This document shows, piece by piece, positions 1 through 64,000 of a stretch of DNA of 64,000 nucleotides. The notes under the pieces were generated by a model, which searched no databases, had not been told where the DNA came from, and saw only the letters and a list, made by a program, of their open reading frames with translations. The DNA comes from Spirochaeta lutea. Its GTDB lineage: Bacteria; Spirochaetota; Spirochaetia; DSM-27196; Salinispiraceae. The position numbers and the translations under genes were made by a program. The DNA is taken from positions 209,359 to 273,358 of the forward strand of contig NZ_JNUP01000065.1 of NCBI RefSeq assembly GCF_000758165.1, written 5' to 3'. Position 1 is the first letter of the stretch. The number at the start of each line of letters is the position of its first letter.

Positions 1-504
1 AATAAGCCCTTTGTTGTGGGCGGGGTTTCGATTACCCCCAATCAGCTGCTGATTCTGGGTGTTTCGGTGGTGATGATGGTGCTGCTGAAGCTCTTCATCG
101 ACCGTACCCGCATGGGACGGGCAATGCGGGCAACCAGTTTGGATCAGGATGTGGCCCGGCTGATGGGGGTGAGTGTGGATACCATCATCAGCCTGACCTT
201 TGCTATCGGTTCAGCCCTGGCTGCGGTGGCGGGGGTACTTATTGCCCTGGAATTCAAGGTGTATCCGACCATGGGAACCATGGCCGGGCTTAAGGCCTTC
301 GTCGCAGCCGTTGTGGGAGGAATCGGGAATATTTCCGGTGCCATGATCGGCGGGGTGCTCCTGGGGATTCTTGAGACCTTCGGGGTGGCGGTGCTGGGTA
401 TTCCCGTGGGCTTAAAGGATACCATTGCCTTTACGGTGCTGATCATCATTCTTTTGGTGAAGCCTGCGGGTATCTTGGGTAAGGCAATTCGGGAGAAGGT
501 GTAA
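1..504 (+). CDS. livH: Branched-chain amino acid ABC transporter permease LivH, 5' end outside window
   Basis: The last 167 residues of a LivH-type inner-membrane permease, one of the two channel subunits of the high-affinity branched-chain amino acid (or related amide/urea) importer. The reading frame is open from the first base, so the start lies upstream. The visible part has the family's run of membrane helices and the cytoplasmic EAA-type loop region with the family sequence ATSLDQDVARLMG, followed by AFIGSALAAVAG-like helices and a VVGGIGNISGAMIGG motif, all typical of LivH. It ends two bases before livM, and livG and livF follow, so it is part of one operon. The periplasmic binding protein LivK is not visible and may lie upstream. 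The substrate cannot be deduced from the permease alone. Confidence 0.95.
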   Translation, partial: NKPFVVGGVSITPNQLLILGVSVVMMVLLKLFIDRTRMGRAMRATSLDQDVARLMGVSVDTIISLTFAIGSALAAVAGVLIALEFKVYPTMGTMAGLKAFVAAVVGGIGNISGAMIGGVLLGILETFGVAVLGIPVGLKDTIAFTVLIIILLVKPAGILGKAIREKV

Positions 505-506
505 CT

Positions 507-1529
507 ATGATTAATTTTGTTTTACTGCTCCTGGTATATATGGGGATTTATTCGATTCTGGCCCTGAGCCAGAACCTGATTACCGGGTTCGGGGGAATGC
601 TCAGTCTTGCCCATGCTGCGTTTTTTGCCATTGGCAGCTACACCACGGCAATCATGATGCATTCTGCGGCCCAGGCCGGGGCAGGGTTTGATCTGATCTG
701 GGCGTTTATGTTGTCGGCCCTGTTGAGCGGTTTGCTGGGGGTGCTCATCGGACTGCCGACCCTGCGGCTCCGGGGGGATTATCTGGCCATTGCGACCCTG
801 GGATTCGGGGAGATTACCCGGAATGTGATCCTGAACTGGGATTCCCTGACCAGGGGGCCCATGGGGTTCAGCGGGTTGGCTGCCCCGAAAATTTTGGGGT
901 TGCAGCTGGATCCGACCAATAAGTGGGGTTATGTGATCATGACCTGGCTGGTGGTGGCCCTGGTGTTCCTCCTGCTCCGGCGATTGACCAGGAGCAGGAT
1001 CGGCAGGGCTCTGGATGCGGTCCGGGAGGATGAGATCGCCGCCTGGTCCATGGGGATAAATATTACCCAATACAAGGTGGGGGCCTTCATTGTAGGGGCC
1101 CTGGTGGCTGGGTTCGCCGGAACCCTGTGGACGGCCTACAACCAGTCTGTATCGCCGAATAGTTTTGATTTTCTTCTGTCTGTGAATGTTTTATGTATGG
1201 TGGTTCTGGGAGGTCTGGGGAATCACTGGGGTTCCATCCTCGGTGCGGTTCTCCTGGTGCTGGTGGCGGAGCTGCCACGGTTATTGGGGCTTTCCAGCAT
1301 CCTGCCCCCCCAGGTGCGGCAGATTCTCTTCGGTGTTGTACTGGTGTCTATGATGATTTTCCGGCCCCAGGGGATTATTGTCCGGCGGAGACCGGCGTTA
1401 CCCGGCCGGAGGGCCGGGGGCGGCGGATCTAGTGGAGGGCCTGGCGGCGGGTCCGGAGGACGGGCCGGCAGCAGTCCCGGACAGGGCATAGGGGATGCGG
1501 CGGTGGATGTTTCCGGGGGTGATGCATGA
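507..1529 (+). CDS. livM: Branched-chain amino acid ABC transporter permease LivM
   Basis: The second inner-membrane permease (340 aa) of the Liv importer. It starts two bases after livH and overlaps livG by four bases (ATGA), so translation is probably coupled. About eight to ten hydrophobic segments are visible. The family signature GFGGMLSLAHAAFFAIGSY lies near the N-terminus, and the cytoplasmic loop ALDAVREDEIAAWSMGIN, which contacts the ATPases, lies near residue 175. The hydrophobic part ends near residue 290. It is followed by a tail of about 50 residues rich in Gly, Ser, Pro and Arg that is not part of the LivM fold and is probably disordered. Identification is secure; the transported substrate is not. 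Confidence 0.95.
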   Translation: MINFVLLLLVYMGIYSILALSQNLITGFGGMLSLAHAAFFAIGSYTTAIMMHSAAQAGAGFDLIWAFMLSALLSGLLGVLIGLPTLRLRGDYLAIATLGFGEITRNVILNWDSLTRGPMGFSGLAAPKILGLQLDPTNKWGYVIMTWLVVALVFLLLRRLTRSRIGRALDAVREDEIAAWSMGINITQYKVGAFIVGALVAGFAGTLWTAYNQSVSPNSFDFLLSVNVLCMVVLGGLGNHWGSILGAVLLVLVAELPRLLGLSSILPPQVRQILFGVVLVSMMIFRPQGIIVRRRPALPGRRAGGGGSSGGPGGGSGGRAGSSPGQGIGDAAVDVSGGDA

Positions 1530-2311
1530 ATGTGCTGCTAGAGACGAAGGGCTTGACCCGCCGGTTTGGCGGGGTAGTTGCGGTGAATGAGGTGGATTTC
1601 ATGGTTCCACCCAATCTTATTTCCGGATTGATCGGTCCCAACGGTGCGGGGAAGACCACCCTGTTCAATACTATTACGGGTATGGATACGGCAACCTCGG
1701 GGGGCGTTACCCTTGAAGGTCGGGATATTACCAAGGCTCCGGCCCATGCAATTTCCCGGTGGGGTATCGGCCGTACCTTTCAAAATATCCGGCTGTTCAA
1801 GGAAATGACGGTGCTGGAGAATGTTCTGATCGGGCGGCATGGGAAGAACAGCCATATGGGAAGCTTCGGCAGCCGGTTTGTGCATGCCGTGGCGAGCTTT
1901 TTGATGATCCAAAAGGATGAGCAGGAGTTGCTTGAGGGTGCCTGGCGCTGGCTGGATTTTCTTAATCTTGGTGAATTCGCCCATAATCTGGCAAAAAACC
2001 TGCCCTACGGTAAACAGCGGGAGCTGGAAATCGCCCGGGCCTTGGCAACCGAACCGAAGCTCCTGTTTTTGGATGAACCTGCAGCAGGAATGAACCCTGC
2101 GGAAACGGCGGAACTCATGGATACCATCCGCCGGATTCGGGATACCGGGGTGACGGTAGTGCTCATTGAGCACGATATGAAATTGGTGATGAATATCTGC
2201 GACCGGATTACCGTGCTCAATTACGGCCGGAAGATAGCCGAGGGAACCCCCGGGGAGATCCGGCAGAACGAGGAGGTCATTGAGGCCTACCTTGGAAAGG
2301 ATGACGATTAG
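1526..2311 (+). CDS. livG: Branched-chain amino acid ABC transporter ATP-binding protein LivG
   Basis: The first ATPase subunit of the Liv importer (261 aa, normal length). The Walker A sequence is GPNGAGKTT near residue 37, the Walker B is LLFLDEPAAGMNP, and the H-loop is IEHDM. As usual for LivG, the signature motif is degenerate: LPYGKQRELEIARAL replaces LSGGQ. The insertion between Walker A and the signature, with the sequence IGRTFQNIRLFKEMTVLENV, is also characteristic of LivG. It overlaps livM by four bases and is followed two bases later by livF. Confidence 0.96.
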   Translation: MNVLLETKGLTRRFGGVVAVNEVDFMVPPNLISGLIGPNGAGKTTLFNTITGMDTATSGGVTLEGRDITKAPAHAISRWGIGRTFQNIRLFKEMTVLENVLIGRHGKNSHMGSFGSRFVHAVASFLMIQKDEQELLEGAWRWLDFLNLGEFAHNLAKNLPYGKQRELEIARALATEPKLLFLDEPAAGMNPAETAELMDTIRRIRDTGVTVVLIEHDMKLVMNICDRITVLNYGRKIAEGTPGEIRQNEEVIEAYLGKDDD

Positions 2312-2313
2312 GT

Positions 2314-3051
2314 ATGTCAGAACATCTTATTTCAATCCGGGATATTCAGGTCAATTACGGAAACATCCAGGCTCTGAAGGGCATTTCTATTGATGTGCCG
2401 GAGGGTGAGATCTGTTGTCTGATCGGTGCAAACGGGGCGGGAAAAACCACCCTGCTTAAGGCCATTGTGGGACTAGAGCCCCTGGTAGCCGGATCTATTG
2501 AGTTCGACGGACAGCTGATCGCCTCCTCGGAGAAGCGTAAAAGCCTTGCGACCAATGAGATTGTCAGCCGGGGAATTGGCCTTGTTCCCGAGGGGCGCAG
2601 GGTATTCGCCGACTTGACCGTGGAAGAGAACCTGGAAATGGGGGCCTTTTTAATCCGGGATGAGGCCAGAATCCGGGAAAAGAAGTCAGAAATGTTCGAA
2701 TTGTTCCCAATTCTGGAGAAGAGGCGCAGGCAAAAAGCGGCAAGCCTCTCCGGGGGGGAACAGCAGATGCTCGCTATCGGCCGGGCTCTCATGAGCAGCC
2801 CCCGGGTCCTGCTTCTGGACGAGCCAGGGTTAGGCCTTGCTCCTCTCATAATCAAGCATATTTTTGACATCATTGCCCGGGTAAATCGGGAAGAGAAGGT
2901 CACGGTGTTCCTGGTTGAGCAGAATGCCAGGATGGCTCTGTCCGCTTCGACCAAGGGCTATGTAATGGAAACCGGAACTATTGTGCTAGCCGATGAAGCT
3001 CGGCTGCTCCTAGAAAATCCAAGGGTGCGGGGCGCATACCTCGGAGAATAA
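2314..3051 (+). CDS. livF: Branched-chain amino acid ABC transporter ATP-binding protein LivF
   Basis: The second ATPase subunit (245 aa). It has Walker A GANGAGKTTLLKAI, the LivF hallmark GIGLVPEGRRVFADLTVEENL, a regular ABC signature LSGGEQQMLAIGRAL, and Walker B LLLDEPGLGLAP. With LivG it would form the nucleotide-binding heterodimer beneath LivH and LivM. The gap to the next gene, encoding a CBS-ACT protein, is only 24 bases and contains a good ribosome-binding site, so the operon probably continues. Confidence 0.96.
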   Translation: MSEHLISIRDIQVNYGNIQALKGISIDVPEGEICCLIGANGAGKTTLLKAIVGLEPLVAGSIEFDGQLIASSEKRKSLATNEIVSRGIGLVPEGRRVFADLTVEENLEMGAFLIRDEARIREKKSEMFELFPILEKRRRQKAASLSGGEQQMLAIGRALMSSPRVLLLDEPGLGLAPLIIKHIFDIIARVNREEKVTVFLVEQNARMALSASTKGYVMETGTIVLADEARLLLENPRVRGAYLGE

Positions 3052-3075
3052 CCATACCCATTGAGGAGGCAGGGA

Positions 3076-3723
3076 ATGCAGATCGCACGGATAATGACGA
3101 AAAATCCCTTTACCATTGGACCGAAGGCAAAGGTTACCGAGGCTCAGGCGTTGATGCGTCGGGAGCGGATTCACCGCCTTCCGGTGGTGGACGGAGGGGG
3201 ACGGCTTGTGGGGATAATCTCCGAGAAGGATCTACTGAACGTCTCACCCTCACCGGCTAGTACCCTAGACATGTATGAGATGAGCGCTCTCCTGGCAAAG
3301 ATTACCGTAGATTCGGTGATGACTAAAAAGACTATCGTAGCCGACGAGGCGTGTTTGATCGAGGATGCAGCGAGAATGCTGGTGGATAATGACATCGGAG
3401 GGCTGCCCGTGGTGAACAAGGATCATGTGGTGGTGGGGATTGTCACCGAATCGGATCTGTTCAAGCTGTTCATTGAAAGTTTCGGGAGCCGGAAGCGCGG
3501 ACTGCGTATTACCTGTCTGGTACCCGAGCGTCAAGGAGAGTTAGCCGAGCTCACCGGGGCCCTGAGTGCCAAGGGCGGTAATATCATCAGTCTGGGAACC
3601 TTCCCCGGTGAAGACTCCACAAACTCCATCGTCGTCATCAAACTTGAAGGCTTGGAGCAGACCCAGGTCTCGGCAATCATTGAGCCGCTTATAGTCCAAG
3701 AGCTTGATATACGGGAGGTGTAA
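3076..3723 (+). CDS. CBS-CBS-ACT domain protein (AcuB-like), distal gene of the liv operon
   Basis: A 215-residue cytoplasmic protein with two tandem CBS domains (about residues 1-60 and 72-135) followed by an ACT domain (about 145-215, starting at LRITCLVPERQGELAELTGAL). CBS pairs bind adenine nucleotides and ACT domains bind amino acids, so the protein looks like a ligand-sensing regulator. The architecture matches AcuB-type proteins. I chose ATG 3076, which is preceded by AGGAGG at 3064-3069, over an upstream TTG. It is the last gene of the livHMGF operon, which suggests, as inference, that it senses cellular energy and amino-acid status in connection with branched-chain amino acid uptake. 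Its last 35 bases overlap the end of the convergent TSUP gene. Confidence 0.85.
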   Translation: MQIARIMTKNPFTIGPKAKVTEAQALMRRERIHRLPVVDGGGRLVGIISEKDLLNVSPSPASTLDMYEMSALLAKITVDSVMTKKTIVADEACLIEDAARMLVDNDIGGLPVVNKDHVVVGIVTESDLFKLFIESFGSRKRGLRITCLVPERQGELAELTGALSAKGGNIISLGTFPGEDSTNSIVVIKLEGLEQTQVSAIIEPLIVQELDIREV

Positions 3724-4522
3724 ACACCTGCTTGAGTAGGAGGTTGATTATGGTAACCCCTACCATGGTAAGAAATATCCACCGGATGAGCCTAGTGCCC
3801 CGGTGGATAACCACGTGGCTTCCCAGATAAGCGCCGCTGACCTGGAGAAGTCCCATGAGCAGCCCAAGTGCCGGGGCAATGGATCCGGCAATGGCGAAAA
3901 CCCCCAGGGAAACGAGATTGCTGGTAAGGTTCATAACCTTCGTCGAGCCTGTGGCGTGTTTCAGATCCATGCCCAGGAGTCCCACAAAGGCGATGGTCCA
4001 GAAACTACCCGTCCCGGGGCCGAAAAACCCGTCATAGAATCCCAGGAGCAGGCCGAATCCGAGGTAGAACAATGGTTCTTTCAGCTTTGGCGCCTGGGTG
4101 ATCTCCGATACATCCGGTTTAGCCAGCATGTACACGAACACACCGATCAGGAGAACCGGAATTATCCTGTTCAAAAAGTCCGGGTTTATGCCCTGGATGG
4201 CCAGGGTTCCTCCGGCAGCCCCCACAAAGGTCCAGAAAATCCCCCCTGCCATGGTCTTTGGCGAGGCCAGTCCCCGGCGGCTGTAGCGGATGGCGGCGGT
4301 TAAACTTCCAAAGCTTGCCTGGAGCTTGTTTGTTCCTAAACTCAGGTGTGGGGGGATTCCGATGCCCATGAGTACCGGTACGGTAATGATACCTCCGCCC
4401 CCGGCGATGGAGTCGATGAAACCCGCTGCAAAGGCTGCCAGTAGCGCAAGTCCGAGCTGGAGCACCGAGAGATTGCCTCCGAAGAGTTGAGCATCAAGGA
4501 GGGGGGCAGTGATGGAGGACAT
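3689..4522 (-). CDS. TSUP (TauE/SafE) family sulfite/anion exporter-like permease
   Basis: An integral membrane protein of 277 aa with the TSUP duplicated helical bundle. The first helix contains AAFAAGFIDSIAGGGGIITVP, the classic family motif, followed by LGTNKLQASFGS. The second half has GLLLGFYDGFFGPGTGSFW and LKHATGSTKVMNLTSN, the repeat of the same motif pair. Members export or take up sulfite, sulfoacetate, taurine or other C2 and sulfur anions; the substrate here is unknown. I chose ATG 4522; in-frame alternatives are ATG 4534 and TTG 4570. The 3' end overlaps the CBS-ACT gene tail to tail by 35 bases. The 5' region faces the aminopeptidase gene divergently. Confidence 0.85.
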   Translation of the reverse strand: MSSITAPLLDAQLFGGNLSVLQLGLALLAAFAAGFIDSIAGGGGIITVPVLMGIGIPPHLSLGTNKLQASFGSLTAAIRYSRRGLASPKTMAGGIFWTFVGAAGGTLAIQGINPDFLNRIIPVLLIGVFVYMLAKPDVSEITQAPKLKEPLFYLGFGLLLGFYDGFFGPGTGSFWTIAFVGLLGMDLKHATGSTKVMNLTSNLVSLGVFAIAGSIAPALGLLMGLLQVSGAYLGSHVVIHRGTRLIRWIFLTMVGVTIINLLLKQVFTPPVYQALGL

Positions 4523-4625
4523 GAATTCCGGCATGAGAGGCACTATAGCGGATGCGGTGCCGGTGGACAAGCTGGATCATGTATTTTTCTCGACTGGTAC
4601 GGCTTTTTTGGGTACCATAGACTCT

Positions 4626-5876
4626 ATGAAAAAACACATACAACAGTACGCAGAATTGGTGGTACAGGTTGGTACCGCCTTGAAACAAGGACAGAATCTG
4701 CTCATCCAAACCGGAGTGGGCACCTTCGATTTTGCACGAGAAATCGCCCGGGCAGCCTACCGCAGGGGTGCAGGATTTGTGGATATCCGGGTTGTGGATA
4801 ACGAGCTTCTGAAAGCCCGGCTCGAACTAGCGGATGAACAGACCCTGGATTACGTTCCGCCGGCGGTCATTGCGGATAGCTACCAGCAACTAGCTGAGGA
4901 TTGGGCGAGAATCAGGATTGACAGCACAGAGGAGCTCGATGTGCTGAAGGGGGTCGATTCGGCGAAACTCGGCCGGGTAACCCGGGCCAACCGGAGCGCC
5001 CTATCCGTCCATCGGGATGCTATGATGCGCCACAAGCATCAGTGGCTGGTCATTGCCGCCCCGGGCCCGCGATGGGCTCAAAAGGTCTTCGGCGGTCCCG
5101 AGGTGGGAGTTGACCCCAGACTTGATGAGGAGCGGACGGAAAAACTCTGGTCGCAGATGGTTAAGATCCTCCGGCTGGATACCCCGGACCCAGTGGCAAC
5201 CTGGCAGGATCTGGCAAAAACCCTAAAAACCCGGGCTAAATCCCTGGATGAGATGAAACTAGACTACCTGCATTTTACCGGTCCTGGCACTGATCTGAAG
5301 GTAGCCTTGACCGAAACCTCGGTGTGGGCCGGCGGACCTTCCAAGACCCCCGAGGGTACGGTGTTTGAACCGAACCTCCCCACCGAAGAGGTATTCACCA
5401 CCCCGGACTTCCGGCGAACCTCGGGGCGTGTCGCCTGCACCCGGCCGGTAAAGGTGATGGAAAGCCTGGTATTGGGTGCCTGGTTTGAGTTTAAGGATGG
5501 AAAGGTAGTGGATTTCGGGGCAGACCAGGGTAAGGATGTCCTGGAGAAGTACCTAACCGTTGATGAGGGAGCAGGGTACCTGGGAGAGGTTGCCCTGGTG
5601 GACGCATCGAGCCCTATATACCAGAGCGGTCTGCTGTTTAACAGTATTCTCTACGACGAAAATGCCAGTTGTCATATCGCCCTCGGGGCGGGGTATCCCT
5701 TCTGCCTGTCCAATGCCCATGACCTGAACTCCCCTGCCCAGCTCAAAGAAGCGGGCTGTAACGTCAGTTTAGTTCACACCGATTTTATGATCGGCAGCCC
5801 CGAGGTAGATGTAACCGGTGTAAGTAAGAACGGCGAGGAACACGCCGTCATCCGCCAGGGCAGTTTCGTCCTCTAG
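4626..5876 (+). CDS. M29 family metallo-aminopeptidase (AmpS/PepS type)
   Basis: A 416-residue cytoplasmic aminopeptidase of the thermophilic-aminopeptidase (M29) family, which removes N-terminal residues from peptides using two metal ions. The C-terminal half shows the conserved metal ligands in family context: the Glu in GYLGEVALVD, the LFNSILYDENASCHIALG block with its His, and the H-D pair in SLVHTDFMIGSPEVDV. The length fits the family. I start at ATG 4626 (MKKHIQQYAELVV), which aligns with known members. An upstream in-frame ATG at 4509 would add 39 residues unlike the family and would read into the divergent TSUP gene. No strong ribosome-binding site precedes 4626. Confidence 0.88.
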   Translation: MKKHIQQYAELVVQVGTALKQGQNLLIQTGVGTFDFAREIARAAYRRGAGFVDIRVVDNELLKARLELADEQTLDYVPPAVIADSYQQLAEDWARIRIDSTEELDVLKGVDSAKLGRVTRANRSALSVHRDAMMRHKHQWLVIAAPGPRWAQKVFGGPEVGVDPRLDEERTEKLWSQMVKILRLDTPDPVATWQDLAKTLKTRAKSLDEMKLDYLHFTGPGTDLKVALTETSVWAGGPSKTPEGTVFEPNLPTEEVFTTPDFRRTSGRVACTRPVKVMESLVLGAWFEFKDGKVVDFGADQGKDVLEKYLTVDEGAGYLGEVALVDASSPIYQSGLLFNSILYDENASCHIALGAGYPFCLSNAHDLNSPAQLKEAGCNVSLVHTDFMIGSPEVDVTGVSKNGEEHAVIRQGSFVL

Positions 5877-6200
5877 GGTTCGCCCGGAGGTCGCGCGCCC
5901 TGGAGGCCTCGGGGCGGCGGTTTCCAGAGCTACCTGGAAGGGCTCCGGCTCACCCCGGGTGATGGTGGTACCCACCAGTTTTCTAAAACTGCTCTGCAAT
6001 TTTGTAAAACGTGGCGGCTGGCAAGCCCGCCGCCACGCTATCTGAGGCTGCCCACTAACGATCCGTGGGAAGTCAGCCGCCAAGCCTGCCTGCTACTTCG
6101 ATTCTTGCTATCTTAGAGCGCGGATAGACATATCCCGGGTTCTCCCATTACAGAGTACTGATAGGACCCTCCCGGATCCATGAATCCGGGAGAGACGGGA
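5877..6200. other. 324-bp intergenic region with two inverted repeats, no gene seen
   Basis: This gap lies between the aminopeptidase and alcohol dehydrogenase genes, whose 3' ends face each other. No reading frame in it looks like a protein. It holds a hairpin at 6010-6037 (nine paired bases, C-GTGGCGGC with GCCGCCAC-G). On the minus strand the hairpin is followed by GTTTTAC, so it could be a weak terminator. A small AT-rich inverted repeat, CAGTTTT/AAAACTG, lies at 5976-5991. The terminator of the dehydrogenase gene is annotated separately at 6169-6192. Confidence 0.5.
6169..6192 (-). terminator. Hairpin terminator-like structure behind the alcohol dehydrogenase gene
   Basis: A perfect nine-base-pair stem, CTCCCGGAT and ATCCGGGAG, with a six-base loop, eight bases beyond the dehydrogenase stop codon on the minus strand. 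The following minus-strand sequence is only mildly T-rich (GGTCCTATC), so termination efficiency is uncertain. Confidence 0.55.
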
Positions 6201-7394
6201 TTAGAGGCGGCTTAGGAGGATTTCCTCGATTTCCTTGGGGCCGATGGCCTGGTTTTCCCCGATTTTGCCACCCCGCTTTCTAAAAATTTCAGCGATGATA
6301 CCCGGACACTCATCCAGGGGCGGGGCGGAGGGCGGGATGTGGTATTCCTGGAGCCGGGTATGAACCCCAAGATTTTCGAAGAACAGCACCATTCGCCCAA
6401 TTGCCTCGTCCATGAGCACGGTTTCATCCCCCTGGGATAATCCCCAGACCCGCCGGGCGAACATAAGCAGTTTGTCTTTCTTTGCCTGTTTTTCATGGGA
6501 GAGCAGTCCCGGCAAGACGATTGCCAGGGTTCGGCCGTGGTCAATCCCGTACATGGCTGTGAGTTCGTGTCCGATGGCGTGGGTTGCCCAGTCTTGCACG
6601 GTACCTACTCCGATGATGCCGTTGAGCGCCATGGTGGAGGCCCACATCAGGGTCTCCCGGTATTGGTAGGCGTGGGGTTGTTTGAGGCAACGGGGGCCTA
6701 CTTCTATCAGGGTCGTTAGAATCCCTTCAGCCCATCGGTCTTGGATAGGCGTGTTAACATCCTGGGTGAGGTACTGTTCGGTGGTGTGGACAAAGGTGTC
6801 GACAATACCGTTGGCTGTTTGTCTGAGGGGGAGTGAGAAGGTGGTTTCAGGATCGAGGATGCTGAACCGTGGGTAGAGATGAGTGCTGCCGAATCCGATT
6901 TTTTGGCCGATTTCCCTGCGGCTGATGACTGAATTGGTATTCATTTCCGAGCCGGTGGCCGGGAGGGTTAGTACCGCACCCACGGGCAGAGCGCCCTCGA
7001 TAGGGGCCTGGCCGGTAATAAGGTCCCAGGGCTCGGTCATGGCCGTTCCATTACCCCGTGCCCAGGCTGCTGCTGCAATAAACTTGGCGGCATCCAATAC
7101 ACTTCCCCCTCCCACGGACAGGATAAAATTCAGGTTGTGTTCTTCTATGAGGTCCAGGGCTTTCAGGCAGGTTTCGTACTCGGGGTTGGGTTCGATGCCG
7201 GACATTTCGGTTACTATGGGAGCTGGAATAGCCAGGGCGGTTTTTACCTGATCGTAGACCCCGTTTTTTTTGATGGATCCGCCGCCGTAGAGCAGTAACA
7301 CTCTGGCGTCTTCGGGGAGCAGGCCGGAGAGGGATTGGATGGTGCCCCGGCCGAATTCAATCTGGGTCGGATTTTGATAGGAAAAGTTTTTCAT
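6201..7394 (-). CDS. Iron-containing (group III) alcohol dehydrogenase, YqhD/BdhA-like
   Basis: A 397-residue NAD(P)H-dependent alcohol/aldehyde oxidoreductase. The start MKNFSYQNPTQIEFGRGTI is the hallmark of the YqhD/butanol dehydrogenase branch. The nucleotide-binding GGGS motifs follow at about residues 36-40 and 94-97 (LSVGGGSVLDAAKF). The metal-binding block has FVHTTEQYL and ATHAIGHELTAMYGIDHGRTLA, which carry the conserved His ligands. The ATG at 7394 has an AGGAGG ribosome-binding site (reading CCTAGGAGGAAGCC before it). The gene is divergent from formate-tetrahydrofolate ligase with 94 bases between the starts. A role in disposing of fermentation reductant or detoxifying aldehydes is likely; the exact substrate is not readable. 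Confidence 0.9.
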   Translation of the reverse strand: MKNFSYQNPTQIEFGRGTIQSLSGLLPEDARVLLLYGGGSIKKNGVYDQVKTALAIPAPIVTEMSGIEPNPEYETCLKALDLIEEHNLNFILSVGGGSVLDAAKFIAAAAWARGNGTAMTEPWDLITGQAPIEGALPVGAVLTLPATGSEMNTNSVISRREIGQKIGFGSTHLYPRFSILDPETTFSLPLRQTANGIVDTFVHTTEQYLTQDVNTPIQDRWAEGILTTLIEVGPRCLKQPHAYQYRETLMWASTMALNGIIGVGTVQDWATHAIGHELTAMYGIDHGRTLAIVLPGLLSHEKQAKKDKLLMFARRVWGLSQGDETVLMDEAIGRMVLFFENLGVHTRLQEYHIPPSAPPLDECPGIIAEIFRKRGGKIGENQAIGPKEIEEILLSRL

Positions 7395-7488
7395 GGCTTC
7401 CTCCTAGGTGGTATACTGGTGGACAGTACCGGATATTGTAGCATCCCACTGCAATCCATACCAGATTCCTCATGAAAAAGGATGTACC

Positions 7489-9168
7489 GTGACTAAACCA
7501 ACCGATCTTGAGATTGCCAGACTGGCTGTACCCCTGCCTATTACGGAAATTGGAAAAAAAATCGGGCTTTCGGCCCAGCAGCTGTACCACTACGGTCCCC
7601 ACATTGCCAAGATTCAGGGAACTTTCCCGGATCAGAGCCTGGGGGGCAAGACTCAGCCCCAGGGTCACCTTATTCTTGTTACAGCCATGAATCCCACCCC
7701 GGCGGGGGAGGGAAAAACCACGGTCACCGTGGGGTTGGGGGATGCGCTATCCAAGATAGGCAAAAAAACCTGTATTACCCTCCGGGAGCCATCCCTGGGG
7801 CCGGTGTTCGGCATGAAGGGTGGTGCTGCAGGGGGCGGGTACTCCCAGGTAATTCCCATGGAAGACTTGAACCTGCATTTTACCGGGGACATCCATGCAG
7901 TGGCCACGGCCCACAACCTTCTTTCCGCATTAATTGACAACCGGTTATACCGGAGGATGGAGCCCAGACTGCATATAAAGAAGGTGTATTGGAAACGGGT
8001 TATGGATATGAATGACCGGTCCCTGCGGTCCATGGTTTGCGGCCTGGGAGCCGGCGGGGGAACGCCGAGGGAAACGGGGTTTGACATTGCCGTTGCCAGC
8101 GAGGTTATGGCGATCCTCTGCCTTGCCGAGGGGCCTGAGGACCTGACCCGGCGTCTTGCCAATATTATCGTGGGTATGGATGAGTCGGGCAATCTGGTTC
8201 GGGCAAGGGATTTTCAAGCCCAGGGAGCCATGGCTTCCCTTCTACACCGGGCCCTGCTTCCGAACCTAGTGCAAACCCTGGAGCATACCCCGGTAATTGT
8301 TCACGGCGGTCCCTTTGCAAATATTGCTCACGGGACGAATTCCATGGCTGCTATTAAAACGGCCTTGAGCAGGGCGGACTACGTGGTTACCGAGGCAGGA
8401 TTCGGAGCGGATCTGGGGGCTGAAAAGTTTCTTGACATCGTCAGCCGAAAGGGTGGCATATGGCCCTCTGCCGGGGTGATTGTGGGGACGCTCCGGGCTG
8501 TAAAAATGCACGGGGGAGTGGCTAAGGCTGACTTAGCGAAGGCAAATTCCCAGGCTATCCGCCGGGGGTCGGCGAACCTTCTGGCTCACGCTGAGAACCT
8601 GACCCAGGTTTACGGGTTACCGGTGGTTATCGCTCTGAACCGGTTTCCCTCCGACAGCCGTGAAGAATTAGATTTACTGGCCCAGATCATCCGGGAGGCG
8701 GGGTACCCTGTCCAGGAAGCCGATGTGTGGGCCCGGGGCGGGGGCGGCGGTACGGGCCTGGCTGAACAGGTTGTTCAGGTTTGTAAAAAACAGAGCCCCC
8801 GGTATCTTTATGACCTTGAAACACCGGTAGAGGAAAAGATTTCGGCAATTGCCCGGAGAATTTACGGTGCAGGTAGGGTGGATCTGAGCGATTCAGCCCG
8901 GAAGACCATCGAGATTTGTAAATCTGAAGGCCTGGATACCCTGCCGGTGTGCATGGCTAAAACCCAGTACTCCCTAAGCGCCGACCCGAACCTACTAGGA
9001 CGCCCCCGGGGATTTGACCTACCGGTCCGGGAAATACGGATATCCGCCGGTGCCGGGTTTCTGGTTGCCCTGACCGGTGATATAATGACCATGCCGGGGC
9101 TGCCAAAACACCCTGCTGCGGAGGGTATTATGCTCGATGGTGAGAATCGCATTCATGGGCTCTTTTAA
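7489..9168 (+). CDS. fhs: Formate-tetrahydrofolate ligase
   Basis: Catalyses ATP-dependent joining of formate to tetrahydrofolate to give 10-formyl-THF, the entry of formate into one-carbon metabolism. The 559-residue length is exactly that of the family. The ATP-binding loop is NPTPAGEGKTTVTVGLGDAL. Downstream family blocks include REPSLGPVFGMKGGAAGGGYSQV, the INLHFTGD-type block, and ETGFDIAVASEVMAILCL. I use the GTG at 7489 (protein starting VTKPTDLEIARLA), which has AAAGGA in front and aligns with known N-termini; the frame is open 27 codons further upstream without similarity. The ligase serves purine and methionine synthesis, and in some anaerobes acetogenic or serine/glycine pathways. 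None of the neighbouring Wood-Ljungdahl genes is in the window. Confidence 0.96.
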   Translation: MTKPTDLEIARLAVPLPITEIGKKIGLSAQQLYHYGPHIAKIQGTFPDQSLGGKTQPQGHLILVTAMNPTPAGEGKTTVTVGLGDALSKIGKKTCITLREPSLGPVFGMKGGAAGGGYSQVIPMEDLNLHFTGDIHAVATAHNLLSALIDNRLYRRMEPRLHIKKVYWKRVMDMNDRSLRSMVCGLGAGGGTPRETGFDIAVASEVMAILCLAEGPEDLTRRLANIIVGMDESGNLVRARDFQAQGAMASLLHRALLPNLVQTLEHTPVIVHGGPFANIAHGTNSMAAIKTALSRADYVVTEAGFGADLGAEKFLDIVSRKGGIWPSAGVIVGTLRAVKMHGGVAKADLAKANSQAIRRGSANLLAHAENLTQVYGLPVVIALNRFPSDSREELDLLAQIIREAGYPVQEADVWARGGGGGTGLAEQVVQVCKKQSPRYLYDLETPVEEKISAIARRIYGAGRVDLSDSARKTIEICKSEGLDTLPVCMAKTQYSLSADPNLLGRPRGFDLPVREIRISAGAGFLVALTGDIMTMPGLPKHPAAEGIMLDGENRIHGLF

Positions 9169-9305
9169 GGTTCCGCAGGGGGTACGCGACTTTATTGCGT
9201 GTAAATGGATTAGCCAATCGCAGAAATCATATTGCTTGCGGCATGCGTAAATGGAAAAAGCAACTCGTTTCACAGAAATGAGCTGCTTTAGTTTGGCCGG
9301 CGCAT

Positions 9306-9336
9306 GGTTGATTCACAACTCCGATTTGAATCAACC
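9306..9336. repeat. Perfect 10-bp inverted repeat with 11-base loop
   Basis: GGTTGATTCA at 9306-9315 pairs exactly with TGAATCAACC at 9327-9336. It is not followed by a T run on either strand, so it is not an obvious terminator. It could be an operator for the downstream kinase gene or part of the dispersed repeat that follows. Confidence 0.6.
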
Positions 9337-9417
9337 TCGGTTGTAACCGTCCGTGCTGCCGACCCTGCCTGAGGCGTGGGCCTTGGATGGAGCGGCTTAT
9401 CCGGTGCTTTTTACGTG

Positions 9418-9460
9418 GTGCGCAAAAGGTTGTAAAAGACACAAGATATAGCGGAGCAAC
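9418..9460 (+). repeat. Dispersed intergenic repeat, copy A (half element)
   Basis: The 43 bases beginning GTGCGCAAAAGGTTGTA match the reverse complement of 18526-18568 at 37 positions, including the blocks GACAC and GATATAGCGG. The similarity stops after about 43 bases, so this looks like one half of the 107-bp element annotated at 18465-18571. The same 17-mer recurs at 32742-32758. Confidence 0.75.
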
Positions 9461-9492
9461 CTAAGTTAAAAATCGCATGAGCGAGGATGATC

Positions 9493-10866
9493 ATGAAATA
9501 CCAAGATTCACGGTCCCAGGAATTTTTTTCGGTTAATATCGTGTTGTTCTACATATGTTACGCCTTCATCATGTTGGGGGCGGCGTATGCTATCTATCTG
9601 GATTTCGGGTATTGGGACGAACCGCCCATCATAAAAATTGTTGATGTGGGTGGATTTGTACTGATGGTGATCTCCTTTATCTTATCCATGACCGGTAAGA
9701 TTACTAAAAACATCGGGGCTGCCCTGGTATTATGGATTGCAGCGTTTATGTGGGTGGTGTCCACCATCGTCACTACCACCAATGGTAAGGCGGTGGAGAA
9801 CGGCGTCTATACGCTTTTGGTGCTAACCGCCATTGCCGGGGGATCTGCCTTTTTGGTTCACCGCCAAACTGTTGTAATTCTGGGTCTGATCAACTTCGGT
9901 ATACTGACCTTTTTAACCTACTATAGCCCGGTTCCGTCGCTGTATAATATGTATCCGCTCTTTGCCATTGTTATTATTGGTTTTACGGTGGTTCTGTATT
10001 ACTACCGGTTTCTCCTGGATTCTCTGGTTATCCGATTGAATAACAGCTACGACAACCTCCAGCTTACGAGTATGGAACTTAAGCGGTTGAAGGATAAGGC
10101 GGAGAATCTGAATGCCCAGAACCGACCCTTTGTGGTCTTCGGAAAGAATACCGCAGGTCTGGTACATGATTTTAAGAATGACTTGAGTCTTTTTACGGCT
10201 AGTCGCTCTCTCTTGGAACTGAAGATACAAAGAAATATGCCGATCACCCCGGATGATCTGGGGAGTCTGAATAATGGAATCCGCCGCTTGGAGGAGAGGA
10301 TTGACCGGGTTAAGTTTATTACCTCTGCCCGGGAGGATGCGCCCCTGGAGGATTTGGATCTTGTAAGTTTAGCCCATCATGCTGTGTATCCCTTCACCCT
10401 GACGCGGGAGGTTAACCTCGCGGTGAATTTTACCTTCGAGACCCCCGATGAGCCGGTGATTCTTCAGGGGCAACGCTTTTTGCTGCTGCAGATCATGGAA
10501 AACGTAGTGCGTAACTCCTGCGAAGCTATTATGGAACAGGGGGAGACGGGGCAAATAACGATTACCGTATCCAACCGGCAGGATTCTGCTGTGCTGTCTA
10601 TTCATGATACCGGTCCGGGTATTCCCTTCTGTGTGGACTGTGACCGGGAGCAAAGGGATTGCGCCACCTGTTTTGCCTTCGAGATTGGAAAAACAACCAA
10701 ACCCAACGGCTCGGGCTACGGAATGTATAACGTCATGCAGGCTCTAAAAAACCTCAAAGGGACTATTCAGATCTTTTCCGGTCCCGAGCGGGGAACCTTG
10801 ATTGAAATGACCTTTCCGCGGCAGGCTTCCGAAACCACTGAACCCACTGAACCCACTGAACCCTGA
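9493..10866 (+). CDS. Membrane sensor histidine kinase with a four-cysteine insert in the ATP-binding domain
   Basis: A 457-residue orphan sensor kinase. Six hydrophobic segments fill residues 10-180, then a short coiled coil (LQLTSMELKRLKDKAENL), then an atypical H-box in which His225 sits in GLVHDFKNDLS. The ATPase domain has an N-box (ENVVRNSCEAI) and a G1 box DTGPGIP. Immediately after the G1 box come Cys380, Cys383, Cys390 and Cys393, spaced CX2CX6CX2C, and then the G2 box NGSGYGMYN. The cysteine cluster therefore replaces the usual ATP lid and could bind zinc, copper or an iron-sulfur centre (inference). The last nine residues are three TEP repeats made by a 9-bp unit. I use ATG 9493 with GAGG at 9483-9486; ATG 9487 is also in frame. 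No response regulator gene is adjacent. The copper operon starts 274 bases downstream. Confidence 0.85.
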   Translation: MKYQDSRSQEFFSVNIVLFYICYAFIMLGAAYAIYLDFGYWDEPPIIKIVDVGGFVLMVISFILSMTGKITKNIGAALVLWIAAFMWVVSTIVTTTNGKAVENGVYTLLVLTAIAGGSAFLVHRQTVVILGLINFGILTFLTYYSPVPSLYNMYPLFAIVIIGFTVVLYYYRFLLDSLVIRLNNSYDNLQLTSMELKRLKDKAENLNAQNRPFVVFGKNTAGLVHDFKNDLSLFTASRSLLELKIQRNMPITPDDLGSLNNGIRRLEERIDRVKFITSAREDAPLEDLDLVSLAHHAVYPFTLTREVNLAVNFTFETPDEPVILQGQRFLLLQIMENVVRNSCEAIMEQGETGQITITVSNRQDSAVLSIHDTGPGIPFCVDCDREQRDCATCFAFEIGKTTKPNGSGYGMYNVMQALKNLKGTIQIFSGPERGTLIEMTFPRQASETTEPTEPTEP

Positions 10867-10876
10867 GACAGCCTCC

Positions 10877-10905
10877 TTGACTTATATACCCCGAGGGGGT
10901 ATATT
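10877..10905 (+). promoter_or_regulatory. copA promoter with CsoR-like palindromic operator in the spacer
   Basis: TTGACT (10877-10882), a 17-base spacer and TATATT (10900-10905) form a near-consensus vegetative promoter. Across the spacer and -10 lies the palindrome ATATACCCC-GAG-GGGGTATAT (10884-10904). The ACCCC/GGGGT arms with TATA flanks resemble operators of the CsoR copper-repressor family. A repressor bound here would block RNA polymerase. The spacer is the standard 17 bases rather than the 19-20 typical of CueR/MerR-activated promoters. No csoR gene is in the window. The leader from here to copA is about 230 bases. Confidence 0.75.
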
Positions 10906-11140
10906 TTACTGACCTTGGAGGTTCCTGCAAAACCTGTATCGCAAGAACCATGAGGACACCTACCACGCTTCTCGTTGGTAATCGGTCGGCAGGAAGCCGA
11001 AGGTGTAGAACCGGCGGGTTGTTCAGTTACCGGATACCGGGTTCGGGGGCTGTGAGGGGTGTATACGGTTCTGCAGCTGTACAAACGGTCTTGGATCCTA
11101 CCGCCCGGGTATCTGGGGCGGCTCGTTTACGGAGGATACT
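10906..11140 (+). other. Long copA leader, no assigned function
   Basis: About 230 untranslated bases lie between the promoter and the copA ATG. One open frame begins with ATG at 10950 and runs into copA in another frame; it has no convincing ribosome-binding site and no recognisable protein. I found no clear terminator, attenuator or riboswitch by eye. GGAGG at 11131-11135 serves copA. Confidence 0.35.
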
Positions 11141-13495
11141 ATGTCGGAAAAACAAACGACCTTGCATATAGAAGGGATGTCCTGCACCTCGTGTGCTGCA
11201 TCCGTGGAGAAGGCATTGAAAACCCTCGAGTTTGTAGGGGATGCCCAGGTGAGCTTCGCCGGTAAAAAAGCGGTGGTCCGCTATCGGGATGAGGAGCAGG
11301 AAGAAGATATTCGTGACCGCTTTGCCAAGGTTATAAAGGATGCCGGATACAGTCTTCTGGATCCGGTTAAGCGTCGAGAGGAGGAGGCTGCCCATTTGCG
11401 GAAAGAACGCCTGCGGCTGACCTGGAGCTGGATTCTGACCGCACCCTTGGCGATAAAAATGCTCCTGATGATGATCTGGGATATTCACCTTGTACCCCTG
11501 GCTGTGGGTATTTGGGTTGATGTTCTGGTCTCAGGAACGGTCATCTTTGTAATCGGCTGGCCTGTCATCAGGACGACTCTGAATAATTTCAAAACCTTCC
11601 GGTTCAGCATGGACGCCCTAATAGGAATCGGAACCATCGCAGCCTTCAGTACCGGAATTCTGCGGATTCTCGGGGTACCGGTACTGAGCTTTACCGACAT
11701 CGGGGCCATGATTATGGCAATAAACTTTATCGGTAACTACCTCAAACTTCGGGCGACCGGCAGGGCCAGCAGCGCTATTCAGGCGCTGTTAGAACTGGGA
11801 GCAAAAACCGCCAACCGTGTGAATAGCGACGGCACCCTTACCCAGGTTCCGGTGGAAGCCTTGCGGGAGGGAGACCGCGTCCGGGTTCTTCCCGGGGAGA
11901 AAATCCCCTTAGACGGCACCATCGAGTCCGGGCAGACTGCCATTGACGAGTCGATGATCTCCGGTGAATCGGTGCCGGTAGATAAGGCGCCGGGAGACGA
12001 GGTCATCGGGGCTACGGTTAATCAGATGGGGGCGGTAACCGTCCTCATTTCGAAAACCGGAGAAGATACGGTACTGAGTCAGATAGTCCGGATGGTGGAG
12101 CAGGCCCAGGGCAGCCGGGTTCCTATTCAGGATGCCGCGGACCGTATTACCGGGGTGTTTGTTCCGGTAATCATGGTTCTGGCTGGGCTCACCTTTGCAC
12201 TGTGGATGATCTTCCCCCAGATGGGCGGTCAGCTGTTAGCCTGGGCGGACGGTTTTTTACCTTGGATATCCCTGGGTATTCCGCCAGCCAGCCAGGCCCT
12301 TTCTGCTGCAATCGCGGTATTGGTTATCGCCTGCCCCTGTGCCCTGGGATTGGCTACCCCCACCGCCCTGATGGTCGGAATGGGCAAGGGCGCTGAATCG
12401 GGGATTCTGATTCGTAACGGGGAGGCCATTCAGGTTGCGAAAAACCTGACAACTGTTGTCTTTGATAAGACCGGTACGCTAACCGCTGGAAGGCCGCGGC
12501 TTACCCTGATCCAGGGGCGTTCGGAGGACGGCCGGAGTGTCTATGAGGTTGGGTTTTCCGGGGATGGATCTGTGCAGGGTGATTCTCATGGTGGGGCATT
12601 CCATTCTCTGGTGGGGATGCTACATGCCTTGGAGTCCCACTCCGAACATCCCCTGGCCAAGGCCCTGGTCCAGGACCTGGCCGGAGTTGTCGACGGAACA
12701 GCTGAGGAACTAGGAGAAACCCGGGTGATTCCCGGCCGGGGAATCCGGGGAACCCTGGGGAGAACCGCCTCCTCTGTAGCAGCCGGCAGCCGACGGTTCA
12801 TGGAAGAACTGGGGGTTGAGAGCCGGGAGTTTGAGGCCTTTGCCCAGGCTGAAGAGAAGCTTTCCAGTCAGGGACATACCCTGGTGTATGTTGTCCGGGA
12901 CGGATCACTCCTGGGACTGGCCGCTCTGGCGGATACCGTGCGCCAAGACGCCCGGGACGGCATTGCCGCCCTGCATGCCATGGGGATACAGACCGTCATG
13001 CTCACCGGAGATAACCACCGGGCCGGGGAGCATATTGCCCGGGGGGCAGGCATCGACCTCGTGTTCGCCGAGCTCCTTCCCCAGGATAAAATTCAGAAAA
13101 TCAGGGAGCTCCAGGCCCGGGGCGAGCAGGTAGCGATGGTGGGAGACGGTATTAATGACGCCCCTGCCTTGAAGCAGGCCCAGGTCGGGATTGCCGTGGG
13201 TACCGGCACGGATATTGCTATTGAAGCTGCGGATATTACCCTGATGTCCAATAGCCTGGCCGGGGTGGCCAGAAGCATTGAAATCAGCATAAAAACCTTC
13301 GCAAAAATCCGAGGAAACCTTTTTTGGGCTTTTATGTATAATGTCGTTGCGATTCCCTTGGCAATATCCGGAATGCTGCATCCCGTGGTGGCTGAGATTG
13401 CCATGGCTTTAAGCAGTATTACCGTGGTTGTGAATTCCCTGCATTTAGCGCGGAAGATCGAGGAGCGGCCTGGGCGCCAAAGAAGGACAGGGTAG
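11141..13495 (+). CDS. copA: Copper-exporting P1B-type ATPase CopA
   Basis: A 784-residue inner-membrane pump that expels Cu(I) (or Ag(I)) from the cytoplasm using ATP. Domains in order: one N-terminal heavy-metal-associated domain with GMSCTSC (Cys15, Cys18); membrane helices; actuator domain with the SGESVPVDK motif; transmembrane CPC (residues 398-400, ACPCALG); phosphorylation site DKTGT (Asp442); the SEHPLA His-Pro motif; MLTGDN and [10 protein letters not shown] hinge. The final helices carry YNVVAIP and [12 protein letters not shown], residues typical of Cu(I)-selective members. The ATG at 11141 has GGAGG ahead. It is followed 79 bases later by a separate small metallochaperone gene. 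Confidence 0.97.
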
Positions 13496-13574
13496 CATCG
13501 CCGAGGCGGAAATGTATATTGGTTTACCGTTATTCAGCGGCGGAGAATAAAAATTTATACCTAAGGAGGTATGT

Positions 13575-13808
13575 ATGGGATTGTTTTCAAAGAAGAGTGT
13601 TATGACGGTCCGGATACCGGACATGAACTGCGGGCATTGTGAGGGAAAGGTGAGTTCGGCCTTGACCCAGGTGTCGGGGATCGACAAGTTTACGGTGGAT
13701 CTGCCGGCAAAGACGGTTAGCATTACCCTAGCAAAGAAGGAACCTGCGGATTTTGAAGCGGTTCAGCATGCCCTGACCGAGGCGGGGTATCCCGGCGAAC
13801 AGGCCTAG
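13575..13808 (+). CDS. copZ: CopZ-like copper chaperone (single HMA domain)
   Basis: A 77-residue soluble heavy-metal-associated domain with the binding motif MNCGHC near residues 16-21 and the full beta-alpha-beta-beta-alpha-beta pattern. It would carry Cu(I) to CopA in the cytoplasm. Translation starts at ATG 13575 behind a strong AAGGAGG. It lies 79 bases after copA and 10 bases before the MerR gene, so the three are probably co-transcribed. The N-terminal MGLFSKKSV extension is slightly longer than in the smallest chaperones. Confidence 0.9.
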   Translation: MGLFSKKSVMTVRIPDMNCGHCEGKVSSALTQVSGIDKFTVDLPAKTVSITLAKKEPADFEAVQHALTEAGYPGEQA

Positions 13809-13818
13809 GGAAGCCGGC

Positions 13819-14238
13819 GTGACGATTAAAGAGGTGGCCCAGCGGACCGGTTTATCGGAACACACCCTGCGCTATTATGAGCGGCTAGGGATTATTTCCG
13901 GGGTAAGCCGGTCCGAGTCGGGCTACCGGGATTATTCCGAGCAGGATATCGGGTGGATTGATTTTATTCAGTGCCTGAAGCGTACGGGTATGCCCTTGGA
14001 GGACCTGCGGGAGTTTTCTCAGTACTTGAACTGCGGGCAGCCTTCTGCAGAGGATTACCAGGCGGTCTTGGATATTCTGAATCAGCAGCGCAGCCGGGTA
14101 TTGGATCAGATTGAAGAGCAACGAAAATCCTTGGGGCACATTGAATTTAAACTGTCTCTCTTCAGCGAAAAGAAACAGCGCTCCCTGGAGGAGTCTGGCT
14201 GTGAGGGGCGAATGGTTCCCCCGGGGTCTACTCAATAA
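13819..14238 (+). CDS. MerR family transcriptional regulator
   Basis: A 139-residue regulator with an N-terminal winged helix (TIKEVAQRTGLSEHTLRYYERLG), the family SGYRDYSEQDI segment and a dimerisation coiled coil. It starts at a GTG. The C-terminal metal loop that defines CueR, with its two Cys near residues 112 and 120, is not recognisable; the only cysteines are in YLNCGQ and ESGCEG. The sequence is nearer the AdhR/NmlR-like branch (FIQCLKRTGMPLEDLREF). It could still respond to copper or to thiol-reactive stress. Its last 11 bases overlap the convergent PII-like gene. Confidence 0.85.
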   Translation: MTIKEVAQRTGLSEHTLRYYERLGIISGVSRSESGYRDYSEQDIGWIDFIQCLKRTGMPLEDLREFSQYLNCGQPSAEDYQAVLDILNQQRSRVLDQIEEQRKSLGHIEFKLSLFSEKKQRSLEESGCEGRMVPPGSTQ

Positions 14239-14572
14239 GCCCTTCGGAAAGCGAAAAACTTAGGCTGAGCGGTATGACCGAGAGGGAGATGATATGCTCC
14301 TTCTCGAAGGGTATGTCTGTAAGGCGGAGATTGGCGATGAGTTCCTTGGCGGTTTCCACCCCGGGAATGCGGGCTAATACCAAGAGCTGCTCTCCCGCCC
14401 GTTCCCCACGGTCGCGGAAGAATCCGGTAAAGAGACTAAACTCGCTTTCCAGGCTCTTATCCAGGTTTTCTCCCGAGAGGCAGGAGGCCTGGTTTATGCC
14501 TACACTCTGCAGGGCCAGAAACACATCTTCTTTATAATCGATATCGTTGATTTCTAGGATCATTAACTGCAT
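14228..14572 (-). CDS. Small PII-like protein, antiporter-associated (cassette 1)
   Basis: A 114-residue soluble protein of no named family that I can assign with certainty. Length, predicted alternating strands and helices, and the start MQLMILEIND fit a PII-like ferredoxin fold. It is a clear paralogue of the 115-residue protein at 23085-23432: the shared pattern includes a Val and Ala in the first helix (EDVFLALQSVG against EDVLEAYVEAG) and a central SLFTGF/PLFAGF motif. It is the third gene of a minus-strand operon behind an EIIA-Ntr-like gene and a CPA2 antiporter gene (21-base gap). PII-like proteins often bind nucleotides and control transporters, so it may regulate the antiporter (inference). 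Confidence 0.7.
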   Translation of the reverse strand: MQLMILEINDIDYKEDVFLALQSVGINQASCLSGENLDKSLESEFSLFTGFFRDRGERAGEQLLVLARIPGVETAKELIANLRLTDIPFEKEHIISLSVIPLSLSFSLSEGLIE

Positions 14573-14593
14573 GAATTCCTCCCGTAGATTCCT

Positions 14594-15817
14594 CTATTTT
14601 GTATCCTGATCATGGCTATGGATTTCTCCAGCTTTTCCCAGGGCGAACCGGGTGAGCAGGGGACCGATTATTTCGGTAATGATGGTGGTGAACAGCAGCA
14701 CGTTGATAATCACCGTAGCAAGATCATGGCCGGCCGGACCGAACCGGGGGTTGGTGAACTGCTTGCTGATGGCCAGGGCCAGCGCCAGGGCAACCCCTAC
14801 CTGGGGAAGCAGGGAGAGGCCGATGAGCCCGCGGATTTTCTTGGGTGCCCGGCCGATTATTGCACCCAGGGTAGCCCCGCCGATCTTTCCCAGGGCCCGG
14901 GCGGCGAAGTATACGAGTCCCAAGAGTCCGATTCTGGAGATGAGTCCAAGATTTAGATGGGCCCCCCCCAAGATGAAGAACGCCGCTAAAAAGATGGGGG
15001 TAAGGCTTCCAAGAATACCTTCGCTCTTCTTACTGAGTACCGGGGATGCATTGGCCACGATCATCCCGAATACCATAATGGACAGAAGTTCGGATACATG
15101 GAGGATCTCACTGATTCCCAGGAGACCGAAGATGGCTGCAGCTAACAACAGGGTAATCCAGTCGTTGTTTTTTACCCGTCGGAGAACTGCCACGTACAGG
15201 AACCCGGCTACAAGACCGATGCCCCCGGCCATGAGCAGGGAGAGTACCGCTTTACCCAGCATGTGGCCCCCTGAGAGGGTAGCTCCGGTGAGGTTGGCAG
15301 CTACAAACCCCTCAACAAATACGTAAATAATCAGGGCAACGGCATCGTCAATGCCAACCACCGCCAGGATTGTGGAGGTCAGGGTTCCCTTCGCCTTGTA
15401 TTGCCGGATAACCGCCACGGTGGCTGCCGGCGCGGTAGCCGAGGCAACGGCTGCCAGAAGAAGGGAGGTATTGAGATCCGCACCGATGATCAGGTAGACC
15501 CCGGCGAAGACAACCCCGAAGGCCGCCAAACACTCCAGGACCACAATGCTGAGAATGCTCATGCCCAGGCGCCGGATAACATCGAAACGCAGTTCGCTGC
15601 CTATCAAAAATGCGATAATGCCCAGAGCAACCGTGGAGAGAGGGGAAAGGGCTGTCAGGATTTCTTCATTCAGCAGACGAATGACGGATATGCCCAGGAT
15701 TACACCCAGGAGAACATATCCGGTGACCTCGGGGACCTTGATGGCCGAGGTAAGGACCTTTACCGCGTATGCTGAGGCGAAGAGGGCGGCCAGGTATAGA
15801 AATAGATGCAACTCCAT
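14594..15817 (-). CDS. Monovalent cation/proton antiporter, CPA2 (Kef/NapA-like) family
   Basis: A 407-residue inner-membrane antiporter with about 12 to 13 helices and no C-terminal TrkA-N domain. Family marks are the N-terminal VPEVTGYVLLGVILG block and the ion-binding helix VVGIDDAVALIIY, whose Asp-Asp pair corresponds to the catalytic pair of electrogenic NapA/NhaA-type exchangers. It probably exchanges sodium or potassium for protons. It lies 14 bases after an EIIA-Ntr-like gene and 21 bases before a PII-like gene, all on the minus strand. The absent regulatory domain may be replaced by these two small proteins (inference). The ribosome-binding site GGAGCAG precedes the ATG. Confidence 0.9.
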   Translation of the reverse strand: MELHLFLYLAALFASAYAVKVLTSAIKVPEVTGYVLLGVILGISVIRLLNEEILTALSPLSTVALGIIAFLIGSELRFDVIRRLGMSILSIVVLECLAAFGVVFAGVYLIIGADLNTSLLLAAVASATAPAATVAVIRQYKAKGTLTSTILAVVGIDDAVALIIYVFVEGFVAANLTGATLSGGHMLGKAVLSLLMAGGIGLVAGFLYVAVLRRVKNNDWITLLLAAAIFGLLGISEILHVSELLSIMVFGMIVANASPVLSKKSEGILGSLTPIFLAAFFILGGAHLNLGLISRIGLLGLVYFAARALGKIGGATLGAIIGRAPKKIRGLIGLSLLPQVGVALALALAISKQFTNPRFGPAGHDLATVIINVLLFTTIITEIIGPLLTRFALGKAGEIHSHDQDTK

Positions 15818-15831
15818 GATACTGCTCCGGC

Positions 15832-16278
15832 CTAGAGTTCGGAGAACTCAGCCAGGATGGCCTGGGCATCCGGCGCCTTCAATAGGGCTTCACGTCTGCC
15901 GGCATTTTTTATTACCAGGGTTATTTTTGAAAGGATCTTTAGGTAATCTGACTGTCGGTCAGCGGGACCGCCGATCATGAAAACCAGGCGGACAGGCTGT
16001 TTATCGATGGAATCCCAGTTGACTGCCTCCCGGGTTACCCCGATGAGTACAAAAAAGTCCGCGATGCCGGGGATTTTGGCGTGGGGCACCGCGACCTGGA
16101 GGCCGATTCCGGTGCTCATAATCTGCTCACGCTCCAAGATGGCGGTGCGGAACTGGTCCAGGCCCGGAACCATGTTCATATCCGCAGCGTGGCGGCACAT
16201 GGTTTCGAGAATCTGGGATTTATCTGTTTCGGTTAGAAAAAGGACGGAGTCCGGGGTAAGATACGTACTAATTTGCAT
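15832..16278 (-). CDS. EIIA-Ntr/PtsN-like phosphotransferase domain protein (cassette 1)
   Basis: A 148-residue single-domain protein of the PTS EIIA type-2 family. The phosphorylatable His66 is in VAVPHAKIPG, and the C-terminal half has the VFMIGGPADRQSDYLKILSKI block common to PtsN-like proteins. As a lone EIIA in front of an ion antiporter it is more likely a regulator than a sugar carrier. Known EIIA-Ntr proteins control potassium transport in enterobacteria. It is the first gene of the minus-strand antiporter cassette and is divergent from the chemoreceptor gene. Neither EI nor HPr genes are in the window. Confidence 0.88.
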   Translation of the reverse strand: MQISTYLTPDSVLFLTETDKSQILETMCRHAADMNMVPGLDQFRTAILEREQIMSTGIGLQVAVPHAKIPGIADFFVLIGVTREAVNWDSIDKQPVRLVFMIGGPADRQSDYLKILSKITLVIKNAGRREALLKAPDAQAILAEFSEL

Positions 16279-16390
16279 GGATGACCTGCCTTATTAGGGT
16301 TGTGATAGGATAGCTTTTTACCGATACTTATGTAAATCCCCTTGGGAATAACCGGTTTAGTGTGAGTTCCCATGTTCCAGAGGAGTAGGC

Positions 16391-18433
16391 ATGAAAAGGT
16401 TGGATTTCCGGATCCGGGTGGCGTTAGTAATCGCCTTGGTCGTTGTTGTGAGCCTTATTTATCAGTTGGCTGGGTACGGGGTCATGTGGGCCTTCCTCTC
16501 TAAGGATTTGGGGAGATTGGGCAGCTATCTCCTGGATTCCTTTGATGTGGTTGCCATGGCCACGCCGATTATCCTGATCGTGGTTTTGTTGCTGTTCCGG
16601 CAGATGACTCCTTTGTACAAGGCGGTCAAGAGCATTGAGGCCGGGGACGCTCCGGATGATGCCCTGTATTTCAAGGCGCGAAGCCGGGTCACCCAGATGC
16701 CGAGAACCATCCTGATCGTGAATATCATCGGATACACCATCGGGAGTCTGCTGAATTTCCTCGAGAAGCCCGGGTTCATGGCCACTCCCCAGGGAGTGAT
16801 TGAGTTGCTGCTCAATGTTACCGCCGGGGCGCTGTTCTCCCTGGTACAGATCGGTATGATCAATCGTATTTTGGCTCACCCCCGGCGGATTCTGGGTATA
16901 ACCAGCATCGACCGCAAGAACGGTGAGAAGGAAATGAGTATCTGGACGAAGCAGCTGCTTACTGCGGGTCTACAGATCTCCTACGCCGTATTGTTCATTG
17001 TAAGTACCACCCTTCAGCCCATTATCCGTGATTCCATCTACAGCGAGGTTCAGACCAAGCGGATGGAGGGCACAATTTCCGCCGCCCAGGCCGAGGAAGA
17101 GTACTATCAGCTGGTGAACCGGGAGCTTCTAACCTTGAATCCCCAGCGGGACTATCCCTACGACAGGTCCCCGTCCTCCAACCGTGACTACGCCGGGGTT
17201 TTTCTGCTTTCCTTCTTCCAGGTGTTGGCGGCGGCCATGGTGATTCAGTATCTGGTGTCCCGGGGCGATACGGATGAACTACGGCGGATGAGGCATAGCC
17301 TGCAGCGGTTGAACAATGACGATCAGGGGGATGATGAGCACCTCATTCTGACCAGATACGATGAACTTGGCGAGATCAGCCAGGAGATCAATACCCTTAT
17401 TAGTCAGCAAAAGGAACGGATTGCGCACATTGAGTATGTGAGCGAGGATGTGGCCCAGTCGAGCCAGCAGATGGCCGGGGTTATTTCCCAGGTTTCAGCC
17501 TCCATCAACCAAATTCTGGGTAATATCCAGGAGGTGGATGATGATGCCCGGCACCAGGTGGAGTCGGTTCGACAGACCGGGGATTCCATCAGCCGGATGC
17601 TGAAGGCCTTCGATGAGATTTCCAGTAACGTGGATACCCAGGCTGCCTTCGTGGAGGAGACTTCCAGCGCTATCAACGAGATGGCGGCGAGCATTCAGTC
17701 TGTAGCCAAGGTGACCCAAAATGCCAACCAGGTAGCCTCTGAACTGGATGAGGTAGCCAGGCTGGGATCATCTTCCGTGCGGAACTCTCTACTATCCATT
17801 CAGGAGATAGAGGGGTCCTCAAAAAAAGTAGGGGATATACTCCGGGTCATGACGAAGATTGCTGCTCAGACAAATCTCTTAGCTATGAATGCCGCCATTG
17901 AAGCGGCTCATGCCGGGGCTGCGGGCCGGGGCTTTGCCGTAGTGGCCGAAGAGGTCCGGAACCTGGCTGAAAATTCCCAGGTGAGTGCGAAGGATATTGC
18001 ATCTCAGATCAAGGCGATGCAGGATCTGGTGGCCAACGGGGTTAATTTATCCGGGGAGGCAGGGGATTCTCTGACCAGGATTTCTGAGGATATTGATAAG
18101 ACCACCACCCTGATTAACGAGATTGCCGCCGCAATGAATGAGCAGAGCCAGGGAACAACCCAGATTCTGGAGGCCATGACAAGTCTGGTAAGTTCCACCG
18201 AGAAGATCCGTGAAGAGAGCCAGGCTCAGCATGAACGCTCCCAGGAGATCCGGGAGGCTATCAGCCAGATGGTGGGCAGTTTTGAACAGGTTCATACATC
18301 CATGAATGAACAGGTGCAGGGAAGTCGTGATATTTTGACTGCCGTGGAGAGTCTGAGAAGCGTTGCGGAGAAGAATACCTCCATTATTACCCAGTTGCGA
18401 GGGTTATTTAGCAAGGAGGGCTCCGAGGTTTAG
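16391..18433 (+). CDS. Methyl-accepting chemotaxis protein with six-helix membrane sensor
   Basis: A 680-residue chemoreceptor. Six hydrophobic segments (about residues 8-36, 46-71, 100-122, 134-160, 183-209 and 272-296) replace the usual two helices and periplasmic Cache domain. Only one sizeable extracytoplasmic loop (about 210-270) is seen. A HAMP-like linker leads into a long cytoplasmic coiled coil whose hairpin tip reads [23 protein letters not shown] with [10 protein letters not shown] before it. There is no C-terminal CheR-binding pentapeptide. The ATG at 16391 has GAGGAG ahead. The signal could be a membrane-related cue or one passed on by another membrane protein. It is divergent from the EIIA/antiporter operon. 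Confidence 0.92.
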
Positions 18434-18464
18434 CCGATGGAAGGTGCGTTGATGTGATGATTAC

Positions 18465-18571
18465 CTAGTATGTAAAAGGTTGTACCATTGCACCCCGGCG
18501 GTACCACCCATGGGTGGACGTATAGATTGTCCCGCTATATCCGGTGTCGTTTACAACCTTTTGCGCACTAG
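18465..18571. repeat. 107-bp inverted-repeat-bounded intergenic element, copy B (most complete)
   Basis: The element is bounded by 20-bp inverted repeats that begin and end with CTAG and differ at three positions; their cores are AAAAGGTTGTA (18474-18484) and TACAACCTTTT (18552-18562). The centre holds a perfect 14-bp palindrome, CCACCCATGGGTGG (18504-18517). The right half matches copy A (9418-9460), and the left half resembles copy C (32740 onward). It has no coding capacity. It looks like a MITE or another mobile or structured intergenic repeat. It sits between the convergent chemoreceptor and uracil permease genes. Confidence 0.75.
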
Positions 18572-18594
18572 ATGATGATAAAACAGGAACTGTG

Positions 18595-18631
18595 AACACA
18601 GGCCGGGCAAGGTGACTGCCCGGCCTGTGTT
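18595..18631. terminator. Strong bidirectional hairpin terminator
   Basis: A perfect 15-bp stem (AACACAGGCCGGGCA with TGCCCGGCCTGTGTT) and a seven-base loop lie between the 3' ends of the chemoreceptor and permease genes. On the plus strand TATTG follows the stem. On the minus strand CAGTTCCTGTTTTATC follows. It probably terminates both genes. Confidence 0.8.
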
Positions 18632-18638
18632 ATTGTGA

Positions 18639-20006
18639 TTAGTCTTGATCCACGTAGGCGGTTTCTATTTTGGCCGCTTCTTTGGCCTGCTGAGCCAGGC
18701 GCTCGGCTTCGATTTCCTTTTGTTCTTCCAGGACCTCTTTATCAATGTCCGGGAGCAGAAGGTTGAGGACGATCCCCACCAGGGTAGCCAGGGCGACCCC
18801 GGAGAGCTCGAATTCCAGCCCTTCCCCAGTGGCAAACTTCAAGGCTCCGCCGCCGATACCGATGACGAGAATCACTGAGGAGACAATGAGGTTCCGTTTA
18901 TGGGAGTAGTCCACACCGCTTTCCACCAGGGTCCGGATTCCGGCGCTGGCGATGATCCCGAAGAGCATCATGGTGATGCCTCCCATAACAGGGCTGGGAA
19001 TGGTCTGAATGAGCAGTCCGAACTTATGGAAGAAGGACAGAACCAGGGCAATGACGGCTGCACCGCCCACAACCCAGACGCTGTACACCCGGCTGATGGC
19101 CATTACACCGATGTTTTCGCCGTAGGTGGTGTTCGGGGGGCCGCCGAATAGGGCTGCCACGCTGGTGGCCAGACCATCCCCCAGGAGGGTTCGGTGTAAT
19201 CCCGGTTTTTCATAGATGTCTTTTCCAATGACCCGGCCTATAACCAGGGTATCCCCCAGATGCTCGCTGATGGTTGCCAGGGAGACAATGAGAAATACAC
19301 TGATGGGAATAATATCGAACTTTAGTCCCATGATACTGGGGAGGCTGATCCAGCCACCCTCTTGAACGGCACTGAAATCAATGAGGGCAAAGGCGGGGTT
19401 TACCGAACCCATGATCAGGGTGAAGAGATACCCGCCGACGATGCCGAGGAGAATTGGAATCACCGTAAAAAATCCCTTTAGGAAGATGCTGGAAATAATG
19501 GCGATGCCCAGGGTGACCAGGGCGATGAGGACTGCGGGCATGGAGAACTCACCGTCCAGGTAGAACACCTGGCCCATGGCCACGGGGCTGAGGCTCAATC
19601 CGATGACGATGATCACCGATCCGATGACTACCGGAGGCAAGAGCCGGGACAACCAGGACTTTCCGAAGAGGCGGATGAGGCCAGCAACCAGGGCATAAAA
19701 GATTCCCACCACGAAGGCTGCCCCCAGGGCGTACTCCGGGCCGTAGGCAGGGCTGGTCCCGACGCTGATCAGGGGAGCGATAAAGGCGAAGGACGATCCG
19801 AGATATGCTGGAACCTGGCCGCCGGTAACGGCGATGTAGAGCAGGGTTCCGAGTCCGGATGTAAAAAGTGCCACCGAAGGACTGAATCCCGTTAATAGGG
19901 GGACCAGGACGGTGGCACTGAACATAGCAAATACATGCTGGATACTGAGGGGAATCCACTTAGCCAGGGGCGGCCGCTCGTGGATACCGATGGGTTGGTG
20001 ATGCAT
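18639..20006 (-). CDS. uraA: NCS2 family uracil/xanthine permease (UraA-like)
   Basis: A 455-residue nucleobase:cation symporter with the 14-helix NCS2 core. Family marks include LSIQHVFAMFSATVLVP near the N-terminus, TGGQVPAYLGSSFAFIAP, and GGPPNTTYGENIGVMAIS in helix 10 (the substrate-binding region), followed by PSPVMGG. The NTTYGENIG motif favours uracil over xanthine. I start at ATG 20006, which has GAGGAA seven bases ahead; a GTG at 20018 is in frame. The C-terminal 30 residues are a charged helix (EEQKEIEAERLAQQAKEAA). It is a single-gene unit ending at a strong shared terminator. Confidence 0.92.
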   Translation of the reverse strand: MHHQPIGIHERPPLAKWIPLSIQHVFAMFSATVLVPLLTGFSPSVALFTSGLGTLLYIAVTGGQVPAYLGSSFAFIAPLISVGTSPAYGPEYALGAAFVVGIFYALVAGLIRLFGKSWLSRLLPPVVIGSVIIVIGLSLSPVAMGQVFYLDGEFSMPAVLIALVTLGIAIISSIFLKGFFTVIPILLGIVGGYLFTLIMGSVNPAFALIDFSAVQEGGWISLPSIMGLKFDIIPISVFLIVSLATISEHLGDTLVIGRVIGKDIYEKPGLHRTLLGDGLATSVAALFGGPPNTTYGENIGVMAISRVYSVWVVGGAAVIALVLSFFHKFGLLIQTIPSPVMGGITMMLFGIIASAGIRTLVESGVDYSHKRNLIVSSVILVIGIGGGALKFATGEGLEFELSGVALATLVGIVLNLLLPDIDKEVLEEQKEIEAERLAQQAKEAAKIETAYVDQD

Positions 20007-20057
20007 AGAATTCCTCACTTGTGGTTTTTTTGTGTGTATACCACCAGCCGGGATTCG

Positions 20058-21038
20058 TCAAGGCATTTTTTCTTCGGCCCCGAGTTCGGCCATGGATCCG
20101 GAGACCTCCAGCCCCGCAGCGGTGGATTCGTCCCGGGAGAAGAGGGAACGCCCGCGGGCGGTGTCGGTTAGGGCGACGGAGAGGTGGGCAGCCACACTCT
20201 CTTTTATCGTCCGGACCATGCTTCCCTGGACCGGGGCCGCGAGTTCCTGGCCGTCATCCCGGTGGGCATGTACCTCTAGGAGCCTGGACCGGGTTCGGAT
20301 CTGGATGCGGATATCCTGGGGGAGGATCTCCAGGTGAAGGATTCGTGAACCGAGGTAGCTACCCAGGTGGTAGAACCGGTTCTCGGTGTACAGGTAGCCA
20401 AGAAGGCCGGTAAAGCTGGAGCCCATCCAGGGAATCCGGGCAATGGAGAGCATGAAGCTGGCCTGGGGGTCGGTTGAGAAATTGTTTGCCTGAAGCCATA
20501 TCCAGCTGGATGGGAAGGACCGTCCCCAGTCCTTTTCTATGTAGCCCCGGCCGCCGGTAAAATCCAGGGCGGCATCCCCGTACTGGATGGAGCCCTCAAG
20601 GTCGTGACCGGCGCTCACCAGGCCGTGGTTACACTCCATGGCGGGGACATAGGAGTAAGGCCCCATGATGCCCGGCCGGTAGAGGCTTTTGGGGTAGGGG
20701 ATTCTACTGCGGTAGGTCACCTGTCCCTGGATGGGGGTACCGTCGGGTGTGCTGAGATCTAGACTCATCCCCTGGGGGGAAAACAGGTTCTTCCCGATAC
20801 GCACCCGGTATTCCCGGGGGCTGAGTTCAGCCTGATCCAGGGGGTAGCGGCAATACCATGACGCCCCAAGACTGGTATTGATCTGAACGAAGGCGTGGGA
20901 ATCGGAGCCGAGGGAAATGCCGGGTATGGCCGCCAGGGTCGTCCGACCGTCGGGTGCTACAAGCTTGTTGTACCAGCCCTCAAAGTAATTTTTTTTACGA
21001 AATGAGCCCTGAAAGGCTTCGGAGTTAAACATCTTCAT
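20058..21038 (-). CDS. Tocopherol-cyclase-like (lipocalin-type) protein
   Basis: A 326-residue protein with the N-terminal signature FRKKNYFEGWYNKLVAPDG, characteristic of the tocopherol cyclase family, whose members have a paired lipocalin-like beta barrel. Further family-like blocks are GYIEKDWGRSFPSSWIWLQANNF (residues about 164-187) and many short beta strands. Bacterial members outside phototrophs are uncharacterised and probably bind or modify a hydrophobic compound. There is no signal peptide. The start at 21038 is an ATG. The gene is divergent from the large putative hydrolase at 21091, with 52 bases between, so the two may be co-regulated. Confidence 0.7.
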   Translation of the reverse strand: MKMFNSEAFQGSFRKKNYFEGWYNKLVAPDGRTTLAAIPGISLGSDSHAFVQINTSLGASWYCRYPLDQAELSPREYRVRIGKNLFSPQGMSLDLSTPDGTPIQGQVTYRSRIPYPKSLYRPGIMGPYSYVPAMECNHGLVSAGHDLEGSIQYGDAALDFTGGRGYIEKDWGRSFPSSWIWLQANNFSTDPQASFMLSIARIPWMGSSFTGLLGYLYTENRFYHLGSYLGSRILHLEILPQDIRIQIRTRSRLLEVHAHRDDGQELAAPVQGSMVRTIKESVAAHLSVALTDTARGRSLFSRDESTAAGLEVSGSMAELGAEEKMP

Positions 21039-21090
21039 TTATAGTATTGTAGAATAATTTGGGGATTTTCGGGGGAAAAAAGGAGGTACT

Positions 21091-23025
21091 ATGTCCCAGG
21101 TCTGGTCTTTGCTGATTCTCGGGCTCTTCGGACCCACCCTTGTTACTGCTATTTTGCTCAATACCCTGCTGCTGCAGATCTTTGATATTCTAGGGCTTCA
21201 TACCCTCTGGAACTGGATTCAGATCCGGTTCCGGTTTAATCCTCCCCGACGTAGGGGAACCGCCAGTTCGTTAGCCGGGGTGGTGGACCGGGTTGATCGG
21301 GTGGTCCGGGCCTTTGTAGAAATGGGATTTTCATCCGATCCGGGTAGACGCCGGGTCATGATCCTCAACGGGAGATTCGGCCTGCGGATTGACCACGCCA
21401 CGGCGGTGAATTCCAAGAGCGGCAAGCCGAAGTATGCCATGTACGTTGAGGGTACCCGGTTTGAGATGGGGCGATTCATCGGGGCCTTGGCGGAACCGGA
21501 GCTCTTCGCCATGAGCCGGGATTACGTTGATAATGTGGTCTTTGATTTCATGAACATGCCGAGGCACTCGGTGTTAGGCAGCATCATCGGCGATACGGTG
21601 TTTCGCCTTTCTACCTGGATGGACCGTGATGTCCCCGATGAAATTAGCGCAGAGATCTTCGGTCTCTGGGCAGGAAGCCGGCATCCGGCTTTGCCTGGAG
21701 CTGCCCGGAGGCGGGTACTCATCCGGGACCTGTTTACCCTGAACTACGGGATCGATGTGATTCTATCGTTTGTGTATGCCCAGGTTCAGCCGATTTTGGC
21801 GATCCTGGGAATCAAGATTAAAGAGTATATGCCGCCGGTGCACTGTAATGCCTTTAGCCTGAGCCGGGGGCTTGCGGGGAGTTATGGGGATGGCAGCCCA
21901 GAGGATCCGCGGCCCGGGCATCTCTTCGGCAGGGATTTTATGTTTCCCACCTGTGATGTTTTTGACCAGGTGGCCTGCCATGTGGTGTATAACTTTTTTC
22001 CCGATGACCAGGGAGACCAGGAACGGTTATTGAGCCTCAACGCTCCCGGCATGGTGGGCAGCGTAGTGGCCCTGAACGAGCATGCCCAGATTATGGGTAC
22101 GGACATGGTAAATGGCCGAAACTGCCGGTGGTACAAGCTGGGGGTTAACTCCCTGATGATGGTGCGATGGGCCATGGAGGGTTCGAGGAGCTGGCAGGAT
22201 ACGGTGCGGCGGGTAGCACATACCCCCCGGGCAGTTACCTGGCTCTACCCCTTTGCGGACGGACGCCAGGACCGCGGCGGGGTGATTGAGGCCGGCCGCC
22301 GGGAATCACGGCCCCGTACTATGCTGCGGTACGTGCCTGGTTGGCTGAAGAAGAGCGGGTTACTCCCCGACAATGAGTATGTTGAGGCCAACCCCTCGGG
22401 CCCATGGAACCAAGGTGCGCTGGTTCGGATGGATGACTGGCAGTATCCCCAGGGATACGGTGATTTTAACCGGGGACTCTTTGAGGATTGGCAGCTGGCC
22501 TACCATCCCGAGCGTTTTACGGACCCGGCGGGGATGTTGGTAGATAACCCAAAAGCTCCCGGCCTGCCCCTTGCCTACTATTTCGCCCCCCTCCGGGTAG
22601 CCTGGCCGGGTATGTTCGTGGTTACCAATCTGTTTATAACCCCGGAAATGCGTCTGCTTGCCATGAACGACTGGACCGTTCAGGTGCCCGCGGCCTCGAA
22701 CGAGTACTCGGATTTCCAATGGCGGTATGACGAGCTGAACCGGACCCTGTGCCAGGCCTTGGAGGAGGGGCCGGTATCCTGGGAGAAGGCGTGGCAGTGT
22801 ATCAACTTCCTTCAACCCTATGACGACCGGGGACACAAGACCCGGAACTTCTTCTATTACGGCATACGTCAGGGCCGGGAGCTGCCTCGGGAGGAGATCC
22901 AGGTTGGAGGGAGTGTGAGCCTGGCGGATCTGCACGCTCTGGTAATGAAAACCCGGTACGGCCAGTATGTGGACGAACCGGTTACCCTGGAATTCGGCAG
23001 GATTCTCGCAAGCCTGGACGGGTGA
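21091..23025 (+). CDS. Large membrane-anchored putative Ntn hydrolase (C45/acyltransferase-like)
   Basis: A 644-residue protein, not confidently assigned. An N-terminal hydrophobic helix (residues 5-35) would anchor it. Around residue 252 the sequence VHCNAFSLSRGLAG, then GHLFGRDFMF at about 276-285 and VGSVVALNEHAQIMGTDMVNGRNC at about 322-345, resembles the N-terminal-nucleophile core of the C45/penicillin-V-acylase-like superfamily. In that family the Cys (here Cys252) becomes the nucleophile after self-cleavage and is followed by a GRN-F/W motif. If so, about 250 residues would be released as a propeptide, which is unusually long. A ribosome-binding site GGAGG precedes the ATG. It is divergent from the tocopherol-cyclase-like gene. 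A substrate cannot be named. Confidence 0.5.
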   Translation: MSQVWSLLILGLFGPTLVTAILLNTLLLQIFDILGLHTLWNWIQIRFRFNPPRRRGTASSLAGVVDRVDRVVRAFVEMGFSSDPGRRRVMILNGRFGLRIDHATAVNSKSGKPKYAMYVEGTRFEMGRFIGALAEPELFAMSRDYVDNVVFDFMNMPRHSVLGSIIGDTVFRLSTWMDRDVPDEISAEIFGLWAGSRHPALPGAARRRVLIRDLFTLNYGIDVILSFVYAQVQPILAILGIKIKEYMPPVHCNAFSLSRGLAGSYGDGSPEDPRPGHLFGRDFMFPTCDVFDQVACHVVYNFFPDDQGDQERLLSLNAPGMVGSVVALNEHAQIMGTDMVNGRNCRWYKLGVNSLMMVRWAMEGSRSWQDTVRRVAHTPRAVTWLYPFADGRQDRGGVIEAGRRESRPRTMLRYVPGWLKKSGLLPDNEYVEANPSGPWNQGALVRMDDWQYPQGYGDFNRGLFEDWQLAYHPERFTDPAGMLVDNPKAPGLPLAYYFAPLRVAWPGMFVVTNLFITPEMRLLAMNDWTVQVPAASNEYSDFQWRYDELNRTLCQALEEGPVSWEKAWQCINFLQPYDDRGHKTRNFFYYGIRQGRELPREEIQVGGSVSLADLHALVMKTRYGQYVDEPVTLEFGRILASLDG

Positions 23026-23039
23026 AATAATCATATTCC

Positions 23040-23068
23040 TTGACAGAGCGATACGTGCAACCTACTAT
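23040..23068 (+). promoter_or_regulatory. Near-consensus promoter of the PII-EIIA-Mrp operon
   Basis: TTGACA at 23040-23045, a 17-base spacer and TACTAT at 23063-23068 form an excellent vegetative promoter 17 bases before the ATG of the PII-like gene. The transcript would have a very short leader containing only GGGGAG as ribosome-binding site. Confidence 0.8.
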
Positions 23069-23084
23069 TCCTTCGGGGAGTGCC

Positions 23085-23432
23085 ATGAAGCTGCTGGTTT
23101 TTGTACTGAATAAGGAAGAATTTCTCGAAGATGTGCTGGAAGCCTATGTGGAAGCCGGAGTTGCCGGCGCCACCCTCTTGGACTCCGAGGGAATGGGGCG
23201 TTTTCTTGCCTATGAGGTGCCGCTGTTTGCCGGGTTTAAGGAATTCATGAAGGGCAATAAGCCTTACAATAAGACGATTATCTCGGTAATAAAAAATGAT
23301 GCGGTCATAAGCCGGGTCAAAACCCTGGTAGATCAGGTTGTCGGCGGCCTAGAGAACCCTGGAACAGGAATAATGTTTACCATTCCCGTGGATTGGGCCA
23401 CCGGATTAGTTCCCGAAGACGAAGAGGTTTAA
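23085..23432 (+). CDS. Small PII-like protein, antiporter-associated (cassette 2)
   Basis: A 115-residue soluble protein paralogous to the one at 14228-14572. The start MKLLVFVLNKEEFLEDVLEA, a central EVPLFAGFKEF stretch and a VIKNDAVISRVKTLVDQVV helix fit the beta-alpha-beta layout of PII-like proteins. The segment ENPGTGIMFTIPVD at the C-terminus resembles the ligand-binding end of PII-fold trimers. It is the first gene of the Mrp operon and lies four bases before the EIIA gene. I use ATG 23085 (GGGGAG ahead); an upstream TTG would overlap the promoter. A function as nucleotide-sensing regulator of the antiporter is inferred from fold and context only. Confidence 0.75.
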   Translation: MKLLVFVLNKEEFLEDVLEAYVEAGVAGATLLDSEGMGRFLAYEVPLFAGFKEFMKGNKPYNKTIISVIKNDAVISRVKTLVDQVVGGLENPGTGIMFTIPVDWATGLVPEDEEV

Positions 23433-23436
23433 CCAA

Positions 23437-23895
23437 ATGAGTTTGCTTTGTAAAATGATTTCTCCAGAATGGATTCTTGTGGATGAGGATGCTGAGAATA
23501 AGCAGGATTGTATCAAGAAGCTCATTACAGCATTGCAGGCGAGTGGAGACGTTGCGGATCCGGAGAAGTTGTATTCGGATATCATGGACCGGGAAGCCCT
23601 TTCTTCCACCTCGGTGGGATCCGGGTGTGCTATTCCCCACGCTCACTCCACCGCCATCGGTTGTACGAGGGTTGCAGCCCTGCGTCCTAAGAAACCAATT
23701 GACTTTCAGGGTCCGGACGGGGAGGAAGTGCGGCTTGTGTTTCTCATGGCGGGACCCAAAAAGGATACGGGAATTCACCTGAAGGTTCTCTCTAAGATTG
23801 CCCGACTGCTTCATGATCCGGCCTACCGCAGCAAATTCCTTGAAGCCCCGGATGCGGAATCCTTTTACGCCGTTCTCTGCCAAACGGAGACCTAG
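23437..23895 (+). CDS. EIIA-Ntr/PtsN-like phosphotransferase domain protein (cassette 2)
   Basis: A 152-residue lone EIIA domain. The phosphorylatable His68 lies in GCAIPHAHS, and the block LVFLMAGPKKDTGIHLKVLSKIA matches PtsN-like proteins and the paralogue at 15832-16278. It lies four bases behind the PII-like gene and three bases in front of mnhE, inside an ion-antiporter operon, so a regulatory role in cation homeostasis is more likely than sugar transport (inference from context and from EIIA-Ntr control of potassium systems elsewhere). Confidence 0.88.
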   Translation: MSLLCKMISPEWILVDEDAENKQDCIKKLITALQASGDVADPEKLYSDIMDREALSSTSVGSGCAIPHAHSTAIGCTRVAALRPKKPIDFQGPDGEEVRLVFLMAGPKKDTGIHLKVLSKIARLLHDPAYRSKFLEAPDAESFYAVLCQTET

Positions 23896-23898
23896 GCT

Positions 23899-24411
23899 AT
23901 GCGGACGGAGCAACGATGGCGGGTGACCCGCTTTTTCATTACCAGCGCCGTTCTATACCTTACCTGGCTGATTTTTACCGCTAGTGTTGAACCCTTTTCC
24001 CTGATTGCCGGTGCCGTGGGATCGATATTCGTGGGCTCCCTTACCTATGATGAGTTCATCGCATCCCATGAGGCCTCCCTCAATTCCTTCATGCCCAAGC
24101 CCCTCATGTTGATTCTCTATTTATTTCTGCTGTTGTATTCCTTGTACGCTTCCAGCTTCACACTATTGGGAGCGGTATTCCATAAGCGAATAAATCCTCG
24201 GATCATCCATTTTAGAACAAGAATCAAGTCCGATTTAGGTAGAATGGTTCTGTCTAATTCCATCACCTTCACGCCGGGAACCATCACCATCGACCTGAAT
24301 GATGATCACCTGATTGTCCATTGGCTTTTTTGCAACACATCGAATTCCCGCGCGGCGGGGGAGCAGGTAAAGGGCCGGCTTGAGGGGCTGCTGAGGAGGG
24401 TGTGGCAATGA
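23899..24411 (+). CDS. mnhE: Mrp-type Na+/H+ antiporter subunit E
   Basis: A 170-residue membrane subunit with two or three N-terminal helices and the C-terminal soluble region of MrpE (SNSITFTPGTITIDLNDDHLIVHWL), which is the family hallmark. It belongs to the multisubunit Mrp/Mnh complex that exchanges sodium for protons across the inner membrane. It starts three bases after the EIIA gene and overlaps mnhF by four bases, showing tight coupling. Confidence 0.93.
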   Translation: MRTEQRWRVTRFFITSAVLYLTWLIFTASVEPFSLIAGAVGSIFVGSLTYDEFIASHEASLNSFMPKPLMLILYLFLLLYSLYASSFTLLGAVFHKRINPRIIHFRTRIKSDLGRMVLSNSITFTPGTITIDLNDDHLIVHWLFCNTSNSRAAGEQVKGRLEGLLRRVWQ

Positions 24412-24689
24412 GGGAGTTCATGCTGGAGGCGATGCAGTGGATTCTGGCCGGGGCATCTGCAGCGGTCTTTATTCGCTTGATTATTGGACCGACGGGGGCT
24501 GATCGGCTGGTGGCCCTCAATATTCTTTCCGGTCTGGCACTGGCGTTTTTGGTTACCCGGGGGGTTGCCCAGGGCCGGGCTCTGTACCTGGATGTGGCGT
24601 TGGTTTACGATATTTTCGGATTCCTCGGGTTCCTGGCCATTGCCCGGTTTCTGAAGGATAAGATTTCTGATGAGGACGGTTCCGCCTGA
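24408..24689 (+). CDS. mnhF: Mrp-type Na+/H+ antiporter subunit F
   Basis: A 93-residue three-helix subunit. The family sequence RLIIGPTGADRLVALNIL, followed by ALVYDIFGFLGFLAIARFL, identifies MrpF. I use ATG 24408, which overlaps the mnhE stop as ATGA and has GAGGAGG nine bases ahead; a GTG six bases upstream is possible. The stop overlaps the mnhG start (TGATG). Confidence 0.93.
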   Translation: MREFMLEAMQWILAGASAAVFIRLIIGPTGADRLVALNILSGLALAFLVTRGVAQGRALYLDVALVYDIFGFLGFLAIARFLKDKISDEDGSA

Positions 24690-25141
24690 TGGAAGTAGTA
24701 CGAGAAATTTTCGCTGGTATTGCCTTCACCTTGGCGGGGATTTTTACCCTGGGGGGGATCATCGGGTTGTTTCGGTTTCCGGATGCCTATACCCGCCTTC
24801 AGGCCGGGTCCCTGGCGGGGACTACGGCGGTGATTTCCGTGTTTCTCGGCGCTTTGGCATTGGCCCCCAATTGGGCAGTCGCTGGCAGGATCATCATAAT
24901 CATCATCTTTTTTCTTCTCTCCTCTCCCACCGGCGGGCATATTGTCGCCCGGTTTGCCTGGAACTCTGACCTCCCGGCATGGAAGCCCCGGGACCAGAAG
25001 CGGAGCGGGCCGGAGCGAAAGAAGAAAGCCGGGAAGGAAAGACGAAGGATACAGCTGTGGAGGGCATTCTTCCGCCGGTTTAGGAACCAGCGGGACAATG
25101 CCTCGGATTCTCAGGAAGGAAACACCGAGGGTGAATCATGA
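24689..25141 (+). CDS. mnhG: Mrp-type Na+/H+ antiporter subunit G with basic tail
   Basis: A 150-residue subunit with three helices and the MrpG motif GLFRFPDAYTRLQAGSLAGT and GHIVARFAW. After residue 95 comes a roughly 50-residue cytoplasmic tail rich in Arg and Lys (for example ERKKKAGKERRRIQ) that is longer than in typical MrpG and probably disordered. It overlaps the next gene by four bases. Confidence 0.93.
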   Translation: MEVVREIFAGIAFTLAGIFTLGGIIGLFRFPDAYTRLQAGSLAGTTAVISVFLGALALAPNWAVAGRIIIIIIFFLLSSPTGGHIVARFAWNSDLPAWKPRDQKRSGPERKKKAGKERRRIQLWRAFFRRFRNQRDNASDSQEGNTEGES

Positions 25142-25374
25142 TAATCCTTTTCTTAGGGCTGATCGTCGTACTCTCGGTGTATACCCTCATTTCTCGGAAC
25201 CTGCTGTACGGGGTCATGGCACTTTCGGGGATCAGCCTTGTTTCTGCCCTGCTATTTTACATTCTTCAGGCTCCGGATGTTGCCATTACTGAGGCGGCGG
25301 TGGGTGCCGGGGTTTCAACGGTAATATTTGTTTGGGCAATTAAGGCAACCCAAAAAAGGGGGAAGGATGAGTAA
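25138..25374 (+). CDS. Mrp/Mbh subunit, MrpA C-terminal-type (MbhD/DUF4040-like)
   Basis: A 78-residue, two-to-three-helix protein containing QAPDVAITEAAVGAGVSTVIFVWAI, the conserved block found in the C-terminal part of MrpA and, as a free subunit, in MbhD-like proteins. It therefore supplies the MrpA tail as a separate protein. The large NuoL-like part of MrpA is absent from this operon. It overlaps mnhG by four bases and mnhB by eight bases. Confidence 0.85.
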   Translation: MIILFLGLIVVLSVYTLISRNLLYGVMALSGISLVSALLFYILQAPDVAITEAAVGAGVSTVIFVWAIKATQKRGKDE

Positions 25375-26143
25375 AAACCGTACCCGCGGGGAATCTCCCT
25401 CAAGAATATCGTTTTATATCCAGATAGGCGTTTCTCTGGTTGCGGCTGGAATATTATTGGTTCCCTTGATATTCAGCGATGTCCCCTGGCCCGAGGCCGC
25501 CCGGGATTACCTCCAGGGTTCCGCCCTTGAGGATACCGGCGCCGTAAACACTGTGAGCTCCATCTATCTGGGATACCGGGTGTTTGATACCCTGGGGGAG
25601 ACCATTGTTCTCCTGGTGGCGGTGAGCGGTACAATCAGCATTATCGCCTACAGCGGCTCTGTCTTAGCCAAGGGATTTAATCTGGATGAAGCGAATACCG
25701 TCACTCCGGTGGAGGGGATTCAAGGGAGGCGGCTGCGGACGGCTTTAATTGAGGTGGTAACCGGAAAGCTAGGACCAATAGTCCTGCTTTTCGGGGTCTA
25801 TGTGATGCTTTACGGACATCTTTCACCCGGCGGCGGCTTTCAAGGGGGTGTGGTTATCGCATCGGGGGTGGTGTTTCTATCTCTCGGAGGGCGGCAGGGG
25901 GCTTCTACACGACTGACAGAGCCGAGAGTCCTTGCCGGTCTGGAGGCGGGGGCGTTTTTTATTCTCGTGCTTGCCGGGTTGAGCGGCAGCATTCTGGCCC
26001 AAGGTTTTTTTTCGAATTTTATTTCCGGTCTGGGGCTGCCTGATGTGGCGTTTATCGTGTTTCTCAACACGGTTATCGGGCTGAAGGTTGGCGCAGGCAT
26101 CGGTTTCATGAGCATCGCTATGTTAGGGAGGGTACATGATTGA
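25367..26143 (+). CDS. mnhB: Mrp-type Na+/H+ antiporter subunit B with MbhE-like N-terminal domain
   Basis: A 258-residue fusion-like subunit. The N-terminal half (about 1-100) has YLGYRVFDTLGETIVLLVAVSG, corresponding to MbhE or the far C-terminus of MrpA. The C-terminal half (from about residue 125) has LFGVYVMLYGHLSPGGGFQGGVV, the MrpB signature. This arrangement follows the archaeal-type Mrp/Mbh modules. I use ATG 25367, which overlaps the preceding gene and has GGAAGG ahead. Confidence 0.9.
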   Translation: MSKNRTRGESPSRISFYIQIGVSLVAAGILLVPLIFSDVPWPEAARDYLQGSALEDTGAVNTVSSIYLGYRVFDTLGETIVLLVAVSGTISIIAYSGSVLAKGFNLDEANTVTPVEGIQGRRLRTALIEVVTGKLGPIVLLFGVYVMLYGHLSPGGGFQGGVVIASGVVFLSLGGRQGASTRLTEPRVLAGLEAGAFFILVLAGLSGSILAQGFFSNFISGLGLPDVAFIVFLNTVIGLKVGAGIGFMSIAMLGRVHD

Positions 26144-26483
26144 GCGGATACTGTTGGCATTGATCTTCCTTACGGGATTCACCGCCATCATTGGGAATCG
26201 CAATATCATCAAGAAGGTTTTTGGTCTAACCATTATTAATAACGCTGTCGTACTTCTGTTCATTATTGAAGGATCGGTTATTGGCAGTGATTCCCCGATA
26301 CTGGGAGACGGGGTTCGATCTATCGTGGATCCTGTTCCCCAGGCACTGATGCTCACGGCCATTGTTATTGGAGTGTGCATAACGGCCTTGGCCCTGGCTC
26401 TGGCCTACCGGCTGCATCGGGCAACGGGGTCATTCAACATCGATACCATCTACCAGCGGCTGAATAGTAATGACAATGATTAA
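26136..26483 (+). CDS. mnhC: Mrp-type Na+/H+ antiporter subunit C
   Basis: A 115-residue, three-helix NuoK-like subunit. The conserved region DPVPQALMLTAIVIGVCITALALAL is diagnostic for MrpC. It overlaps mnhB by eight bases and mnhD by 14 bases. Confidence 0.93.
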   Translation: MIERILLALIFLTGFTAIIGNRNIIKKVFGLTIINNAVVLLFIIEGSVIGSDSPILGDGVRSIVDPVPQALMLTAIVIGVCITALALALAYRLHRATGSFNIDTIYQRLNSNDND

Positions 26484-28293
26484 TTCCGATATTGTGTATA
26501 CTCTGGTGGGGCTGCCCCTGCTGGGCTCTGCCTTGGCGCTGCTTTCTAAGGCATTTTGGCCTGGTTCCAAGAACCGGGTTCTTGAGTATGCCGGTGCCTT
26601 CATTGGCCTTGCACTTCCCTGGGCGGTGCTGGTATATACCCTCCCTGATGTCCTAGACGGGCATGTGTACGGGGGGATAATCGGAGGTTGGAGTCCCCAG
26701 GTGGGTATCCAGTTCCGGTTTGACGGCCTTGCCTGGCTGGTGAACCTTATGGGCTTTACCGTGGCCGGAACCGCTTGGATCTACAGCCTCGGAAAGGGCC
26801 CCCGGGGTGCGGGATTCACCTCCGTATTCCTTATTCAGACCGCAGCCCTGGCGGCCACATCCATGACCGCAGATATATTCAACCTCTTTGTTTGTCTAGA
26901 GGTGATGGGAATCGCGTCCTACGTCTTGGTGGCTTCCAGTGAGAAACCTGGGGCGATTCTTGCTTCCTTCTCGTATTTGATGGTGAGCGCCACCGCCATG
27001 GTTTTTTTCCTGATCGGTATATTCGGGCTTTACCGGCTTACCGGGAGCCTGGGATATCAGGATATCGCTTCCTCCCTGGCTGCCCTTCCGGACCACGGAG
27101 GTATAGCCGGGGTGGTATCCATAAGCCTCATTGTTGGTGCCGTGGCTATTAGGGTTGCGATTATGCCGGTGTACGGATGGCTTCCCGATGCCCACGCCCT
27201 GGCTCCTCATAGTATTTCTGCGGTTCTCTCCGGGGTACTCATAAAGACCCCGCTTTTTGCGCTTTCCCGGGTGATTCTACTCATTCCTGCCGGGGCAGCC
27301 GCGGCCCAGCTCATGGGATATGCCGGGGCTGTGACCGCCCTGGCAGCGGTGATTATTGCTCTATCCCAAAGCGATGCCAAACGGCTGTTGGCCTACCATA
27401 GCGTGAGCCAGATCGGGTATGTGGTAACCGCATGGGGGGCAGCCCTCCATGTGGGGCCGGAAACCCCCCAGGGAGCGGCTCTGATGACCGCAGCCTTCCT
27501 CCACGCCCTCTTCCATGCCATGTTCAAGGGGCTGCTCTTTTTAACCATCGGAAATCTCAGCGATTCCGCCGGGGAACGGAACGTGTACCGCCTCAAAGGC
27601 GGTGCAGCCCTGCTTCGTCGCCAGGGAGAAATTCTGCCGGTTACGGCCCTTGCCTTTATGACCGCTGCCCTGGCTATTACCGCCATTCCGCCCATGAACG
27701 GGTATGTGAGCAAAACTGCTCTCTCCTATGCCCTGAAGGGAAGCTGGGAATACTATCTTCTCTTCGCAGCGGGGATCGGAACCATGGCCTCCTTTATCAA
27801 ACTAGGAAAAACCTTCTTCGGCAAACCCGTCGCCGATTCGGCCCAAGGCCAACTTCAGTCCCAAAACCAACCTCATCCCCAGGGCCAAATCCAGGACCGA
27901 AGTGACGACCTGCCCCGGAAGGCCGAGGGATCAAATGGCTCCTCGGGGTTCGTGTTAGTGAGCCAGTCCATCCTCGCCCTGGCCGTTGCCGCTACGGGGA
28001 TTTTCGGTCCTTGGATGTATCGCTTTGTACTGACCATGTTTGCCTCCGGGGCGGGGGAGAACCTGCAGTATGACCCGAGGGGTATGAAGGGGCTGAGCCT
28101 CTACAGTCCCGGGGGTATCCGGAACACTGCGATTATTCTTGCTGCGGGGTTCCTTCTCTATGTTCTCACCAGGACCCGGCCGGGAACCCGGTTGCTGAAG
28201 CGGATCAGGGACCGCCAGCGGGGCTTTCACGGCCTCTTAACATCCTTTACCCTGGGAACCCTGGCTATTGCGCTGTGGATGTACCTGAGGTAG
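26470..28293 (+). CDS. mnhD: Mrp-type Na+/H+ antiporter subunit D (NuoN-like)
   Basis: A 607-residue antiporter-like subunit with about 14 helices. The conserved membrane Glu is Glu144 in FVCLEVMGIASYVLV, with further charged residues in SQSDAKRLLAYHSVSQIGY and LFHAMFKGLLFL, as in the proton channels of complex I. It is the only such large subunit in the operon, since full-length MrpA is missing. Between helices near residues 455-495 it has a hydrophilic insert rich in Gln, Ser and Pro (QGQLQSQNQPHPQGQ) that is unusual for the family. An ATG six bases downstream is an alternative start. The 3' end overlaps the convergent ankyrin gene by 29 bases. Confidence 0.94.
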   Translation: MTMINSDIVYTLVGLPLLGSALALLSKAFWPGSKNRVLEYAGAFIGLALPWAVLVYTLPDVLDGHVYGGIIGGWSPQVGIQFRFDGLAWLVNLMGFTVAGTAWIYSLGKGPRGAGFTSVFLIQTAALAATSMTADIFNLFVCLEVMGIASYVLVASSEKPGAILASFSYLMVSATAMVFFLIGIFGLYRLTGSLGYQDIASSLAALPDHGGIAGVVSISLIVGAVAIRVAIMPVYGWLPDAHALAPHSISAVLSGVLIKTPLFALSRVILLIPAGAAAAQLMGYAGAVTALAAVIIALSQSDAKRLLAYHSVSQIGYVVTAWGAALHVGPETPQGAALMTAAFLHALFHAMFKGLLFLTIGNLSDSAGERNVYRLKGGAALLRRQGEILPVTALAFMTAALAITAIPPMNGYVSKTALSYALKGSWEYYLLFAAGIGTMASFIKLGKTFFGKPVADSAQGQLQSQNQPHPQGQIQDRSDDLPRKAEGSNGSSGFVLVSQSILALAVAATGIFGPWMYRFVLTMFASGAGENLQYDPRGMKGLSLYSPGGIRNTAIILAAGFLLYVLTRTRPGTRLLKRIRDRQRGFHGLLTSFTLGTLAIALWMYLR

Positions 28294-31200
28294 GGGCTTT
28301 CTCCACGGTGATTCGCGCGAGGTATTCTTGCCCCGCCGCTTCAAACACCAGGGTCTTGGATAAGATCAAGGTTCCATTACTCGTTTTTCCTATGGATTTT
28401 AGGGGAATGGTGATTCTAATGGGTAAGGTATCGGGAAGCACCTCGGGTCTACGTGAGGAGTCCAGGAGTACCATGGTCTCGGTGTCCAGATCATCCGAAT
28501 GAATTTCGACCTGGAGGATCACTGCTTGGTCTTCTTGGGAGGGCTCCCAGTCCACAGAGTAGTCCACCCGTACCTGATCCTTCCAGTGGAGGTAACCGGC
28601 ACTATCGTCACCCTCCTGGTGAACTCTGGTTAGTGCAATAAGGTGATCCGGATACAGCACCATGTTAGATCCCGTAAGAATCTGTTCTTCAACGAATTGG
28701 CTGCCCAGGCGTTTTCCGGTGTCCAGGTAATACCGGGCCACATCGGGCATGATTTCATGAAAATCACCGCTAAAAAACTGAAAATAGGGCATGTGCCAAT
28801 ACTGCCGGGGATAGTCCTGGTAGTTTAGCAGTTCGGCCCCGTGGTCCATGGCCCGGAAGATGAATTCTTTCTTTTCCTCCAGGGGAATATCCGCCTGCTT
28901 TAGGTTGGTCAGAAAGGTTGTAAAGAGGGGCTCATCGGTGTAGGTGTTCAGCTGGTTTATATCCGCGCCGCGTTCCACCAGTTCCATAGCCTTCATGATC
29001 TGTCCGTCATCCAGTACAGCAATGATCGGGGTATAGTCCTTATACCCGGGTAGATCTGGATCCGCCCCCTGATCCAGGAGGACGTCAGCCGCCCAGTAGG
29101 AATCTGGATCTGTTAGGGCGTAATACAGGATATGGTAGCCGTTTTCCAGGCGGTGGGCCATGCCCTGGGCTGAAATATGGGGTGCGAACTCCTGGAACGC
29201 CTGGCGTAGTCCCCGGCGGATGAGAGAATGGGCGATGCTGTACTGGTTACCCGGCGGGATGTTCTCCAGCAGCTCCGGCGCCTCCTGTTTCAGGTATTCA
29301 ACCTCTTCGATGAATCTCTCCTCCGAGGCGTAGGCGCGAAGGAACCAGATGAGACTCCGGCGCTTATCGCCTGCGGTGAGGGAGCGCTGTTGGGGGAATA
29401 ACTCTATATACCGCTCCAAATCCGGGGCAAAGTTCTCCACCGGATCGTAGCGGGTGTCTGAATCCCGGGCGTCCCAGATGTCGAAGTGTTTGCTATTTAT
29501 GTAGGTGTGTAGGACCGGATATCCGCCATTGCTCCGTAGATCGGGATCTGCACCGGCCTTGATGAGCACCTGGACATTCTCGAGCTGATCTGAGGCTGCT
29601 GCGGTGATTATGGCCGGGGTTCCGTTGGCGGCCCGGGAATCGGGGTCGACACCCCGATCGATCACCGCCTGGACCAGGGTGGGACTGCCGTACTGGACTG
29701 CCAGATGCAGGGGCGGCCAGCCGTCGGAATCCTTCTGTGCGGGATCGGCTCCGTACTGAAGAAGGGCCAGGGCGAACTCGGTATCCCGGCGGGCGATGGC
29801 GTAACCCAGGGGGGGATCATCGTTGATGTACCCGGCATTCGGATCGGCTCCATGCTTCAATAGCAGCTTCAGGCCCTCCAGAAAATCCCGGGATATGGAT
29901 ACCGTCAGGGGGGTGGAGGAGTTCCTGGCATGGCTGACCTGCACCTCGGCTCCGTGTTCGATGAGAAGCCGCATGGATTCCAAGTTTTTTTCTTGGGTGG
30001 CCCGGAAGAGGGCGTTGTAGTTGTAGCTGTTTTTAACGTTGGGATCGAACCCAGCTTCCAGGAGCAGTTTCAGCGCCTGGCTGTTGGGGACTGCGTGATG
30101 GGTCCAGGAATACCCGTCCACCGCAGGTGCATCGATGTACTGGTACCGGCGGAGCAGGGAATCTACGGTGCTCAGGTCGTTGTTCGCAATGGCATGGTAG
30201 AGATCGAAGTCCTTCCGGTAATAGGGAATGAGGGATTCGGGCTTTTCATCCGGGTTAAAGAGGGCCTGGATGTCCTGGGATACCTTGATTCCCTCCGGGA
30301 GGGGGGGGAGGTCCCGGGTGAACCGGGGGAAGAAATCGGGCAGGGACCGTTCGCCGGTTTCCAGGAGGGTTCGGGCCTGCTCTCTGGCTGCGTCCCAATA
30401 TTCGGCCTGCCACTCACCTCCCTGCAGCAGGCGCCACACCTCGATACCCCTGGTGGTGGTTGCTACCTGGAGGTTGTTGCTGCCACGGTAGAGAATTCCG
30501 ATTCCCACCAGCTGGGCATGGGCGAGAAGCGGGAAGTCCCAAGGGGTGGCAGCCAGACTCAGGCCGATGTCTTCCATGAGCAGGCGGGTCTCTTCCTCGG
30601 TTAGGTACCCTGCGGCGTATCCCCAGCGGACCAGGGAGGAGAGGCGCCCCAGTTCGAAGACGCTGAAGGAGCTTAGGGTCATGAAGGAATGATTTCGGAG
30701 AATGAAATCCAGGGCGCCGATATCAGAAGCGGCATCGGGCTGCTCTTCAAGATAGGAATCCCAGAATCCCTCTTCGAGAAAGCGGTTGGGTTGCCCCATC
30801 TCCTGGGGATGGTCCAGGAGGATGTCCAGCACCCGGCGGTACAGTCCGGGAAAGCCCTTGGTGTAGGCCAGGTTGTCCAGGGTGGAGAGCAGGTCCTGGC
30901 GGGAGAAAACCTCCCAGACCGGTTCCAGGACGGCTTTTGCGTGGGAGGCGTTTTTTTCCGGATCATCCCCGAAGGACAGGGTGGCCGGATCTCGATTATT
31001 CGCGAGATTGACTGCACCGGAGGCGAGGATTCCCAGTTGTACCATGGGTTCCCGGGGTGCGGGATCTGACTGGGCTTGCCTGCGGCTCAGGGCATCGTGC
31101 AGCCACCGGGATTCGGGCTGTTCCAGGATCGGAGCCTGGGGTGTCTGGGTTGGGGACGGGGTGGCACAGCTCAGGACGATGGCGGAGAGGAATATCAGGA

Positions 31201-31303
31201 TTAACAGCAGGAAGGTAAGCTGGCGGGAAATCCTGGGGACGGAACCGGGGGTAGGGCCGGACCGAGATATGTTCGAAGAAGGGAGTGATTGGCGTACATT
31301 CAT
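28265..31303 (-). CDS. Ankyrin-repeat lipoprotein
   Basis: A 1012-residue protein with an N-terminal cytoplasmic stub, a hydrophobic segment (about residues 29-45) and a lipobox-like IVLSC at about residues 42-46, so it is probably a lipoprotein facing the periplasm or outer surface. Residues about 75-370 are helical with no repeats that I recognise. Residues about 370-610 hold eight or so ankyrin repeats (for example LKLLLEAGFDPNVKNSYNYNALFRAT), with further repeats around 745-830 (VLLDQGADPDLPGYKDYTPI). The last 80 residues look like a beta domain. It overlaps the upstream PTS IIC gene by four bases (ATGA), so the two are co-translated. The partner protein or ligand is unknown. Confidence 0.85.
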   Translation of the reverse strand: MNVRQSLPSSNISRSGPTPGSVPRISRQLTFLLLILIFLSAIVLSCATPSPTQTPQAPILEQPESRWLHDALSRRQAQSDPAPREPMVQLGILASGAVNLANNRDPATLSFGDDPEKNASHAKAVLEPVWEVFSRQDLLSTLDNLAYTKGFPGLYRRVLDILLDHPQEMGQPNRFLEEGFWDSYLEEQPDAASDIGALDFILRNHSFMTLSSFSVFELGRLSSLVRWGYAAGYLTEEETRLLMEDIGLSLAATPWDFPLLAHAQLVGIGILYRGSNNLQVATTTRGIEVWRLLQGGEWQAEYWDAAREQARTLLETGERSLPDFFPRFTRDLPPLPEGIKVSQDIQALFNPDEKPESLIPYYRKDFDLYHAIANNDLSTVDSLLRRYQYIDAPAVDGYSWTHHAVPNSQALKLLLEAGFDPNVKNSYNYNALFRATQEKNLESMRLLIEHGAEVQVSHARNSSTPLTVSISRDFLEGLKLLLKHGADPNAGYINDDPPLGYAIARRDTEFALALLQYGADPAQKDSDGWPPLHLAVQYGSPTLVQAVIDRGVDPDSRAANGTPAIITAAASDQLENVQVLIKAGADPDLRSNGGYPVLHTYINSKHFDIWDARDSDTRYDPVENFAPDLERYIELFPQQRSLTAGDKRRSLIWFLRAYASEERFIEEVEYLKQEAPELLENIPPGNQYSIAHSLIRRGLRQAFQEFAPHISAQGMAHRLENGYHILYYALTDPDSYWAADVLLDQGADPDLPGYKDYTPIIAVLDDGQIMKAMELVERGADINQLNTYTDEPLFTTFLTNLKQADIPLEEKKEFIFRAMDHGAELLNYQDYPRQYWHMPYFQFFSGDFHEIMPDVARYYLDTGKRLGSQFVEEQILTGSNMVLYPDHLIALTRVHQEGDDSAGYLHWKDQVRVDYSVDWEPSQEDQAVILQVEIHSDDLDTETMVLLDSSRRPEVLPDTLPIRITIPLKSIGKTSNGTLILSKTLVFEAAGQEYLARITVEKAPTSGTSTAQ

Positions 31304-32664
31304 TGGGTATCCTCCGGGGGTTGATTGAAGCGGGATGACGTTAGAATCTTCCAGGAAAAAAAGAATAAAAGACCGATTACGGGAATGAGAGCCAGAGCCC
31401 AGAGTTTGCCCTGAAAGAGGCCGAGGAAGAATACCCGCATGAGGTTTCCGCCGTCCAGAAAGCTGGTGATGGGGCCGTCATACCCGGGAACGGTGAAGCC
31501 CACGTCCTGAGCCAGGGTGGTGAAGAGGGGGGCAAGCCCGCTGGCGGTGTAGAGTACGGCGATGAGCACCGGGATGCCGATGATGACCGACCGGATTACG
31601 TTGCCCCGGGCGGCTACAGTGATCATGGCTACCAGGCCGACCATATTGGCTAGATCGCCGATGGGGATGAAGCGAACACCGGGAAGGATGAAGGCCAGAA
31701 TCAGGGCGATGGGTATGAGCAGGATGGCTGAGACGATGACGGAGGTATGGCCTACGAGAATGGCGATGTCCAGGCCCATGGCGGCATCGGCGAGTTTCGG
31801 TACCCGGCGTTTCAGGAAGGCGGTCATTTCTTCGGAGACGATCATGAGTCCCCGGCCGAGCAGACCGCTCATCATGGGAAGAAGGGTTACCACCGCGGCG
31901 ATTTTTACCGCCAGTTCAAGGATATCCTTAACCTCGTAGCCCCCTGCTATACCAAGGCTCAGTCCTATGAGGAATCCGAGGACCATGGGTTCGCCGAGCA
32001 AGCCGAGTCGGCGCCGGATGGCCTCGGGATCGGCTTTGAGGTGCTTGATTCCCGGGGTACGCTCCAGGAGCCAGTTTCCTACTAGGCCGATGGGATAGTA
32101 GGTCAGGGCCGAGAGGGTACTGATGGTGATTCCCTTGAGGTTGCCGAACTCGGCGACCTGGGGTTTCGCGCCGTCTGCAAGTTTGAGGGTGATGACGGCC
32201 AGGATGAGGGCGCTGGCGATGCCCAGGAGGGTGCTTCCGGTGGTCTGCACAATCAGGGCGGCCATGAAGATGAAATGCCAAAAGTTCCATATATCAATGT
32301 TGACGGTTTTGGTCCAACCGGGGAGGAGCATGAGGATGTTCACCAGGAGGATCAGGGGGATGAGAATGGCGGCCAGGGGATAGGCCCAGGTTATGGCAGC
32401 CAGGGGAGGCCAGCCGACATCCAGGATGGGGTAGTCTAAACCGGTGCGCTCAGCCAGGGCGGTGACCGCCGGCCCCAGAGCCGCAACAAAAAAATCGAAG
32501 ACCATGAAGATTCCCACGAATCCTACGGCTATGGTCAGGCTGGCCTGAAGGGCTTTTTTAACCGGTACCCGGAGTACCAGGCTGAAGACCAGGATGATGA
32601 GGGGCAACATGGTATATGCCTTAAAGGAAAGGATGTATTCGACTATCTGGGTTATCTGTTCCAT
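31300..32664 (-). CDS. PTS system galactitol-family IIC component, lone membrane subunit
   Basis: A 454-residue membrane protein of the GatC/SgcC type, with about 11 to 12 helices. Typical blocks are DVGWPPLAAITWAYPLAAILIP, NIDIWNFWHFIFMA and GLLGRGLMIVSEEMT. In a normal PTS this subunit transports and holds a hexitol or pentitol while IIA and IIB phosphorylate it. No IIA, IIB, dehydrogenase or kinase gene is adjacent; instead the next gene, overlapping by four bases, encodes an ankyrin lipoprotein. It may work with distant IIAB proteins or as a PTS-independent transporter. A promoter was not identified; the dispersed repeat copy C lies upstream. Confidence 0.88.
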   Translation of the reverse strand: MEQITQIVEYILSFKAYTMLPLIILVFSLVLRVPVKKALQASLTIAVGFVGIFMVFDFFVAALGPAVTALAERTGLDYPILDVGWPPLAAITWAYPLAAILIPLILLVNILMLLPGWTKTVNIDIWNFWHFIFMAALIVQTTGSTLLGIASALILAVITLKLADGAKPQVAEFGNLKGITISTLSALTYYPIGLVGNWLLERTPGIKHLKADPEAIRRRLGLLGEPMVLGFLIGLSLGIAGGYEVKDILELAVKIAAVVTLLPMMSGLLGRGLMIVSEEMTAFLKRRVPKLADAAMGLDIAILVGHTSVIVSAILLIPIALILAFILPGVRFIPIGDLANMVGLVAMITVAARGNVIRSVIIGIPVLIAVLYTASGLAPLFTTLAQDVGFTVPGYDGPITSFLDGGNLMRVFFLGLFQGKLWALALIPVIGLLFFFSWKILTSSRFNQPPEDTQ

Positions 32665-32739
32665 CCCTGTAGTTTACCAGGGAACCAGAGGTTTGGGCCA
32701 GGAAGTTCTTGAAAATGAGCCTGGGTTGCAAGGGGTATG

Positions 32740-32805
32740 TAGTGCGCAAAAGGTTGTAACTTTATACCCCAGGGACACCACCCCCGGGGCCCGGGAAGGC
32801 GTCCT
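32740..32805 (+). repeat. Dispersed intergenic repeat, copy C (partial)
   Basis: GTGCGCAAAAGGTTGTA at 32742-32758 is identical to copy A and to the right arm of copy B, and the shared sequence extends to 20 bases against copy B. The following 45 bases resemble the left half of copy B (shared blocks ACCCC and ACCACCC, then GGG). The second inverted arm was not found. It lies between the minus-strand PTS IIC gene and the response-regulator gene, and may overlap the IIC promoter. Confidence 0.65.
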
Positions 32806-32859
32806 ACACTCAAGGCTTTGCTGGAGTTACTGAACCTGGCGGGGAACCGGCCATCCGTA

Positions 32860-34227
32860 TTACTCTATACCGTAATCCCGGATTTTCTGGAGGAGGGTTT
32901 TCCTGGTGATGCCCAGTTCGGCGGCGGTATGGGTTCGATTGCCGCCATGGCGGAGCAGGGCTGCGGTTATGGCGTGTTTTTCCAGTTCCCGGAGGGAGGA
33001 CCCGGCCGGGGGGCGGGAGTCTGGAGAACGGGAGTCCGGGGAACGGGAGTAGGGGGAGGAGCCGGTCTGAGCAGCCGGACGAAGCTCCGGGAGGGCTTGG
33101 AGAATCTGGGCCTCGGTGACGCGTCGGTTGTCCGATAGAATGGCACAGCGTTCCAGGATGTTTTCCAGCTCCCGTATATTGCCCGGAAAGCGGTACTGTT
33201 CCAGGCGTCGGATGGCCTCGGGTTCGACGGATAATTCAGCCAGACCGAGACGGTTTCGGATGGAATCCAGCAGGATGGCGGTGAGCTCCGGGAGATCCTC
33301 AAGACGGTGACGCAGGGGAGGTAGGGTTATAGGGATGACATTGAGCCGGTAGTAGAGATCCGTTCGGAAGGTGCCCTGGGTAACCATTTCTGCCAGGTTC
33401 CGGTTGGTGGCGCAGATAACCCGGATGTCCACGGGAATTTCCCGGGGATTTCCCACCCGGCGAACCGTACCTTCCTGGAGTACCCGGAGGAACGCCGCCT
33501 GCATGGAAAGGGGAAGTTCCCCGATCTCATCCAAGAAGAGGGTGCCGCCCTGAGCCGTTTCGAAGAACCCCTCCCTGCGGGTTGCTGCACCGGTAAAGGC
33601 ACCCTTTTCGTAGCCGAAGAGTTCGCTTTCCATGAGTTGTTCGGGTAGGCTCGCCAGGTTGACCGGCAGGAAGATCCGGTCGTGCCGGGGGGACTGCTGA
33701 TGGATCCACTGGGCGGTAACCTCCTTTCCGGTGCCGCTCTCCCCGGTGAGCAGAATGGTTGATTTGGTGGCTGCGGCCTTCAGCGCCAGGGTGTAGTTTC
33801 GGCTGTTCTGGGGTGAGGAGCCCCAGTAGCAGGAGGTTTCGGGGATTTCCCGGGTGCGCCGTTCCAACTGTGCGGTGTGCAGGGTCCTGCGGATACGGAG
33901 TAGAAGCTCCTCGGGATCGTAGGGTTTTGTCAGGTAGTCCCTGGCGCCCAGTTTCATGGCCTGCACCGCATCCGCCACCTCGCCATGGGCGGAGAGAATA
34001 ATGACCGGGGTAGTGATTCCCAGGGCTGTAATCCAGGCTAACAGCTCTAACCCGTCCATGCCGGGCATTCGCAGGTCTAGAAGGATGAGTTCGTAGACCC
34101 TACGGCTCAAGAGAGACTGGGCCTCCAGGCCTGAGGCTGCACTCTGGCATTCGAATCCCTCCAGTTCTAAGAAACGGGAGAGACTCTGGCGGACATTTTG
34201 ATCGTCATCGACAAGGAGGGTGGTCAT
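32860..34227 (-). CDS. NtrC-family sigma-54-dependent response regulator
   Basis: A 455-residue transcriptional activator. The receiver domain (1-120) has phospho-acceptor Asp51 in ILLDLRMPGMDG. The AAA+ domain (about 140-370) has Walker A GESGTGKE, the sigma-54-contacting loop GAFTGA and Walker B GGTLFLDEIGELPL. A Pro/Ser/Arg-rich linker with tandem PDSR-type units (about residues 385-405) leads to a FIS-type helix-turn-helix (HGGNRTHTAAELGITRKTLLQKI). It overlaps the histidine kinase gene by four bases and is the last gene of the efflux operon. That operon begins at a sigma-54 promoter, so autoregulation is likely. Confidence 0.93.
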   Translation of the reverse strand: MTTLLVDDDQNVRQSLSRFLELEGFECQSAASGLEAQSLLSRRVYELILLDLRMPGMDGLELLAWITALGITTPVIILSAHGEVADAVQAMKLGARDYLTKPYDPEELLLRIRRTLHTAQLERRTREIPETSCYWGSSPQNSRNYTLALKAAATKSTILLTGESGTGKEVTAQWIHQQSPRHDRIFLPVNLASLPEQLMESELFGYEKGAFTGAATRREGFFETAQGGTLFLDEIGELPLSMQAAFLRVLQEGTVRRVGNPREIPVDIRVICATNRNLAEMVTQGTFRTDLYYRLNVIPITLPPLRHRLEDLPELTAILLDSIRNRLGLAELSVEPEAIRRLEQYRFPGNIRELENILERCAILSDNRRVTEAQILQALPELRPAAQTGSSPYSRSPDSRSPDSRPPAGSSLRELEKHAITAALLRHGGNRTHTAAELGITRKTLLQKIRDYGIE

Positions 34228-35456
34228 GGTTTCTCCGGAAGTATAAGGATAAGGGTTGTACCCTGGGAGCCGGTATTCCCCAGGATGAGGTCGCCTCCGG
34301 CGGCCTGGGCGAACTGTCGGGAGATTGCAAGGCCCAGCCCCGAGCCCTGGGCCTTGGTGGTGGCGAAGGGGGAAAACAGCCTGGGTAACAGATCCGGATC
34401 GATGCCGGGGCCTCGGTCCGTCACGGATATTCGGATGTTACGCCGCCGTATTTCCGCGGTTATGTGGACCGGCGGGGGACTGCCCGCTTGTTTGGCGTTG
34501 GTTATGAGATTTTCGAAGATTGAGCGCAGGTGGTCTGGGTCTATGAAGATCCTTCCAGGGATGCCCTGGGGTACAGCAATTTCTTGGGGATACTGGCGTT
34601 GTAGATCTGTCATGAAAGATTCTAATGCCAGATATTCGGGCGAACCCTGGGGAGCGACAAGAAGCTGGCGGATCTTTCCGCTGAGGCGATTCAGGCGCTC
34701 CACCTCCTGGGTTATGCTCTGGATATCCTGCTGGGCCTCAGGTGGGCTCAGGCGTTCCAGCACCCCCAGGCGCAGGCTGATGGCGTTGAGGGGGTTTTTA
34801 ATCTCGTGGCTGATGGTCCGGGAGGCCTCTCCAAGGGTTACCAGGCTGCGCTGGGCCTCCAGGGTCTGACGGTACCGCTGATTTGTCAACAGGATCCGGG
34901 CGATCCAGGCCATGGCTCCTCCCAGGACTCCCACCAGAACCACGAAGGTCGACCAGGTGAAGAAGGTCGGCCTCGGGGGTGAACTGGGTACTGCCTTGAG
35001 GTAGAGCAGGCTGGGCGGGTTTTGTACCGGTAGTTCTCCGGGGAACCCCTGGCCCTCCCGGGGCGGGGGCGGAAATCCCCGGCTTGCAAACCGCCGGAGG
35101 TAGATCAGACTATCATCCCGGGATAGACGGCTGAGCTGTTCCTTCGGGGCCTCGGGATCTGCAGTGAGGTGTTCGGGGGCGTCTCCTTGGGCCACCAGGG
35201 GGAACCCGGATTCGTCGTAGAGGGCGAATCCGGTAATCTCCAGGGGGAGGTCTCCCGAGGCCCGCTGCAGGTAATTCCCCGAAGGATTTGACCGAACCAG
35301 GGCAATGGTTTGAGCCAGGGCTTGTTCGAGCTGGTACTGGGTAAGCAGTCTGCCCCGGGATATCTCGCTCTGGAACACCAGGAAAAACATGGCGGAAAGC
35401 AGGAGGAAAACAAGGGTGAGGAGAAAGAGCGTAATTGCCGGCTGTCTGGTTCTCAT
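34224..35456 (-). CDS. Sensor histidine kinase of the efflux operon
   Basis: A 410-residue NtrB-type kinase. An N-terminal helix and a second near residue 170 flank a periplasmic region of about 130 residues, with a Pro-rich stretch (GFPPPPREGQGFP). The H-box is ISHEIKNPLNA, the N-box ENLITNAKQAG, and the G boxes DRGPGID and GSGLGLAIS. It would phosphorylate the overlapping NtrC-like regulator. I use ATG 35456, which has AGGA five bases ahead; ATG 35471 is also in frame, would give 415 residues and would overlap the permease gene by eight bases. Confidence 0.9.
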   Translation of the reverse strand: MRTRQPAITLFLLTLVFLLLSAMFFLVFQSEISRGRLLTQYQLEQALAQTIALVRSNPSGNYLQRASGDLPLEITGFALYDESGFPLVAQGDAPEHLTADPEAPKEQLSRLSRDDSLIYLRRFASRGFPPPPREGQGFPGELPVQNPPSLLYLKAVPSSPPRPTFFTWSTFVVLVGVLGGAMAWIARILLTNQRYRQTLEAQRSLVTLGEASRTISHEIKNPLNAISLRLGVLERLSPPEAQQDIQSITQEVERLNRLSGKIRQLLVAPQGSPEYLALESFMTDLQRQYPQEIAVPQGIPGRIFIDPDHLRSIFENLITNAKQAGSPPPVHITAEIRRRNIRISVTDRGPGIDPDLLPRLFSPFATTKAQGSGLGLAISRQFAQAAGGDLILGNTGSQGTTLILILPEKP

Positions 35457-35463
35457 GGGGATC

Positions 35464-36651
35464 CTATTCATAACTTAATGCCTTTATGGGATCCAGTCTA
35501 CTTGCCCGGAAGGCGGGGTAGAACCCGAAAAACAGTCCGATAGCCGTGGAGACACCCAGGGCCAGCATAATCGCCCCGGTGTTGGGCATAAAGGCCCAAC
35601 CCAGGGTATTTGAAACCGCCAGACTGACCCCCATCCCGACTCCCACGCCCAGAATTCCTCCCAGGGAGGTAAGAACCCCGGCCTCGATAATGAATTGCCC
35701 CATAATAACCCCGGGAGCCGCACCGATGGCCTTTCGGATCCCGATTTCCCTGGTCCGTTCAGCTACAGCCACCAGCATGATATTCATTATTCCGATGCCC
35801 CCCACCAACAGGGAAATTGCGGCTATGCCGGAGAGCAGGAGTTGCAGGGTTCCGGTTACCTCCGAAGCGGTCTGGGCGATGGTCGCCGGGCTTAACACCC
35901 GGTAGTTCCCCTCCCCAAGAATCTTATCCAGAAACTCCTCCAGGTCGGCCTGGACGGCCAGGGGATCGGCTCCCGGTATAATCCGGATGGACAGAGAACC
36001 TACCTGGGAGCTGCGGGTATACCGTTGTGCGTAGGTCTGATAGGGAATGTATACGGCGCTGTCGTAGCTTACCCCGAAACCGGCGGATTTTTCTTCCATC
36101 ACCCCGATAATCTCGAAGGTCCTGATCTGTCCTCCCCCGGTTATTCGGACCCGTTTACCCAGGGCATCCTCTTCGGGAAACAATTCCTCGGCTACCTCGG
36201 ATCCAAGGACTACCAAGGATCGCCTGGCAGCCTCGTCAGCCTGGGTAAAAAAGCCCCCGGCTTCCGGGCTGTAGTCCATGACCGAAGCGAACTCTGCGGG
36301 AACCGCATTGGCGGTTCCCTGCCAGGTTTGATCGCCGCTGCGGATTTGTACCCCCGTTTGGCTTTGGGGGAGGACTGTGGCTATATCCGGAATAAAGCGC
36401 AGGATGGGTTCAATAAGCTCCCCGGTAAAATTATCCCGGATTTCCCGGCTGCCGCCCCGGGGGCTAACGGTGAGGTTTTCCAGACCGGCCTGGGCAATAG
36501 AACTGGTAACGCTGGCTGAGGCGCTCTCCCCCAGGCTGGTGATGGTTATTACCGAGGCAACCCCGATGACAATACCCAGCAGGGAAAGCAGGGTCCGCAT
36601 TTTATTAGAGGTCAGGCTGTGGATAGCCAATCTGAAGTTTTCTAGGATCAT
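35464..36651 (-). CDS. MacB-type ABC transporter permease (FtsX-like)
   Basis: A 395-residue mechanotransmission-type permease. One N-terminal helix (KMRTLLSLLGIVIGVASVITI) is followed by a large periplasmic MacB core domain (about 45-265) and three C-terminal helices (IGIMNIMLVAVAERTREIGIRKAIGA is the family signature). It would couple ATP hydrolysis to movement of substrate through the HlyD and TolC partners rather than carry it through the membrane. It overlaps the ATPase gene by four bases. Confidence 0.93.
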   Translation of the reverse strand: MILENFRLAIHSLTSNKMRTLLSLLGIVIGVASVITITSLGESASASVTSSIAQAGLENLTVSPRGGSREIRDNFTGELIEPILRFIPDIATVLPQSQTGVQIRSGDQTWQGTANAVPAEFASVMDYSPEAGGFFTQADEAARRSLVVLGSEVAEELFPEEDALGKRVRITGGGQIRTFEIIGVMEEKSAGFGVSYDSAVYIPYQTYAQRYTRSSQVGSLSIRIIPGADPLAVQADLEEFLDKILGEGNYRVLSPATIAQTASEVTGTLQLLLSGIAAISLLVGGIGIMNIMLVAVAERTREIGIRKAIGAAPGVIMGQFIIEAGVLTSLGGILGVGVGMGVSLAVSNTLGWAFMPNTGAIMLALGVSTAIGLFFGFYPAFRASRLDPIKALSYE

Positions 36652-37394
36652 GGTTGTACTCCTCCTGCCGGTCCGATATCCGATTCAATGAGGCCGTCCC
36701 GGATGGTGATGGTCCGCCGGGTCATAGCACCGACCTCGGGATCGTGGGTTACCATGACCACTGTAAGTCCTTGTCGGTTGAGATCCTGGAAAAGCTCCAG
36801 GATCTGATGCCCGGTTTTTGAGTCCAAGGCACCGGTGGGCTCATCGGCAAGGAGAAGACTCGGCTGGGTAACGATGGCCCGGGCGATGGCGGCCCGCTGC
36901 TTCTGTCCCCCTGAGAGCTCGTTGGGTTTGTGGTGTACCCGGTCAGCCAGACCAACCCGTTCCAGGGCCTGGACCGCGAGTTTTTTGCGTTTTGCCAGGG
37001 ATACACCGGCGTAAAGCAGAGGAGCTGCTACGTTCTCCAGGATGCTGGTGCGGTTCAGGAGATTAAACTGCTGAAAAACAAAGCCTATCTTCCGGTTTCG
37101 CATCCGGGCCAGCTGGCTCTCCCGCATCCGGGCGGTTGATTCTCCGTCGATGAGAATTGATCCCCCGCTGGGGGTATCTAAACAGCCCATGAGGTGCATG
37201 AGGGTGGACTTCCCGGATCCGGAAGGGCCCATTATGGTGGTTAATTCCCCGGGGTTTATGGTGATTGAAACGCCCCGCAGGGCATCCACCCGCACCGCTC
37301 CCATCTGATAGGTTTTTTCCAGGTCGACGGTTCGGATAACCGGTTCGCCGGACGGACTCTTGAGAAGGGATATGCCTTCAGGTTTCTGCTTCAT
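36648..37394 (-). CDS. MacB/LolD-type ABC transporter ATP-binding protein
   Basis: A 248-residue ATPase with Walker [10 protein letters not shown], signature [15 protein letters not shown], Walker [16 protein letters not shown] and H-loop THDPE. The [18 protein letters not shown] and [17 protein letters not shown] blocks are typical of the MacB/LolD subgroup. It energises the FtsX-like permease encoded four bases into its own 3' end. It starts 11 bases after the HlyD gene. Confidence 0.94.
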
Positions 37395-37405
37395 CTCGGT
37401 ATCTC

Positions 37406-38656
37406 CTAATTCCGGGTGCCGGAGGGGCCGGTGGGGCCGGAGCTACCGCTGGGTGGTGCTGGGCCGTCTGCTGGGGGTGCGAAGCGGCTGGGGTCGCCTC
37501 CCCGGCTTCCCTGGCCGCTGCCAGGCAGTCTCAGCCCTGGAAGAGAGAAGCCGTTTTGGGCGCTGGTCTGTTGAGACATGACTTCCTCGGCCGCTGCAGC
37601 CGAAACAACCTGAAGCCCATCCTGAACCTCTCCGGAGATTTGGTACTCCAGCAGGCTGTGTTCCTGGATTTCCACCGGGAGAGGACTAACCCGGAGGGGA
37701 TCCTGGGAAACGACCTGGTAGAGTATACCCCGGTCCTCCGTGAGGGATTGGACTGCCCGTTTATCCACAATCAGGGCCTGTTCCTCGGCTGAAACAAACA
37801 CCGAGCCCGAGAAACTAAAACCGGGCAGGATACTTTCCGGCACCTGGTCTAGGCTGATATCCACATCCACAACGGTGTAGCCGTTTCCGGTGACTGTTCC
37901 CTCCTGGGCAATTTCGAGGACAGCTCCGTAGACCGGAGTATCTTCCAGGGCATCGAAGTATACCCGCACCTCTTGCCCTGGTTTGATCCTGGGAACATCC
38001 AATTCGTCAACGGATACCGTGGCCATAAGGTCGTGCCTGGTGATGATCCGGGCGATTGTCCCTCCTTTCTCCACGGTATCGCCGGATTCCACCGGCACCT
38101 CAACCACCAATCCAGAGAACCCTGCATACAGCCGGTAGTTTGTTCTCTTCTCTTCCAGGAGGGCGAGCTGGCTTCGAAGCAGGGCAAGTTTACGGGGTGA
38201 TCCGGAAATGGCCTCCTGTTCAATTTGGTACTCCAGTTCGGCAATCTGGTAGGAAAGCTCACTGTTGTCCAGCCGGGCGATAAGATCACCCTGATCAATC
38301 CACTGCTGTTCCCGGACCTCCAGACTCTCTAGGCTACCCGCCAGGGAAAAGCTGTAGTTCCTGGATTCCCGGGGCTGGACATTACCTGAGATCTCCACCT
38401 CCTGGCGCGCCGAGGCGGCTTGTACCTGGTAGATGGCCGTATCCTGGGCGAGGCTGAGCTGCCGGGCGGTTGGATTGGCCTGATCGGAGGTTGGCTCTGC
38501 CCCATCCCCGGGACGGTTCCGGTCTGTAGACTGGTCTGAGGCAGCACCAGTGAGGGGGACATTCGCCTGGGAGATGAGGATGTAGGCTCCCGTGCCCCCT
38601 CCCAGGATTACAATGGCCAGTACGGAAATGATTATAATAACGGTTCGTCGTCTCAT
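37406..38656 (-). CDS. Periplasmic adaptor (HlyD/MacA-family) protein
   Basis: A 416-residue membrane-fusion protein. An N-terminal helix (residues 6-27) anchors it. A lipoyl-type half motif (IDQGDLIARLDNSEL) and its partner (SGLVVEVPVESGDTVEKGGTIARI) flank a short coiled-coil hairpin (about 125-165), and a beta-barrel region follows. The last 45 residues are low-complexity Gly/Pro/Ser. It bridges the inner-membrane permease and the outer-membrane TolC-like channel. It overlaps the TolC gene by four bases. Confidence 0.9.
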   Translation of the reverse strand: MRRRTVIIIISVLAIVILGGGTGAYILISQANVPLTGAASDQSTDRNRPGDGAEPTSDQANPTARQLSLAQDTAIYQVQAASARQEVEISGNVQPRESRNYSFSLAGSLESLEVREQQWIDQGDLIARLDNSELSYQIAELEYQIEQEAISGSPRKLALLRSQLALLEEKRTNYRLYAGFSGLVVEVPVESGDTVEKGGTIARIITRHDLMATVSVDELDVPRIKPGQEVRVYFDALEDTPVYGAVLEIAQEGTVTGNGYTVVDVDISLDQVPESILPGFSFSGSVFVSAEEQALIVDKRAVQSLTEDRGILYQVVSQDPLRVSPLPVEIQEHSLLEYQISGEVQDGLQVVSAAAAEEVMSQQTSAQNGFSLPGLRLPGSGQGSRGGDPSRFAPPADGPAPPSGSSGPTGPSGTRN

Positions 38657-40128
38657 AGGGTTATCCTTGTTTGCTGAATTTCTAGGGATAGGATGTTCAG
38701 GGCCAACATGCGGCCCTGAATTCGGGATAGTTCCAGGTTCCGCCGGGCTTGCTCCAGGGCTGACGCGCTGGAGAGGCCGGATTGAACGGCTTGAGCCGTT
38801 TTATCCAGGGCGGTCTGACGGACCTGGGTTTGCAGACGCCAGGATTTAATCTCGGTTTCTAGGGAGGTTATCTGGCTTGCCAGGTTTCGGATCTGCCTCT
38901 GGCCCTCGGAGATTGCCTGGTCGAGGGCGAGCTGGGCGGTGTTGACCTGGATTTGGCTGTTCCGGCGGGTGAGGGCTTCCTCCTTGGTATTCTCCGAAGT
39001 CCAGGAACCCGAGAGGGTGATGTTCCATAGGTCCTGGGGGTTTTGGGTTGAACCCATGGTAACCGAGAGTCCGATGTCCCAGGCTCCGGGGTTCTCCAAA
39101 ACCGCCCCGGCCCAAAGGGATCCGGAGAGTTGGTCGGTGGTATACCTCCCCCCCGCTCCGGCGGTAAGCCTCACCTGGGGATCATAGGACACCATGGCTT
39201 CGGCATCCTGGATCATAATACGTTCCAGGGAAGCTCTGGCCGTGCGGAGACTAGTCAGATCCGCCAGAGCAGGGACTGTCGGCAGCCGGGATTCATCGGG
39301 TTGATCCAGGGGGATGGCGAGCAGGGTTTCAGGGGTGAGCTCCAAGATACCGGTTAGCTCCCCTAGTTCTGTTACCCCGGCTTCCAAAGCGAGGGTGGCC
39401 AGTGAAATGGTAAGCTCTCCGGAGAATTGTTCCTCAAGCAACTCCTGGACAGCCAGACTGCTCTCTGCCAGATTGTCGACCTTTCGGGCGGTGTCCAGCT
39501 TCTGGCCGACGCTTTCCAGGGCACTCTCAGCTTGGAGAATCTTCTGGTGTTCGCTGTGGATCGTCTGAAGGGTTGCAATAATGGTTGCGGCGATGTCGAG
39601 GCGGGTTTGTGCATGAGCCCGAAGATTATCCTCCAAACCCTGGCGGTATTCTACACTGGCACTGTCCGGGATGGAGACAAGGTCGTCCAGGGTAAGCTGG
39701 TATTCCAGGGTTCCCTGGATGGAGGACCCTTCTGCCAGCTGAGGAACGAGCTCCAGGGGAGCGGAGATACGGAGGCTCTGGTTTCGGGGCAGATTGAGCT
39801 GGACAACCGGGGTGGCTGTAAGGCTTGAATGGCCTTGGTCTGTCCGGCTGCTGTAGCTGATCCCCTGGGTGCCGGTGGAGAGAGAAATTTGGGGCTGTTC
39901 GATTCCCAACCGCAGGGTCTCGCGGTTTTCCAGGAGCTCCCACTCCAGGTTGAGACGCTCAAGTTCAGGACTGGTGGTTTCAGCCGCCCGGATGAGTGAC
40001 TCAAGCCGGAGGGATTGGACGGATGATTCCTGGGCGGATACCATCCCCAAGCCGACGGTAAGAACGAACAGGAGCCCGAAGGCTCCTGTTCGTAGGGTGT
40101 GTGTTGAAATCCTTTGGTACTGCTGCAT
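38653..40128 (-). CDS. TolC-like outer-membrane efflux protein
   Basis: A 491-residue outer-membrane channel protein, first gene of the efflux operon. An N-terminal signal peptide (RTGAFGLLFVLTVGLGMVSA, cut before QES) is followed by two long helical repeats typical of the OEP family (for example DKTAQAVQSGLSSASALEQARR near residues 440-465). I use ATG 40128, since the signal peptide then starts properly; a TTG at 40164 would place the start inside the sigma-54 promoter. The predicted transcription start is only one to three bases ahead of this ATG, which makes the message nearly leaderless. Confidence 0.88.
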   Translation of the reverse strand: MQQYQRISTHTLRTGAFGLLFVLTVGLGMVSAQESSVQSLRLESLIRAAETTSPELERLNLEWELLENRETLRLGIEQPQISLSTGTQGISYSSRTDQGHSSLTATPVVQLNLPRNQSLRISAPLELVPQLAEGSSIQGTLEYQLTLDDLVSIPDSASVEYRQGLEDNLRAHAQTRLDIAATIIATLQTIHSEHQKILQAESALESVGQKLDTARKVDNLAESSLAVQELLEEQFSGELTISLATLALEAGVTELGELTGILELTPETLLAIPLDQPDESRLPTVPALADLTSLRTARASLERIMIQDAEAMVSYDPQVRLTAGAGGRYTTDQLSGSLWAGAVLENPGAWDIGLSVTMGSTQNPQDLWNITLSGSWTSENTKEEALTRRNSQIQVNTAQLALDQAISEGQRQIRNLASQITSLETEIKSWRLQTQVRQTALDKTAQAVQSGLSSASALEQARRNLELSRIQGRMLALNILSLEIQQTRITL

Positions 40129-40138
40129 GGTGATTAAC

Positions 40139-40156
40139 TTGCAAAATGCGTGCCAA
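40139..40156 (-). promoter_or_regulatory. Sigma-54 (-24/-12) promoter of the efflux operon
   Basis: On the minus strand TTGGCACG (40156-40149), four bases, then TTGCAA (40144-40139) match the sigma-54 consensus at all key positions, with GG and GC separated by exactly ten bases. The operon it heads ends with a GAFTGA-containing activator. The expected transcription start is near 40130. Confidence 0.85.
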
Positions 40157-40160
40157 ATAA

Positions 40161-40182
40161 ACAAAAATGAATTTGTTTTTGT
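40161..40182. promoter_or_regulatory. AT-rich palindrome just upstream of the sigma-54 promoter
   Basis: ACAAAAATGAATTTGTTTTTGT is palindromic except for two TG pairs on either side of its centre (arms ACAAAAA and TTTTTGT). It is centred about 42 bases upstream of the expected start. It could bind a repressor or bending protein, or serve as a proximal activator site. Confidence 0.4.
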
Positions 40183-40216
40183 GAATTATTGGGAGGTGCA
40201 CCATTCAAGGCCGCCT

Positions 40217-40234
40217 ACAGGCCTTCAGGCCTGT
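40217..40234. promoter_or_regulatory. Candidate upstream activator site for the efflux operon
   Basis: A perfect 18-bp palindrome, ACAGGCCTTCAGGCCTGT apart from its central TC, is centred about 96 bases upstream of the expected start, a usual distance for NtrC-family enhancers. It could alternatively be a weak hairpin behind the hybrid kinase gene, but no T run follows on the minus strand. GGTGCACC (40195-40202), a smaller palindrome, lies between the two. Confidence 0.45.
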
Positions 40235-40344
40235 CTGACTCAGCATTTCGGGGTTATTTTGGATTTCTAACCCTACCAAGAGGATCTATAGGAGGGGATT
40301 GAACTGGTACAAAAGTATCCACTGTCCGGAGCTGGGTAGTATTG

Positions 40345-43300
40345 TTACAGCTCCTCTTGGATTAATCGGTCCAGCTGCTCCTGGGCTTTGGGGAAGTCGA
40401 AATCCTCTAGGGCTTGGCGGATCTCTGAGAGTGGTTGTTCCCAGGTGTGGTAATCTGGGTTGGATAATAGGTCGCGGATTTGCGGAAGGGCTGCACTATC
40501 GCTCGAGGAGATCAATGCTAAAAGGTCCTCCAATCCTTGGCGGAGCTGGTCGGGTGACCTGTTAGATGCGTATCGGGATGATGATTCTGCAGGTAGGTCC
40601 TGGGTCGAAATCCATCCCTTCAGGGATTCAATTAGGGAGGTGATGCCTTGAAGCATGGTTTCTTCCAATTTTTCCACGCCCTTTGCATCAGGAGTGGTTT
40701 GCAAAGCCTCGTTCAAGGCAGCTACCTCGGATTGTAGTTCCCGAGCGCCCAGGGTGCCCAGGATGCCTTTCAAGGTGTGGACTTCCCGAATTCGTGCTTT
40801 CAGGCCGGAACTCTCTGCTAGGGATTGGTACCGTTCCGTAAAATCCTGGTAGGTGGTATAGAAGGTGCGGAGAAGACGCTGGTATAGTTTGTAGTTTCCC
40901 TGGAGTCGGCGGATTGCCCCGGCCTTATCCACGGTGGGAAGGTTCGGTACCGCGGGGGAGTCATCCCGGATATCCATCGAAGTATCCTCGGCCTGGTCCT
41001 CTTGAATTTCCAGGGAGTCAATGCCCTGACCACGGGAATCCAGGAGATTAAGCATGGTCTGAAACAGGTGTTCGATGACAATGGGCTTGGTGATGTAGCC
41101 GTTCATACCCGCTTTATGCACCTGCTCCTCAACCCCTGCCATGGCATCAGCAGTCATGGCCAAAATGGGAATGCTCCCAAAGGCCTGGTCCTTGCGAATT
41201 TCTTCCGCTGCAGAGTAGCCGTCGAGCACGGGCATTTGCAGGTCCATGAGAATAAGATCCGGGGGGGTCAAGGCTTTGGCCGCATCCTGTACCGCCTGGA
41301 TGGCCTGCTGTCCATTGAGGGCTTCTTGGACTTCTAACCCCTCGGCTTCCAACACTTCCCGGGCTACTTGGCGGTTTATTTCGTTGTCTTCCACCAACAG
41401 GATCCGGATTTTACCGAGGGCATGGAGTTCCGCACTGAGTTTATCCAACGCGGTACCCCCTGTCTTGGATGGCCTTAATTCCTCCCCTAACACTGCCATG
41501 AGGGTATCAAAGAGCCGGGATTGGCTAACCGGCTTGCTCAGGAGAGCATCCACACCGTTGGTTTCCAGAATGTCCGGAGAGAGCTCGTCCCCGAAGGCGG
41601 TCACGAGGATGAAGACTGCATCGGACTGCGGACCTGTCTGTTCCCGGATGGCACGGATGGTTTTTAAACCGTCTTGGTCGGGCATCTGGTAATCAATCAG
41701 AAAGAGGGAGTAATGGTCCGGAGGGTGGGATTCCAGGGCCTTGAGACTGTCCTGGCCGCAGGAAACCCGGTCCACCTGGAGGCCGAAATGCTCCATGTAG
41801 CGGGCCATGACCTCCCGCATCGCTTCGTTGTCATCGGCCACCAGGGCTCGTTTATCCCGAAGGATCTGAGGAGCAGCCAGGCTCTGGGGTTGAGCCTGAT
41901 CTGCCTGCAGGCCCAGTTCCAGGGTAAAGAAAAAGGTGGTTCCTATGTCCTGCTGGCTATCCAGCCAGATTGTGCCGCCTTGAATTTCTACCAGGCGTTT
42001 GGTAATGGATAGGCCAAGACCTGTTCCTCCGTATTTCCGGGTAATGGAGCTGTCGGCCTGACTAAAGGCTGCAAATAAATTATGTTGCTGGGCCGGGCTC
42101 ATGCCTATTCCGGTATCGGCGACGGAGAACCTGAGTACCACCCGCTGGCGGTTGAACCGTGCTACCTGAATATCCACCCGGACTTCCCCGTGATGGGTGA
42201 ACTTGACGGCATTTGAGCAGAGGTTCAGAAGAATTTGGTGAAGCCGCAGGGGATCGCCGATGAGCATCATTGGAACATCGGTTCCCTGGGAGAGGATGAA
42301 TTCCAGGTTCTTCTCCTGACACTTCAGACCGATGACTCCCACAAGGCCGTCAATGATATCCTGAAGATTGAAGGGAGTGGATTCAATACTGAGTTTCCCT
42401 GCCTCAATCTTCGAAAAATCAAGAATGTCGTTGAGAATCCCCAGAAGGTTCTGGCTTGCCTGGGTGATTTTATCGGTGTAATCCTGCTGCTGGGCTGTGA
42501 GGGACGTCCGGGAGAGCAGGTGGGACAGCCCCATAACGGCGTTCATCGGGGTGCGGATTTCATGACTCATATTCGCCAGAAAGCTGCTCTTCGCCTTGGT
42601 TGCCTGTTCGGCGATTTCCTTAGAACGGCTCAGTTCATCGTTGAGGTGCTTGAGATCGGTAATATCGCTGGAGAGCCCGAAGAGGCCGAGGATGCGTCCC
42701 CGGCTGTCGAAGAGGGGGCGTTTGCTGGTACGCTCATACCGGCTGTCCCCCGCTAGTCCGATGTAGTGGTGGATCCGATCGGTTACCGGCTGGGCGCTTC
42801 GCAAGACCTCTTTATCTTCTTCCCAGAATTCCTCAGCGATTTCCCGGGGGAAGATCTCAAAGTCTGTTTTGCCAACGGCATCGCGCCAATGGGCGAATCC
42901 TAGGAGTAGCGCGAACTGCTGGTTAACAACCCGGTACCGTCCCTGGACATCCTTGATGAACATATAGTCCCCGGCGTTTTCCAGGATGGCAATGAAGTCC
43001 CGGGTCATTTCGATGAGCTCTGAGATATCCCGAAACAACATGACAGTGCCGATCTGCTCTCCTTCCCGGGTGAGGGGAACACTGGAGAGTTCGGCATTGA
43101 AGGCTGTGCCGTCCTTGCGCCAGAGCAGCTCATCGCCGTTTTTATACACGGTTCCCTGGGTCCGGGTTCGCAGGACCGGGCATTGGTCCTCGGGGTAGGG
43201 GGAGCCCTCGGGCAGGGTATGGTGGAAGAGGGTGTGGGGATTGCAGCCCTTGAGCTCCTCCTGGCTGTATCCCAGAATCGCGCTTGCAGCGGGATTGCTG

Positions 43301-44946
43301 AACATGATCAGACCCTGGTCGTCCAGTTCAATAATCCCCTCCTGGACAGATTCGAAGAGCAGCCGGAGCTGCTCCTCCGCCTGGCGTACCTGGGCCTCAC
43401 GGTTCCGGATCTCGGTAATGTCGGTAATCAGGGCGAAGGAGCCCAATTGAAAACCGTCATTGGTACTCATGGGTGCAAGGTTGACGAGGCACGGCACCAG
43501 GCTGCCCTCGGATTTCTGGAAGCATAGATCGTAGGAACCCTCAGTTCCCGCTAACTCCTGAAAGGATTCCTCCCAGCGCCGGCTGTCATCGGGAGCCATA
43601 AAGGATTCCAGGGGGCGGCCGAGAATATCCTCCTCCCGGCGATCCAGAATCTGACAAAAGGCGGGATTGGCTTCCATGATTTCGCCGTAGGTATTGATGA
43701 TGGTAAAGCCTTCCTGGGCGGTCCGAAGAATCTCCCGGAGCCGGTGTTCGGAGTTCGCTGCCTGTTGTAGCGCACGCTGAAGCTCGGTTGTCCGGTTATC
43801 CACCTCCTGTTCCAGGCTGCGTTTATGGGTATCCAGTTCCTCCTGGTACTTGCGGTTTTGCCGGGTGTATTCCCAAAAGGCCTGGCTTAGTTCCTGAAAT
43901 TCCGCGCTTCCCCCATGGTGATGGGGGGAGAATTCCTGGGAACCATCCTCGCCAAGGCTTCGGACCCCCCGGGTCAGGGCTGCCAGGGGAGTAGTGACCA
44001 ACCGGGATGCCGCGATACTCATGAGAATCCCCATCAGGGCCAGGCTGATACCCAGGGGGAGGATACCGGATCGAATGAAGTGATTCTGCTTGTCTAGGTA
44101 GATAGATTCAGACATGGCGGACAGCAGAAACCCCGGAGGCTGGGTCAGGCGCTGGGAACTCAGGATGTACCGGTTGTTTCCTAACGAACGGGAAACCGGC
44201 CGGTCCGACTCGAGGATGTCCATGAGCTCCGGCCCCCGGGGTAAATCGGTCAGGTATTGGCTGGGAACACCGGTGTTACGGCCGTCGGTACTGAAGTACC
44301 CGAACCAAAAAAGATTGCCTGGGGGTACGGCGAGAATGTTCCGGATATTATCCATGGTAACATCCATGCCGATGACCCCGTACACCTGCCCTGAGGGCTG
44401 TACCAGAGCCCGGACTACTCCAATATTGACCAGATCTTCGGTAACCGATGGATAGGGTTCGGTGAGCACGGTCTTGCCGCCCTGGGAGGCAGCCTGGATG
44501 TACCAGGGCCGCAGTCGCGGATCGTAGGCAGTGTTGCGCTGTCTCGGGTGGCTGCGGACAAAGCTGCCGTTCGCCCTGCCCATGTATACTGAGTTAACCG
44601 CAGGGTGGGTCAGGCGGTAGGCATTAAAGATGTTGATGATTGTCTGTTCCCGGGGCCCTGGTGATAGCGTGAAGACCTCGGGGTCTGCATTCAGGTAACT
44701 GGTGAAGTCCTGGTGGTCTTCTTGGGAAACCGTTTGAATCCCCGCCAGGGTTTCCAGGTCCGATTTAGTACGCTCAAAGTAGGTATCCAGCTCACGGGTA
44801 GCAGCGGCTGAACGCGTGTACAGGATCTCCAGGCTTTCTTCGTAGGCTCTGGATTTCTGGAGAAGATAGAGGCTGAGCCATCCGCTGCCCATGACTACCA
44901 GAGAAATAACAAGTAGGCCGAGCAGCAGCTGGGTTCGGAGTTTCAT
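40345..44946 (-). CDS. Giant hybrid sensor histidine kinase (Cache-PAS-kinase-REC-REC-HPt)
   Basis: A 1533-residue phosphorelay protein. Order of parts: an N-terminal helix; a periplasmic double-Cache domain (about 30-270, with the ligand-loop motif YDPRLRPWY); a second helix and HAMP; three PAS domains (about 390-760); kinase H-box ANMSHEIRTPMNAVMG (about 820); ATPase domain with ENLCSNAVKFTH-like N-box and GTGLGLSI; receiver 1 (LFLIDYQMPDQDG); receiver 2 (LILMDLQMPVLDG); and a C-terminal HPt domain with VHTLKGILGTLGA. The HPt domain would pass phosphate to an outside receiver, and the REC-HD-GYP protein encoded three bases upstream is a natural candidate. It starts at ATG 44946. Confidence 0.93.
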   Translation of the reverse strand: MKLRTQLLLGLLVISLVVMGSGWLSLYLLQKSRAYEESLEILYTRSAAATRELDTYFERTKSDLETLAGIQTVSQEDHQDFTSYLNADPEVFTLSPGPREQTIINIFNAYRLTHPAVNSVYMGRANGSFVRSHPRQRNTAYDPRLRPWYIQAASQGGKTVLTEPYPSVTEDLVNIGVVRALVQPSGQVYGVIGMDVTMDNIRNILAVPPGNLFWFGYFSTDGRNTGVPSQYLTDLPRGPELMDILESDRPVSRSLGNNRYILSSQRLTQPPGFLLSAMSESIYLDKQNHFIRSGILPLGISLALMGILMSIAASRLVTTPLAALTRGVRSLGEDGSQEFSPHHHGGSAEFQELSQAFWEYTRQNRKYQEELDTHKRSLEQEVDNRTTELQRALQQAANSEHRLREILRTAQEGFTIINTYGEIMEANPAFCQILDRREEDILGRPLESFMAPDDSRRWEESFQELAGTEGSYDLCFQKSEGSLVPCLVNLAPMSTNDGFQLGSFALITDITEIRNREAQVRQAEEQLRLLFESVQEGIIELDDQGLIMFSNPAASAILGYSQEELKGCNPHTLFHHTLPEGSPYPEDQCPVLRTRTQGTVYKNGDELLWRKDGTAFNAELSSVPLTREGEQIGTVMLFRDISELIEMTRDFIAILENAGDYMFIKDVQGRYRVVNQQFALLLGFAHWRDAVGKTDFEIFPREIAEEFWEEDKEVLRSAQPVTDRIHHYIGLAGDSRYERTSKRPLFDSRGRILGLFGLSSDITDLKHLNDELSRSKEIAEQATKAKSSFLANMSHEIRTPMNAVMGLSHLLSRTSLTAQQQDYTDKITQASQNLLGILNDILDFSKIEAGKLSIESTPFNLQDIIDGLVGVIGLKCQEKNLEFILSQGTDVPMMLIGDPLRLHQILLNLCSNAVKFTHHGEVRVDIQVARFNRQRVVLRFSVADTGIGMSPAQQHNLFAAFSQADSSITRKYGGTGLGLSITKRLVEIQGGTIWLDSQQDIGTTFFFTLELGLQADQAQPQSLAAPQILRDKRALVADDNEAMREVMARYMEHFGLQVDRVSCGQDSLKALESHPPDHYSLFLIDYQMPDQDGLKTIRAIREQTGPQSDAVFILVTAFGDELSPDILETNGVDALLSKPVSQSRLFDTLMAVLGEELRPSKTGGTALDKLSAELHALGKIRILLVEDNEINRQVAREVLEAEGLEVQEALNGQQAIQAVQDAAKALTPPDLILMDLQMPVLDGYSAAEEIRKDQAFGSIPILAMTADAMAGVEEQVHKAGMNGYITKPIVIEHLFQTMLNLLDSRGQGIDSLEIQEDQAEDTSMDIRDDSPAVPNLPTVDKAGAIRRLQGNYKLYQRLLRTFYTTYQDFTERYQSLAESSGLKARIREVHTLKGILGTLGARELQSEVAALNEALQTTPDAKGVEKLEETMLQGITSLIESLKGWISTQDLPAESSSRYASNRSPDQLRQGLEDLLALISSSDSAALPQIRDLLSNPDYHTWEQPLSEIRQALEDFDFPKAQEQLDRLIQEEL

Positions 44947-44949
44947 GAT

Positions 44950-46080
44950 CTACCGCTCCAGGGCTTCCCGTTCTTCGGACAGCTCTACTCCGGAGCGGGC
45001 GATGTTTCGGAAGGTTTCGGTGAGCCCCTGGAAGACCTGGACGAGGGTCGGGTCGAAGTGGGTTCCCGATCCATCCAGGATGGTTTGTACAGCCAGGGAA
45101 TGGGGGAAGGGCTGCTTATACACCCGTTTACTGATCAGGGCATCGTACACGTCGGCAATGGCCATAATTCGGCCTGCCAGGGGGATATCTTCTCCGGATA
45201 ATCCTTGGGGATACCCGGTTCCATCCCACTTTTCATGGTGGGTGTAGACGATTTCCCGGGCGTACCGGAGGAAGCTTGTGGTTCCGATGGACTGTTCCGC
45301 CTGAAGCAAGGCCTGGTATCCCAGGGTGGTGTGGGATTTCATAATCTCGAATTCTTCCTTGGTCAGGGGGCCGGGCTTTTGGAGGATCGCATCGGGGATT
45401 CCCACCTTGCCGATATCATGGAGGGGGGCGGACTTGTACATCCGGTAGATGTCCTCGTCGTTGATTTGCTGGGCGTACCCGGGCAGATCGGGCAGGGAGA
45501 TGGCCAGGGTGCGTACGTAGTTCTGGGTCCGCCAGATATGGCTGCCGGTTTCCTTGTCCCTGGTTTCCGCCAGACCGGCGAGACTGGCGATGGTCACATC
45601 CTGGGTGATGGTCAGTTCCTTGGTACGCTCCCGGACCCTGCGCTCCAGTTCGCGGTTCTGGAGGGTGAGGTGGTTCCTGGCGGCTCGGAGTTCCAGGTGG
45701 TTCCGCACCCGGGCCAGAACGATCAGGGGAGCTACGGGTTTTACCAGGTAATCCACGGCTCCGAGCTCTAAGCCCTGGGCTTCATCCTCAGTTTCGTCCT
45801 TGGCGGTTACAAATATGACCGGAATATCCCGGGTTCTGGGATTCTTCTTAAGTGATTTGCATACCTCATAGCCGTCCATTTCCGGCATGAGGATGTCCAG
45901 GAGGATAAGGTCCGGGGGATCATCGGATTCAGCAATCTGGATACCGCGATAGCCCTCCTTGGCCGCTTTAATCCGATAGTAGGGGTTCAAAATATCATCC
46001 AGTACGGCGAGGGTAGAGGGTGAATCATCAATGATTAGTATGGTGTCTTGCAGATCTGTTTGTTCCATCTCCGGCAACAT
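44950..46080 (-). CDS. Response regulator with HD-GYP c-di-GMP phosphodiesterase domain
   Basis: A 376-residue RpfG-type regulator. The receiver domain (1-130) has its Asp in LILLDILMPEMDG. A coiled-coil linker leads to the HD-GYP domain (about 165-355) with LHDIGKVGIPD, the HTTLGYQ block, HHEKWDGTGYPQGL and ADVYDAL, all catalytic or metal-binding motifs of active enzymes. It would hydrolyse cyclic di-GMP when phosphorylated. It is the first gene of a two-gene operon with the hybrid kinase. The start could be ATG 46080 or ATG 46068. Confidence 0.93.
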   Translation of the reverse strand: MLPEMEQTDLQDTILIIDDSPSTLAVLDDILNPYYRIKAAKEGYRGIQIAESDDPPDLILLDILMPEMDGYEVCKSLKKNPRTRDIPVIFVTAKDETEDEAQGLELGAVDYLVKPVAPLIVLARVRNHLELRAARNHLTLQNRELERRVRERTKELTITQDVTIASLAGLAETRDKETGSHIWRTQNYVRTLAISLPDLPGYAQQINDEDIYRMYKSAPLHDIGKVGIPDAILQKPGPLTKEEFEIMKSHTTLGYQALLQAEQSIGTTSFLRYAREIVYTHHEKWDGTGYPQGLSGEDIPLAGRIMAIADVYDALISKRVYKQPFPHSLAVQTILDGSGTHFDPTLVQVFQGLTETFRNIARSGVELSEEREALER

Positions 46081-46217
46081 CCTTCAGACCAGGGGATTGG
46101 TCAATGTAACGAGCCTACTGTTGTATACATGATACTGCACACAACCCAACTATTCTTAAGTATGGGGCGGAACAATTGATTTCACAAGCAACCTGCAGGA
46201 AAATTTGCGAACCAGGG

Positions 46218-46262
46218 CACGGGGACTGTCCCGTGAGCCGGGGCTCCGCTCTAACACGGAGC
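46218..46262. repeat. Pair of GC-rich hairpins in the divergent hdgyp/dtxR region
   Basis: CACGGG/CCCGTG (46218-46235) and GCTCCG/CGGAGC (46243-46262) are adjacent stems in the 238-base divergent region. Neither has a T run. They may be operators or parts of a leader for the HD-GYP gene, which reads away on the minus strand. I see no gene in 46081-46318. Confidence 0.4.
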
Positions 46263-46300
46263 GGGTCGAGGGGTTGATTTATCCCCTATCAGGGGGAGTT

Positions 46301-46320
46301 TGTGGTATAGTTTAACCTAT
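46301..46320 (+). promoter_or_regulatory. Extended -10 promoter with DtxR-like palindrome at the dtxR-like gene
   Basis: TGG-TATAGT (46303-46311) is an extended -10 element. It would place the transcription start next to the ATG at 46319, giving a leaderless or nearly leaderless message. The overlapping ATAGTTTAACCTAT (46307-46320) is palindromic except for one mismatched pair, and its TTAACCTA half resembles DtxR/IdeR half-sites. Autoregulation is inferred. Confidence 0.45.
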
Positions 46321-47020
46321 GAGTGATGTACCGGCGGATTTACAGAAGCAGTTTCCTGCAGCCATTGAGTACCTGACAGATATTTATGTGATTCAGCGTG
46401 AATACGGACGGGTTACCAACGCCCGCTTGGCCGACTGGATGCAGGTAAGCCGGTCAGCAGTGACCCAGGGAATTTCTCGATTGAAGCGCCTGGGGTTGAC
46501 TATTCAGCCCCGGTACGAGGCCATCCAACTTACGGAGAAGGGCCGAGAGCTGGCAGTAACCTTTCTCCGGCGCCATTATTTGGTGGAGCACCTCCTGGTA
46601 CGGACCCTCGGTTATCCCTGGGATAAGGCGGATGAGGAGGCTAAGGTGCTCCAAGGGGCTATTTCCGATGATCTTGCGGAGTACCTCTACGACAAACTCG
46701 GTAAGCCCCACACCTGCCCCCACGGCAATCCCTTCCCCGAGGATCCCATCGAAGAGCGGCTGGTCAAGGCCCAGGCACTCGATGCTGTTGAACCGGAACG
46801 AGAGCTGCGACTGTTGCGGATTACCGAAGAAGGGGAGGCATATCCGGGAATGCTGCACTTCTGTTATAATCACCAACTCAGCCCGGGCAGCAGGCTTTCG
46901 GTTACCCAGACTGAACCGCTGAGGATAGTTCTCCACCGCCCGGAGAGCGGAGAGGCTGAGAACATTGAAATCCCCCCGGATATGGCAAAGCATATTCGGG
47001 TAGAATACCTAAGCACCTAG
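46319..47020 (+). CDS. DtxR/MntR-family metal-dependent regulator (first of two)
   Basis: A 233-residue regulator with an N-terminal helix-turn-helix (EYGRVTNARLADWMQVSRSAVTQGISRL), a dimerisation/metal domain with HYLVEHLLVRTLGYPWDKADEEAKVLQGAIS and the metal-site region HTCPHGNPFP, and a C-terminal FeoA/SH3-like domain (LSPGSRLSVTQ). It is longer than MntR, more like IdeR or DtxR. The metal (iron or manganese) cannot be assigned, and no metal transporter is adjacent. A paralogue lies at 48087-48746. The next gene starts 15 bases after the stop. Confidence 0.9.
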   Translation: MSDVPADLQKQFPAAIEYLTDIYVIQREYGRVTNARLADWMQVSRSAVTQGISRLKRLGLTIQPRYEAIQLTEKGRELAVTFLRRHYLVEHLLVRTLGYPWDKADEEAKVLQGAISDDLAEYLYDKLGKPHTCPHGNPFPEDPIEERLVKAQALDAVEPERELRLLRITEEGEAYPGMLHFCYNHQLSPGSRLSVTQTEPLRIVLHRPESGEAENIEIPPDMAKHIRVEYLST

Positions 47021-47035
47021 GAACCCTGCCCGCCC

Positions 47036-47791
47036 ATGGAACCCCCGATTTTCAACCTCTATACTCATCTGCGTTCTCGCCTGGGGCCCCAGGGTTGGTG
47101 GCCGGTAAACCGTCGGGCTGACATTCCCCGGAGGAACGATGGTGTTCCCCTGGATGGGATTGCCCGCTGGGAGATCATGGTTGGGGCGGTTCTGACCCAA
47201 AATACCGCCTGGAGAAATGTGGAGCGGGCCTTGGATAATCTGCGGTCCCTCCAATCCTCGGGAGAGGGGAGAATTCCCGGCCCGGATCGGTTCACCATCC
47301 TTGCCGGCGAAACCCTGGCGGAACGGATTTATCCAGCGGGATACTATAACCAGAAGGCAAAAAAACTCCGGATTCTGGCCGAAGCGGTGACCGCCCGAGA
47401 CTGGCAGCCCTGGGGAGCCAGGGTTCCCCGGCGGGATGAGATCCTTTCCTTGTGGGGGATCGGGGATGAAACCGCAGATTGTATGATGGTCTATGCCTTC
47501 GGTGTGCCCCACATGGTGGTGGATCAATATAAACGGCGGATCCTGGCCAGAATTGCGGGGAATCCGGGCAGCGGCTTCCCTCGTTTAGGGGGTGATTTTA
47601 CCGCCAGCGAGCAGATGCCCTATGCCGAACTGGCAGGGATGCTGGAGGATCAGCTCCCCAGGGATGTTCGGGTGTATAACGAGTTTCATGCCCTGCTGGT
47701 CCGCCTGGGATCCCTGGCCTGCGGAAAGCGGGCGGTCTGTGCTTCATGTCCCCTCGGACCTTCAGGGTCGGGGATGTGCCGGGGGGTGTAG
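47036..47791 (+). CDS. Endonuclease III-like HhH-GPD DNA glycosylase
   Basis: A 251-residue base-excision glycosylase related to endonuclease III and MagIII. Marks: GPQGWWP and VGAVLTQNTAWRNVERAL near the N-terminus; the helix-hairpin-helix SLWGIGDETADCMMVYA; the catalytic Asp163 in HMVVDQYKRRIL; and a C-terminal iron-sulfur cluster loop with four Cys (ACGKRAVCASC then GMC), spaced 5-2-9 rather than the 6-2-5 of endonuclease III. The catalytic Lys of bifunctional enzymes (GVGRKTA) is replaced by Glu in GDETAD, so a monofunctional glycosylase is likely. It sits 15 bases after the DtxR gene. Confidence 0.88.
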   Translation: MEPPIFNLYTHLRSRLGPQGWWPVNRRADIPRRNDGVPLDGIARWEIMVGAVLTQNTAWRNVERALDNLRSLQSSGEGRIPGPDRFTILAGETLAERIYPAGYYNQKAKKLRILAEAVTARDWQPWGARVPRRDEILSLWGIGDETADCMMVYAFGVPHMVVDQYKRRILARIAGNPGSGFPRLGGDFTASEQMPYAELAGMLEDQLPRDVRVYNEFHALLVRLGSLACGKRAVCASCPLGPSGSGMCRGV

Positions 47792-48086
47792 GGCTCTTCC
47801 GCGCGATGCCACAGGTACAGTGTAACGGGCACCTAGGCAACGGGTTGTGCCTATTCACCCCGATGCTACCGACCCTGGGAAAATCTCAGTTCTTTCCCCA
47901 CATCTTTTCCCCACATCCGCCGTAGGTTACAAGCCTTCCCACACGACCTCCCGGGTACGGTTCCTGGGATCTGTTTGGGGCGGCGTGGAGTCGGGACGTG
48001 GAGTCGGGGGCGTGGAAAGGGTTTCGGGGGGAGAAAGCCGAGGTGCGAAAACGGTCTCGGGGCAGGGCGGGGATTCAGGGAGCCGG
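47792..48086. other. 295-bp intergenic region with two tandem 12-bp repeats
   Basis: No credible gene. Two independent direct repeats, each with a 13-base period, are present: TTTCCCCACATC at 47893-47904 and 47906-47917, and CGTGGAGTCGGG at 47984-47995 and 47997-48008. A weak hairpin GGCAC/GTGCC lies near 47830-47850. The flanking genes converge, so terminators would be expected, but none is clear. Confidence 0.5.
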
Positions 48087-48746
48087 TCAGCCTTCCACCA
48101 GAATTTGCTTGGCCAGCTGGTAGCTCAGGGCAAAATCGCGGCTCATCTCCGATGAGCGCAGGGTTATGGATTCCGCGGCGGGGATGTTTTGGACCACCTG
48201 GAGTACACTCCCCGGGGTGACGCCCTGGGAGAAGAGCAGGCGCAAAAAATCCGGTTCGGTGTTCCGGATTCGGGCGATACGGCATTCTGTTCCCGAGGGG
48301 ATATCCGACAGCAGGACGGTATTGGGTGTAATCATCTCTCCGGACTCGGACGGTATGGGATCACCGTGGGGATCAATCCTGGGGTGCCCGAGAAGCTGGT
48401 CAATTCGTTGAATGAAGCGCTCCGAAACGGCGTGTTCCAGCACCTCCGCTTCCTCGTGGATCTCCGACCAGTCATATCCCAGGGTTTTAAAGAGAAAGGT
48501 TTCAATCAGGCGGTGATACCGCAGCAGGCGGAGGGCCATGTCCTTTCCCTCCTGACTCAATCGTCCGCCCTTCCTCGACTGGTAATCCACCAGATGGATC
48601 TCTGAAAGATGTTTCAACATCACCGTCGCTGTCCCTGGGGTGACTCCCAGGGCGTCAGCCAGCTGCTGAGTAGAGACCCGCTGTCCGGTTCGGCTTTCCA
48701 ATTGGTACAGGACCTTTATATACTGTTCGACAGTACTCGTTGCCAC
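48087..48746 (-). CDS. DtxR/MntR-family metal-dependent regulator (second of two)
   Basis: A 219-residue regulator with an N-terminal winged helix (QRVSTQQLADALGVTPGTATVMLKHLSE), a metal/dimer domain with RYHRLIETFLFKTLGYDWSEIHEEAEVLEHAVSE and IDPHGDPIPS, and a C-terminal FeoA-like domain. The EEAEVLEH motif gives the metal-binding Glu and His of the MntR/IdeR type. It begins nine bases after the stop of the SpoIIE phosphatase gene, so the two are probably co-transcribed. It shares only family-level similarity with the 46319-47020 protein. Confidence 0.9.
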   Translation of the reverse strand: MATSTVEQYIKVLYQLESRTGQRVSTQQLADALGVTPGTATVMLKHLSEIHLVDYQSRKGGRLSQEGKDMALRLLRYHRLIETFLFKTLGYDWSEIHEEAEVLEHAVSERFIQRIDQLLGHPRIDPHGDPIPSESGEMITPNTVLLSDIPSGTECRIARIRNTEPDFLRLLFSQGVTPGSVLQVVQNIPAAESITLRSSEMSRDFALSYQLAKQILVEG

Positions 48747-48755
48747 CCTGGTAGT

Positions 48756-50984
48756 CTATGCACCTTTGCCCTGGGCATCAAGCTCCCGCTGAACAATTTG
48801 CAGGTTGCGTTTCAGTTCCTTGCTGTCGGGAACAAGGTCCAAGGCCTCCTGCCAATAGATTTTGCAGTCCTGGAGTTTCCCGGTTTTCAGGCAGCAATGA
48901 CCGAGCAGATTGAGTACCTTCTGGCGCTCGTGTTTATGGATGAAAGAATCCTTAATAGTCTTAAGGGTTTCAATACACACGCTAAACTTCTTATCCCGGT
49001 ACTCCAAAAGCGCTTTGGTAAACTGTTCCTTCGCGGCCTTTAGATCCTCCGGGGATTGATATGCCATGTGCTCGGCTACATCGGTATCAATATCCTTACC
49101 CCAACTACCCGAGGTAATTCCCAGAATCAACAGGGTAATATCATCCGTAGCGGGGGCATCTCCCCGGAAAGACAGCACCTCGTCAACCAAACTCACTGCC
49201 ATCTCCTTGGGCTCCAGCTCAACCTGGTTGGAAATCGATTCAATGAGCCGGTCCTCGGTAAAGAACTCGCCCTGGGCATTGCGGATCTCGGTGAGGCCGT
49301 CGGTGTACAGGATGAGCCGATCCCGGTCATCGAGCAGCTCCTGCCGGGTAGCGAACTCTAACTCCGGGAATTTTCCCAGGAAGGGTGCGGTCGGTGAGAG
49401 TACCCGGTGGGTGCCATCGCCCTTGAAGAGCCAAATTTCTCCGTGTCCGGCATTCGCATACTCAACGGTTCCCTGGTGGAGATCAATCAGGGCGTAGAAT
49501 GCGGTTAGGTAATGATCGATATCTTCGATTACCGCACATAGGTCGTTATTTACCCCCCGCATAACCTCGCTAGGGGTGGCTCCCGGAACGCTGTGGGTAG
49601 TGAAGGAGACCTTGGCCATCATGGTTATTAATGCAGCAGGAACCCCGTGTCCGGAAACATCGGCAATGAGCACCGCCACCTGATCCCGGGAAATGCGAAT
49701 CATATCGTAAAAATCGCCCCCGAGTTCCTCCATGGGTTTATAGATCCCGTAGGTCGAAAGGTTTCGGACCGCGGGGAACCGCCGGGGAATAACCGCCTCC
49801 TGGACACGCTGAGCCGTGGTGAGCTCCAGACGTACCTGATTGTTGTAGGATTCCAACTGAGAATTCTTCTCCTCCAGTTCTCTGGTATTCTCCAGGATTT
49901 TATTACCCATGTCAGAGAAGGCCTGACGCAGCAACTGGATCTCGTTATTGATACTCTCCGGGGGCTGAATGGGGGCCCGTTCCTGAGAAAAGGCGGAAAT
50001 CTGGTGCTGCAGGGCGGCGATGGGTTTGAGGATGGCTATCCGGAGAACCAGGAGAATACTGCCTCCCAGGAGTATAACGGCAATCAAGCCGAAAATTATC
50101 ATGATTATAGTGATTTGATCGGCAGGTGCGCTGAGGGCCTGCTCGGAATCGGTGACAATGCTGTACCAGTTGGGATTATTCAGGCGGTAGTAACTCAGGT
50201 ACATATCCGTGTCGTTTTGATTTTTATAAGCAGCGAAACCCTGTACCGGACTCTCCGGGCGGAACAATGCCGCCATACCCGGCCACTGGGCCGCACTAGT
50301 TAAGATGAGATCTCGATCAGGATGACTGAGAATTACTCCCTGGGAATCTACCAGGAAGGTAAACCCGCTCTCCCCGAAGTTCAGGGTACTCAGAAAGTCT
50401 ATAGCAAAGCGTTCCAGGTTGAAGACCGCTACTATTGCGCCGGATTTCTCTAGGGAGGAGCCCAGCAGAGGCATGGCAATGGATACCGCCGGACTACCCG
50501 CTCCGGAGATATAGGCTTGGCTATCTCCCACCAAGGTTCCCTGACTCAGGGCCGCCTGGACGGTTTCGGGTTTGTCCACCCGCAGTCCCAGGTTGCGAAG
50601 GCCGGCGGAGGCCAGAACCACGCCCTGGGGATCAACCAGCATCACATCTTCAAAGTAGTTGGACAGCTCCCGGGCATTGTTGAGCAAACCGATGGTCTGC
50701 CGGGCCGTCCCTGTTTCGAGGGCCTCCAGAAACCGCGGATTATCGGCGTAGCTTGAAAGAATGGTATTAATTGAATCTAGCTGTAAGCGTATGATTTTTT
50801 CTACACTGCCGGCGTTGAGTTCCAGGTACTGTTGCTCCCGGTCGAAGACCTGCTGTTTAATACGTTCCGCGGTTACCAGGGTCAGGAGTAGAACCGCCAG
50901 AATCAGGATTGCTGCTAAAATCAAGGGGATTTTAACGCTGAGACTTTTTCTCATGGTGAGTGTGGGAACCCGTGTATCGTTCAT
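48756..50984 (-). CDS. Membrane PP2C/SpoIIE serine phosphatase with Cache sensor and TPR tail
   Basis: A 742-residue sensor phosphatase. An N-terminal helix (about 17-40), a periplasmic double-Cache domain (about 50-285), a second helix (about 297-320), a HAMP linker and coiled coil lead to an RsbU/SpoIIE phosphatase domain (about 400-615). Metal ligands are visible in GGDFYDMIRI, ADVSGHGVPAALI, TDGLTEI and ATDDITLL. The last 110 residues contain TPR-like helices (VLNLLGHCCLKTGKLQDCKIYWQEAL). It would dephosphorylate an anti-sigma antagonist in response to an external cue, but no partner gene is nearby. A DtxR regulator follows nine bases later. Confidence 0.9.
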   Translation of the reverse strand: MNDTRVPTLTMRKSLSVKIPLILAAILILAVLLLTLVTAERIKQQVFDREQQYLELNAGSVEKIIRLQLDSINTILSSYADNPRFLEALETGTARQTIGLLNNARELSNYFEDVMLVDPQGVVLASAGLRNLGLRVDKPETVQAALSQGTLVGDSQAYISGAGSPAVSIAMPLLGSSLEKSGAIVAVFNLERFAIDFLSTLNFGESGFTFLVDSQGVILSHPDRDLILTSAAQWPGMAALFRPESPVQGFAAYKNQNDTDMYLSYYRLNNPNWYSIVTDSEQALSAPADQITIIMIIFGLIAVILLGGSILLVLRIAILKPIAALQHQISAFSQERAPIQPPESINNEIQLLRQAFSDMGNKILENTRELEEKNSQLESYNNQVRLELTTAQRVQEAVIPRRFPAVRNLSTYGIYKPMEELGGDFYDMIRISRDQVAVLIADVSGHGVPAALITMMAKVSFTTHSVPGATPSEVMRGVNNDLCAVIEDIDHYLTAFYALIDLHQGTVEYANAGHGEIWLFKGDGTHRVLSPTAPFLGKFPELEFATRQELLDDRDRLILYTDGLTEIRNAQGEFFTEDRLIESISNQVELEPKEMAVSLVDEVLSFRGDAPATDDITLLILGITSGSWGKDIDTDVAEHMAYQSPEDLKAAKEQFTKALLEYRDKKFSVCIETLKTIKDSFIHKHERQKVLNLLGHCCLKTGKLQDCKIYWQEALDLVPDSKELKRNLQIVQRELDAQGKGA

Positions 50985-51029
50985 AACTACCCCCTACTTT
51001 TACATAGTGTGTCCTAAGAAACACATTGT

Positions 51030-51035
51030 ATTATA
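51030..51035 (-). promoter_or_regulatory. Extended -10 element upstream of the SpoIIE phosphatase gene
   Basis: On the minus strand TGG-TATAAT is an extended consensus -10 about 45 bases before the ATG, followed near the gene by the ribosome-binding site GGGGGT. The -35 region is not convincing. Confidence 0.5.
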
Positions 51036-51066
51036 CCAACAGTATAATCCCAAACTCCGAAAAGTC

Positions 51067-51098
51067 CCCGGCAGCCATAACAGCATGGCTGCCGGGGT
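51067..51098 (-). terminator. Rho-independent terminator of the oxidoreductase gene
   Basis: A perfect 13-bp stem (CCCCGGCAGCCAT with ATGGCTGCCGGGG) and six-base loop, followed on the minus strand by ACTTTTC. It lies 29 bases beyond the oxidoreductase stop codon. Confidence 0.8.
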
Positions 51099-51127
51099 AA
51101 AGGAGGAACGAATATACTGCAGCGCGG

Positions 51128-52177
51128 TTACAGTTGAATGGTTTTTCCTAGTTGCGCGCTCTGTTGTGCAAGTTCAATAATGCGGATTACTTCAGCACCC
51201 TCATCAATGGTCACCGGATTTGCATTATCTCCCCGGATTGCTCCGGCAAAATCGCGGTAAAAGCCCAGGTAATTACCCTTCTCGGGCCGCAGGGTTGCGG
51301 TAACGGTGGAGTCATGATCACTAGGCAGGTACAGGGTGCCCCATTGGTTCTTATCTTCCACCCCGAACAGCTCCGAATCCGGCCGCACACCTTGTTTCAG
51401 CTGGTCTTCTTGGGGATCTAACCCCAATTTCACCAAACTGCCTTCGGTACCATTAACGATGTAACGGAATCCCGGACCCCGGCAGAGGGAGGTAATGTGG
51501 ATAATTACGGGGAAAGACCCGTAGTCTAAAATCAGATGGACATAATCGTCAGATTTTCCCCCGGTACGTTGGATCCGAATATCAGCGGTAACCCCCCGGG
51601 GTAGACCGAAGAGCTGTAGAGTCTGGTCAATCAAGTGGCTACCGAGGTCGTAGAGCAGCCCTGCGCCGGGCTGATCAGATTCCCGCCACCGCTGGCGCAC
51701 CTGGGGCCGGTAACGGTCAAAGTGCAGCTCAATATGACTGAGATCTCCCAATCGCTCTTCCTGTAGGAGTCTCTTGAGGGTTAAAAAATCCGAATCCCAT
51801 CGGCGGTTATGGAAAACGCTGGCTACCAGACCGGTTTGCCTGGCAGCTCCGGCAAGATCTTCGGATTCCGCAGCGGTAATGGTTGCAGGCTTTTCAACAA
51901 TCAGGTGTTTGCCCGCCGCCAGGGCCTCCCTGCTAAGGGGGTAGTGGAGGGTATTAGGCGCGGTAACAACGACCGCATCCACTTGGGGGTGCGCAAGGAG
52001 GTCCTGGGGACTGGAAAACACCCTGGCTTGGGGCAGTACGGCGTGGACTGCCTCGGGCTTGCTGGAGGATACAGCAGTAATCTCGAACTCCTCGGGAAGG
52101 GCCCGAAGGAGGGGAACATGGAAGGTTTGGGCTGCAAACCCAAAGCCGATGATTCCGATGCGTATGGTGTTACTCAT
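51128..52177 (-). CDS. Gfo/Idh/MocA family oxidoreductase
   Basis: A 349-residue NAD(P)-dependent dehydrogenase. The Rossmann motif is GIIGFGFAAQ at residues 7-16, the family block is HLIVEKPATIT (Lys-Pro of the active site), and the C-terminal domain has GLLYDLGSHLIDQTLQLFG with the Asp-His pair typical of catalytic members. Substrates of relatives are sugars, inositols and sugar acids. I use ATG 52177, which has AGGAG ahead; the frame is open 32 codons further upstream, through the terminator behind xylH. Its position after the sugar transporter suggests a role in that sugar's catabolism, though a terminator separates them. Confidence 0.88.
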   Translation of the reverse strand: MSNTIRIGIIGFGFAAQTFHVPLLRALPEEFEITAVSSSKPEAVHAVLPQARVFSSPQDLLAHPQVDAVVVTAPNTLHYPLSREALAAGKHLIVEKPATITAAESEDLAGAARQTGLVASVFHNRRWDSDFLTLKRLLQEERLGDLSHIELHFDRYRPQVRQRWRESDQPGAGLLYDLGSHLIDQTLQLFGLPRGVTADIRIQRTGGKSDDYVHLILDYGSFPVIIHITSLCRGPGFRYIVNGTEGSLVKLGLDPQEDQLKQGVRPDSELFGVEDKNQWGTLYLPSDHDSTVTATLRPEKGNYLGFYRDFAGAIRGDNANPVTIDEGAEVIRIIELAQQSAQLGKTIQL

Positions 52178-52204
52178 GGTGTTGTATCTCCTGATCCTAA
52201 AAGA

Positions 52205-52234
52205 ATCCCGCCTGCCCTGGGCAGCAGGCGGGAT
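52205..52234 (-). terminator. Terminator between xylH-like and oxidoreductase genes
   Basis: An 11-bp stem (ATCCCGCCTGC with GCAGGCGGGAT) with an eight-base loop, followed on the minus strand by TCTTTTAGG. It would end or reduce transcription after the permease gene. The oxidoreductase ribosome-binding site follows directly. Confidence 0.75.
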
Positions 52235-52247
52235 ACGGTAACGGTAC

Positions 52248-53441
52248 CTAGTTTCCCTTCTTCCTGCTGGCAATATCGAACCATACCGCCAGGAGTAGAA
52301 TGAGTCCCCGGAATATCATCTGCCAGTCGGCTGAAATATTCATGAGGCTCATGCCGTTGTTGAGACTTGCCATTAACACGGCACCGATGATGGCGCCTAC
52401 GACTGTACCTTCACCACCCATGGTACTGGTACCGCCGATAATGGCTGCTGCAATGGTATCGAGCTCAAAGAGGTTTCCGGCGCTCGATGCCGCAGCGTTC
52501 AGTCGGGCGGTGAATACCACACCGGAAAGGGCTGAAAGGAACCCCATGCTGATGAATATCCACATGTTTCTGCTGCGGATATTGACACCGCTGAGGCGCG
52601 CTGCCTCCTTATTTCCACCCAGGGCATAGACCTGGCGTCCGAAAACGGTGTTGTTGGTAAGGAAGCTGTAGAACACTACCAGAGCGAATACCACCAGGAT
52701 CGCGTAGGGCATTCCCCGGTAAATCATCAGAACGCCGAAGAAGGCTGCAATGATGGAAGAAATAAGCACCATTTTCAGAATCTGGTAACTCATGGGCGGC
52801 ACATCGAATCCGTAGGCGATCTGTTTACGCCGGGACTGTAAATCCATGACCACATAAATCAGGATAACTATTAATCCAAGGATGAGGGTTGTATCGTTGA
52901 ACTTCAGTGTCTCTACGATTTTCGGAACATACCCCGATCCCAGCGCGGCGAAATCATCCCGGAGGGGAGCAATGGTTTGGCCTTGGGTAATGGCGATAAG
53001 CGCACCACGGAAGGCAACCATGCCCGCCAGGGTTACGATAAATGCCGGAATATTCCTGTAGGCGATCCAATAGCCCTGCCAAACCCCGATTAAGAGTCCT
53101 GCAGCCAGAGCCGCTCCGATGGCCGGAATGGTAGCCCAGCCGAAGTTAACCTGGAGAATGGCCGCTATGGCACCGGTGAATCCGGCGATGGAACCCACCG
53201 ACAGGTCGATATGCCCTGCCACAATAACCAGAACCATTCCGACTGCCAGTATTGCAATGTAGCTGGTCTGTACGAAGAGGTTGGACAGGTTTCTTGCGCT
53301 CAGGAAGATACCGTTTGTCAGGATATTGAATATAATCCAAATTCCGATCAATGCCAGGAACATGGAATACTGTTTTAGATTGTGCCCGGCCTGCTCCTTG
53401 ATAACCTGGCCAAGCCCTTGCTTTTTGGTTAAATCGTTCAT
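52248..53441 (-). CDS. xylH: Xylose-type sugar ABC transporter permease XylH
   Basis: A 397-residue permease of the RbsC/XylH/MglC family, with ten or so helices. The family sequence GHIDLSVGSIAGFTGAIAA is seen near residue 75, and GLNAAASSAGNLFELDTIAAAIIGGTSTMGGEGTVVGAIIGA-like blocks occur near the C-terminus (here ARLNAAASSAGNLFELD and IGGTSTMGGEGTVVGA). The extra length and context with XylG- and XylF-like proteins point to the xylose/multiple-sugar branch. It starts three bases after xylG. Confidence 0.9.
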   Translation of the reverse strand: MNDLTKKQGLGQVIKEQAGHNLKQYSMFLALIGIWIIFNILTNGIFLSARNLSNLFVQTSYIAILAVGMVLVIVAGHIDLSVGSIAGFTGAIAAILQVNFGWATIPAIGAALAAGLLIGVWQGYWIAYRNIPAFIVTLAGMVAFRGALIAITQGQTIAPLRDDFAALGSGYVPKIVETLKFNDTTLILGLIVILIYVVMDLQSRRKQIAYGFDVPPMSYQILKMVLISSIIAAFFGVLMIYRGMPYAILVVFALVVFYSFLTNNTVFGRQVYALGGNKEAARLSGVNIRSRNMWIFISMGFLSALSGVVFTARLNAAASSAGNLFELDTIAAAIIGGTSTMGGEGTVVGAIIGAVLMASLNNGMSLMNISADWQMIFRGLILLLAVWFDIASRKKGN

Positions 53442-53444
53442 GGT

Positions 53445-54977
53445 TTATCCCCTTGTTGCGTAATACATAACCTTTTCCTGGGTTGCCTCTGCAGAGGTTA
53501 ATTCGCCGGTAAGGCGTCCCTCATGCATGACCAGGATCCGGTCACTCATCCCCAGAACCTCTGGGAGTTCGGAAGAAATCATGACAATCGCTACTCCCTG
53601 CTCAACCAGGTCGTTCATGATGTTATAGATTTCGAACTTAGCGCCCACATCAATACCCCTGGTAGGCTCATCGAGGATGAGCACCTTGGGCTCGGTCATG
53701 AGCCATTTTCCGAGGATTACCTTCTGCTGGTTTCCTCCGCTTAAGTTCCGTGCCTTTTGCTGAATCGTTGGTGTTTTTACATTCAGCTGCTTAACGTAGT
53801 GTCGTGTCTGCTTGATTTCTTCAAGCTTGTTGAGAACCCCCCGTCGGCTTACATGGAGAAGACTGGCCAAGGTGGTGTTCTCGAGGATGTTCATCCCCAA
53901 AACCAGACCCATGGCCTTCCGGTCCTCGGTTACATAGCTGAACCCGTGTTTGATAGCCTCAGCAGGATCCTTAATGGTAATCTCATTACCCTCAAGGTAA
54001 ATTGCGCCGGTTGCCTTGCTCTTGAAGGCACCGAAGAGGCTCATGGAGAGTTCTGTTCTTCCGGCACCCATAAGGCCGGCGAGACCGAGAATTTCCCCTT
54101 TCCGAATCTGGAAACTCACATCGTCGATGAGTTTCTTGCCCGGAATCTCAGGATGGTCTACGCTCCAGTTCTTAACCTCCATAACCACCTCACCGGCGGT
54201 GTGGTCGATCTTGGGAAAGCGTTGGGTGAGGGTTCGGCCTACCATAAGAGATATTATCCGGTCTTGAGTCCAGCCGCCGCCTTCCTCCTCGGATTGATCG
54301 TGGGTCGCAATGGAGTTTCCGTCCCTCAATACGGTAATTGAGTCGGCGATGGAGAGGACCTCTTCCAATTTATGGGAGATGTAGATACAGGTTACTCCCT
54401 TGGCCTTCAATTCCCGGAGGATATTGAGGAGGTTTTCACTCTCGGCCTCGTTAAGTGCCGCAGTCGGTTCATCCAGGATGAGCAGACTGGTCTCTTTCGC
54501 CAGGGCCTTTGCAATTTCGATGAGCTGCTGTTTTCCTACGCCAAGGTTGATTAATTTGGTATGGGGATTAACATCCAACTTTACCTCTTTGAGGAGCTTT
54601 GCTGCTTCGGCATAGGAGGCAGCCCAGTTTATAACGCCGGTTTTTCCGGCTTTTTCGCTTCCCAGGTAGATGTTTTCAGCAACATCCATCAAGGGAACCA
54701 GTGCCAATTCCTGGTAGATAACAGCAATTCCGCATTTTTCACTGTCTTTGATGGTGGAAAAATGCTTTTCCTGTCCATCCACCAGGATTTTTCCCTCATA
54801 GGTACCTGCGGGATAAACCCCGCTGAGCACCTTCATGAGGGTCGACTTTCCCGCGCCGTTTTCCCCGACCAGGGCATGAATCTCACCCCTGCGAACCTTC
54901 AGGTTAACTGAGTCGAGGGCACGTACACCGGGAAACTCCTTGGTAATGTTCTGCATCTCTAAAATGTATTCACTCAT
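53445..54977 (-). CDS. xylG: Xylose-type sugar ABC transporter ATP-binding protein XylG
   Basis: A 510-residue ATPase with two tandem nucleotide-binding domains, as in RbsA/XylG. Domain 1 (1-240) has GENGAGKSTLMKVLSG and LILDEPTAAL. Domain 2 (about 260-505) has a degenerate Walker A (GLMGAGRTELSMSLFG) and a complete signature (LSGGNQQKVILGKWL) with LILDEPTRGIDVGAK. It energises the XylH permease. It lies downstream of xylF behind an intergenic hairpin, so it is probably made at a lower level than the binding protein. Confidence 0.92.
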   Translation of the reverse strand: MSEYILEMQNITKEFPGVRALDSVNLKVRRGEIHALVGENGAGKSTLMKVLSGVYPAGTYEGKILVDGQEKHFSTIKDSEKCGIAVIYQELALVPLMDVAENIYLGSEKAGKTGVINWAASYAEAAKLLKEVKLDVNPHTKLINLGVGKQQLIEIAKALAKETSLLILDEPTAALNEAESENLLNILRELKAKGVTCIYISHKLEEVLSIADSITVLRDGNSIATHDQSEEEGGGWTQDRIISLMVGRTLTQRFPKIDHTAGEVVMEVKNWSVDHPEIPGKKLIDDVSFQIRKGEILGLAGLMGAGRTELSMSLFGAFKSKATGAIYLEGNEITIKDPAEAIKHGFSYVTEDRKAMGLVLGMNILENTTLASLLHVSRRGVLNKLEEIKQTRHYVKQLNVKTPTIQQKARNLSGGNQQKVILGKWLMTEPKVLILDEPTRGIDVGAKFEIYNIMNDLVEQGVAIVMISSELPEVLGMSDRILVMHEGRLTGELTSAEATQEKVMYYATRG

Positions 54978-55115
54978 TTTGTTTCACTCTTTATTTCGGT
55001 GTCGTTCTATGGGAATGGACCCCGGCGGTATCTCCCCTGGATCACCCTCCGGCTACCGCCGGTGTCCTTCCCCTTCTTCCCCGTATCTGCATCCGACACA
55101 TAGCCGGGAAGAAAG

Positions 55116-55139
55116 AAGGCGGGGTGAAAACCCCGCCTT
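55116..55139 (-). terminator. Attenuating hairpin between xylF and xylG
   Basis: A nine-bp stem (AAGGCGGGG with CCCCGCCTT) and six-base loop just behind xylF, followed on the minus strand by CTTTCTT. Such structures let binding-protein mRNA exceed that of the transporter subunits. A second, looser inverted repeat (CCGGCGGTA/TACCGCCGG, about 55022-55062) lies further on. Confidence 0.75.
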
Positions 55140-55158
55140 GCCTCTGTACGAATCGGCC

Positions 55159-56181
55159 TTAGTTCAGCACGTCTGCACTGAGGTAACCGCTGTCGATGAG
55201 CAGCTCCTGAAGGTTGTCCTTGGTTACAACGTAAGGAGTCAGCAGGTTCGAAGGAACCTTGATGCTGAAGTTATCAGTAGTAGCATTGGTGGTGGGCTTG
55301 TTTCCCTGGGCCATCTGGATAGCAGCGTCGATGGCAGCGCGGCCAAGAAGACGGGTGTCCTTAAAGATGGTCATTCCCTGGGTTCCTTCCATGATCCGCT
55401 TTGCAGCAGCGGCTTCTGAGTCCTGACCGGTAACGGGAACCTGGCCAGCAAGACCCTGGGCTTCGAGAGCTACAATGGCACCACCGGCTGTTCCGTCATT
55501 GGGAGCCAGGATAGCATCAACCTGGTTTCCGCTGGCGGTCAGGGCGTTTTCAACGATGTTCAGAGCATTTGCAGGCAGCCAGTTGTCAACAGCCTGGTCA
55601 GCAACTACGTTGATTTTACCGGAGTCGATGAGGGGCTGGATGAACTTCATAGCACCTTGCTTGAACAGACGAGCGTTGTTGTCGGTGGGTGCACCGGACA
55701 TGATGATGTAATCACCTTCGGGAACCTGTTTGGTCAGCCATTCACCCTGGAGCTCTCCAACCTTTACGTTGTCGAAGGAGATGTAGAGGTCGAGCTTGTC
55801 AGTGTTAGTGATCAGACGGTCGTAGGAAATTACAGGAATTCCTTCGGCATCTGCCTTGGCAACCAATGACGCAGCAGCTGAAGCATCGTGGGGAGCAAGG
55901 ATCAAAACGTCAATGCCCTGGGCAAGAAGGTTTTCAACCTGAGAAGCCTGCTGTGCCATGTCGGCATCGGCAACGGCTACCCGGAGATCAACGCCTTTTT
56001 CCTTGGCATATGCTTCCATGGTTTCCTTGTCTGATACCCACCGTGCTTCCCGCTGTGTGGGAAGGGACAGACCAATTACCAGTTTGTCAGAACCTGCTTC
56101 ACCTTGACCTCCGGCGAATACAGGACCGACCATTGCGAATACCAGTACGAGAGCCAACAGGCCCAATAGGTACTTCTTCAT
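55159..56181 (-). CDS. xylF: Periplasmic xylose-type sugar-binding protein XylF
   Basis: A 340-residue type I periplasmic binding protein. It has a Sec signal peptide (residues 1-23, cleaved after VFA) and the sugar-binding fold with LSLPTQREARWVSDKETMEAYAK (N-terminal ligand contacts), VISYDRLI and LAPNDGTAGGAIVALE, all typical of XylF. Arabinose, xylose or a similar pentose is the likely ligand. The start has AGGAGG ahead. It is the first gene of the xylFGH operon, whose promoter is at about 56275-56302. Confidence 0.9.
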   Translation of the reverse strand: MKKYLLGLLALVLVFAMVGPVFAGGQGEAGSDKLVIGLSLPTQREARWVSDKETMEAYAKEKGVDLRVAVADADMAQQASQVENLLAQGIDVLILAPHDASAAASLVAKADAEGIPVISYDRLITNTDKLDLYISFDNVKVGELQGEWLTKQVPEGDYIIMSGAPTDNNARLFKQGAMKFIQPLIDSGKINVVADQAVDNWLPANALNIVENALTASGNQVDAILAPNDGTAGGAIVALEAQGLAGQVPVTGQDSEAAAAKRIMEGTQGMTIFKDTRLLGRAAIDAAIQMAQGNKPTTNATTDNFSIKVPSNLLTPYVVTKDNLQELLIDSGYLSADVLN

Positions 56182-56274
56182 AGATTCCTCCTAAAGAAAC
56201 GATTGTCTTTCACGGCCTCCTGCCGTGTTGAAGACAGGCTAACCCTGGATAATCTGGACTGTCATGAGGAAAAA

Positions 56275-56302
56275 TTTATAAGGTTCTGGAAAATGTTGTG
56301 AA
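56275..56302 (-). promoter_or_regulatory. Candidate promoter of xylF
   Basis: On the minus strand TTCACA (56302-56297), a 16-base spacer and TATAAA (56280-56275) resemble a vegetative promoter, about 94 bases before the xylF ATG. A leader hairpin CACGGC/GCCGTG with AGGAG in its loop lies between promoter and gene. Confidence 0.55.
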
Positions 56303-56369
56303 AAACCGGGGCCTGGTTTCGGCGAAGCAGGACAAACTTGTTGAAAAAAAAATCCAGATGTGGGAGGGA

Positions 56370-56405
56370 CGGCCGCAGAAGCCCCGTAGCGGCCGCAGAA
56401 GTCCC
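56370..56405. promoter_or_regulatory. Direct-repeat operator candidate upstream of xylF
   Basis: Two 16-bp direct repeats, CGGCCGCAGAAGCCCC (56370-56385) and CGGCCGCAGAAGTCCC (56390-56405), differ at one base and are spaced 20 bases apart, about two helical turns. They lie 68-103 bases upstream of the candidate -35 of xylF. This is the usual pattern for binding sites of AraC-type regulators such as the YesN-like protein encoded upstream. Confidence 0.6.
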
Positions 56406-56475
56406 GCACTAGCCCCCGACGGCGGAAATTCCCGCTGATCCGGGGATGACTGCCTCAGAGACCGTCATGCTATGC

Positions 56476-57504
56476 CTACCGGTAGACATCCTCGGAGCGG
56501 TGGAATCCGTCGGCGATGACTGTGGAATCCATATTCTCCTTGGTTACCCGTACCGGGTCCAAGGCGATGAAGGGAATGGAATCATGGCCGTTGTCGATGA
56601 ACCGGGAGGGAACCACCGGCTTCTGGGATGCCAGGGCGACCGCCGCCTCGGCTGCTTCCTGGGCAATTTTCCGAATGGGTTTGTAGACCGTTACCAACTG
56701 GGTGCCCCGGACGATGCGCTGACAGGCCGATAGGTCCGCATCATGGCCTGCTACGGGGATGATCCCCGCAAGACGCCGCTCTGCCAGGGCCTGAATCGCC
56801 TGCTCGGCTAGAAAATCGTTGGCAGCGATGACCGCATCCATGACCACTCCCTGCTCTAGCAGCTCATTCATGAAGTCCCGGGCTTCCTCGTTCCGCCAGC
56901 TTTCGGGCCAGAGCTCCGCCACCACCTGAATGTCTCTCCGGTCGATGGCGGGATTCAGAACGCTGAAAAATCCCTCGTTGAACATGATGCTGTTATGGTC
57001 GGAGGTGGCGCCGTTGATGATGACGTAGTTCCCCTGGGGGGCGTGGTCTACCAGGGTTTGAGCCATGATGCGGCCCACCTGGCGGTTTTCGAAGGAAAGG
57101 TACAGGTCCACCGGGGCATCCAGGATGAGCCGGTCATAGGAAATCACCGGGATTCCCTTGGCTTTCGCCTCCTGGACAACCCCCGAGAGCAGGGTGGCAT
57201 GGTTCGGAACGATGACCAGGACGTCCACCTCCCGGGTGATGAGGCTTTGAATCTGGGCGATTTGAATGAAGGGGTCCTCAATGGCGTTTTCTACCAGAAC
57301 CTCAGCCCCCAGGTCCTGGGCGGCTTGGATGAAATAATCTCGGTCCCGGGTCCAGCGCTCAACCACCAGGCTGTCCAGGGAAAGCCCGATACGGATCGGC
57401 CGGGATGGCTCGGGTTCCTCCTGCCCCTGACATGCCAGAAGGCTGAGAATCACCCCGAATATGCATATGATGCCCACTATCCTGCGGGCTCCCGGGTTAG
57501 TCAT
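56476..57504 (-). CDS. XylFII-like sugar-sensing lipoprotein
   Basis: A 342-residue type I binding protein similar to XylF (LSLDSLVVERWTRDRDYFIQAA, VISYDRLI, IAANDFLAEQAIQAL, VAGHDADLSACQRIVRGTQ), but with a lipoprotein signal peptide ending SLLAC at about residue 25. It is the last gene of a sensory operon (binding protein, LytS-type kinase, YesN-type regulator) and overlaps the regulator gene by eight bases. The arrangement matches the XylFII-LytS-YesN systems of clostridia, in which the lipoprotein binds xylose and activates the kinase, and the regulator then activates xylFGH. That role is inferred here. Confidence 0.85.
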   Translation of the reverse strand: MTNPGARRIVGIICIFGVILSLLACQGQEEPEPSRPIRIGLSLDSLVVERWTRDRDYFIQAAQDLGAEVLVENAIEDPFIQIAQIQSLITREVDVLVIVPNHATLLSGVVQEAKAKGIPVISYDRLILDAPVDLYLSFENRQVGRIMAQTLVDHAPQGNYVIINGATSDHNSIMFNEGFFSVLNPAIDRRDIQVVAELWPESWRNEEARDFMNELLEQGVVMDAVIAANDFLAEQAIQALAERRLAGIIPVAGHDADLSACQRIVRGTQLVTVYKPIRKIAQEAAEAAVALASQKPVVPSRFIDNGHDSIPFIALDPVRVTKENMDSTVIADGFHRSEDVYR

Positions 57505-59011
57505 GGTGATCCCCCTCGCTGAACTCCGTGGGGCTTACCCCGGTAACCTTGCGAAAGATCCGGCTGAAGTAGTTCGGGTCGCTGTAGCCCACCTGGTAAC
57601 TGACCTCCTTAACAGAAACGCCGGGCTCGCAGAGCAGGACCTTGGCGGCCTCCATACGGATGCCCGTGAGAACCTCAACGAAGGTCGAACCGACCTCCTC
57701 GGTGAAGAGCCTGCTGAGATAGCTTGGGCTTACCCCGGCAAAATCCGCAGCATCCTCCAGGCTGATTTGGTTGGGGTACTGGCTTTGCAGATGTTCGATG
57801 ACCTTGGTGATGATGGGGGAGTAGCGCTTGGCGAAGGCCATGGAATCAATGATGCCCCTGATACGGCTGCGTCCCCAATCCAAGAGGGATTCCGGATCGG
57901 GGTTGGAGTAGATTTCCTCCGAGAGGTTCGCCATGGGCATTTCAGCGGTGTGGAGGATCAGGGCGAAGCTCTGTACCACCCGGGTCTGCAGCCCTGGGGA
58001 CGGCCAGGTGGAGTACCGGGTCTGGAGGTGGGAGAAGAGGGCTTCCCAAGCTTGGAGGGCCAGTTCGGTGCGCCGTTTCGCGGTAGCCTGGAGGAGATCG
58101 TTTCGCTTCAGGGTATAGGTTTCTTCAAAACCGCCCTGGAGGGTGTCATCGTATTTGGAGGAGAGCAGGCGGTCCACGGCCTCCCGGGCTGATTGGCCCA
58201 ACCGTGAGAGGGGGTAATAGTTCCCGGCTCCCACGAGGATGGCTTGGGAGACGCCCCATCCCTGGAGGGCCTGCTGGCCGCAGGAAAGGGTGTACTGCAC
58301 CAGGTCGATGGTGAAATCCTGGTTCATGGGAATCAGGTAGAACCGCCGATGGCCGTCGGGCACCCCGCCCAGAGCCCGGAGCCGGTACTGGAGCTGCTCC
58401 TCAATCTGGTCGTGGGCCCGTTCCAGGTCTCCAGGCATGGCCGGTAGCTCGGTTAAAATGATCCGGCCTCCCTGCTCGCGGATTCCCAGAAGCTCGCAGT
58501 AATGGGGAATGAGGTGTTCCACCGGCTCGTGATGGGTCAGGGCGGAGAGGAGGCCGTATTGCAGCAGCCGTTGACCGCGTTCGAGTTGGGTCCTGCTGTC
58601 CTCCATGCGCTGATCCTTACGGCGCTGCTGTTGAATCACCGTAAGGGCAGACTCAATGGTTTCCACCAGCTTATTCTGCCGGACAGGCTTCAGAAGGTAG
58701 GAGTACACCCCCAGGCCGAAGGCATCCCGGGCAATATCAAAGCGCTCGTAGGCGGTTACCAGGATGAAGATACAGGAGGTGAATTGCTGACGTACCTCCC
58801 GGATAACCTCCAGGCCGTTCATACCCGGCATATGGATGTCGATGAGGGCTATCTGCGGCCGGGTATCCAGGATTCGGTCCACCGCCTCCCTTCCGGTCCG
58901 GGCGGTAGCGGCGATGGATAGTTCCGGAAAGTTCTTACGAATGATCACACTCAGCCCCTCCAATACCGGAGCCTCATCGTCCACCAGCACAATTTTTACG
59001 TCATTCATCAA
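57497..59011 (-). CDS. YesN-type response regulator (receiver plus AraC DNA-binding domain)
   Basis: A 504-residue transcription activator. The receiver (1-125) has Asp58 in ALIDIHMPGMNG. The middle region of about 260 residues is a helical domain of unknown role. The C-terminal AraC-type domain (about 400-500) has SLEDAADFAGVSPSYLSRLFTEEVG and EVSYQVGYSDPNYFSRIFRKVTGVSP, both helix-turn-helix motifs. It probably binds the direct repeats upstream of xylF. It overlaps the kinase gene by 11 bases and the lipoprotein gene by eight. Confidence 0.93.
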   Translation of the reverse strand: MMNDVKIVLVDDEAPVLEGLSVIIRKNFPELSIAATARTGREAVDRILDTRPQIALIDIHMPGMNGLEVIREVRQQFTSCIFILVTAYERFDIARDAFGLGVYSYLLKPVRQNKLVETIESALTVIQQQRRKDQRMEDSRTQLERGQRLLQYGLLSALTHHEPVEHLIPHYCELLGIREQGGRIILTELPAMPGDLERAHDQIEEQLQYRLRALGGVPDGHRRFYLIPMNQDFTIDLVQYTLSCGQQALQGWGVSQAILVGAGNYYPLSRLGQSAREAVDRLLSSKYDDTLQGGFEETYTLKRNDLLQATAKRRTELALQAWEALFSHLQTRYSTWPSPGLQTRVVQSFALILHTAEMPMANLSEEIYSNPDPESLLDWGRSRIRGIIDSMAFAKRYSPIITKVIEHLQSQYPNQISLEDAADFAGVSPSYLSRLFTEEVGSTFVEVLTGIRMEAAKVLLCEPGVSVKEVSYQVGYSDPNYFSRIFRKVTGVSPTEFSEGDHHD

Positions 59012-60680
59012 TCTGCTCCTCGTAGGGAAGTACCATCTTTACGGCGGTACCCTGTCCCGGTTGGCTCTCGATGGTAACCAGACCCCGGCGTCCGAAGAAG
59101 AGGTGGATCCGGTGGATTACGTTCCGAATTCCGATGCCGGGGTTCCGGCCCTCGGGGGTCTCGCCGCTGAAGCTGTAATCGATCAGATCCTCGTTCAGGG
59201 CCTCCTCCATGCTCGGCACGTCCATGCCCCGACCGTTGTCCCGGACCTCAATGAGAACCGCGGTGCTCAGCAGACTGCGGGCATCGGGCAGGATCTCCGG
59301 GTCTGCGTGGTAATCCAAGGGGCCGGGATGCCAAACATCTTCCCGGTTAAAATCCGCCATGACCTTCCGGGCTTTTATCTCGATCACACCCCCGGTTTCC
59401 CGTTCCTTCAGCCCGTGCACCAGGGCATTCTCCACCAGGGGTTGAAGAATCATGGAGGGGATTCCAACGCCTCTGCAATCCGGATCGACAGCGTGCCGGA
59501 AGCTGAAGCGGTCTGCAAACCGGATCTGGACCACGTAGATATAGCTATCCAGGACCTCCAGCTCCTCCTTCAAGGTGCTGGCCCGGTTTATGTGCCGGAC
59601 GTTATGGCGGTACACCTCTGACAGGTGTTCCAGATAGGAGCTGGTACGCTCGGCGCCCTCCACGATGGCCAATTGTACCCCGGTATTCAGGGTGTTGAAC
59701 AGAAAATGGGGATTAATCTGGGCCTGGAGGGCCTGGATTTCCGCACTCTTCAGCAGATGCTGCATGCGCAGATTTGCTAGACGCTGCTCCATAAGCCCCT
59801 TTTCGATTTCTCCCTTTTCTTTAATCTGGGCAATGTAGTCCAGGATGCTGGCTTTCATGGTGTTGTAGGCGGTGGCCAAGCGGATTACCTCGTCAAATCC
59901 CCGGGGGTTAAAATCTGGCAATTCAAAGTTGCCGGCGGCGATTTCGTCCGCCCCGTCCGCCAGGTTCATGATGGGCTCGGAAATCTGGTAGGTGGAATAG
60001 GTGAGTAAAAAGAGGGCGAAGAAGGCGGAGAGCAGGGTCAATATGGTGCCCAGAAGCTGAATTTTACTGAAGAGGGAGCTGAACAGCTGGTACTGGAGGA
60101 TATTCTGCGCCAGTTCGTTCTGGTTGAGTTCCTGGATGGTTTTAGAGATGAAGCTGTTTATCAGCTCCGCTTCCCGGTAGTGGGCGATGTAGCGTTCCAC
60201 AAACCGGCCCCGTCGGGCGGCCACCGCCGCGTCCCCCTGGATGAGGTACTGGCTGGTGAGGGCTTGGATGTTTTTCCGGAGGATCCTGGTGCTCTGACCC
60301 CTCTGGCTCCGGCTATCCGCTGTTTCAACCTCCGGCGGTGTGGCATTGCTCATGGGAATTGCCTGGCCCATGCGGCGGATTTCAGCGGAGTTTTGCAGGT
60401 ATAATTTGAGGCTGTCCGAATTGTTGGTGGAAAGGTAGTCCCCCAGGGCTGTGGTAGCCTCATCCAAGGTATGTTCCATGGAATCAAAAAATACGTTACT
60501 GGAGAATAGCTGGTTCGCCACGGAGAGCAGGCCCTGGGAGTTGAGGGTCATGGTGGTGGTTGTCAGCAGGACGGGCAGCAGGGTAATCAAAAAAAACTGG
60601 ACGGCCCGGCTGCGGATGCTGGGAACCCGGAGTCGGTAGATGAGGTGGCCTAGACTCCAGCGGCGGTTTCTCCGGGTCAT
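59001..60680 (-). CDS. LytS/YesM-type sensor histidine kinase
   Basis: A 559-residue kinase with two helices (about 26-48 and 210-235) enclosing a periplasmic helical sensor domain of about 160 residues, then HAMP (about 235-285) and a His_kinase domain with INPHFLFNTLN, where His325 is the phosphorylated residue. The ATPase region shows QPLVENALVHGLKE (N-box), DNGRGMD and GIGIRNV. It is the predicted partner of the YesN-type regulator and of the sensing lipoprotein(s). It overlaps the upstream gene by four bases and the regulator gene by 11. Confidence 0.93.
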   Translation of the reverse strand: MTRRNRRWSLGHLIYRLRVPSIRSRAVQFFLITLLPVLLTTTTMTLNSQGLLSVANQLFSSNVFFDSMEHTLDEATTALGDYLSTNNSDSLKLYLQNSAEIRRMGQAIPMSNATPPEVETADSRSQRGQSTRILRKNIQALTSQYLIQGDAAVAARRGRFVERYIAHYREAELINSFISKTIQELNQNELAQNILQYQLFSSLFSKIQLLGTILTLLSAFFALFLLTYSTYQISEPIMNLADGADEIAAGNFELPDFNPRGFDEVIRLATAYNTMKASILDYIAQIKEKGEIEKGLMEQRLANLRMQHLLKSAEIQALQAQINPHFLFNTLNTGVQLAIVEGAERTSSYLEHLSEVYRHNVRHINRASTLKEELEVLDSYIYVVQIRFADRFSFRHAVDPDCRGVGIPSMILQPLVENALVHGLKERETGGVIEIKARKVMADFNREDVWHPGPLDYHADPEILPDARSLLSTAVLIEVRDNGRGMDVPSMEEALNEDLIDYSFSGETPEGRNPGIGIRNVIHRIHLFFGRRGLVTIESQPGQGTAVKMVLPYEEQIDE

Positions 60681-61795
60681 TGGCGTACTCCGGAGAGGGA
60701 GATTTCTTCGGGTTGGTCTGGGGATTCCGGACTCCGGGATGAGGAGGGTTCCCCTGGTTCGGAGTCTTCTGAGGGGTTGGTGTACTGCAAATCTCTGGCG
60801 AACTGGATAATGATTCCCGGATCCAGGGGATTCTCATAATCCTGCCCGGTTTTCATCTGAAAGGCGGTGTGTACGGACCGGTATCCCACATGCCAGGGTA
60901 GCCGGTTCAGGGATGCGTGAACGATCCTCCGGGCGAGGTACCGCTCCAAATCTCCGGACATATCGTAGCCGATTATCCCGATGTCCCCGACCATATTGTT
61001 TTCCGTGAGGCTTTGAATAATCCCCAGGGTATCCTTGGGATTGGTAGATACGATTATATCTACCAAATGATCACCCTGGAGGATTTCCTGCATCACCAAC
61101 TCGCCGCTGAGCTGATCTCCCGGAGAAAGAAAGGGGGGAAGCAGGGTGTAGCGGTCTATACCGAAGAGGGAGGCATTGATTCCCTGGAGCAGGAGTTCGT
61201 TATGTTGATTCAAATCCTCTCCCTGGGCCTGGTTCAGAATCAGACCGATGGTGCCGGATTGCCAGGACTGACGGATGATGGTGGCGGTTACCACACCGAG
61301 CTGGTAGGAATTAGGCCCCACGAAGGCGCTGCGCCTGCTCTGGGGCAGATCGTTCACCATGGTAATGACTGGGATTTCCAGCTGCCACGCCTCTTCAATC
61401 AGGTCCATGATGGTAGGATTCGGATCGATGAGGTACAGCAGGATGGCATCTACCCGGGAGAGAATGGCATTTTTCAGGTAAAAGGCGGCATTTAACTCCT
61501 GGTCCTCGGGTTTTGCCCGACGTATTTCAAGGAGCAGGTTCAGTTCCTGGGCGCGGGCCCGCATCCCCGTCTCGAGGCTCTCGGAAAAGCTGCTGGAGTC
61601 GTCGGGAAGGATGGCTGCCAGGTGGCTGCTCGGGGCGGCGGATTCCACCCCGCTCGTCTGGTCCTCCGGGGCCCGGGACCGGAACAAACCCCGGGCCTGG
61701 GTGGTGAGAATGATGAACAAGACGGTGCAGGCGATGAAGGCCGCACCGAATAGGAGGGTCCCCACAAGGTAATACGGGGGATGGTTTTGCTGCAT
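60677..61795 (-). CDS. Membrane-anchored periplasmic-binding-protein-like sensor component
   Basis: A 372-residue protein with an uncleaved N-terminal helix (LFGAAFIACTVLFIILTT) and a type I periplasmic-binding fold: AAILPDDSSSFSESLETGMRA, then VDAILLYLIDPN, IPVITMVNDLP, GTIGLILNQA and IVSTNPKDTLGIIQSL. The last 40 residues are acidic and Ser/Pro-rich. It overlaps the LytS-type kinase gene by four bases and starts five bases after the GH3 gene. Being anchored rather than released, it may hand its ligand state to the kinase. The module thus has two binding proteins, of which this one may bind a different sugar. Confidence 0.8.
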   Translation of the reverse strand: MQQNHPPYYLVGTLLFGAAFIACTVLFIILTTQARGLFRSRAPEDQTSGVESAAPSSHLAAILPDDSSSFSESLETGMRARAQELNLLLEIRRAKPEDQELNAAFYLKNAILSRVDAILLYLIDPNPTIMDLIEEAWQLEIPVITMVNDLPQSRRSAFVGPNSYQLGVVTATIIRQSWQSGTIGLILNQAQGEDLNQHNELLLQGINASLFGIDRYTLLPPFLSPGDQLSGELVMQEILQGDHLVDIIVSTNPKDTLGIIQSLTENNMVGDIGIIGYDMSGDLERYLARRIVHASLNRLPWHVGYRSVHTAFQMKTGQDYENPLDPGIIIQFARDLQYTNPSEDSEPGEPSSSRSPESPDQPEEISLSGVRQ

Positions 61796-61800
61796 GGCTG

Positions 61801-64000
61801 TTATTCCCGTGCTTCCGGTTTTCCTTCCTTATAGCTCCAGAGCCGGGTTTCATCAAGATGTATTTCTCCTACGAGCCGGGTTTCACCGCTGGAGAATCCG
61901 CCGTGGATCCGGTACACCCCCGCTTCGGCTACCCAGGCGGCTTTTTCAGGCCAGTAGAATGCCAGATCCCGGAGGGACCAAGAAAGGGGTACGGTTCTTG
62001 AGCCCAGGGCAGGAAGGGTGATTTTCTTAAAGGCCAGAAGACTGCGGGCAGGCCGGGGAAGGCTGCTCTCCGGATCCTCCAGATAGAGCTGTAGAGTGGG
62101 TTTTCCCGGCAGATCCCCGGTATTGGTAAGGGTAACCTGGGCGTCCCAGCGGTCTTCATCCGGGTTATCCACATCAGGCCGCTGCTTAATCTGGACATCT
62201 CCCAGTTCGACGGTGGTGTAGCTCAAGCCGAAGCCGAAGGGGAAGGCCGGGGTAGCATCCGCCGCATCCAGGGGCAGGGGCTCGGAACCCGCCGAGGTAT
62301 TCCAGCCTGCGAAGGCCCGGTACCCTACCATCTGCCCCTCCTTATAGGGCATGGACCAGGGTTGCCGCTTGGTAACCTTGCCTTGATCCAGGAATACCCG
62401 GCGCAGGGCTATGGATCCTGGATTGTCTACGTAGTAGTGATTCGAGGGCAGGTCGTCCCAACGGCTGATCATGGTAAAGGGGAGTTTTCCGGAGAAGGTA
62501 TCCCGTCTGGATAGGAGCCGGGACAGAGCCTCGGGGCCTTCCTGACCGGGGTATCCCGCCCAGACAAGCCAGTCTACCTGGTGCAGCCAGCTGCGGGTTT
62601 CTACTCCCCCGCCGGTAAACAGGACCACTCCCAGCTTGAATCCTTGGCTGGCGCGGCGGTTCATGAGTTTTCCGAGGACCAGGAGCTGGTCTTTGGGAAG
62701 CTGCCAGTCCCGGTCGTAGGCCTCGGACTGGCGGTCCTCGTCGAAGCCGCCGAGGAAGATGACGGTGTCCTCGGGTCCCAGCTCCTTCATGAACGACCGT
62801 TGATGGTCCCAGGAGAGAATCTCCGCTCCGGAACCGAGATCCTTTGCCAGTTCCGAGGCGAAGACCTGGGTATGCGCAGGGCTGCGGACCAGGCATGATC
62901 CACCCCCTCCCCGGGGGAATTTTTCCTGGAAGGGGCCGGCGAGCATGATCCGCATGGTCCGGTCTTCCGGGGGTGTTAGGGGAAGGGGCGGGAGCTCCCG
63001 GGGGGTGGTTTGAGGACCAGCCGGGGAGTCGTCAACCCCGGAGGCGGGGGTGGCGATGGCAGTAGAATCACCATTTTTTAATAGTACGATGCCCTCCAGG
63101 GCGATAGCCAGAGCTGCTTCCCGGTGGTCGGGGTCGCCGATGGGGATGGGCTCCCGGGGAATGACGGGGTTATCATAGGCTCCCATCCGGAAGAAGACGG
63201 TTAGAACCCGACAAACCATGGTGCGTAGCTGCTCCTCCCGGATCTCCCCGGCTTCCAGGGCTTGAAGGATGCGTTCCCGGGAAAACCAATCCGCCTTGGG
63301 CATTTCCAGATCCAGGCCCGCTTGGACCGGACCGGCGGTGTCGTAGAGGCTCAGCCAGTCGGACATGACAAAACCATCGAATCCCCATTCCTCCCGGAGG
63401 ATTTCCGTGATCAGTTCCCGGTGTGCGCTGGCAAAGATGCCGTTCACCGGGTTGTAGGCGGTCATGACTGAGCCGACTTTCGCCCGGCGGACAGCCCGTT
63501 CAAAGGCGGGAAGGTAGATTTCCCGGAGGGTCCGGGGATCCACATCGGAGCTGGCACGGTGGCGGTCGTAGTCGGAATTGTTGGCGGCGAAGTGTTTAAT
63601 TGTGCAGATTGCCCCCGCCTTTTGGGCTGCCTTGATGTACTCCTCGGCGAGTATGCCTGCCAATAAGGGGTCTTCGCCCATATACTCGAAGTTGCGGCCG
63701 CCGGTGGGGTTCCGGTAGATGTTCACCCCCGGTCCAAGGATGACATAGGCTCCTCGGGTCCGGGTTTCCTCCCCCACGGTTCTCCCGTAGTTTCCCGCCA
63801 GGGCCGGGTTCCAGGAGGCTGCCAGATTCAGGGGTGAGGGCATGGAGGTGCAGGGCCCGAATATCCGGGGGCCGCTGGTTGCATCGGTGAACCAGATCGA
63901 GGGTAATCCGGCCTTGGGGATGGCTGGGAAGGCCATACTCTTATATCCTCCCAGGCAGCTAATTACCTCATCCAAGGACAGGGCGTCTACAATCCTCTGG
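61801..64000 (-). CDS. GH3 family beta-glycosidase, N-terminus outside window
   Basis: At least 732 residues of a glycoside hydrolase family 3 enzyme (beta-glucosidase or beta-xylosidase). The frame is open to the window edge (QRIVDALSLDEVIS... precedes the first internal TTG), so the start lies beyond it. The N-terminal (alpha/beta)8 domain has KHFAANNSDYDRHRASSDVD and the nucleophile Asp in GFDGFVMSDWLSLYD. The GH3 C-terminal domain follows, and a fibronectin-like domain ends the protein (about 600-730). No signal peptide can be judged. It heads or joins the sensory operon, five bases before the binding-protein gene, so it probably acts on oligosaccharides that release the sugar sensed. Confidence 0.93.
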   Translation of the reverse strand, partial: QRIVDALSLDEVISCLGGYKSMAFPAIPKAGLPSIWFTDATSGPRIFGPCTSMPSPLNLAASWNPALAGNYGRTVGEETRTRGAYVILGPGVNIYRNPTGGRNFEYMGEDPLLAGILAEEYIKAAQKAGAICTIKHFAANNSDYDRHRASSDVDPRTLREIYLPAFERAVRRAKVGSVMTAYNPVNGIFASAHRELITEILREEWGFDGFVMSDWLSLYDTAGPVQAGLDLEMPKADWFSRERILQALEAGEIREEQLRTMVCRVLTVFFRMGAYDNPVIPREPIPIGDPDHREAALAIALEGIVLLKNGDSTAIATPASGVDDSPAGPQTTPRELPPLPLTPPEDRTMRIMLAGPFQEKFPRGGGGSCLVRSPAHTQVFASELAKDLGSGAEILSWDHQRSFMKELGPEDTVIFLGGFDEDRQSEAYDRDWQLPKDQLLVLGKLMNRRASQGFKLGVVLFTGGGVETRSWLHQVDWLVWAGYPGQEGPEALSRLLSRRDTFSGKLPFTMISRWDDLPSNHYYVDNPGSIALRRVFLDQGKVTKRQPWSMPYKEGQMVGYRAFAGWNTSAGSEPLPLDAADATPAFPFGFGLSYTTVELGDVQIKQRPDVDNPDEDRWDAQVTLTNTGDLPGKPTLQLYLEDPESSLPRPARSLLAFKKITLPALGSRTVPLSWSLRDLAFYWPEKAAWVAEAGVYRIHGGFSSGETRLVGEIHLDETRLWSYKEGKPEARE

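Follow-up and report, generated by a model that had tools for sequence, protein, structure and literature searches.

The window, a stretch of 64,000 nucleotides of Spirochaeta lutea DNA, contains two clusters, each combining a cation/proton antiporter with an EIIA protein and a PII-like small protein (Table 1). In locus 1, on the minus strand, the order is EIIA, antiporter and PII-like, with intergenic gaps of 14 and 21 bp; in locus 2, on the plus strand, PII-like comes first, 4 bp ahead of EIIA, which is in turn separated by 3 bp from the Mrp genes (23899-28293). The genes and coordinates of both loci agreed with those given in an earlier note on this DNA, as did the phospho-His positions assigned there (His66 for the EIIA of locus 1, His68 for that of locus 2). 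The note had also regarded the small proteins of the two loci as related, and their homology was borne out: the EIIAs share 32% identity over 103 aa (E=3e-19) and the PII-like proteins 33% identity over their first 51 residues (E=5e-8), the two PII-like families matching each other across 95 columns with a profile-profile probability of 96%.

Table 1. Genes of the two antiporter loci in the window (feature, position, strand, supporting evidence)
Locus 1 EIIA, 148 aa, phospho-His66	15832..16278	-	PF00359 9e-30; first gene of three-gene cluster
Locus 1 CPA-type monovalent cation/proton antiporter, 407 aa	14594..15817	-	PF00999 1.2e-34; GIDDA (DD) motif
Locus 1 PII-like, 114 aa, divergent	14228..14572	-	profile-profile 96% to locus 2 family; fold model
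Locus 2 PII-like, 115 aa	23085..23432	+	Pfam P-II 1.6e-4; fold model pLDDT 83.5
Locus 2 EIIA, 152 aa, phospho-His68	23437..23895	+	PF00359 5e-33; TIGR00848 104 bits
MrpE	23899..24411	+	PF01899 1.5e-31
MrpF	24402..24689	+	PF04066 9e-15
MrpG	24689..25141	+	PF03334 2e-19
MbhD-like subunit (corresponding to part of the MrpA C-terminus)	25138..25374	+	PF13244 1.8e-20
MbhE-like N-terminus and MrpB (MnhB)	25328..26143	+	PF20501 1.2e-4 (below cut-off), PF04039 1.6e-18
MrpC	26136..26483	+	PF00420 3e-21
MrpD	26470..28293	+	PF00361 3e-43; closest solved chain 6cfw_H (MBH)

The locus 1 antiporter carries a Na_H_Exchanger domain (PF00999, 120 bits against a cut-off of 26.2), and its DD and R..GK motifs are common to all eight relatives of its type. 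Its CPA2 label corresponds to a weak subfamily match (TIGR00932, 29.8 bits), far below the cut-off of 238. The Mrp operon of locus 2 encodes subunits E, F and G, an MbhD-like subunit, MbhE/MnhB, C and D, the MbhD- and MbhE-like pieces taking the place of the MrpA C-terminus. Among the Pfam domains of the operon proteins, no MrpA with a NuoL-like core was found, and MrpD, which is closest to subunit H of the Pyrococcus furiosus MBH, is the sole Proton_antipo_M (NuoL/M/N-type ion-translocating) protein of the operon. The description of locus 2 as holding the whole Mrp operon was inexact because the MrpA with a NuoL-like core is missing; the make-up is MBH-like.

Both EIIA proteins belong to PF00359 (104 and 114.5 bits against a cut-off of 27). 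Both scored higher as fructose-type EIIA (TIGR00848) than as PtsN, the locus 2 protein reaching 104 bits, barely above the TIGR00848 cut-off; against NCBIfam PtsN, the two reached 58 and 69 bits, far below the cut-off of 138.7. The name EIIA-Ntr, which the earlier note had given them, was thus too specific. The phospho-His was kept in 61 of 61 complete cassette EIIAs, and EI was present in 39 of the 40 cassette-bearing genomes tested. A pairing of EI loss with loss of the cassette EIIA was considered and set aside: one genome (G364) lacks both, but another without a cassette EIIA (G254) has EI. Both of these genomes retain other EIIAs, and the association is no more than a hint. DNA-binding-type EIIA proteins were seen near some cassette loci, for example at L183. 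The S. lutea genome holds three HPr and three EI matches and eight EIIA domains, two of which are those of the window loci. Others are fusions, two with CPA antiporters and one each with a SulP-STAS transporter, with CBS domains in a protein adjoining a CitMHS/ArsB-type permease, and with a diadenylate cyclase (DAC). Just one of the eight lies within a sugar PTS operon. Judged from this distribution, EIIA in S. lutea therefore serves mostly ion transport, a use that fits the reading of both window loci.

Of the two PII-like proteins, only that of locus 2 can be recognised as PII from its sequence. Its match to Pfam P-II (E=1.6e-4, 22.4 bits) falls below the curated cut-off of 25, and its profile-profile probability against canonical PII profiles is 91.6%. 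The locus 1 protein had no match in Pfam, NCBIfam or PHROG, and its direct profile match to canonical PII was insignificant; its putative membership of the PII group is based on its homology to the locus 2 family. In the structural comparisons, the model of the locus 2 protein (mean pLDDT 83.5) gave Foldseek matches of which all those listed were PII, and VIA-align gave, among the matches listed, a Z of 10.6 (rmsd 2.5 A over 85 residues) to the Herbaspirillum PII, with Z about 10 to SbtB and 10.2 to AmtB-bound GlnK. We are thus confident that the model of the locus 2 protein represents a PII fold (beta-alpha-beta-beta-alpha-beta with a T-loop region). The model of the locus 1 protein (pLDDT 75) was partly guided by locus 2 relatives, and its listed matches were all PII or PII-like, with Z of 8-9 and a best value of 9.3.

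The locus 2 PII-like protein belongs to a family that is near-identical across several phyla. When this family was compared with a canonical PII set consisting of E. coli GlnB and GlnK and two sequences from the loci examined here, only two glycines aligned with the canonical ATP ligands (G93 and G95, B-loop), while T83, D88, K90 and R101 were replaced and R103 fell outside the alignment, the end part being without arginine. The locus 2 protein thus does not carry the set of ATP ligands T83/G87/D88/G89/K90/R101/R103 that marks a canonical nucleotide-binding PII (GlnB/GlnK). The family keeps GxGR at the base of the T-loop, and the T-loop region itself differs from the canonical one and is strongly conserved as YEVPLFAxFKxFMKGNKPYNKT. 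In the locus 1 family, the glycine loop is absent. Since the locus 2 family has lost most of the ATP ligands, and that of locus 1 has no such loop, ligand sensing by the PII-like proteins is doubtful. Among loci of the Mrp type, mean identity is 69% for the PII-like protein against 39% for its EIIA. This contrast suggests that the PII-like protein may interact with a constant partner (the Mrp complex, for example), leaving EIIA as perhaps the freer input.

When 247 genomes of the phylum Spirochaetota were searched with single sequences, relatives of the locus 2 PII-like protein appeared in 26 genomes and those of the locus 1 protein in eight. A profile of all PII-like types, searched in 393 genomes of the phylum, matched in 60 genomes and in 42 of 168 genera. 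The flanks were read at 62 PII-like loci, among them the two of the window; because the genomes are related, these loci are not independent draws. EIIA was adjacent or fused at 60 of the 62 loci and an antiporter stood beside the PII-like gene at 55 (24 Mrp and 31 CPA), so that the co-occurrence of PII-like, EIIA and CPA or Mrp genes, proposed in the earlier note as a check on its reading, was strongly borne out. By type, 24 loci consisted of PII-like, EIIA and Mrp genes, 10 of EIIA, CPA and PII-like as three genes, 19 of an EIIA-PII fusion beside a CPA antiporter, and two of PII-like and CPA without EIIA; six had EIIA and PII-like with no antiporter within the stretch read, one of these adjoining a gene for an MgtE Mg2+ transporter, and one (L203) appeared frame-broken. 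The antiporter partners fall into three or more dissimilar groups, namely Mrp and a number of CPA subfamilies that are only about 27-36% identical, in agreement with the claim that the module is joined to different antiporters. Six genomes (S. lutea, G003, G327, G371, G377 and G387) contain Mrp-type and CPA-type loci together, and the pairing in the window therefore recurs. The fusion protein is about 270-280 aa long, with EIIA N-terminal and PII-like C-terminal. Assembly errors were rejected as the origin of the fusions because these are spread over many genera and are found on contigs that are complete, several of them in complete single-contig genomes. Fusions of CPA with EIIA were also found, at L190, at L072 and twice in the S. 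lutea genome.

The association is more general than the window alone shows. A scan of named genomes for the locus 2 type yielded 165 relatives, and among the best 80, which were kept, nearly all had the order PII-like, EIIA, Mrp. The Mrp type occurred in records named Spirochaetes, Aerophobetes, Fermentibacteria, Aegiribacteria, Chitinispirillum, UASB270 and a Deltaproteobacteria MAG, most of them metagenome-assembled, so that single placements may be wrong. In the 55 Mrp-type loci with enough flank, EIIA was present in 54 and Mrp in 51, yet a shared upstream homologue was found in only 37 of 1485 locus pairs (2.5%). Chance or leftover synteny was thus rejected as the source of the linkage, since the trio is kept while the upstream genes are unrelated. 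Rearranged versions also occur: in the Mrp operon of L113, PII-like and EIIA are fused in reverse order (PII-EIIA), and at L072 the Mrp operon includes PII-like, but the EIIA is attached to a CPA antiporter at the far end of the operon. As it recurs in dozens of other bacteria, the trio, its small proteins sometimes fused, is probably a widespread tie of ion exchange to a sugar-phosphate energy signal.

The EIIA tree (74 rows), in which the few alignment columns leave many forks open and the larger groups alone are trustworthy, grouped the cassettes by antiporter type. The EIIAs of the three-gene CPA loci formed a clade with those of two antiporter-less pairs (support 100/97), most fusions formed another (97/86), and the Mrp EIIAs stood apart. 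The EIIA of locus 1 joined those of other genomes in the CPA-type clade (100/97), and that of locus 2 was placed among the Mrp-type EIIAs. A recent duplication of the cassette in S. lutea was rejected because each EIIA groups with its own antiporter type from other genomes. The window loci are, as read from the sequences, two old and separate lineages that have each kept to their own antiporter. The terms duplicated and portable used in the earlier note accordingly found no backing, the tree showing neither a recent duplication nor free swapping, so that the reading given there is borne out in part. Distances among PII-like proteins correlated with those among EIIAs (r=0.61, a value reached in 0 of 2000 permutations, which ignore shared ancestry), and this correlation could come from shared ancestry alone.

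The trio is kept together, its EIIA and PII-like parts are often fused, the phospho-His is retained and EI is present. Considering these results, we think it fairly probable that each locus represents an antiporter with its own cytoplasmic control unit of EIIA and PII-like domains, and we infer that this unit may regulate antiport. The following scenario may explain how it works. HPr~P of the PTS would phosphorylate EIIA, which would therefore report the PEP/pyruvate and sugar-uptake state. The PII-like domain would dock on the antiporter, as GlnK does on AmtB and SbtB on SbtA, and this docking might depend on a small ligand bound by the domain itself. Whether the unit holds the antiporter back or sets it free would follow from the phosphorylation state of EIIA, so that the cell would draw on its proton or sodium gradient for Na+/K+/pH control only if carbon and energy permit. 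Mrp and CPA proteins, unlike AmtB and SbtA, are not known as trimers, which counts against this scenario. The 6 of 62 loci without an antiporter and the 2 of 62 without EIIA also count against a control unit.

The PII-like and EIIA proteins might instead be accessory or assembly subunits that act in stability, membrane insertion or complex assembly with little signalling. The 69% against 39% mean identity of Mrp-type PII-like proteins and EIIAs fits a fixed complex surface, and the loss of most ATP ligands in the locus 2 family points the same way; however, the phospho-His in all 61 EIIAs and EI in 39 of 40 genomes favour phospho-signalling, and CPA antiporters elsewhere work as single proteins. 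We regard such a role as unlikely. Somewhat less likely still is that the unit controls expression or another target, such as a kinase, a K+ channel or an enzyme, and is co-transcribed with the antiporter for a shared role in salt or pH stress. The six loci where EIIA and PII-like have no antiporter nearby and the DNA-binding-type EIIA proteins near loci such as L183 would agree with that role, but the antiporter adjoins the pair at 55 of 62 loci, gene order varies by type, and EIIA is elsewhere fused directly to CPA antiporters. It is improbable that the PII-like protein is a c-di-AMP receptor, as is the PII-like protein PstA (PMC4475381), with the antiporters as c-di-AMP targets and EIIA adding a PTS input: genes for DAC are carried by 39 of 40 genomes with the cassette and S. 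lutea encodes an EIIA-DAC fusion protein, but DAC is common in bacteria anyway, occurring in 11 of 14 control genomes.

Returning to control of antiport by the EIIA/PII-like unit, we tentatively propose, with slightly more doubt than belief, a widespread two-input form in which EIIA would work jointly with a new subfamily of PII whose ligand site has changed. Separate or fused, the two would act on unrelated antiporters (Mrp and several CPA groups) and convey PEP state and a second signal, possibly non-nucleotide or c-di-AMP, to Na+/K+/pH homeostasis. How Mrp and CPA antiporters are switched on and off post-translationally is largely an open question, and a conserved EIIA/PII-like unit would offer a handle on it, with one histidine and one small protein to mutate. 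It would, moreover, mean a new subfamily of PII proteins and a PTS whose control reaches beyond sugars to the ion gradients of an entire phylum. The open-access literature searched contained no matching description of the PII-like/EIIA/antiporter combination, an absence that is weak evidence because the search covered open-access literature only, and the same literature yielded no case of Mrp being regulated by a PII-like or PTS protein. A tie of this kind between ion exchange and a sugar-phosphate energy signal is apparently undescribed so far.

We judge the cassette to be a form of known transporter control and not a new kind of system, since each half has precedents in GlnK-AmtB, SbtB-SbtA and the EIIA-fused LacS (PMC10710835). 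In SbtB-SbtA, as here, a PII-like protein is encoded beside a sodium-coupled transporter; SbtB acts on its transporter by direct binding (PMC10710835), and the predicted fold of the locus 2 protein matches SbtB (Z about 10) at an identity of just 14-20%. However, that system has no EIIA, SbtA is a bicarbonate transporter of cyanobacteria and not an antiporter, and SbtB binds AMP/cAMP/c-di-AMP. GlnK, which acts on the ammonium channel AmtB, shares the PII fold (Z 10.2 to the AmtB-bound form) and the gene linkage to a membrane transporter, though its sequence similarity is weak and most of its canonical ATP ligands and its T-loop uridylylation segment are not conserved here. PtsN (EIIA-Ntr) resembles the cassette EIIA as a lone EIIA with an intact phospho-His tied to cation transport, and the nearest solved structures to the cassette EIIA are PtsN; the cassette EIIA differs in scoring far below the PtsN cut-off and in being encoded in an antiporter operon instead of the rpoN region. 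In LacS, a PTS phospho-domain is likewise attached to a non-PTS secondary transporter (PMC10710835), but that domain is a glucose-type EIIA, the transport is of lactose/galactose, and there is no PII-like partner. The antiporter module of MBH shares its subunit make-up (MbhD, MbhE and MrpB-G) with locus 2, from which it differs in that no hydrogenase genes follow the locus 2 operon within the window and that genes for PII-like and EIIA proteins stand ahead of the Mrp genes.

In the S. lutea genome, four more EIIA domains were linked with ion or anion transporters, comprising two CPA-EIIA fusions, one SulP-STAS-EIIA fusion and one EIIA-CBS protein adjoining a CitMHS/ArsB-type permease. Among the PII-like loci read in the phylum, a MgtE magnesium transporter lay upstream of the EIIA and PII-like pair in place of an antiporter at one locus (L210), and a CPA antiporter was accompanied by a PII-like protein without EIIA at two others (L207 and L208). 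One of the two genomes carrying the latter loci, G364, was the only genome without an EI match among the 40 cassette-bearing genomes searched.

A Pfam search assigned no significant family to the 644-aa protein encoded beside locus 2, and in the related genome G003 it does not adjoin the cassette.

Features outside the antiporter cassettes
Feature	Location	Strand	Remarks
Transporter-linked EIIA domain	G000:C69:81417-81845 (L001)		
Transporter-linked EIIA domain	G000:C63:202352-202723 (L008)		
Transporter-linked EIIA domain	G000:C38:2872-3276 (L006)		
Transporter-linked EIIA domain	G000:C69:288992-289405 (L007)		
EIIA + PII-like pair	L210:4747-7145		3' of MgtE gene
EIIA-DAC protein	G000:C61:259203-260960 (L005:106-1938)	minus	EIIA and diadenylate cyclase (DAC) domains
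644-aa protein	window 21091-23025	plus	Immediately 5' of locus 2, same strand
1012-aa protein	window 28265-31303	minus	Numerous ankyrin repeats; DUF1266 match
Galactitol-type PTS permease (EIIC-GAT)	window 31300-32664	minus	Lone; near locus 2

S. lutea also encodes a single protein of approximately 610 aa with an EIIA domain in its N-terminal part and a DAC domain at its end, possibly a PTS-controlled c-di-AMP synthase. Other cassette-bearing genomes encode DAC proteins of similar length (448-474 aa), which were weaker matches when scored for the DAC domain.

What the first reader, a model, noticed from the sequence alone, without database searches (positions are those of the whole stretch)
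40139..40156. Near-perfect sigma-54 promoter heading an efflux operon that encodes its own sigma-54 activator
TTGGCACG-N4-TTGCAA (GG and GC ten bases apart) lies directly upstream of the TolC-like gene. Five overlapping or closely spaced genes later the operon ends with a histidine kinase and a GAFTGA response regulator. This suggests a self-contained positive-feedback circuit for export of an unknown compound sensed by the kinase.
Basis: partly seen in the sequence, partly recalled or inferred. Interest (0 to 1): 0.6.

Follow-up and report, generated by a model that had tools for sequence, protein, structure and literature searches.

The report
Self-activating sigma-54 efflux operon, probably leaderless
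A probable spirochaete switches on a MacB-type export pump together with its own sensor and activator from one sigma-54 promoter, a known kind of circuit, but here the promoter seems to sit so close to the first gene that the message would begin at the start codon.

Summary
The site is real. TTGGCACGCATTTTGCAA lies on the minus strand at 40156-40139. It is the only exact match in the window, the top scorer, and a 1-in-40-shuffles event or rarer. It heads six tightly packed genes: TolC-like, adaptor, ABC ATPase, MacB-like permease, histidine kinase, GAFTGA response regulator. The genome has rpoN and six strong sigma-54 activators. In 81 loci around related regulators, sites scoring >=15 lie upstream on the sense strand in 27 and on the antisense strand in 4. 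Near the first efflux gene they occur in 7 of the 23 other efflux operons whose upstream DNA was held, so conservation is partial. Autoactivation of an efflux operon by its own sigma-54 two-component pair is a known kind of circuit. The addition is geometry: nominal +1 is 40129 and the ATG is 40128, so there is no leader, and the TolC gene alone in its operon lacks a Shine-Dalgarno match of 4 nt or more. A same-family genome repeats the exact spacing although its TolC protein shows no detectable sequence similarity, and both genes carry a perfect 12-13-bp hairpin within the first 100 nt. A raw class-wide ATG count showed no spike at that spacing. No RNA data exist.

The parts
40139..40156 (-). 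sigma-54 (-24/-12) promoter TTGGCACGCATTTTGCAA
   Evidence: same site at the head of the operon in G002
40128..40129 (-). nominal transcription start (+1 = 40129) and first base of the TolC ATG (40128): leader of 0-1 nt, no Shine-Dalgarno
   Evidence: spacing counted; SD scan; start codon choice supported by a signal-peptide-like N-terminus (by eye)
40064..40093 (-). perfect 13-bp hairpin with UUCG loop on the sense strand, +37 to +66 of the mRNA, inside the signal-peptide codons of the TolC-like gene
   Evidence: unique in the genome; a different 12-bp hairpin in the G002 gene
40217..40234 (.). palindrome ACAGGCCT-TC-AGGCCTGT centred near -96: candidate upstream activator site
   Evidence: no binding evidence; unique in the genome at 0 mismatches
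40159..40178 (.). AT-rich imperfect inverted repeat centred near -39, of unknown role
38653..40128 (-). TolC-like outer-membrane efflux protein
   Evidence: Pfam OEP 24.0 bits, cut-off 22
37406..38656 (-). periplasmic adaptor (HlyD/RND_mfp type)
   Evidence: Pfam; NCBIfam TIGR01730 100.7 bits, cut-off 94.9
36648..37394 (-). ABC ATPase, MacB/LolD/DevA type
35464..36651 (-). MacB-like permease (MacB_PCD + FtsX)
34224..35471 (-). membrane histidine kinase (HisKA + HATPase_c; N-terminal region with no Pfam match, possibly two TM helices and a periplasmic part by eye)
   Evidence: alignment
32860..34227 (-). NtrC-family response regulator (REC, sigma-54 AAA+ with GAFTGA, Fis-type HTH_8)
40345..44946 (-). 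upstream hybrid histidine kinase; no terminator-like site found between it and the operon, so a possible source of basal read-through
   Evidence: inference

Best explanation
A sigma-54 RNA polymerase promoter at 40156-40139 drives one six-gene transcript for a tripartite ABC export pump (TolC-like, adaptor, split MacB-like ATPase and permease) and the histidine kinase/NtrC-type regulator pair that most likely activates it. Envelope stress or a toxic compound sensed by the kinase phosphorylates the regulator. It binds upstream (candidate palindrome 40217-40234), its GAFTGA ATPase opens the promoter, and pump, kinase and regulator rise together. Basal kinase and regulator probably come from read-through of the hybrid-kinase gene upstream. 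The mRNA starts at or one base before the TolC AUG and is translated as a leaderless message. Shown by computation: promoter sequence, operon layout, domains, rpoN, sense-strand enrichment of sites at related regulators, and the geometry in two same-family genomes. Inferred: transcription start, activator identity, signal, leaderless translation, any role of the hairpin.
For: Site strength and rarity. One RpoN gene; rpoN in 72 of 75 genomes holding the related regulator. GAFTGA or GSFTGA in 79 of the 80 RRs of the fetched loci; in the other my pattern found no match. Matrix score >=15 in the 7 kb upstream of the RR: sense strand 27 of 81 loci, antisense 4 of 81. A site near the first efflux gene in 7 of 23 other full operons, including the same-family G002. 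The same pattern type fits a proven spirochaete sigma-54 promoter, B. burgdorferi rpoS (passages and primer table of PMC1976401). No-leader geometry: nominal +1 / ATG at 40129/40128 and, in G002 (L087), 7179/7180, while the two TolC proteins show no detectable similarity. TolC is the only one of the six operon genes without an SD match of >=4 nt. Among all sites scoring >=13 in 1.58 Mb of held loci, SD-preceded starts lie only at 22 or more bases after the -12 C (24 counts), and no-SD starts without an SD alternative cluster at 10-12 (6 counts; two are near-identical loci).
Against: No RNA data. 16 of 23 related full operons lack a site >=15 near the first efflux gene; in some of these the operon may begin further upstream (an SDR-like gene precedes TolC in several), but this was not settled. 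Five other strong EBPs could act here. A raw count of ATGs 8-17 nt after sigma-54-like sites across 394 genomes of the class shows no spike at spacing 12 (16 of 150 listed; the highest is 29 at spacing 10), and of the 30 loci fetched there only 5 had a long ORF at that ATG. Several other sigma-54 genes in this genome and its relatives have normal leaders with strong SDs. The palindrome has roughly a few per cent chance of arising at random by my own rough estimate, and no motif is shared by the related loci.
Confidence: 0.7

Rival explanations
1. The promoter is a genuine sigma-54 promoter, but the operon is activated by another EBP, and the RR at the end of the operon acts on other targets.
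For: Six strong EBP matches in the genome. In many related loci the HK-RR pair sits without the efflux genes and has its own upstream sigma-54 site.
Against: Gene order and the recurrence of a site at the head of whatever unit contains this RR type (sense 27 against antisense 4 of 81 loci).
Confidence: 0.17
2. The operon is expressed mainly by read-through from the hybrid-kinase gene or from a sigma-70 promoter; the sigma-54-like site is decorative or minor.
For: No terminator-like site on the minus strand between 40345 and 40128.
Against: No sigma-70-like promoter found in the 217-bp gap (consensus scan only). Site score beyond shuffles, recurrence in G002. Read-through RNA would have no SD for TolC.
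Confidence: 0.08
3. Promoter and feedback are right, but the message is not leaderless: sigma-54 initiates a few bases off or translation starts elsewhere, and the repeated spacing is coincidence.
For: No class-wide spike at spacing 12. Other sigma-54 genes here have SD leaders.
Against: Exact spacing repeated in G002 and in the adaptor gene of G379, and also in two lower-scoring HK genes (L103, L157). No SD; no better start codon in the window or G002 genes.
Confidence: 0.25

Closest known systems
ZraPSR of Escherichia coli (sigma-54 envelope-stress two-component system)
   Same: Membrane HK plus NtrC-type RR; autoregulation of its own sigma-54 units is recalled from the literature. Related spirochaete loci pair such an HK-RR with a sigma-54 site and a small secreted protein. 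Linked to antibiotic tolerance (passages of the review PMC12046405).
   Different: NCBIfam ZraR model 336.6 bits against a cut-off of 760 and ZraS 100.6 against 479: not members. Here the pair sits inside an export-pump operon; no zraP seen.
curA operon with CorSR of Myxococcus xanthus
   Same: A two-component pair encoded inside the efflux/tolerance operon that it regulates, with putative sigma-54 promoters (abstract and passages of PMC3707914).
   Different: Copper oxidase/P-type ATPase cargo, several internal promoters, metal signal known.
Predicted sigma-54 control of MacB/FtsX-type ABC exporters (COG0577, COG1136)
   Same: The same link of sigma-54 to this transporter family, predicted by motif search (passages of PMC12316311).
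   Different: Enrichment reported there for gamma-Proteobacteria, Opitutia and Bacteroidia; in the passages I saw, no operon-encoded activator and no leaderless start.
MacAB-TolC tripartite efflux pump
   Same: TolC-like channel, adaptor, MacB-type periplasmic core and FtsX domain.
   Different: ATPase and permease are separate proteins; MacB equivalog scores 241.6 and 232.6 bits against a cut-off of 966.
Leaderless mRNAs of Leptospira
   Same: Spirochaetes in which leaderless transcripts are common; sigma-54 promoters also seen (abstract and passages of PMC5243855).
   Different: No sigma-54-driven leaderless operon described in the passages I saw.
Rrp2-RpoN-RpoS of Borrelia burgdorferi
   Same: Experimentally proven spirochaete sigma-54 promoter with a similar -24/-12 sequence and an NtrC-type RR (passages of PMC1976401).
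   Different: Target is a sigma factor; the gene has a leader.

Membership tests
sigma-54-dependent promoter | GG and GC doublets ten bases apart in the TGGCAC-N5-TTGC context | tested here: met
sigma-54-dependent promoter | rpoN in the same genome | tested here: met
   1.1e-54
sigma-54-dependent promoter | transcript start about 12 bp downstream and dependence on RpoN | not testable with these tools
   no RNA data
NtrC-family bacterial enhancer-binding protein | REC + sigma-54 AAA+ with GAFTGA + Fis-type HTH | tested here: met
ZraSR (equivalog) | NCBIfam ZraR and ZraS models above cut-off | tested here: not met
   336.6/760 and 100.6/479 bits
MacB (equivalog) | fused ATPase-permease above the NCBIfam cut-off | tested here: not met
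   241.6 and 232.6 of 966 bits; two separate genes
TolC-type outer-membrane efflux protein | Pfam OEP above the gathering score | tested here: met
   24.0 against 22; marginal
operon autoactivated by its own sigma-54 two-component system | activator gene inside the unit, with a sigma-54 promoter at its head | tested here: met
   (layout only)
operon autoactivated by its own sigma-54 two-component system | the activator binds upstream and is needed for expression | not testable with these tools
   palindrome is a candidate only
leaderless mRNA | nominal 5' end at or next to AUG, no SD | tested here: met
   prediction from promoter geometry, not a mapped end
leaderless mRNA | class-wide spike of ATG at that spacing | tested here: inconclusive
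   no raw spike at 12; long-ORF no-SD starts cluster at 10-12 but few

The most novel reading that the evidence does not exclude
A sigma-54-controlled leaderless operon in which the activator-gated promoter is placed flush against the AUG, and a strong hairpin within the first 100 nt of the coding sequence acts together with the missing leader. Messages started at the sigma-54 promoter are translated at once by 70S ribosomes that melt the hairpin. Read-through RNA from upstream cannot initiate at this SD-less AUG, so the hairpin forms and polarity or termination silences it, making pump output dependent on the EBP.
Probability: 0.13. Interest if true: 0.72.

Novelty: new variant of a known kind. 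Interest (0 to 1): 0.42.

Why it matters
Sigma-54 promoters are normally read as heads of leadered, Shine-Dalgarno messages. If this operon is leaderless, an activator-gated promoter and a non-canonical translation start are fused in one element, and expression could be tied to how the ribosome handles leaderless RNA (stress, kasugamycin, altered ribosomes). It also ties MacB-type export to an envelope-sensing sigma-54 circuit in a bacterial group where little is known of efflux control.

Tried and rejected
Looser consensus matches in the window and sigma-70 or terminator scans are at chance level and were not used as positive evidence. A class-wide test for an ATG spike at spacing 12 was negative in raw counts. 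The in-gene hairpin as an ordinary intrinsic terminator: no U-tract follows it, so I do not call it one; Rfam gave only a sub-threshold match. Hairpin as a genomic repeat: rejected, single copy. A shared activator-site motif across related promoters: not found. TolC search in the three family relatives: no hit; adaptor search found only G002, so G003, whose contig starts inside the ABC gene, gave no third test. Genome-contig search with the kinase gave only distant hits. No structure prediction was run. The organism is called a probable spirochaete only by inference (Borrelia-like sequences recalled by eye in the same class); no call names the genome. The leaderless count includes sites (L099, L103, L125, L140, L144, L157) that I added by hand because they lie near a gene; one search is the version without hand choice. 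The FULL-operon count is 24 fetched loci, not the 27 noted earlier.

Full report
OBSERVATION. It is the only exact TGGCACN5TTGCW in the window. With a weight matrix I wrote from memory of the consensus it scores 21.1, the highest in 64 kb; 40 shuffles gave one site >=20 and none >=21.1. In the 3.53-Mb genome there are eight exact matches. A stricter variant, TTGGCAYRN5TGC, gives 11 in this genome against 3 for the reversed control, and 31 against 15 over four genomes of the family; four of the 14 in G002 are a repeated element that is probably not a promoter.

ANATOMY. Six genes follow without room for other promoters: TolC-like, adaptor, ABC ATPase, MacB-like permease, histidine kinase, NtrC-type regulator, with four overlaps of 4-8 bp and one 11-bp gap. 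The regulator has REC, sigma-54 AAA+ and Fis-type HTH domains and a GAFTGA loop. The genome has one rpoN and six strong sigma-54 activator matches, this RR among them. The kinase has HisKA and HATPase_c domains. Upstream, 217 bp away on the same strand, ends a hybrid histidine kinase; the scan found no terminator-like or sigma-70-like site on the minus strand in the gap.

COMPARISON. I searched 61 relatives and 392 genomes of the phylum (65 of 392 had a match at E<=1e-108) with the regulator, and fetched 80 stretches around the best matches. In the 7 kb upstream of the regulator, a sense-strand site scoring >=15 occurs in 27 of 81 loci (window included) and an antisense one in 4 of 81. Of 24 fetched loci with adaptor, ATPase, permease, kinase and regulator, 23 had the upstream DNA in hand; 7 of these 23 have a site >=15 near the first efflux gene, and 16 do not. 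In some of the 16 an SDR-like gene precedes TolC and the unit may start further up, which I did not settle. rpoN was found in 72 of the 75 genomes checked. GAFTGA or GSFTGA was printed for 79 of 80 regulators; in the other my pattern found no match. So the link between this regulator type and sigma-54 sites is firm, while promoter placement before the pump is conserved only in part.

THE START OF THE MESSAGE. With the C of the -12 element at 40141 the nominal +1 is 40129, and the only sensible start codon is ATG at 40128 (the protein then begins with a signal-peptide-like sequence; by eye). TolC is the only gene of the six with no SD match of four bases or more. In G002, of the same family, +1 is 7179 and the ATG 7180 (L087), the same spacing, although the two TolC proteins show no detectable sequence similarity (no hit). 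In one search the same spacing also appears for an adaptor gene in G379 (L148) and, with weaker sites, for kinase genes in G379 (L103) and G409 (L157); six sites of that list were added by hand. A scan without hand choice over all held loci (1.58 Mb, score >=13) gave SD-preceded ATGs of long ORFs only at 22 or more bases after the -12 C (24 counts); no-SD starts without an SD alternative at 10-12 numbered 6 (window, G002, G379, one HD-domain-like protein by eye, and two near-identical Borrelia-like loci), with scattered others at 2, 15, 18, 26, 29, 32 and 34. The reversed control motif gave 6 counts in all. Against this, a raw count of ATGs after sites in 394 genomes of the class shows no spike at 12 (16 of 150 listed; 29 at 10), and only 5 of 30 fetched examples had a long ORF at that ATG. 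Other sigma-54 genes in this genome, such as two sigma-70-family factors (Pfam) and small heat-shock-like genes (by eye), have ordinary leaders with strong SDs. So the leaderless geometry is a feature of a subset, well supported here, not a general rule.

THE HAIRPIN. Codons about 12-22 of the TolC-like gene form a perfect 13-bp stem with a UUCG loop on the sense strand, +37 to +66. In the window only three perfect inverted repeats with arms of 12 or more exist; eight shuffles gave none. The G002 gene has an unrelated perfect 12-bp stem at +66 to +99. Across the 80 fetched loci (997 kb) 27 such repeats were found, 2 of them inside operon genes recognised by similarity (the G002 TolC gene was not recognised by similarity and is not among the 2). 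None of the other 20 sites checked had a stem of 12 or more in the first 150 nt, though L085 had one of 11. Two same-family genes with strong, unrelated hairpins in the same small stretch is unlikely to be chance, but the role is unknown: no U-tract follows either stem. My boldest reading, translation-gated insulation from read-through, is in the section on the most novel reading.

REGULATION. A palindrome ACAGGCCT-TC-AGGCCTGT at 40217-40234, centred near -96, is where an activator would be expected; it is unique in the genome, but no common motif was found at related promoters.

LITERATURE. Two-component pairs inside the efflux operon they control with sigma-54 promoters are known (curA/CorSR, passages of PMC3707914). 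Sigma-54 control of MacB/FtsX exporters was predicted in 2025 for other classes (passages of PMC12316311). The rpoS promoter of Borrelia is a proven spirochaete sigma-54 promoter with a similar sequence (passages of PMC1976401). Leaderless mRNAs are common in Leptospira (passages of PMC5243855), and Sinorhizobium has both leaderless starts and RpoN motifs (passages of PMC3616915). In the searches and the passages read I saw no description of a sigma-54-driven leaderless operon; most subscription journals are not held, so this is not proof of absence.

VERDICT.

Noticed in passing
G000 C69:12859 (L187) and C3:312068 (L166); G002 L168, L178: Sigma-54 sites with short SD leaders precede two sigma-70-family sigma factor genes in this genome (Pfam) and similar-looking genes in the same-family G002 (by eye), reminiscent of the Borrelia RpoN-RpoS cascade.
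   Followed up: partly
L172, L179 (G000), L161, L164 (G001), L171 (G002): Sigma-54 sites precede small heat-shock-like genes (by eye) in three genomes of the family.
   Followed up: no
G002 C1:2224495-2232812 (L180, L182, L184, L186): Four near-identical repeats containing TTGGCATGAAAAATGC look like integron cassette (attC-type) repeats rather than promoters (by eye).
   Followed up: no
L084, L101, L106, L121, L125, L140, L152: Related HK-RR pairs are preceded by a sigma-54 site and a small secreted, often Gly/Arg-rich protein; of the three scanned, none has a Pfam family above cut-off.
   Followed up: partly
window 18595-18631 and 51066-51097: The two other perfect inverted repeats with arms >=12 in the window (15 and 13 bp), possibly terminators.
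   Followed up: no
L122, L127, L133, L144: In several related efflux operons a gene that looks like a short-chain dehydrogenase (by eye) lies just upstream of TolC; in L144 a sigma-54-like site (score 15.9) lies near its beginning.
   Followed up: no
L202, L205: Borrelia-like genomes have a sigma-54-like site with an ATG 10 nt after the -12 C and no SD before an ORF whose product looks like an ABC-type membrane protein (by eye): another possible leaderless sigma-54 start.
   Followed up: no
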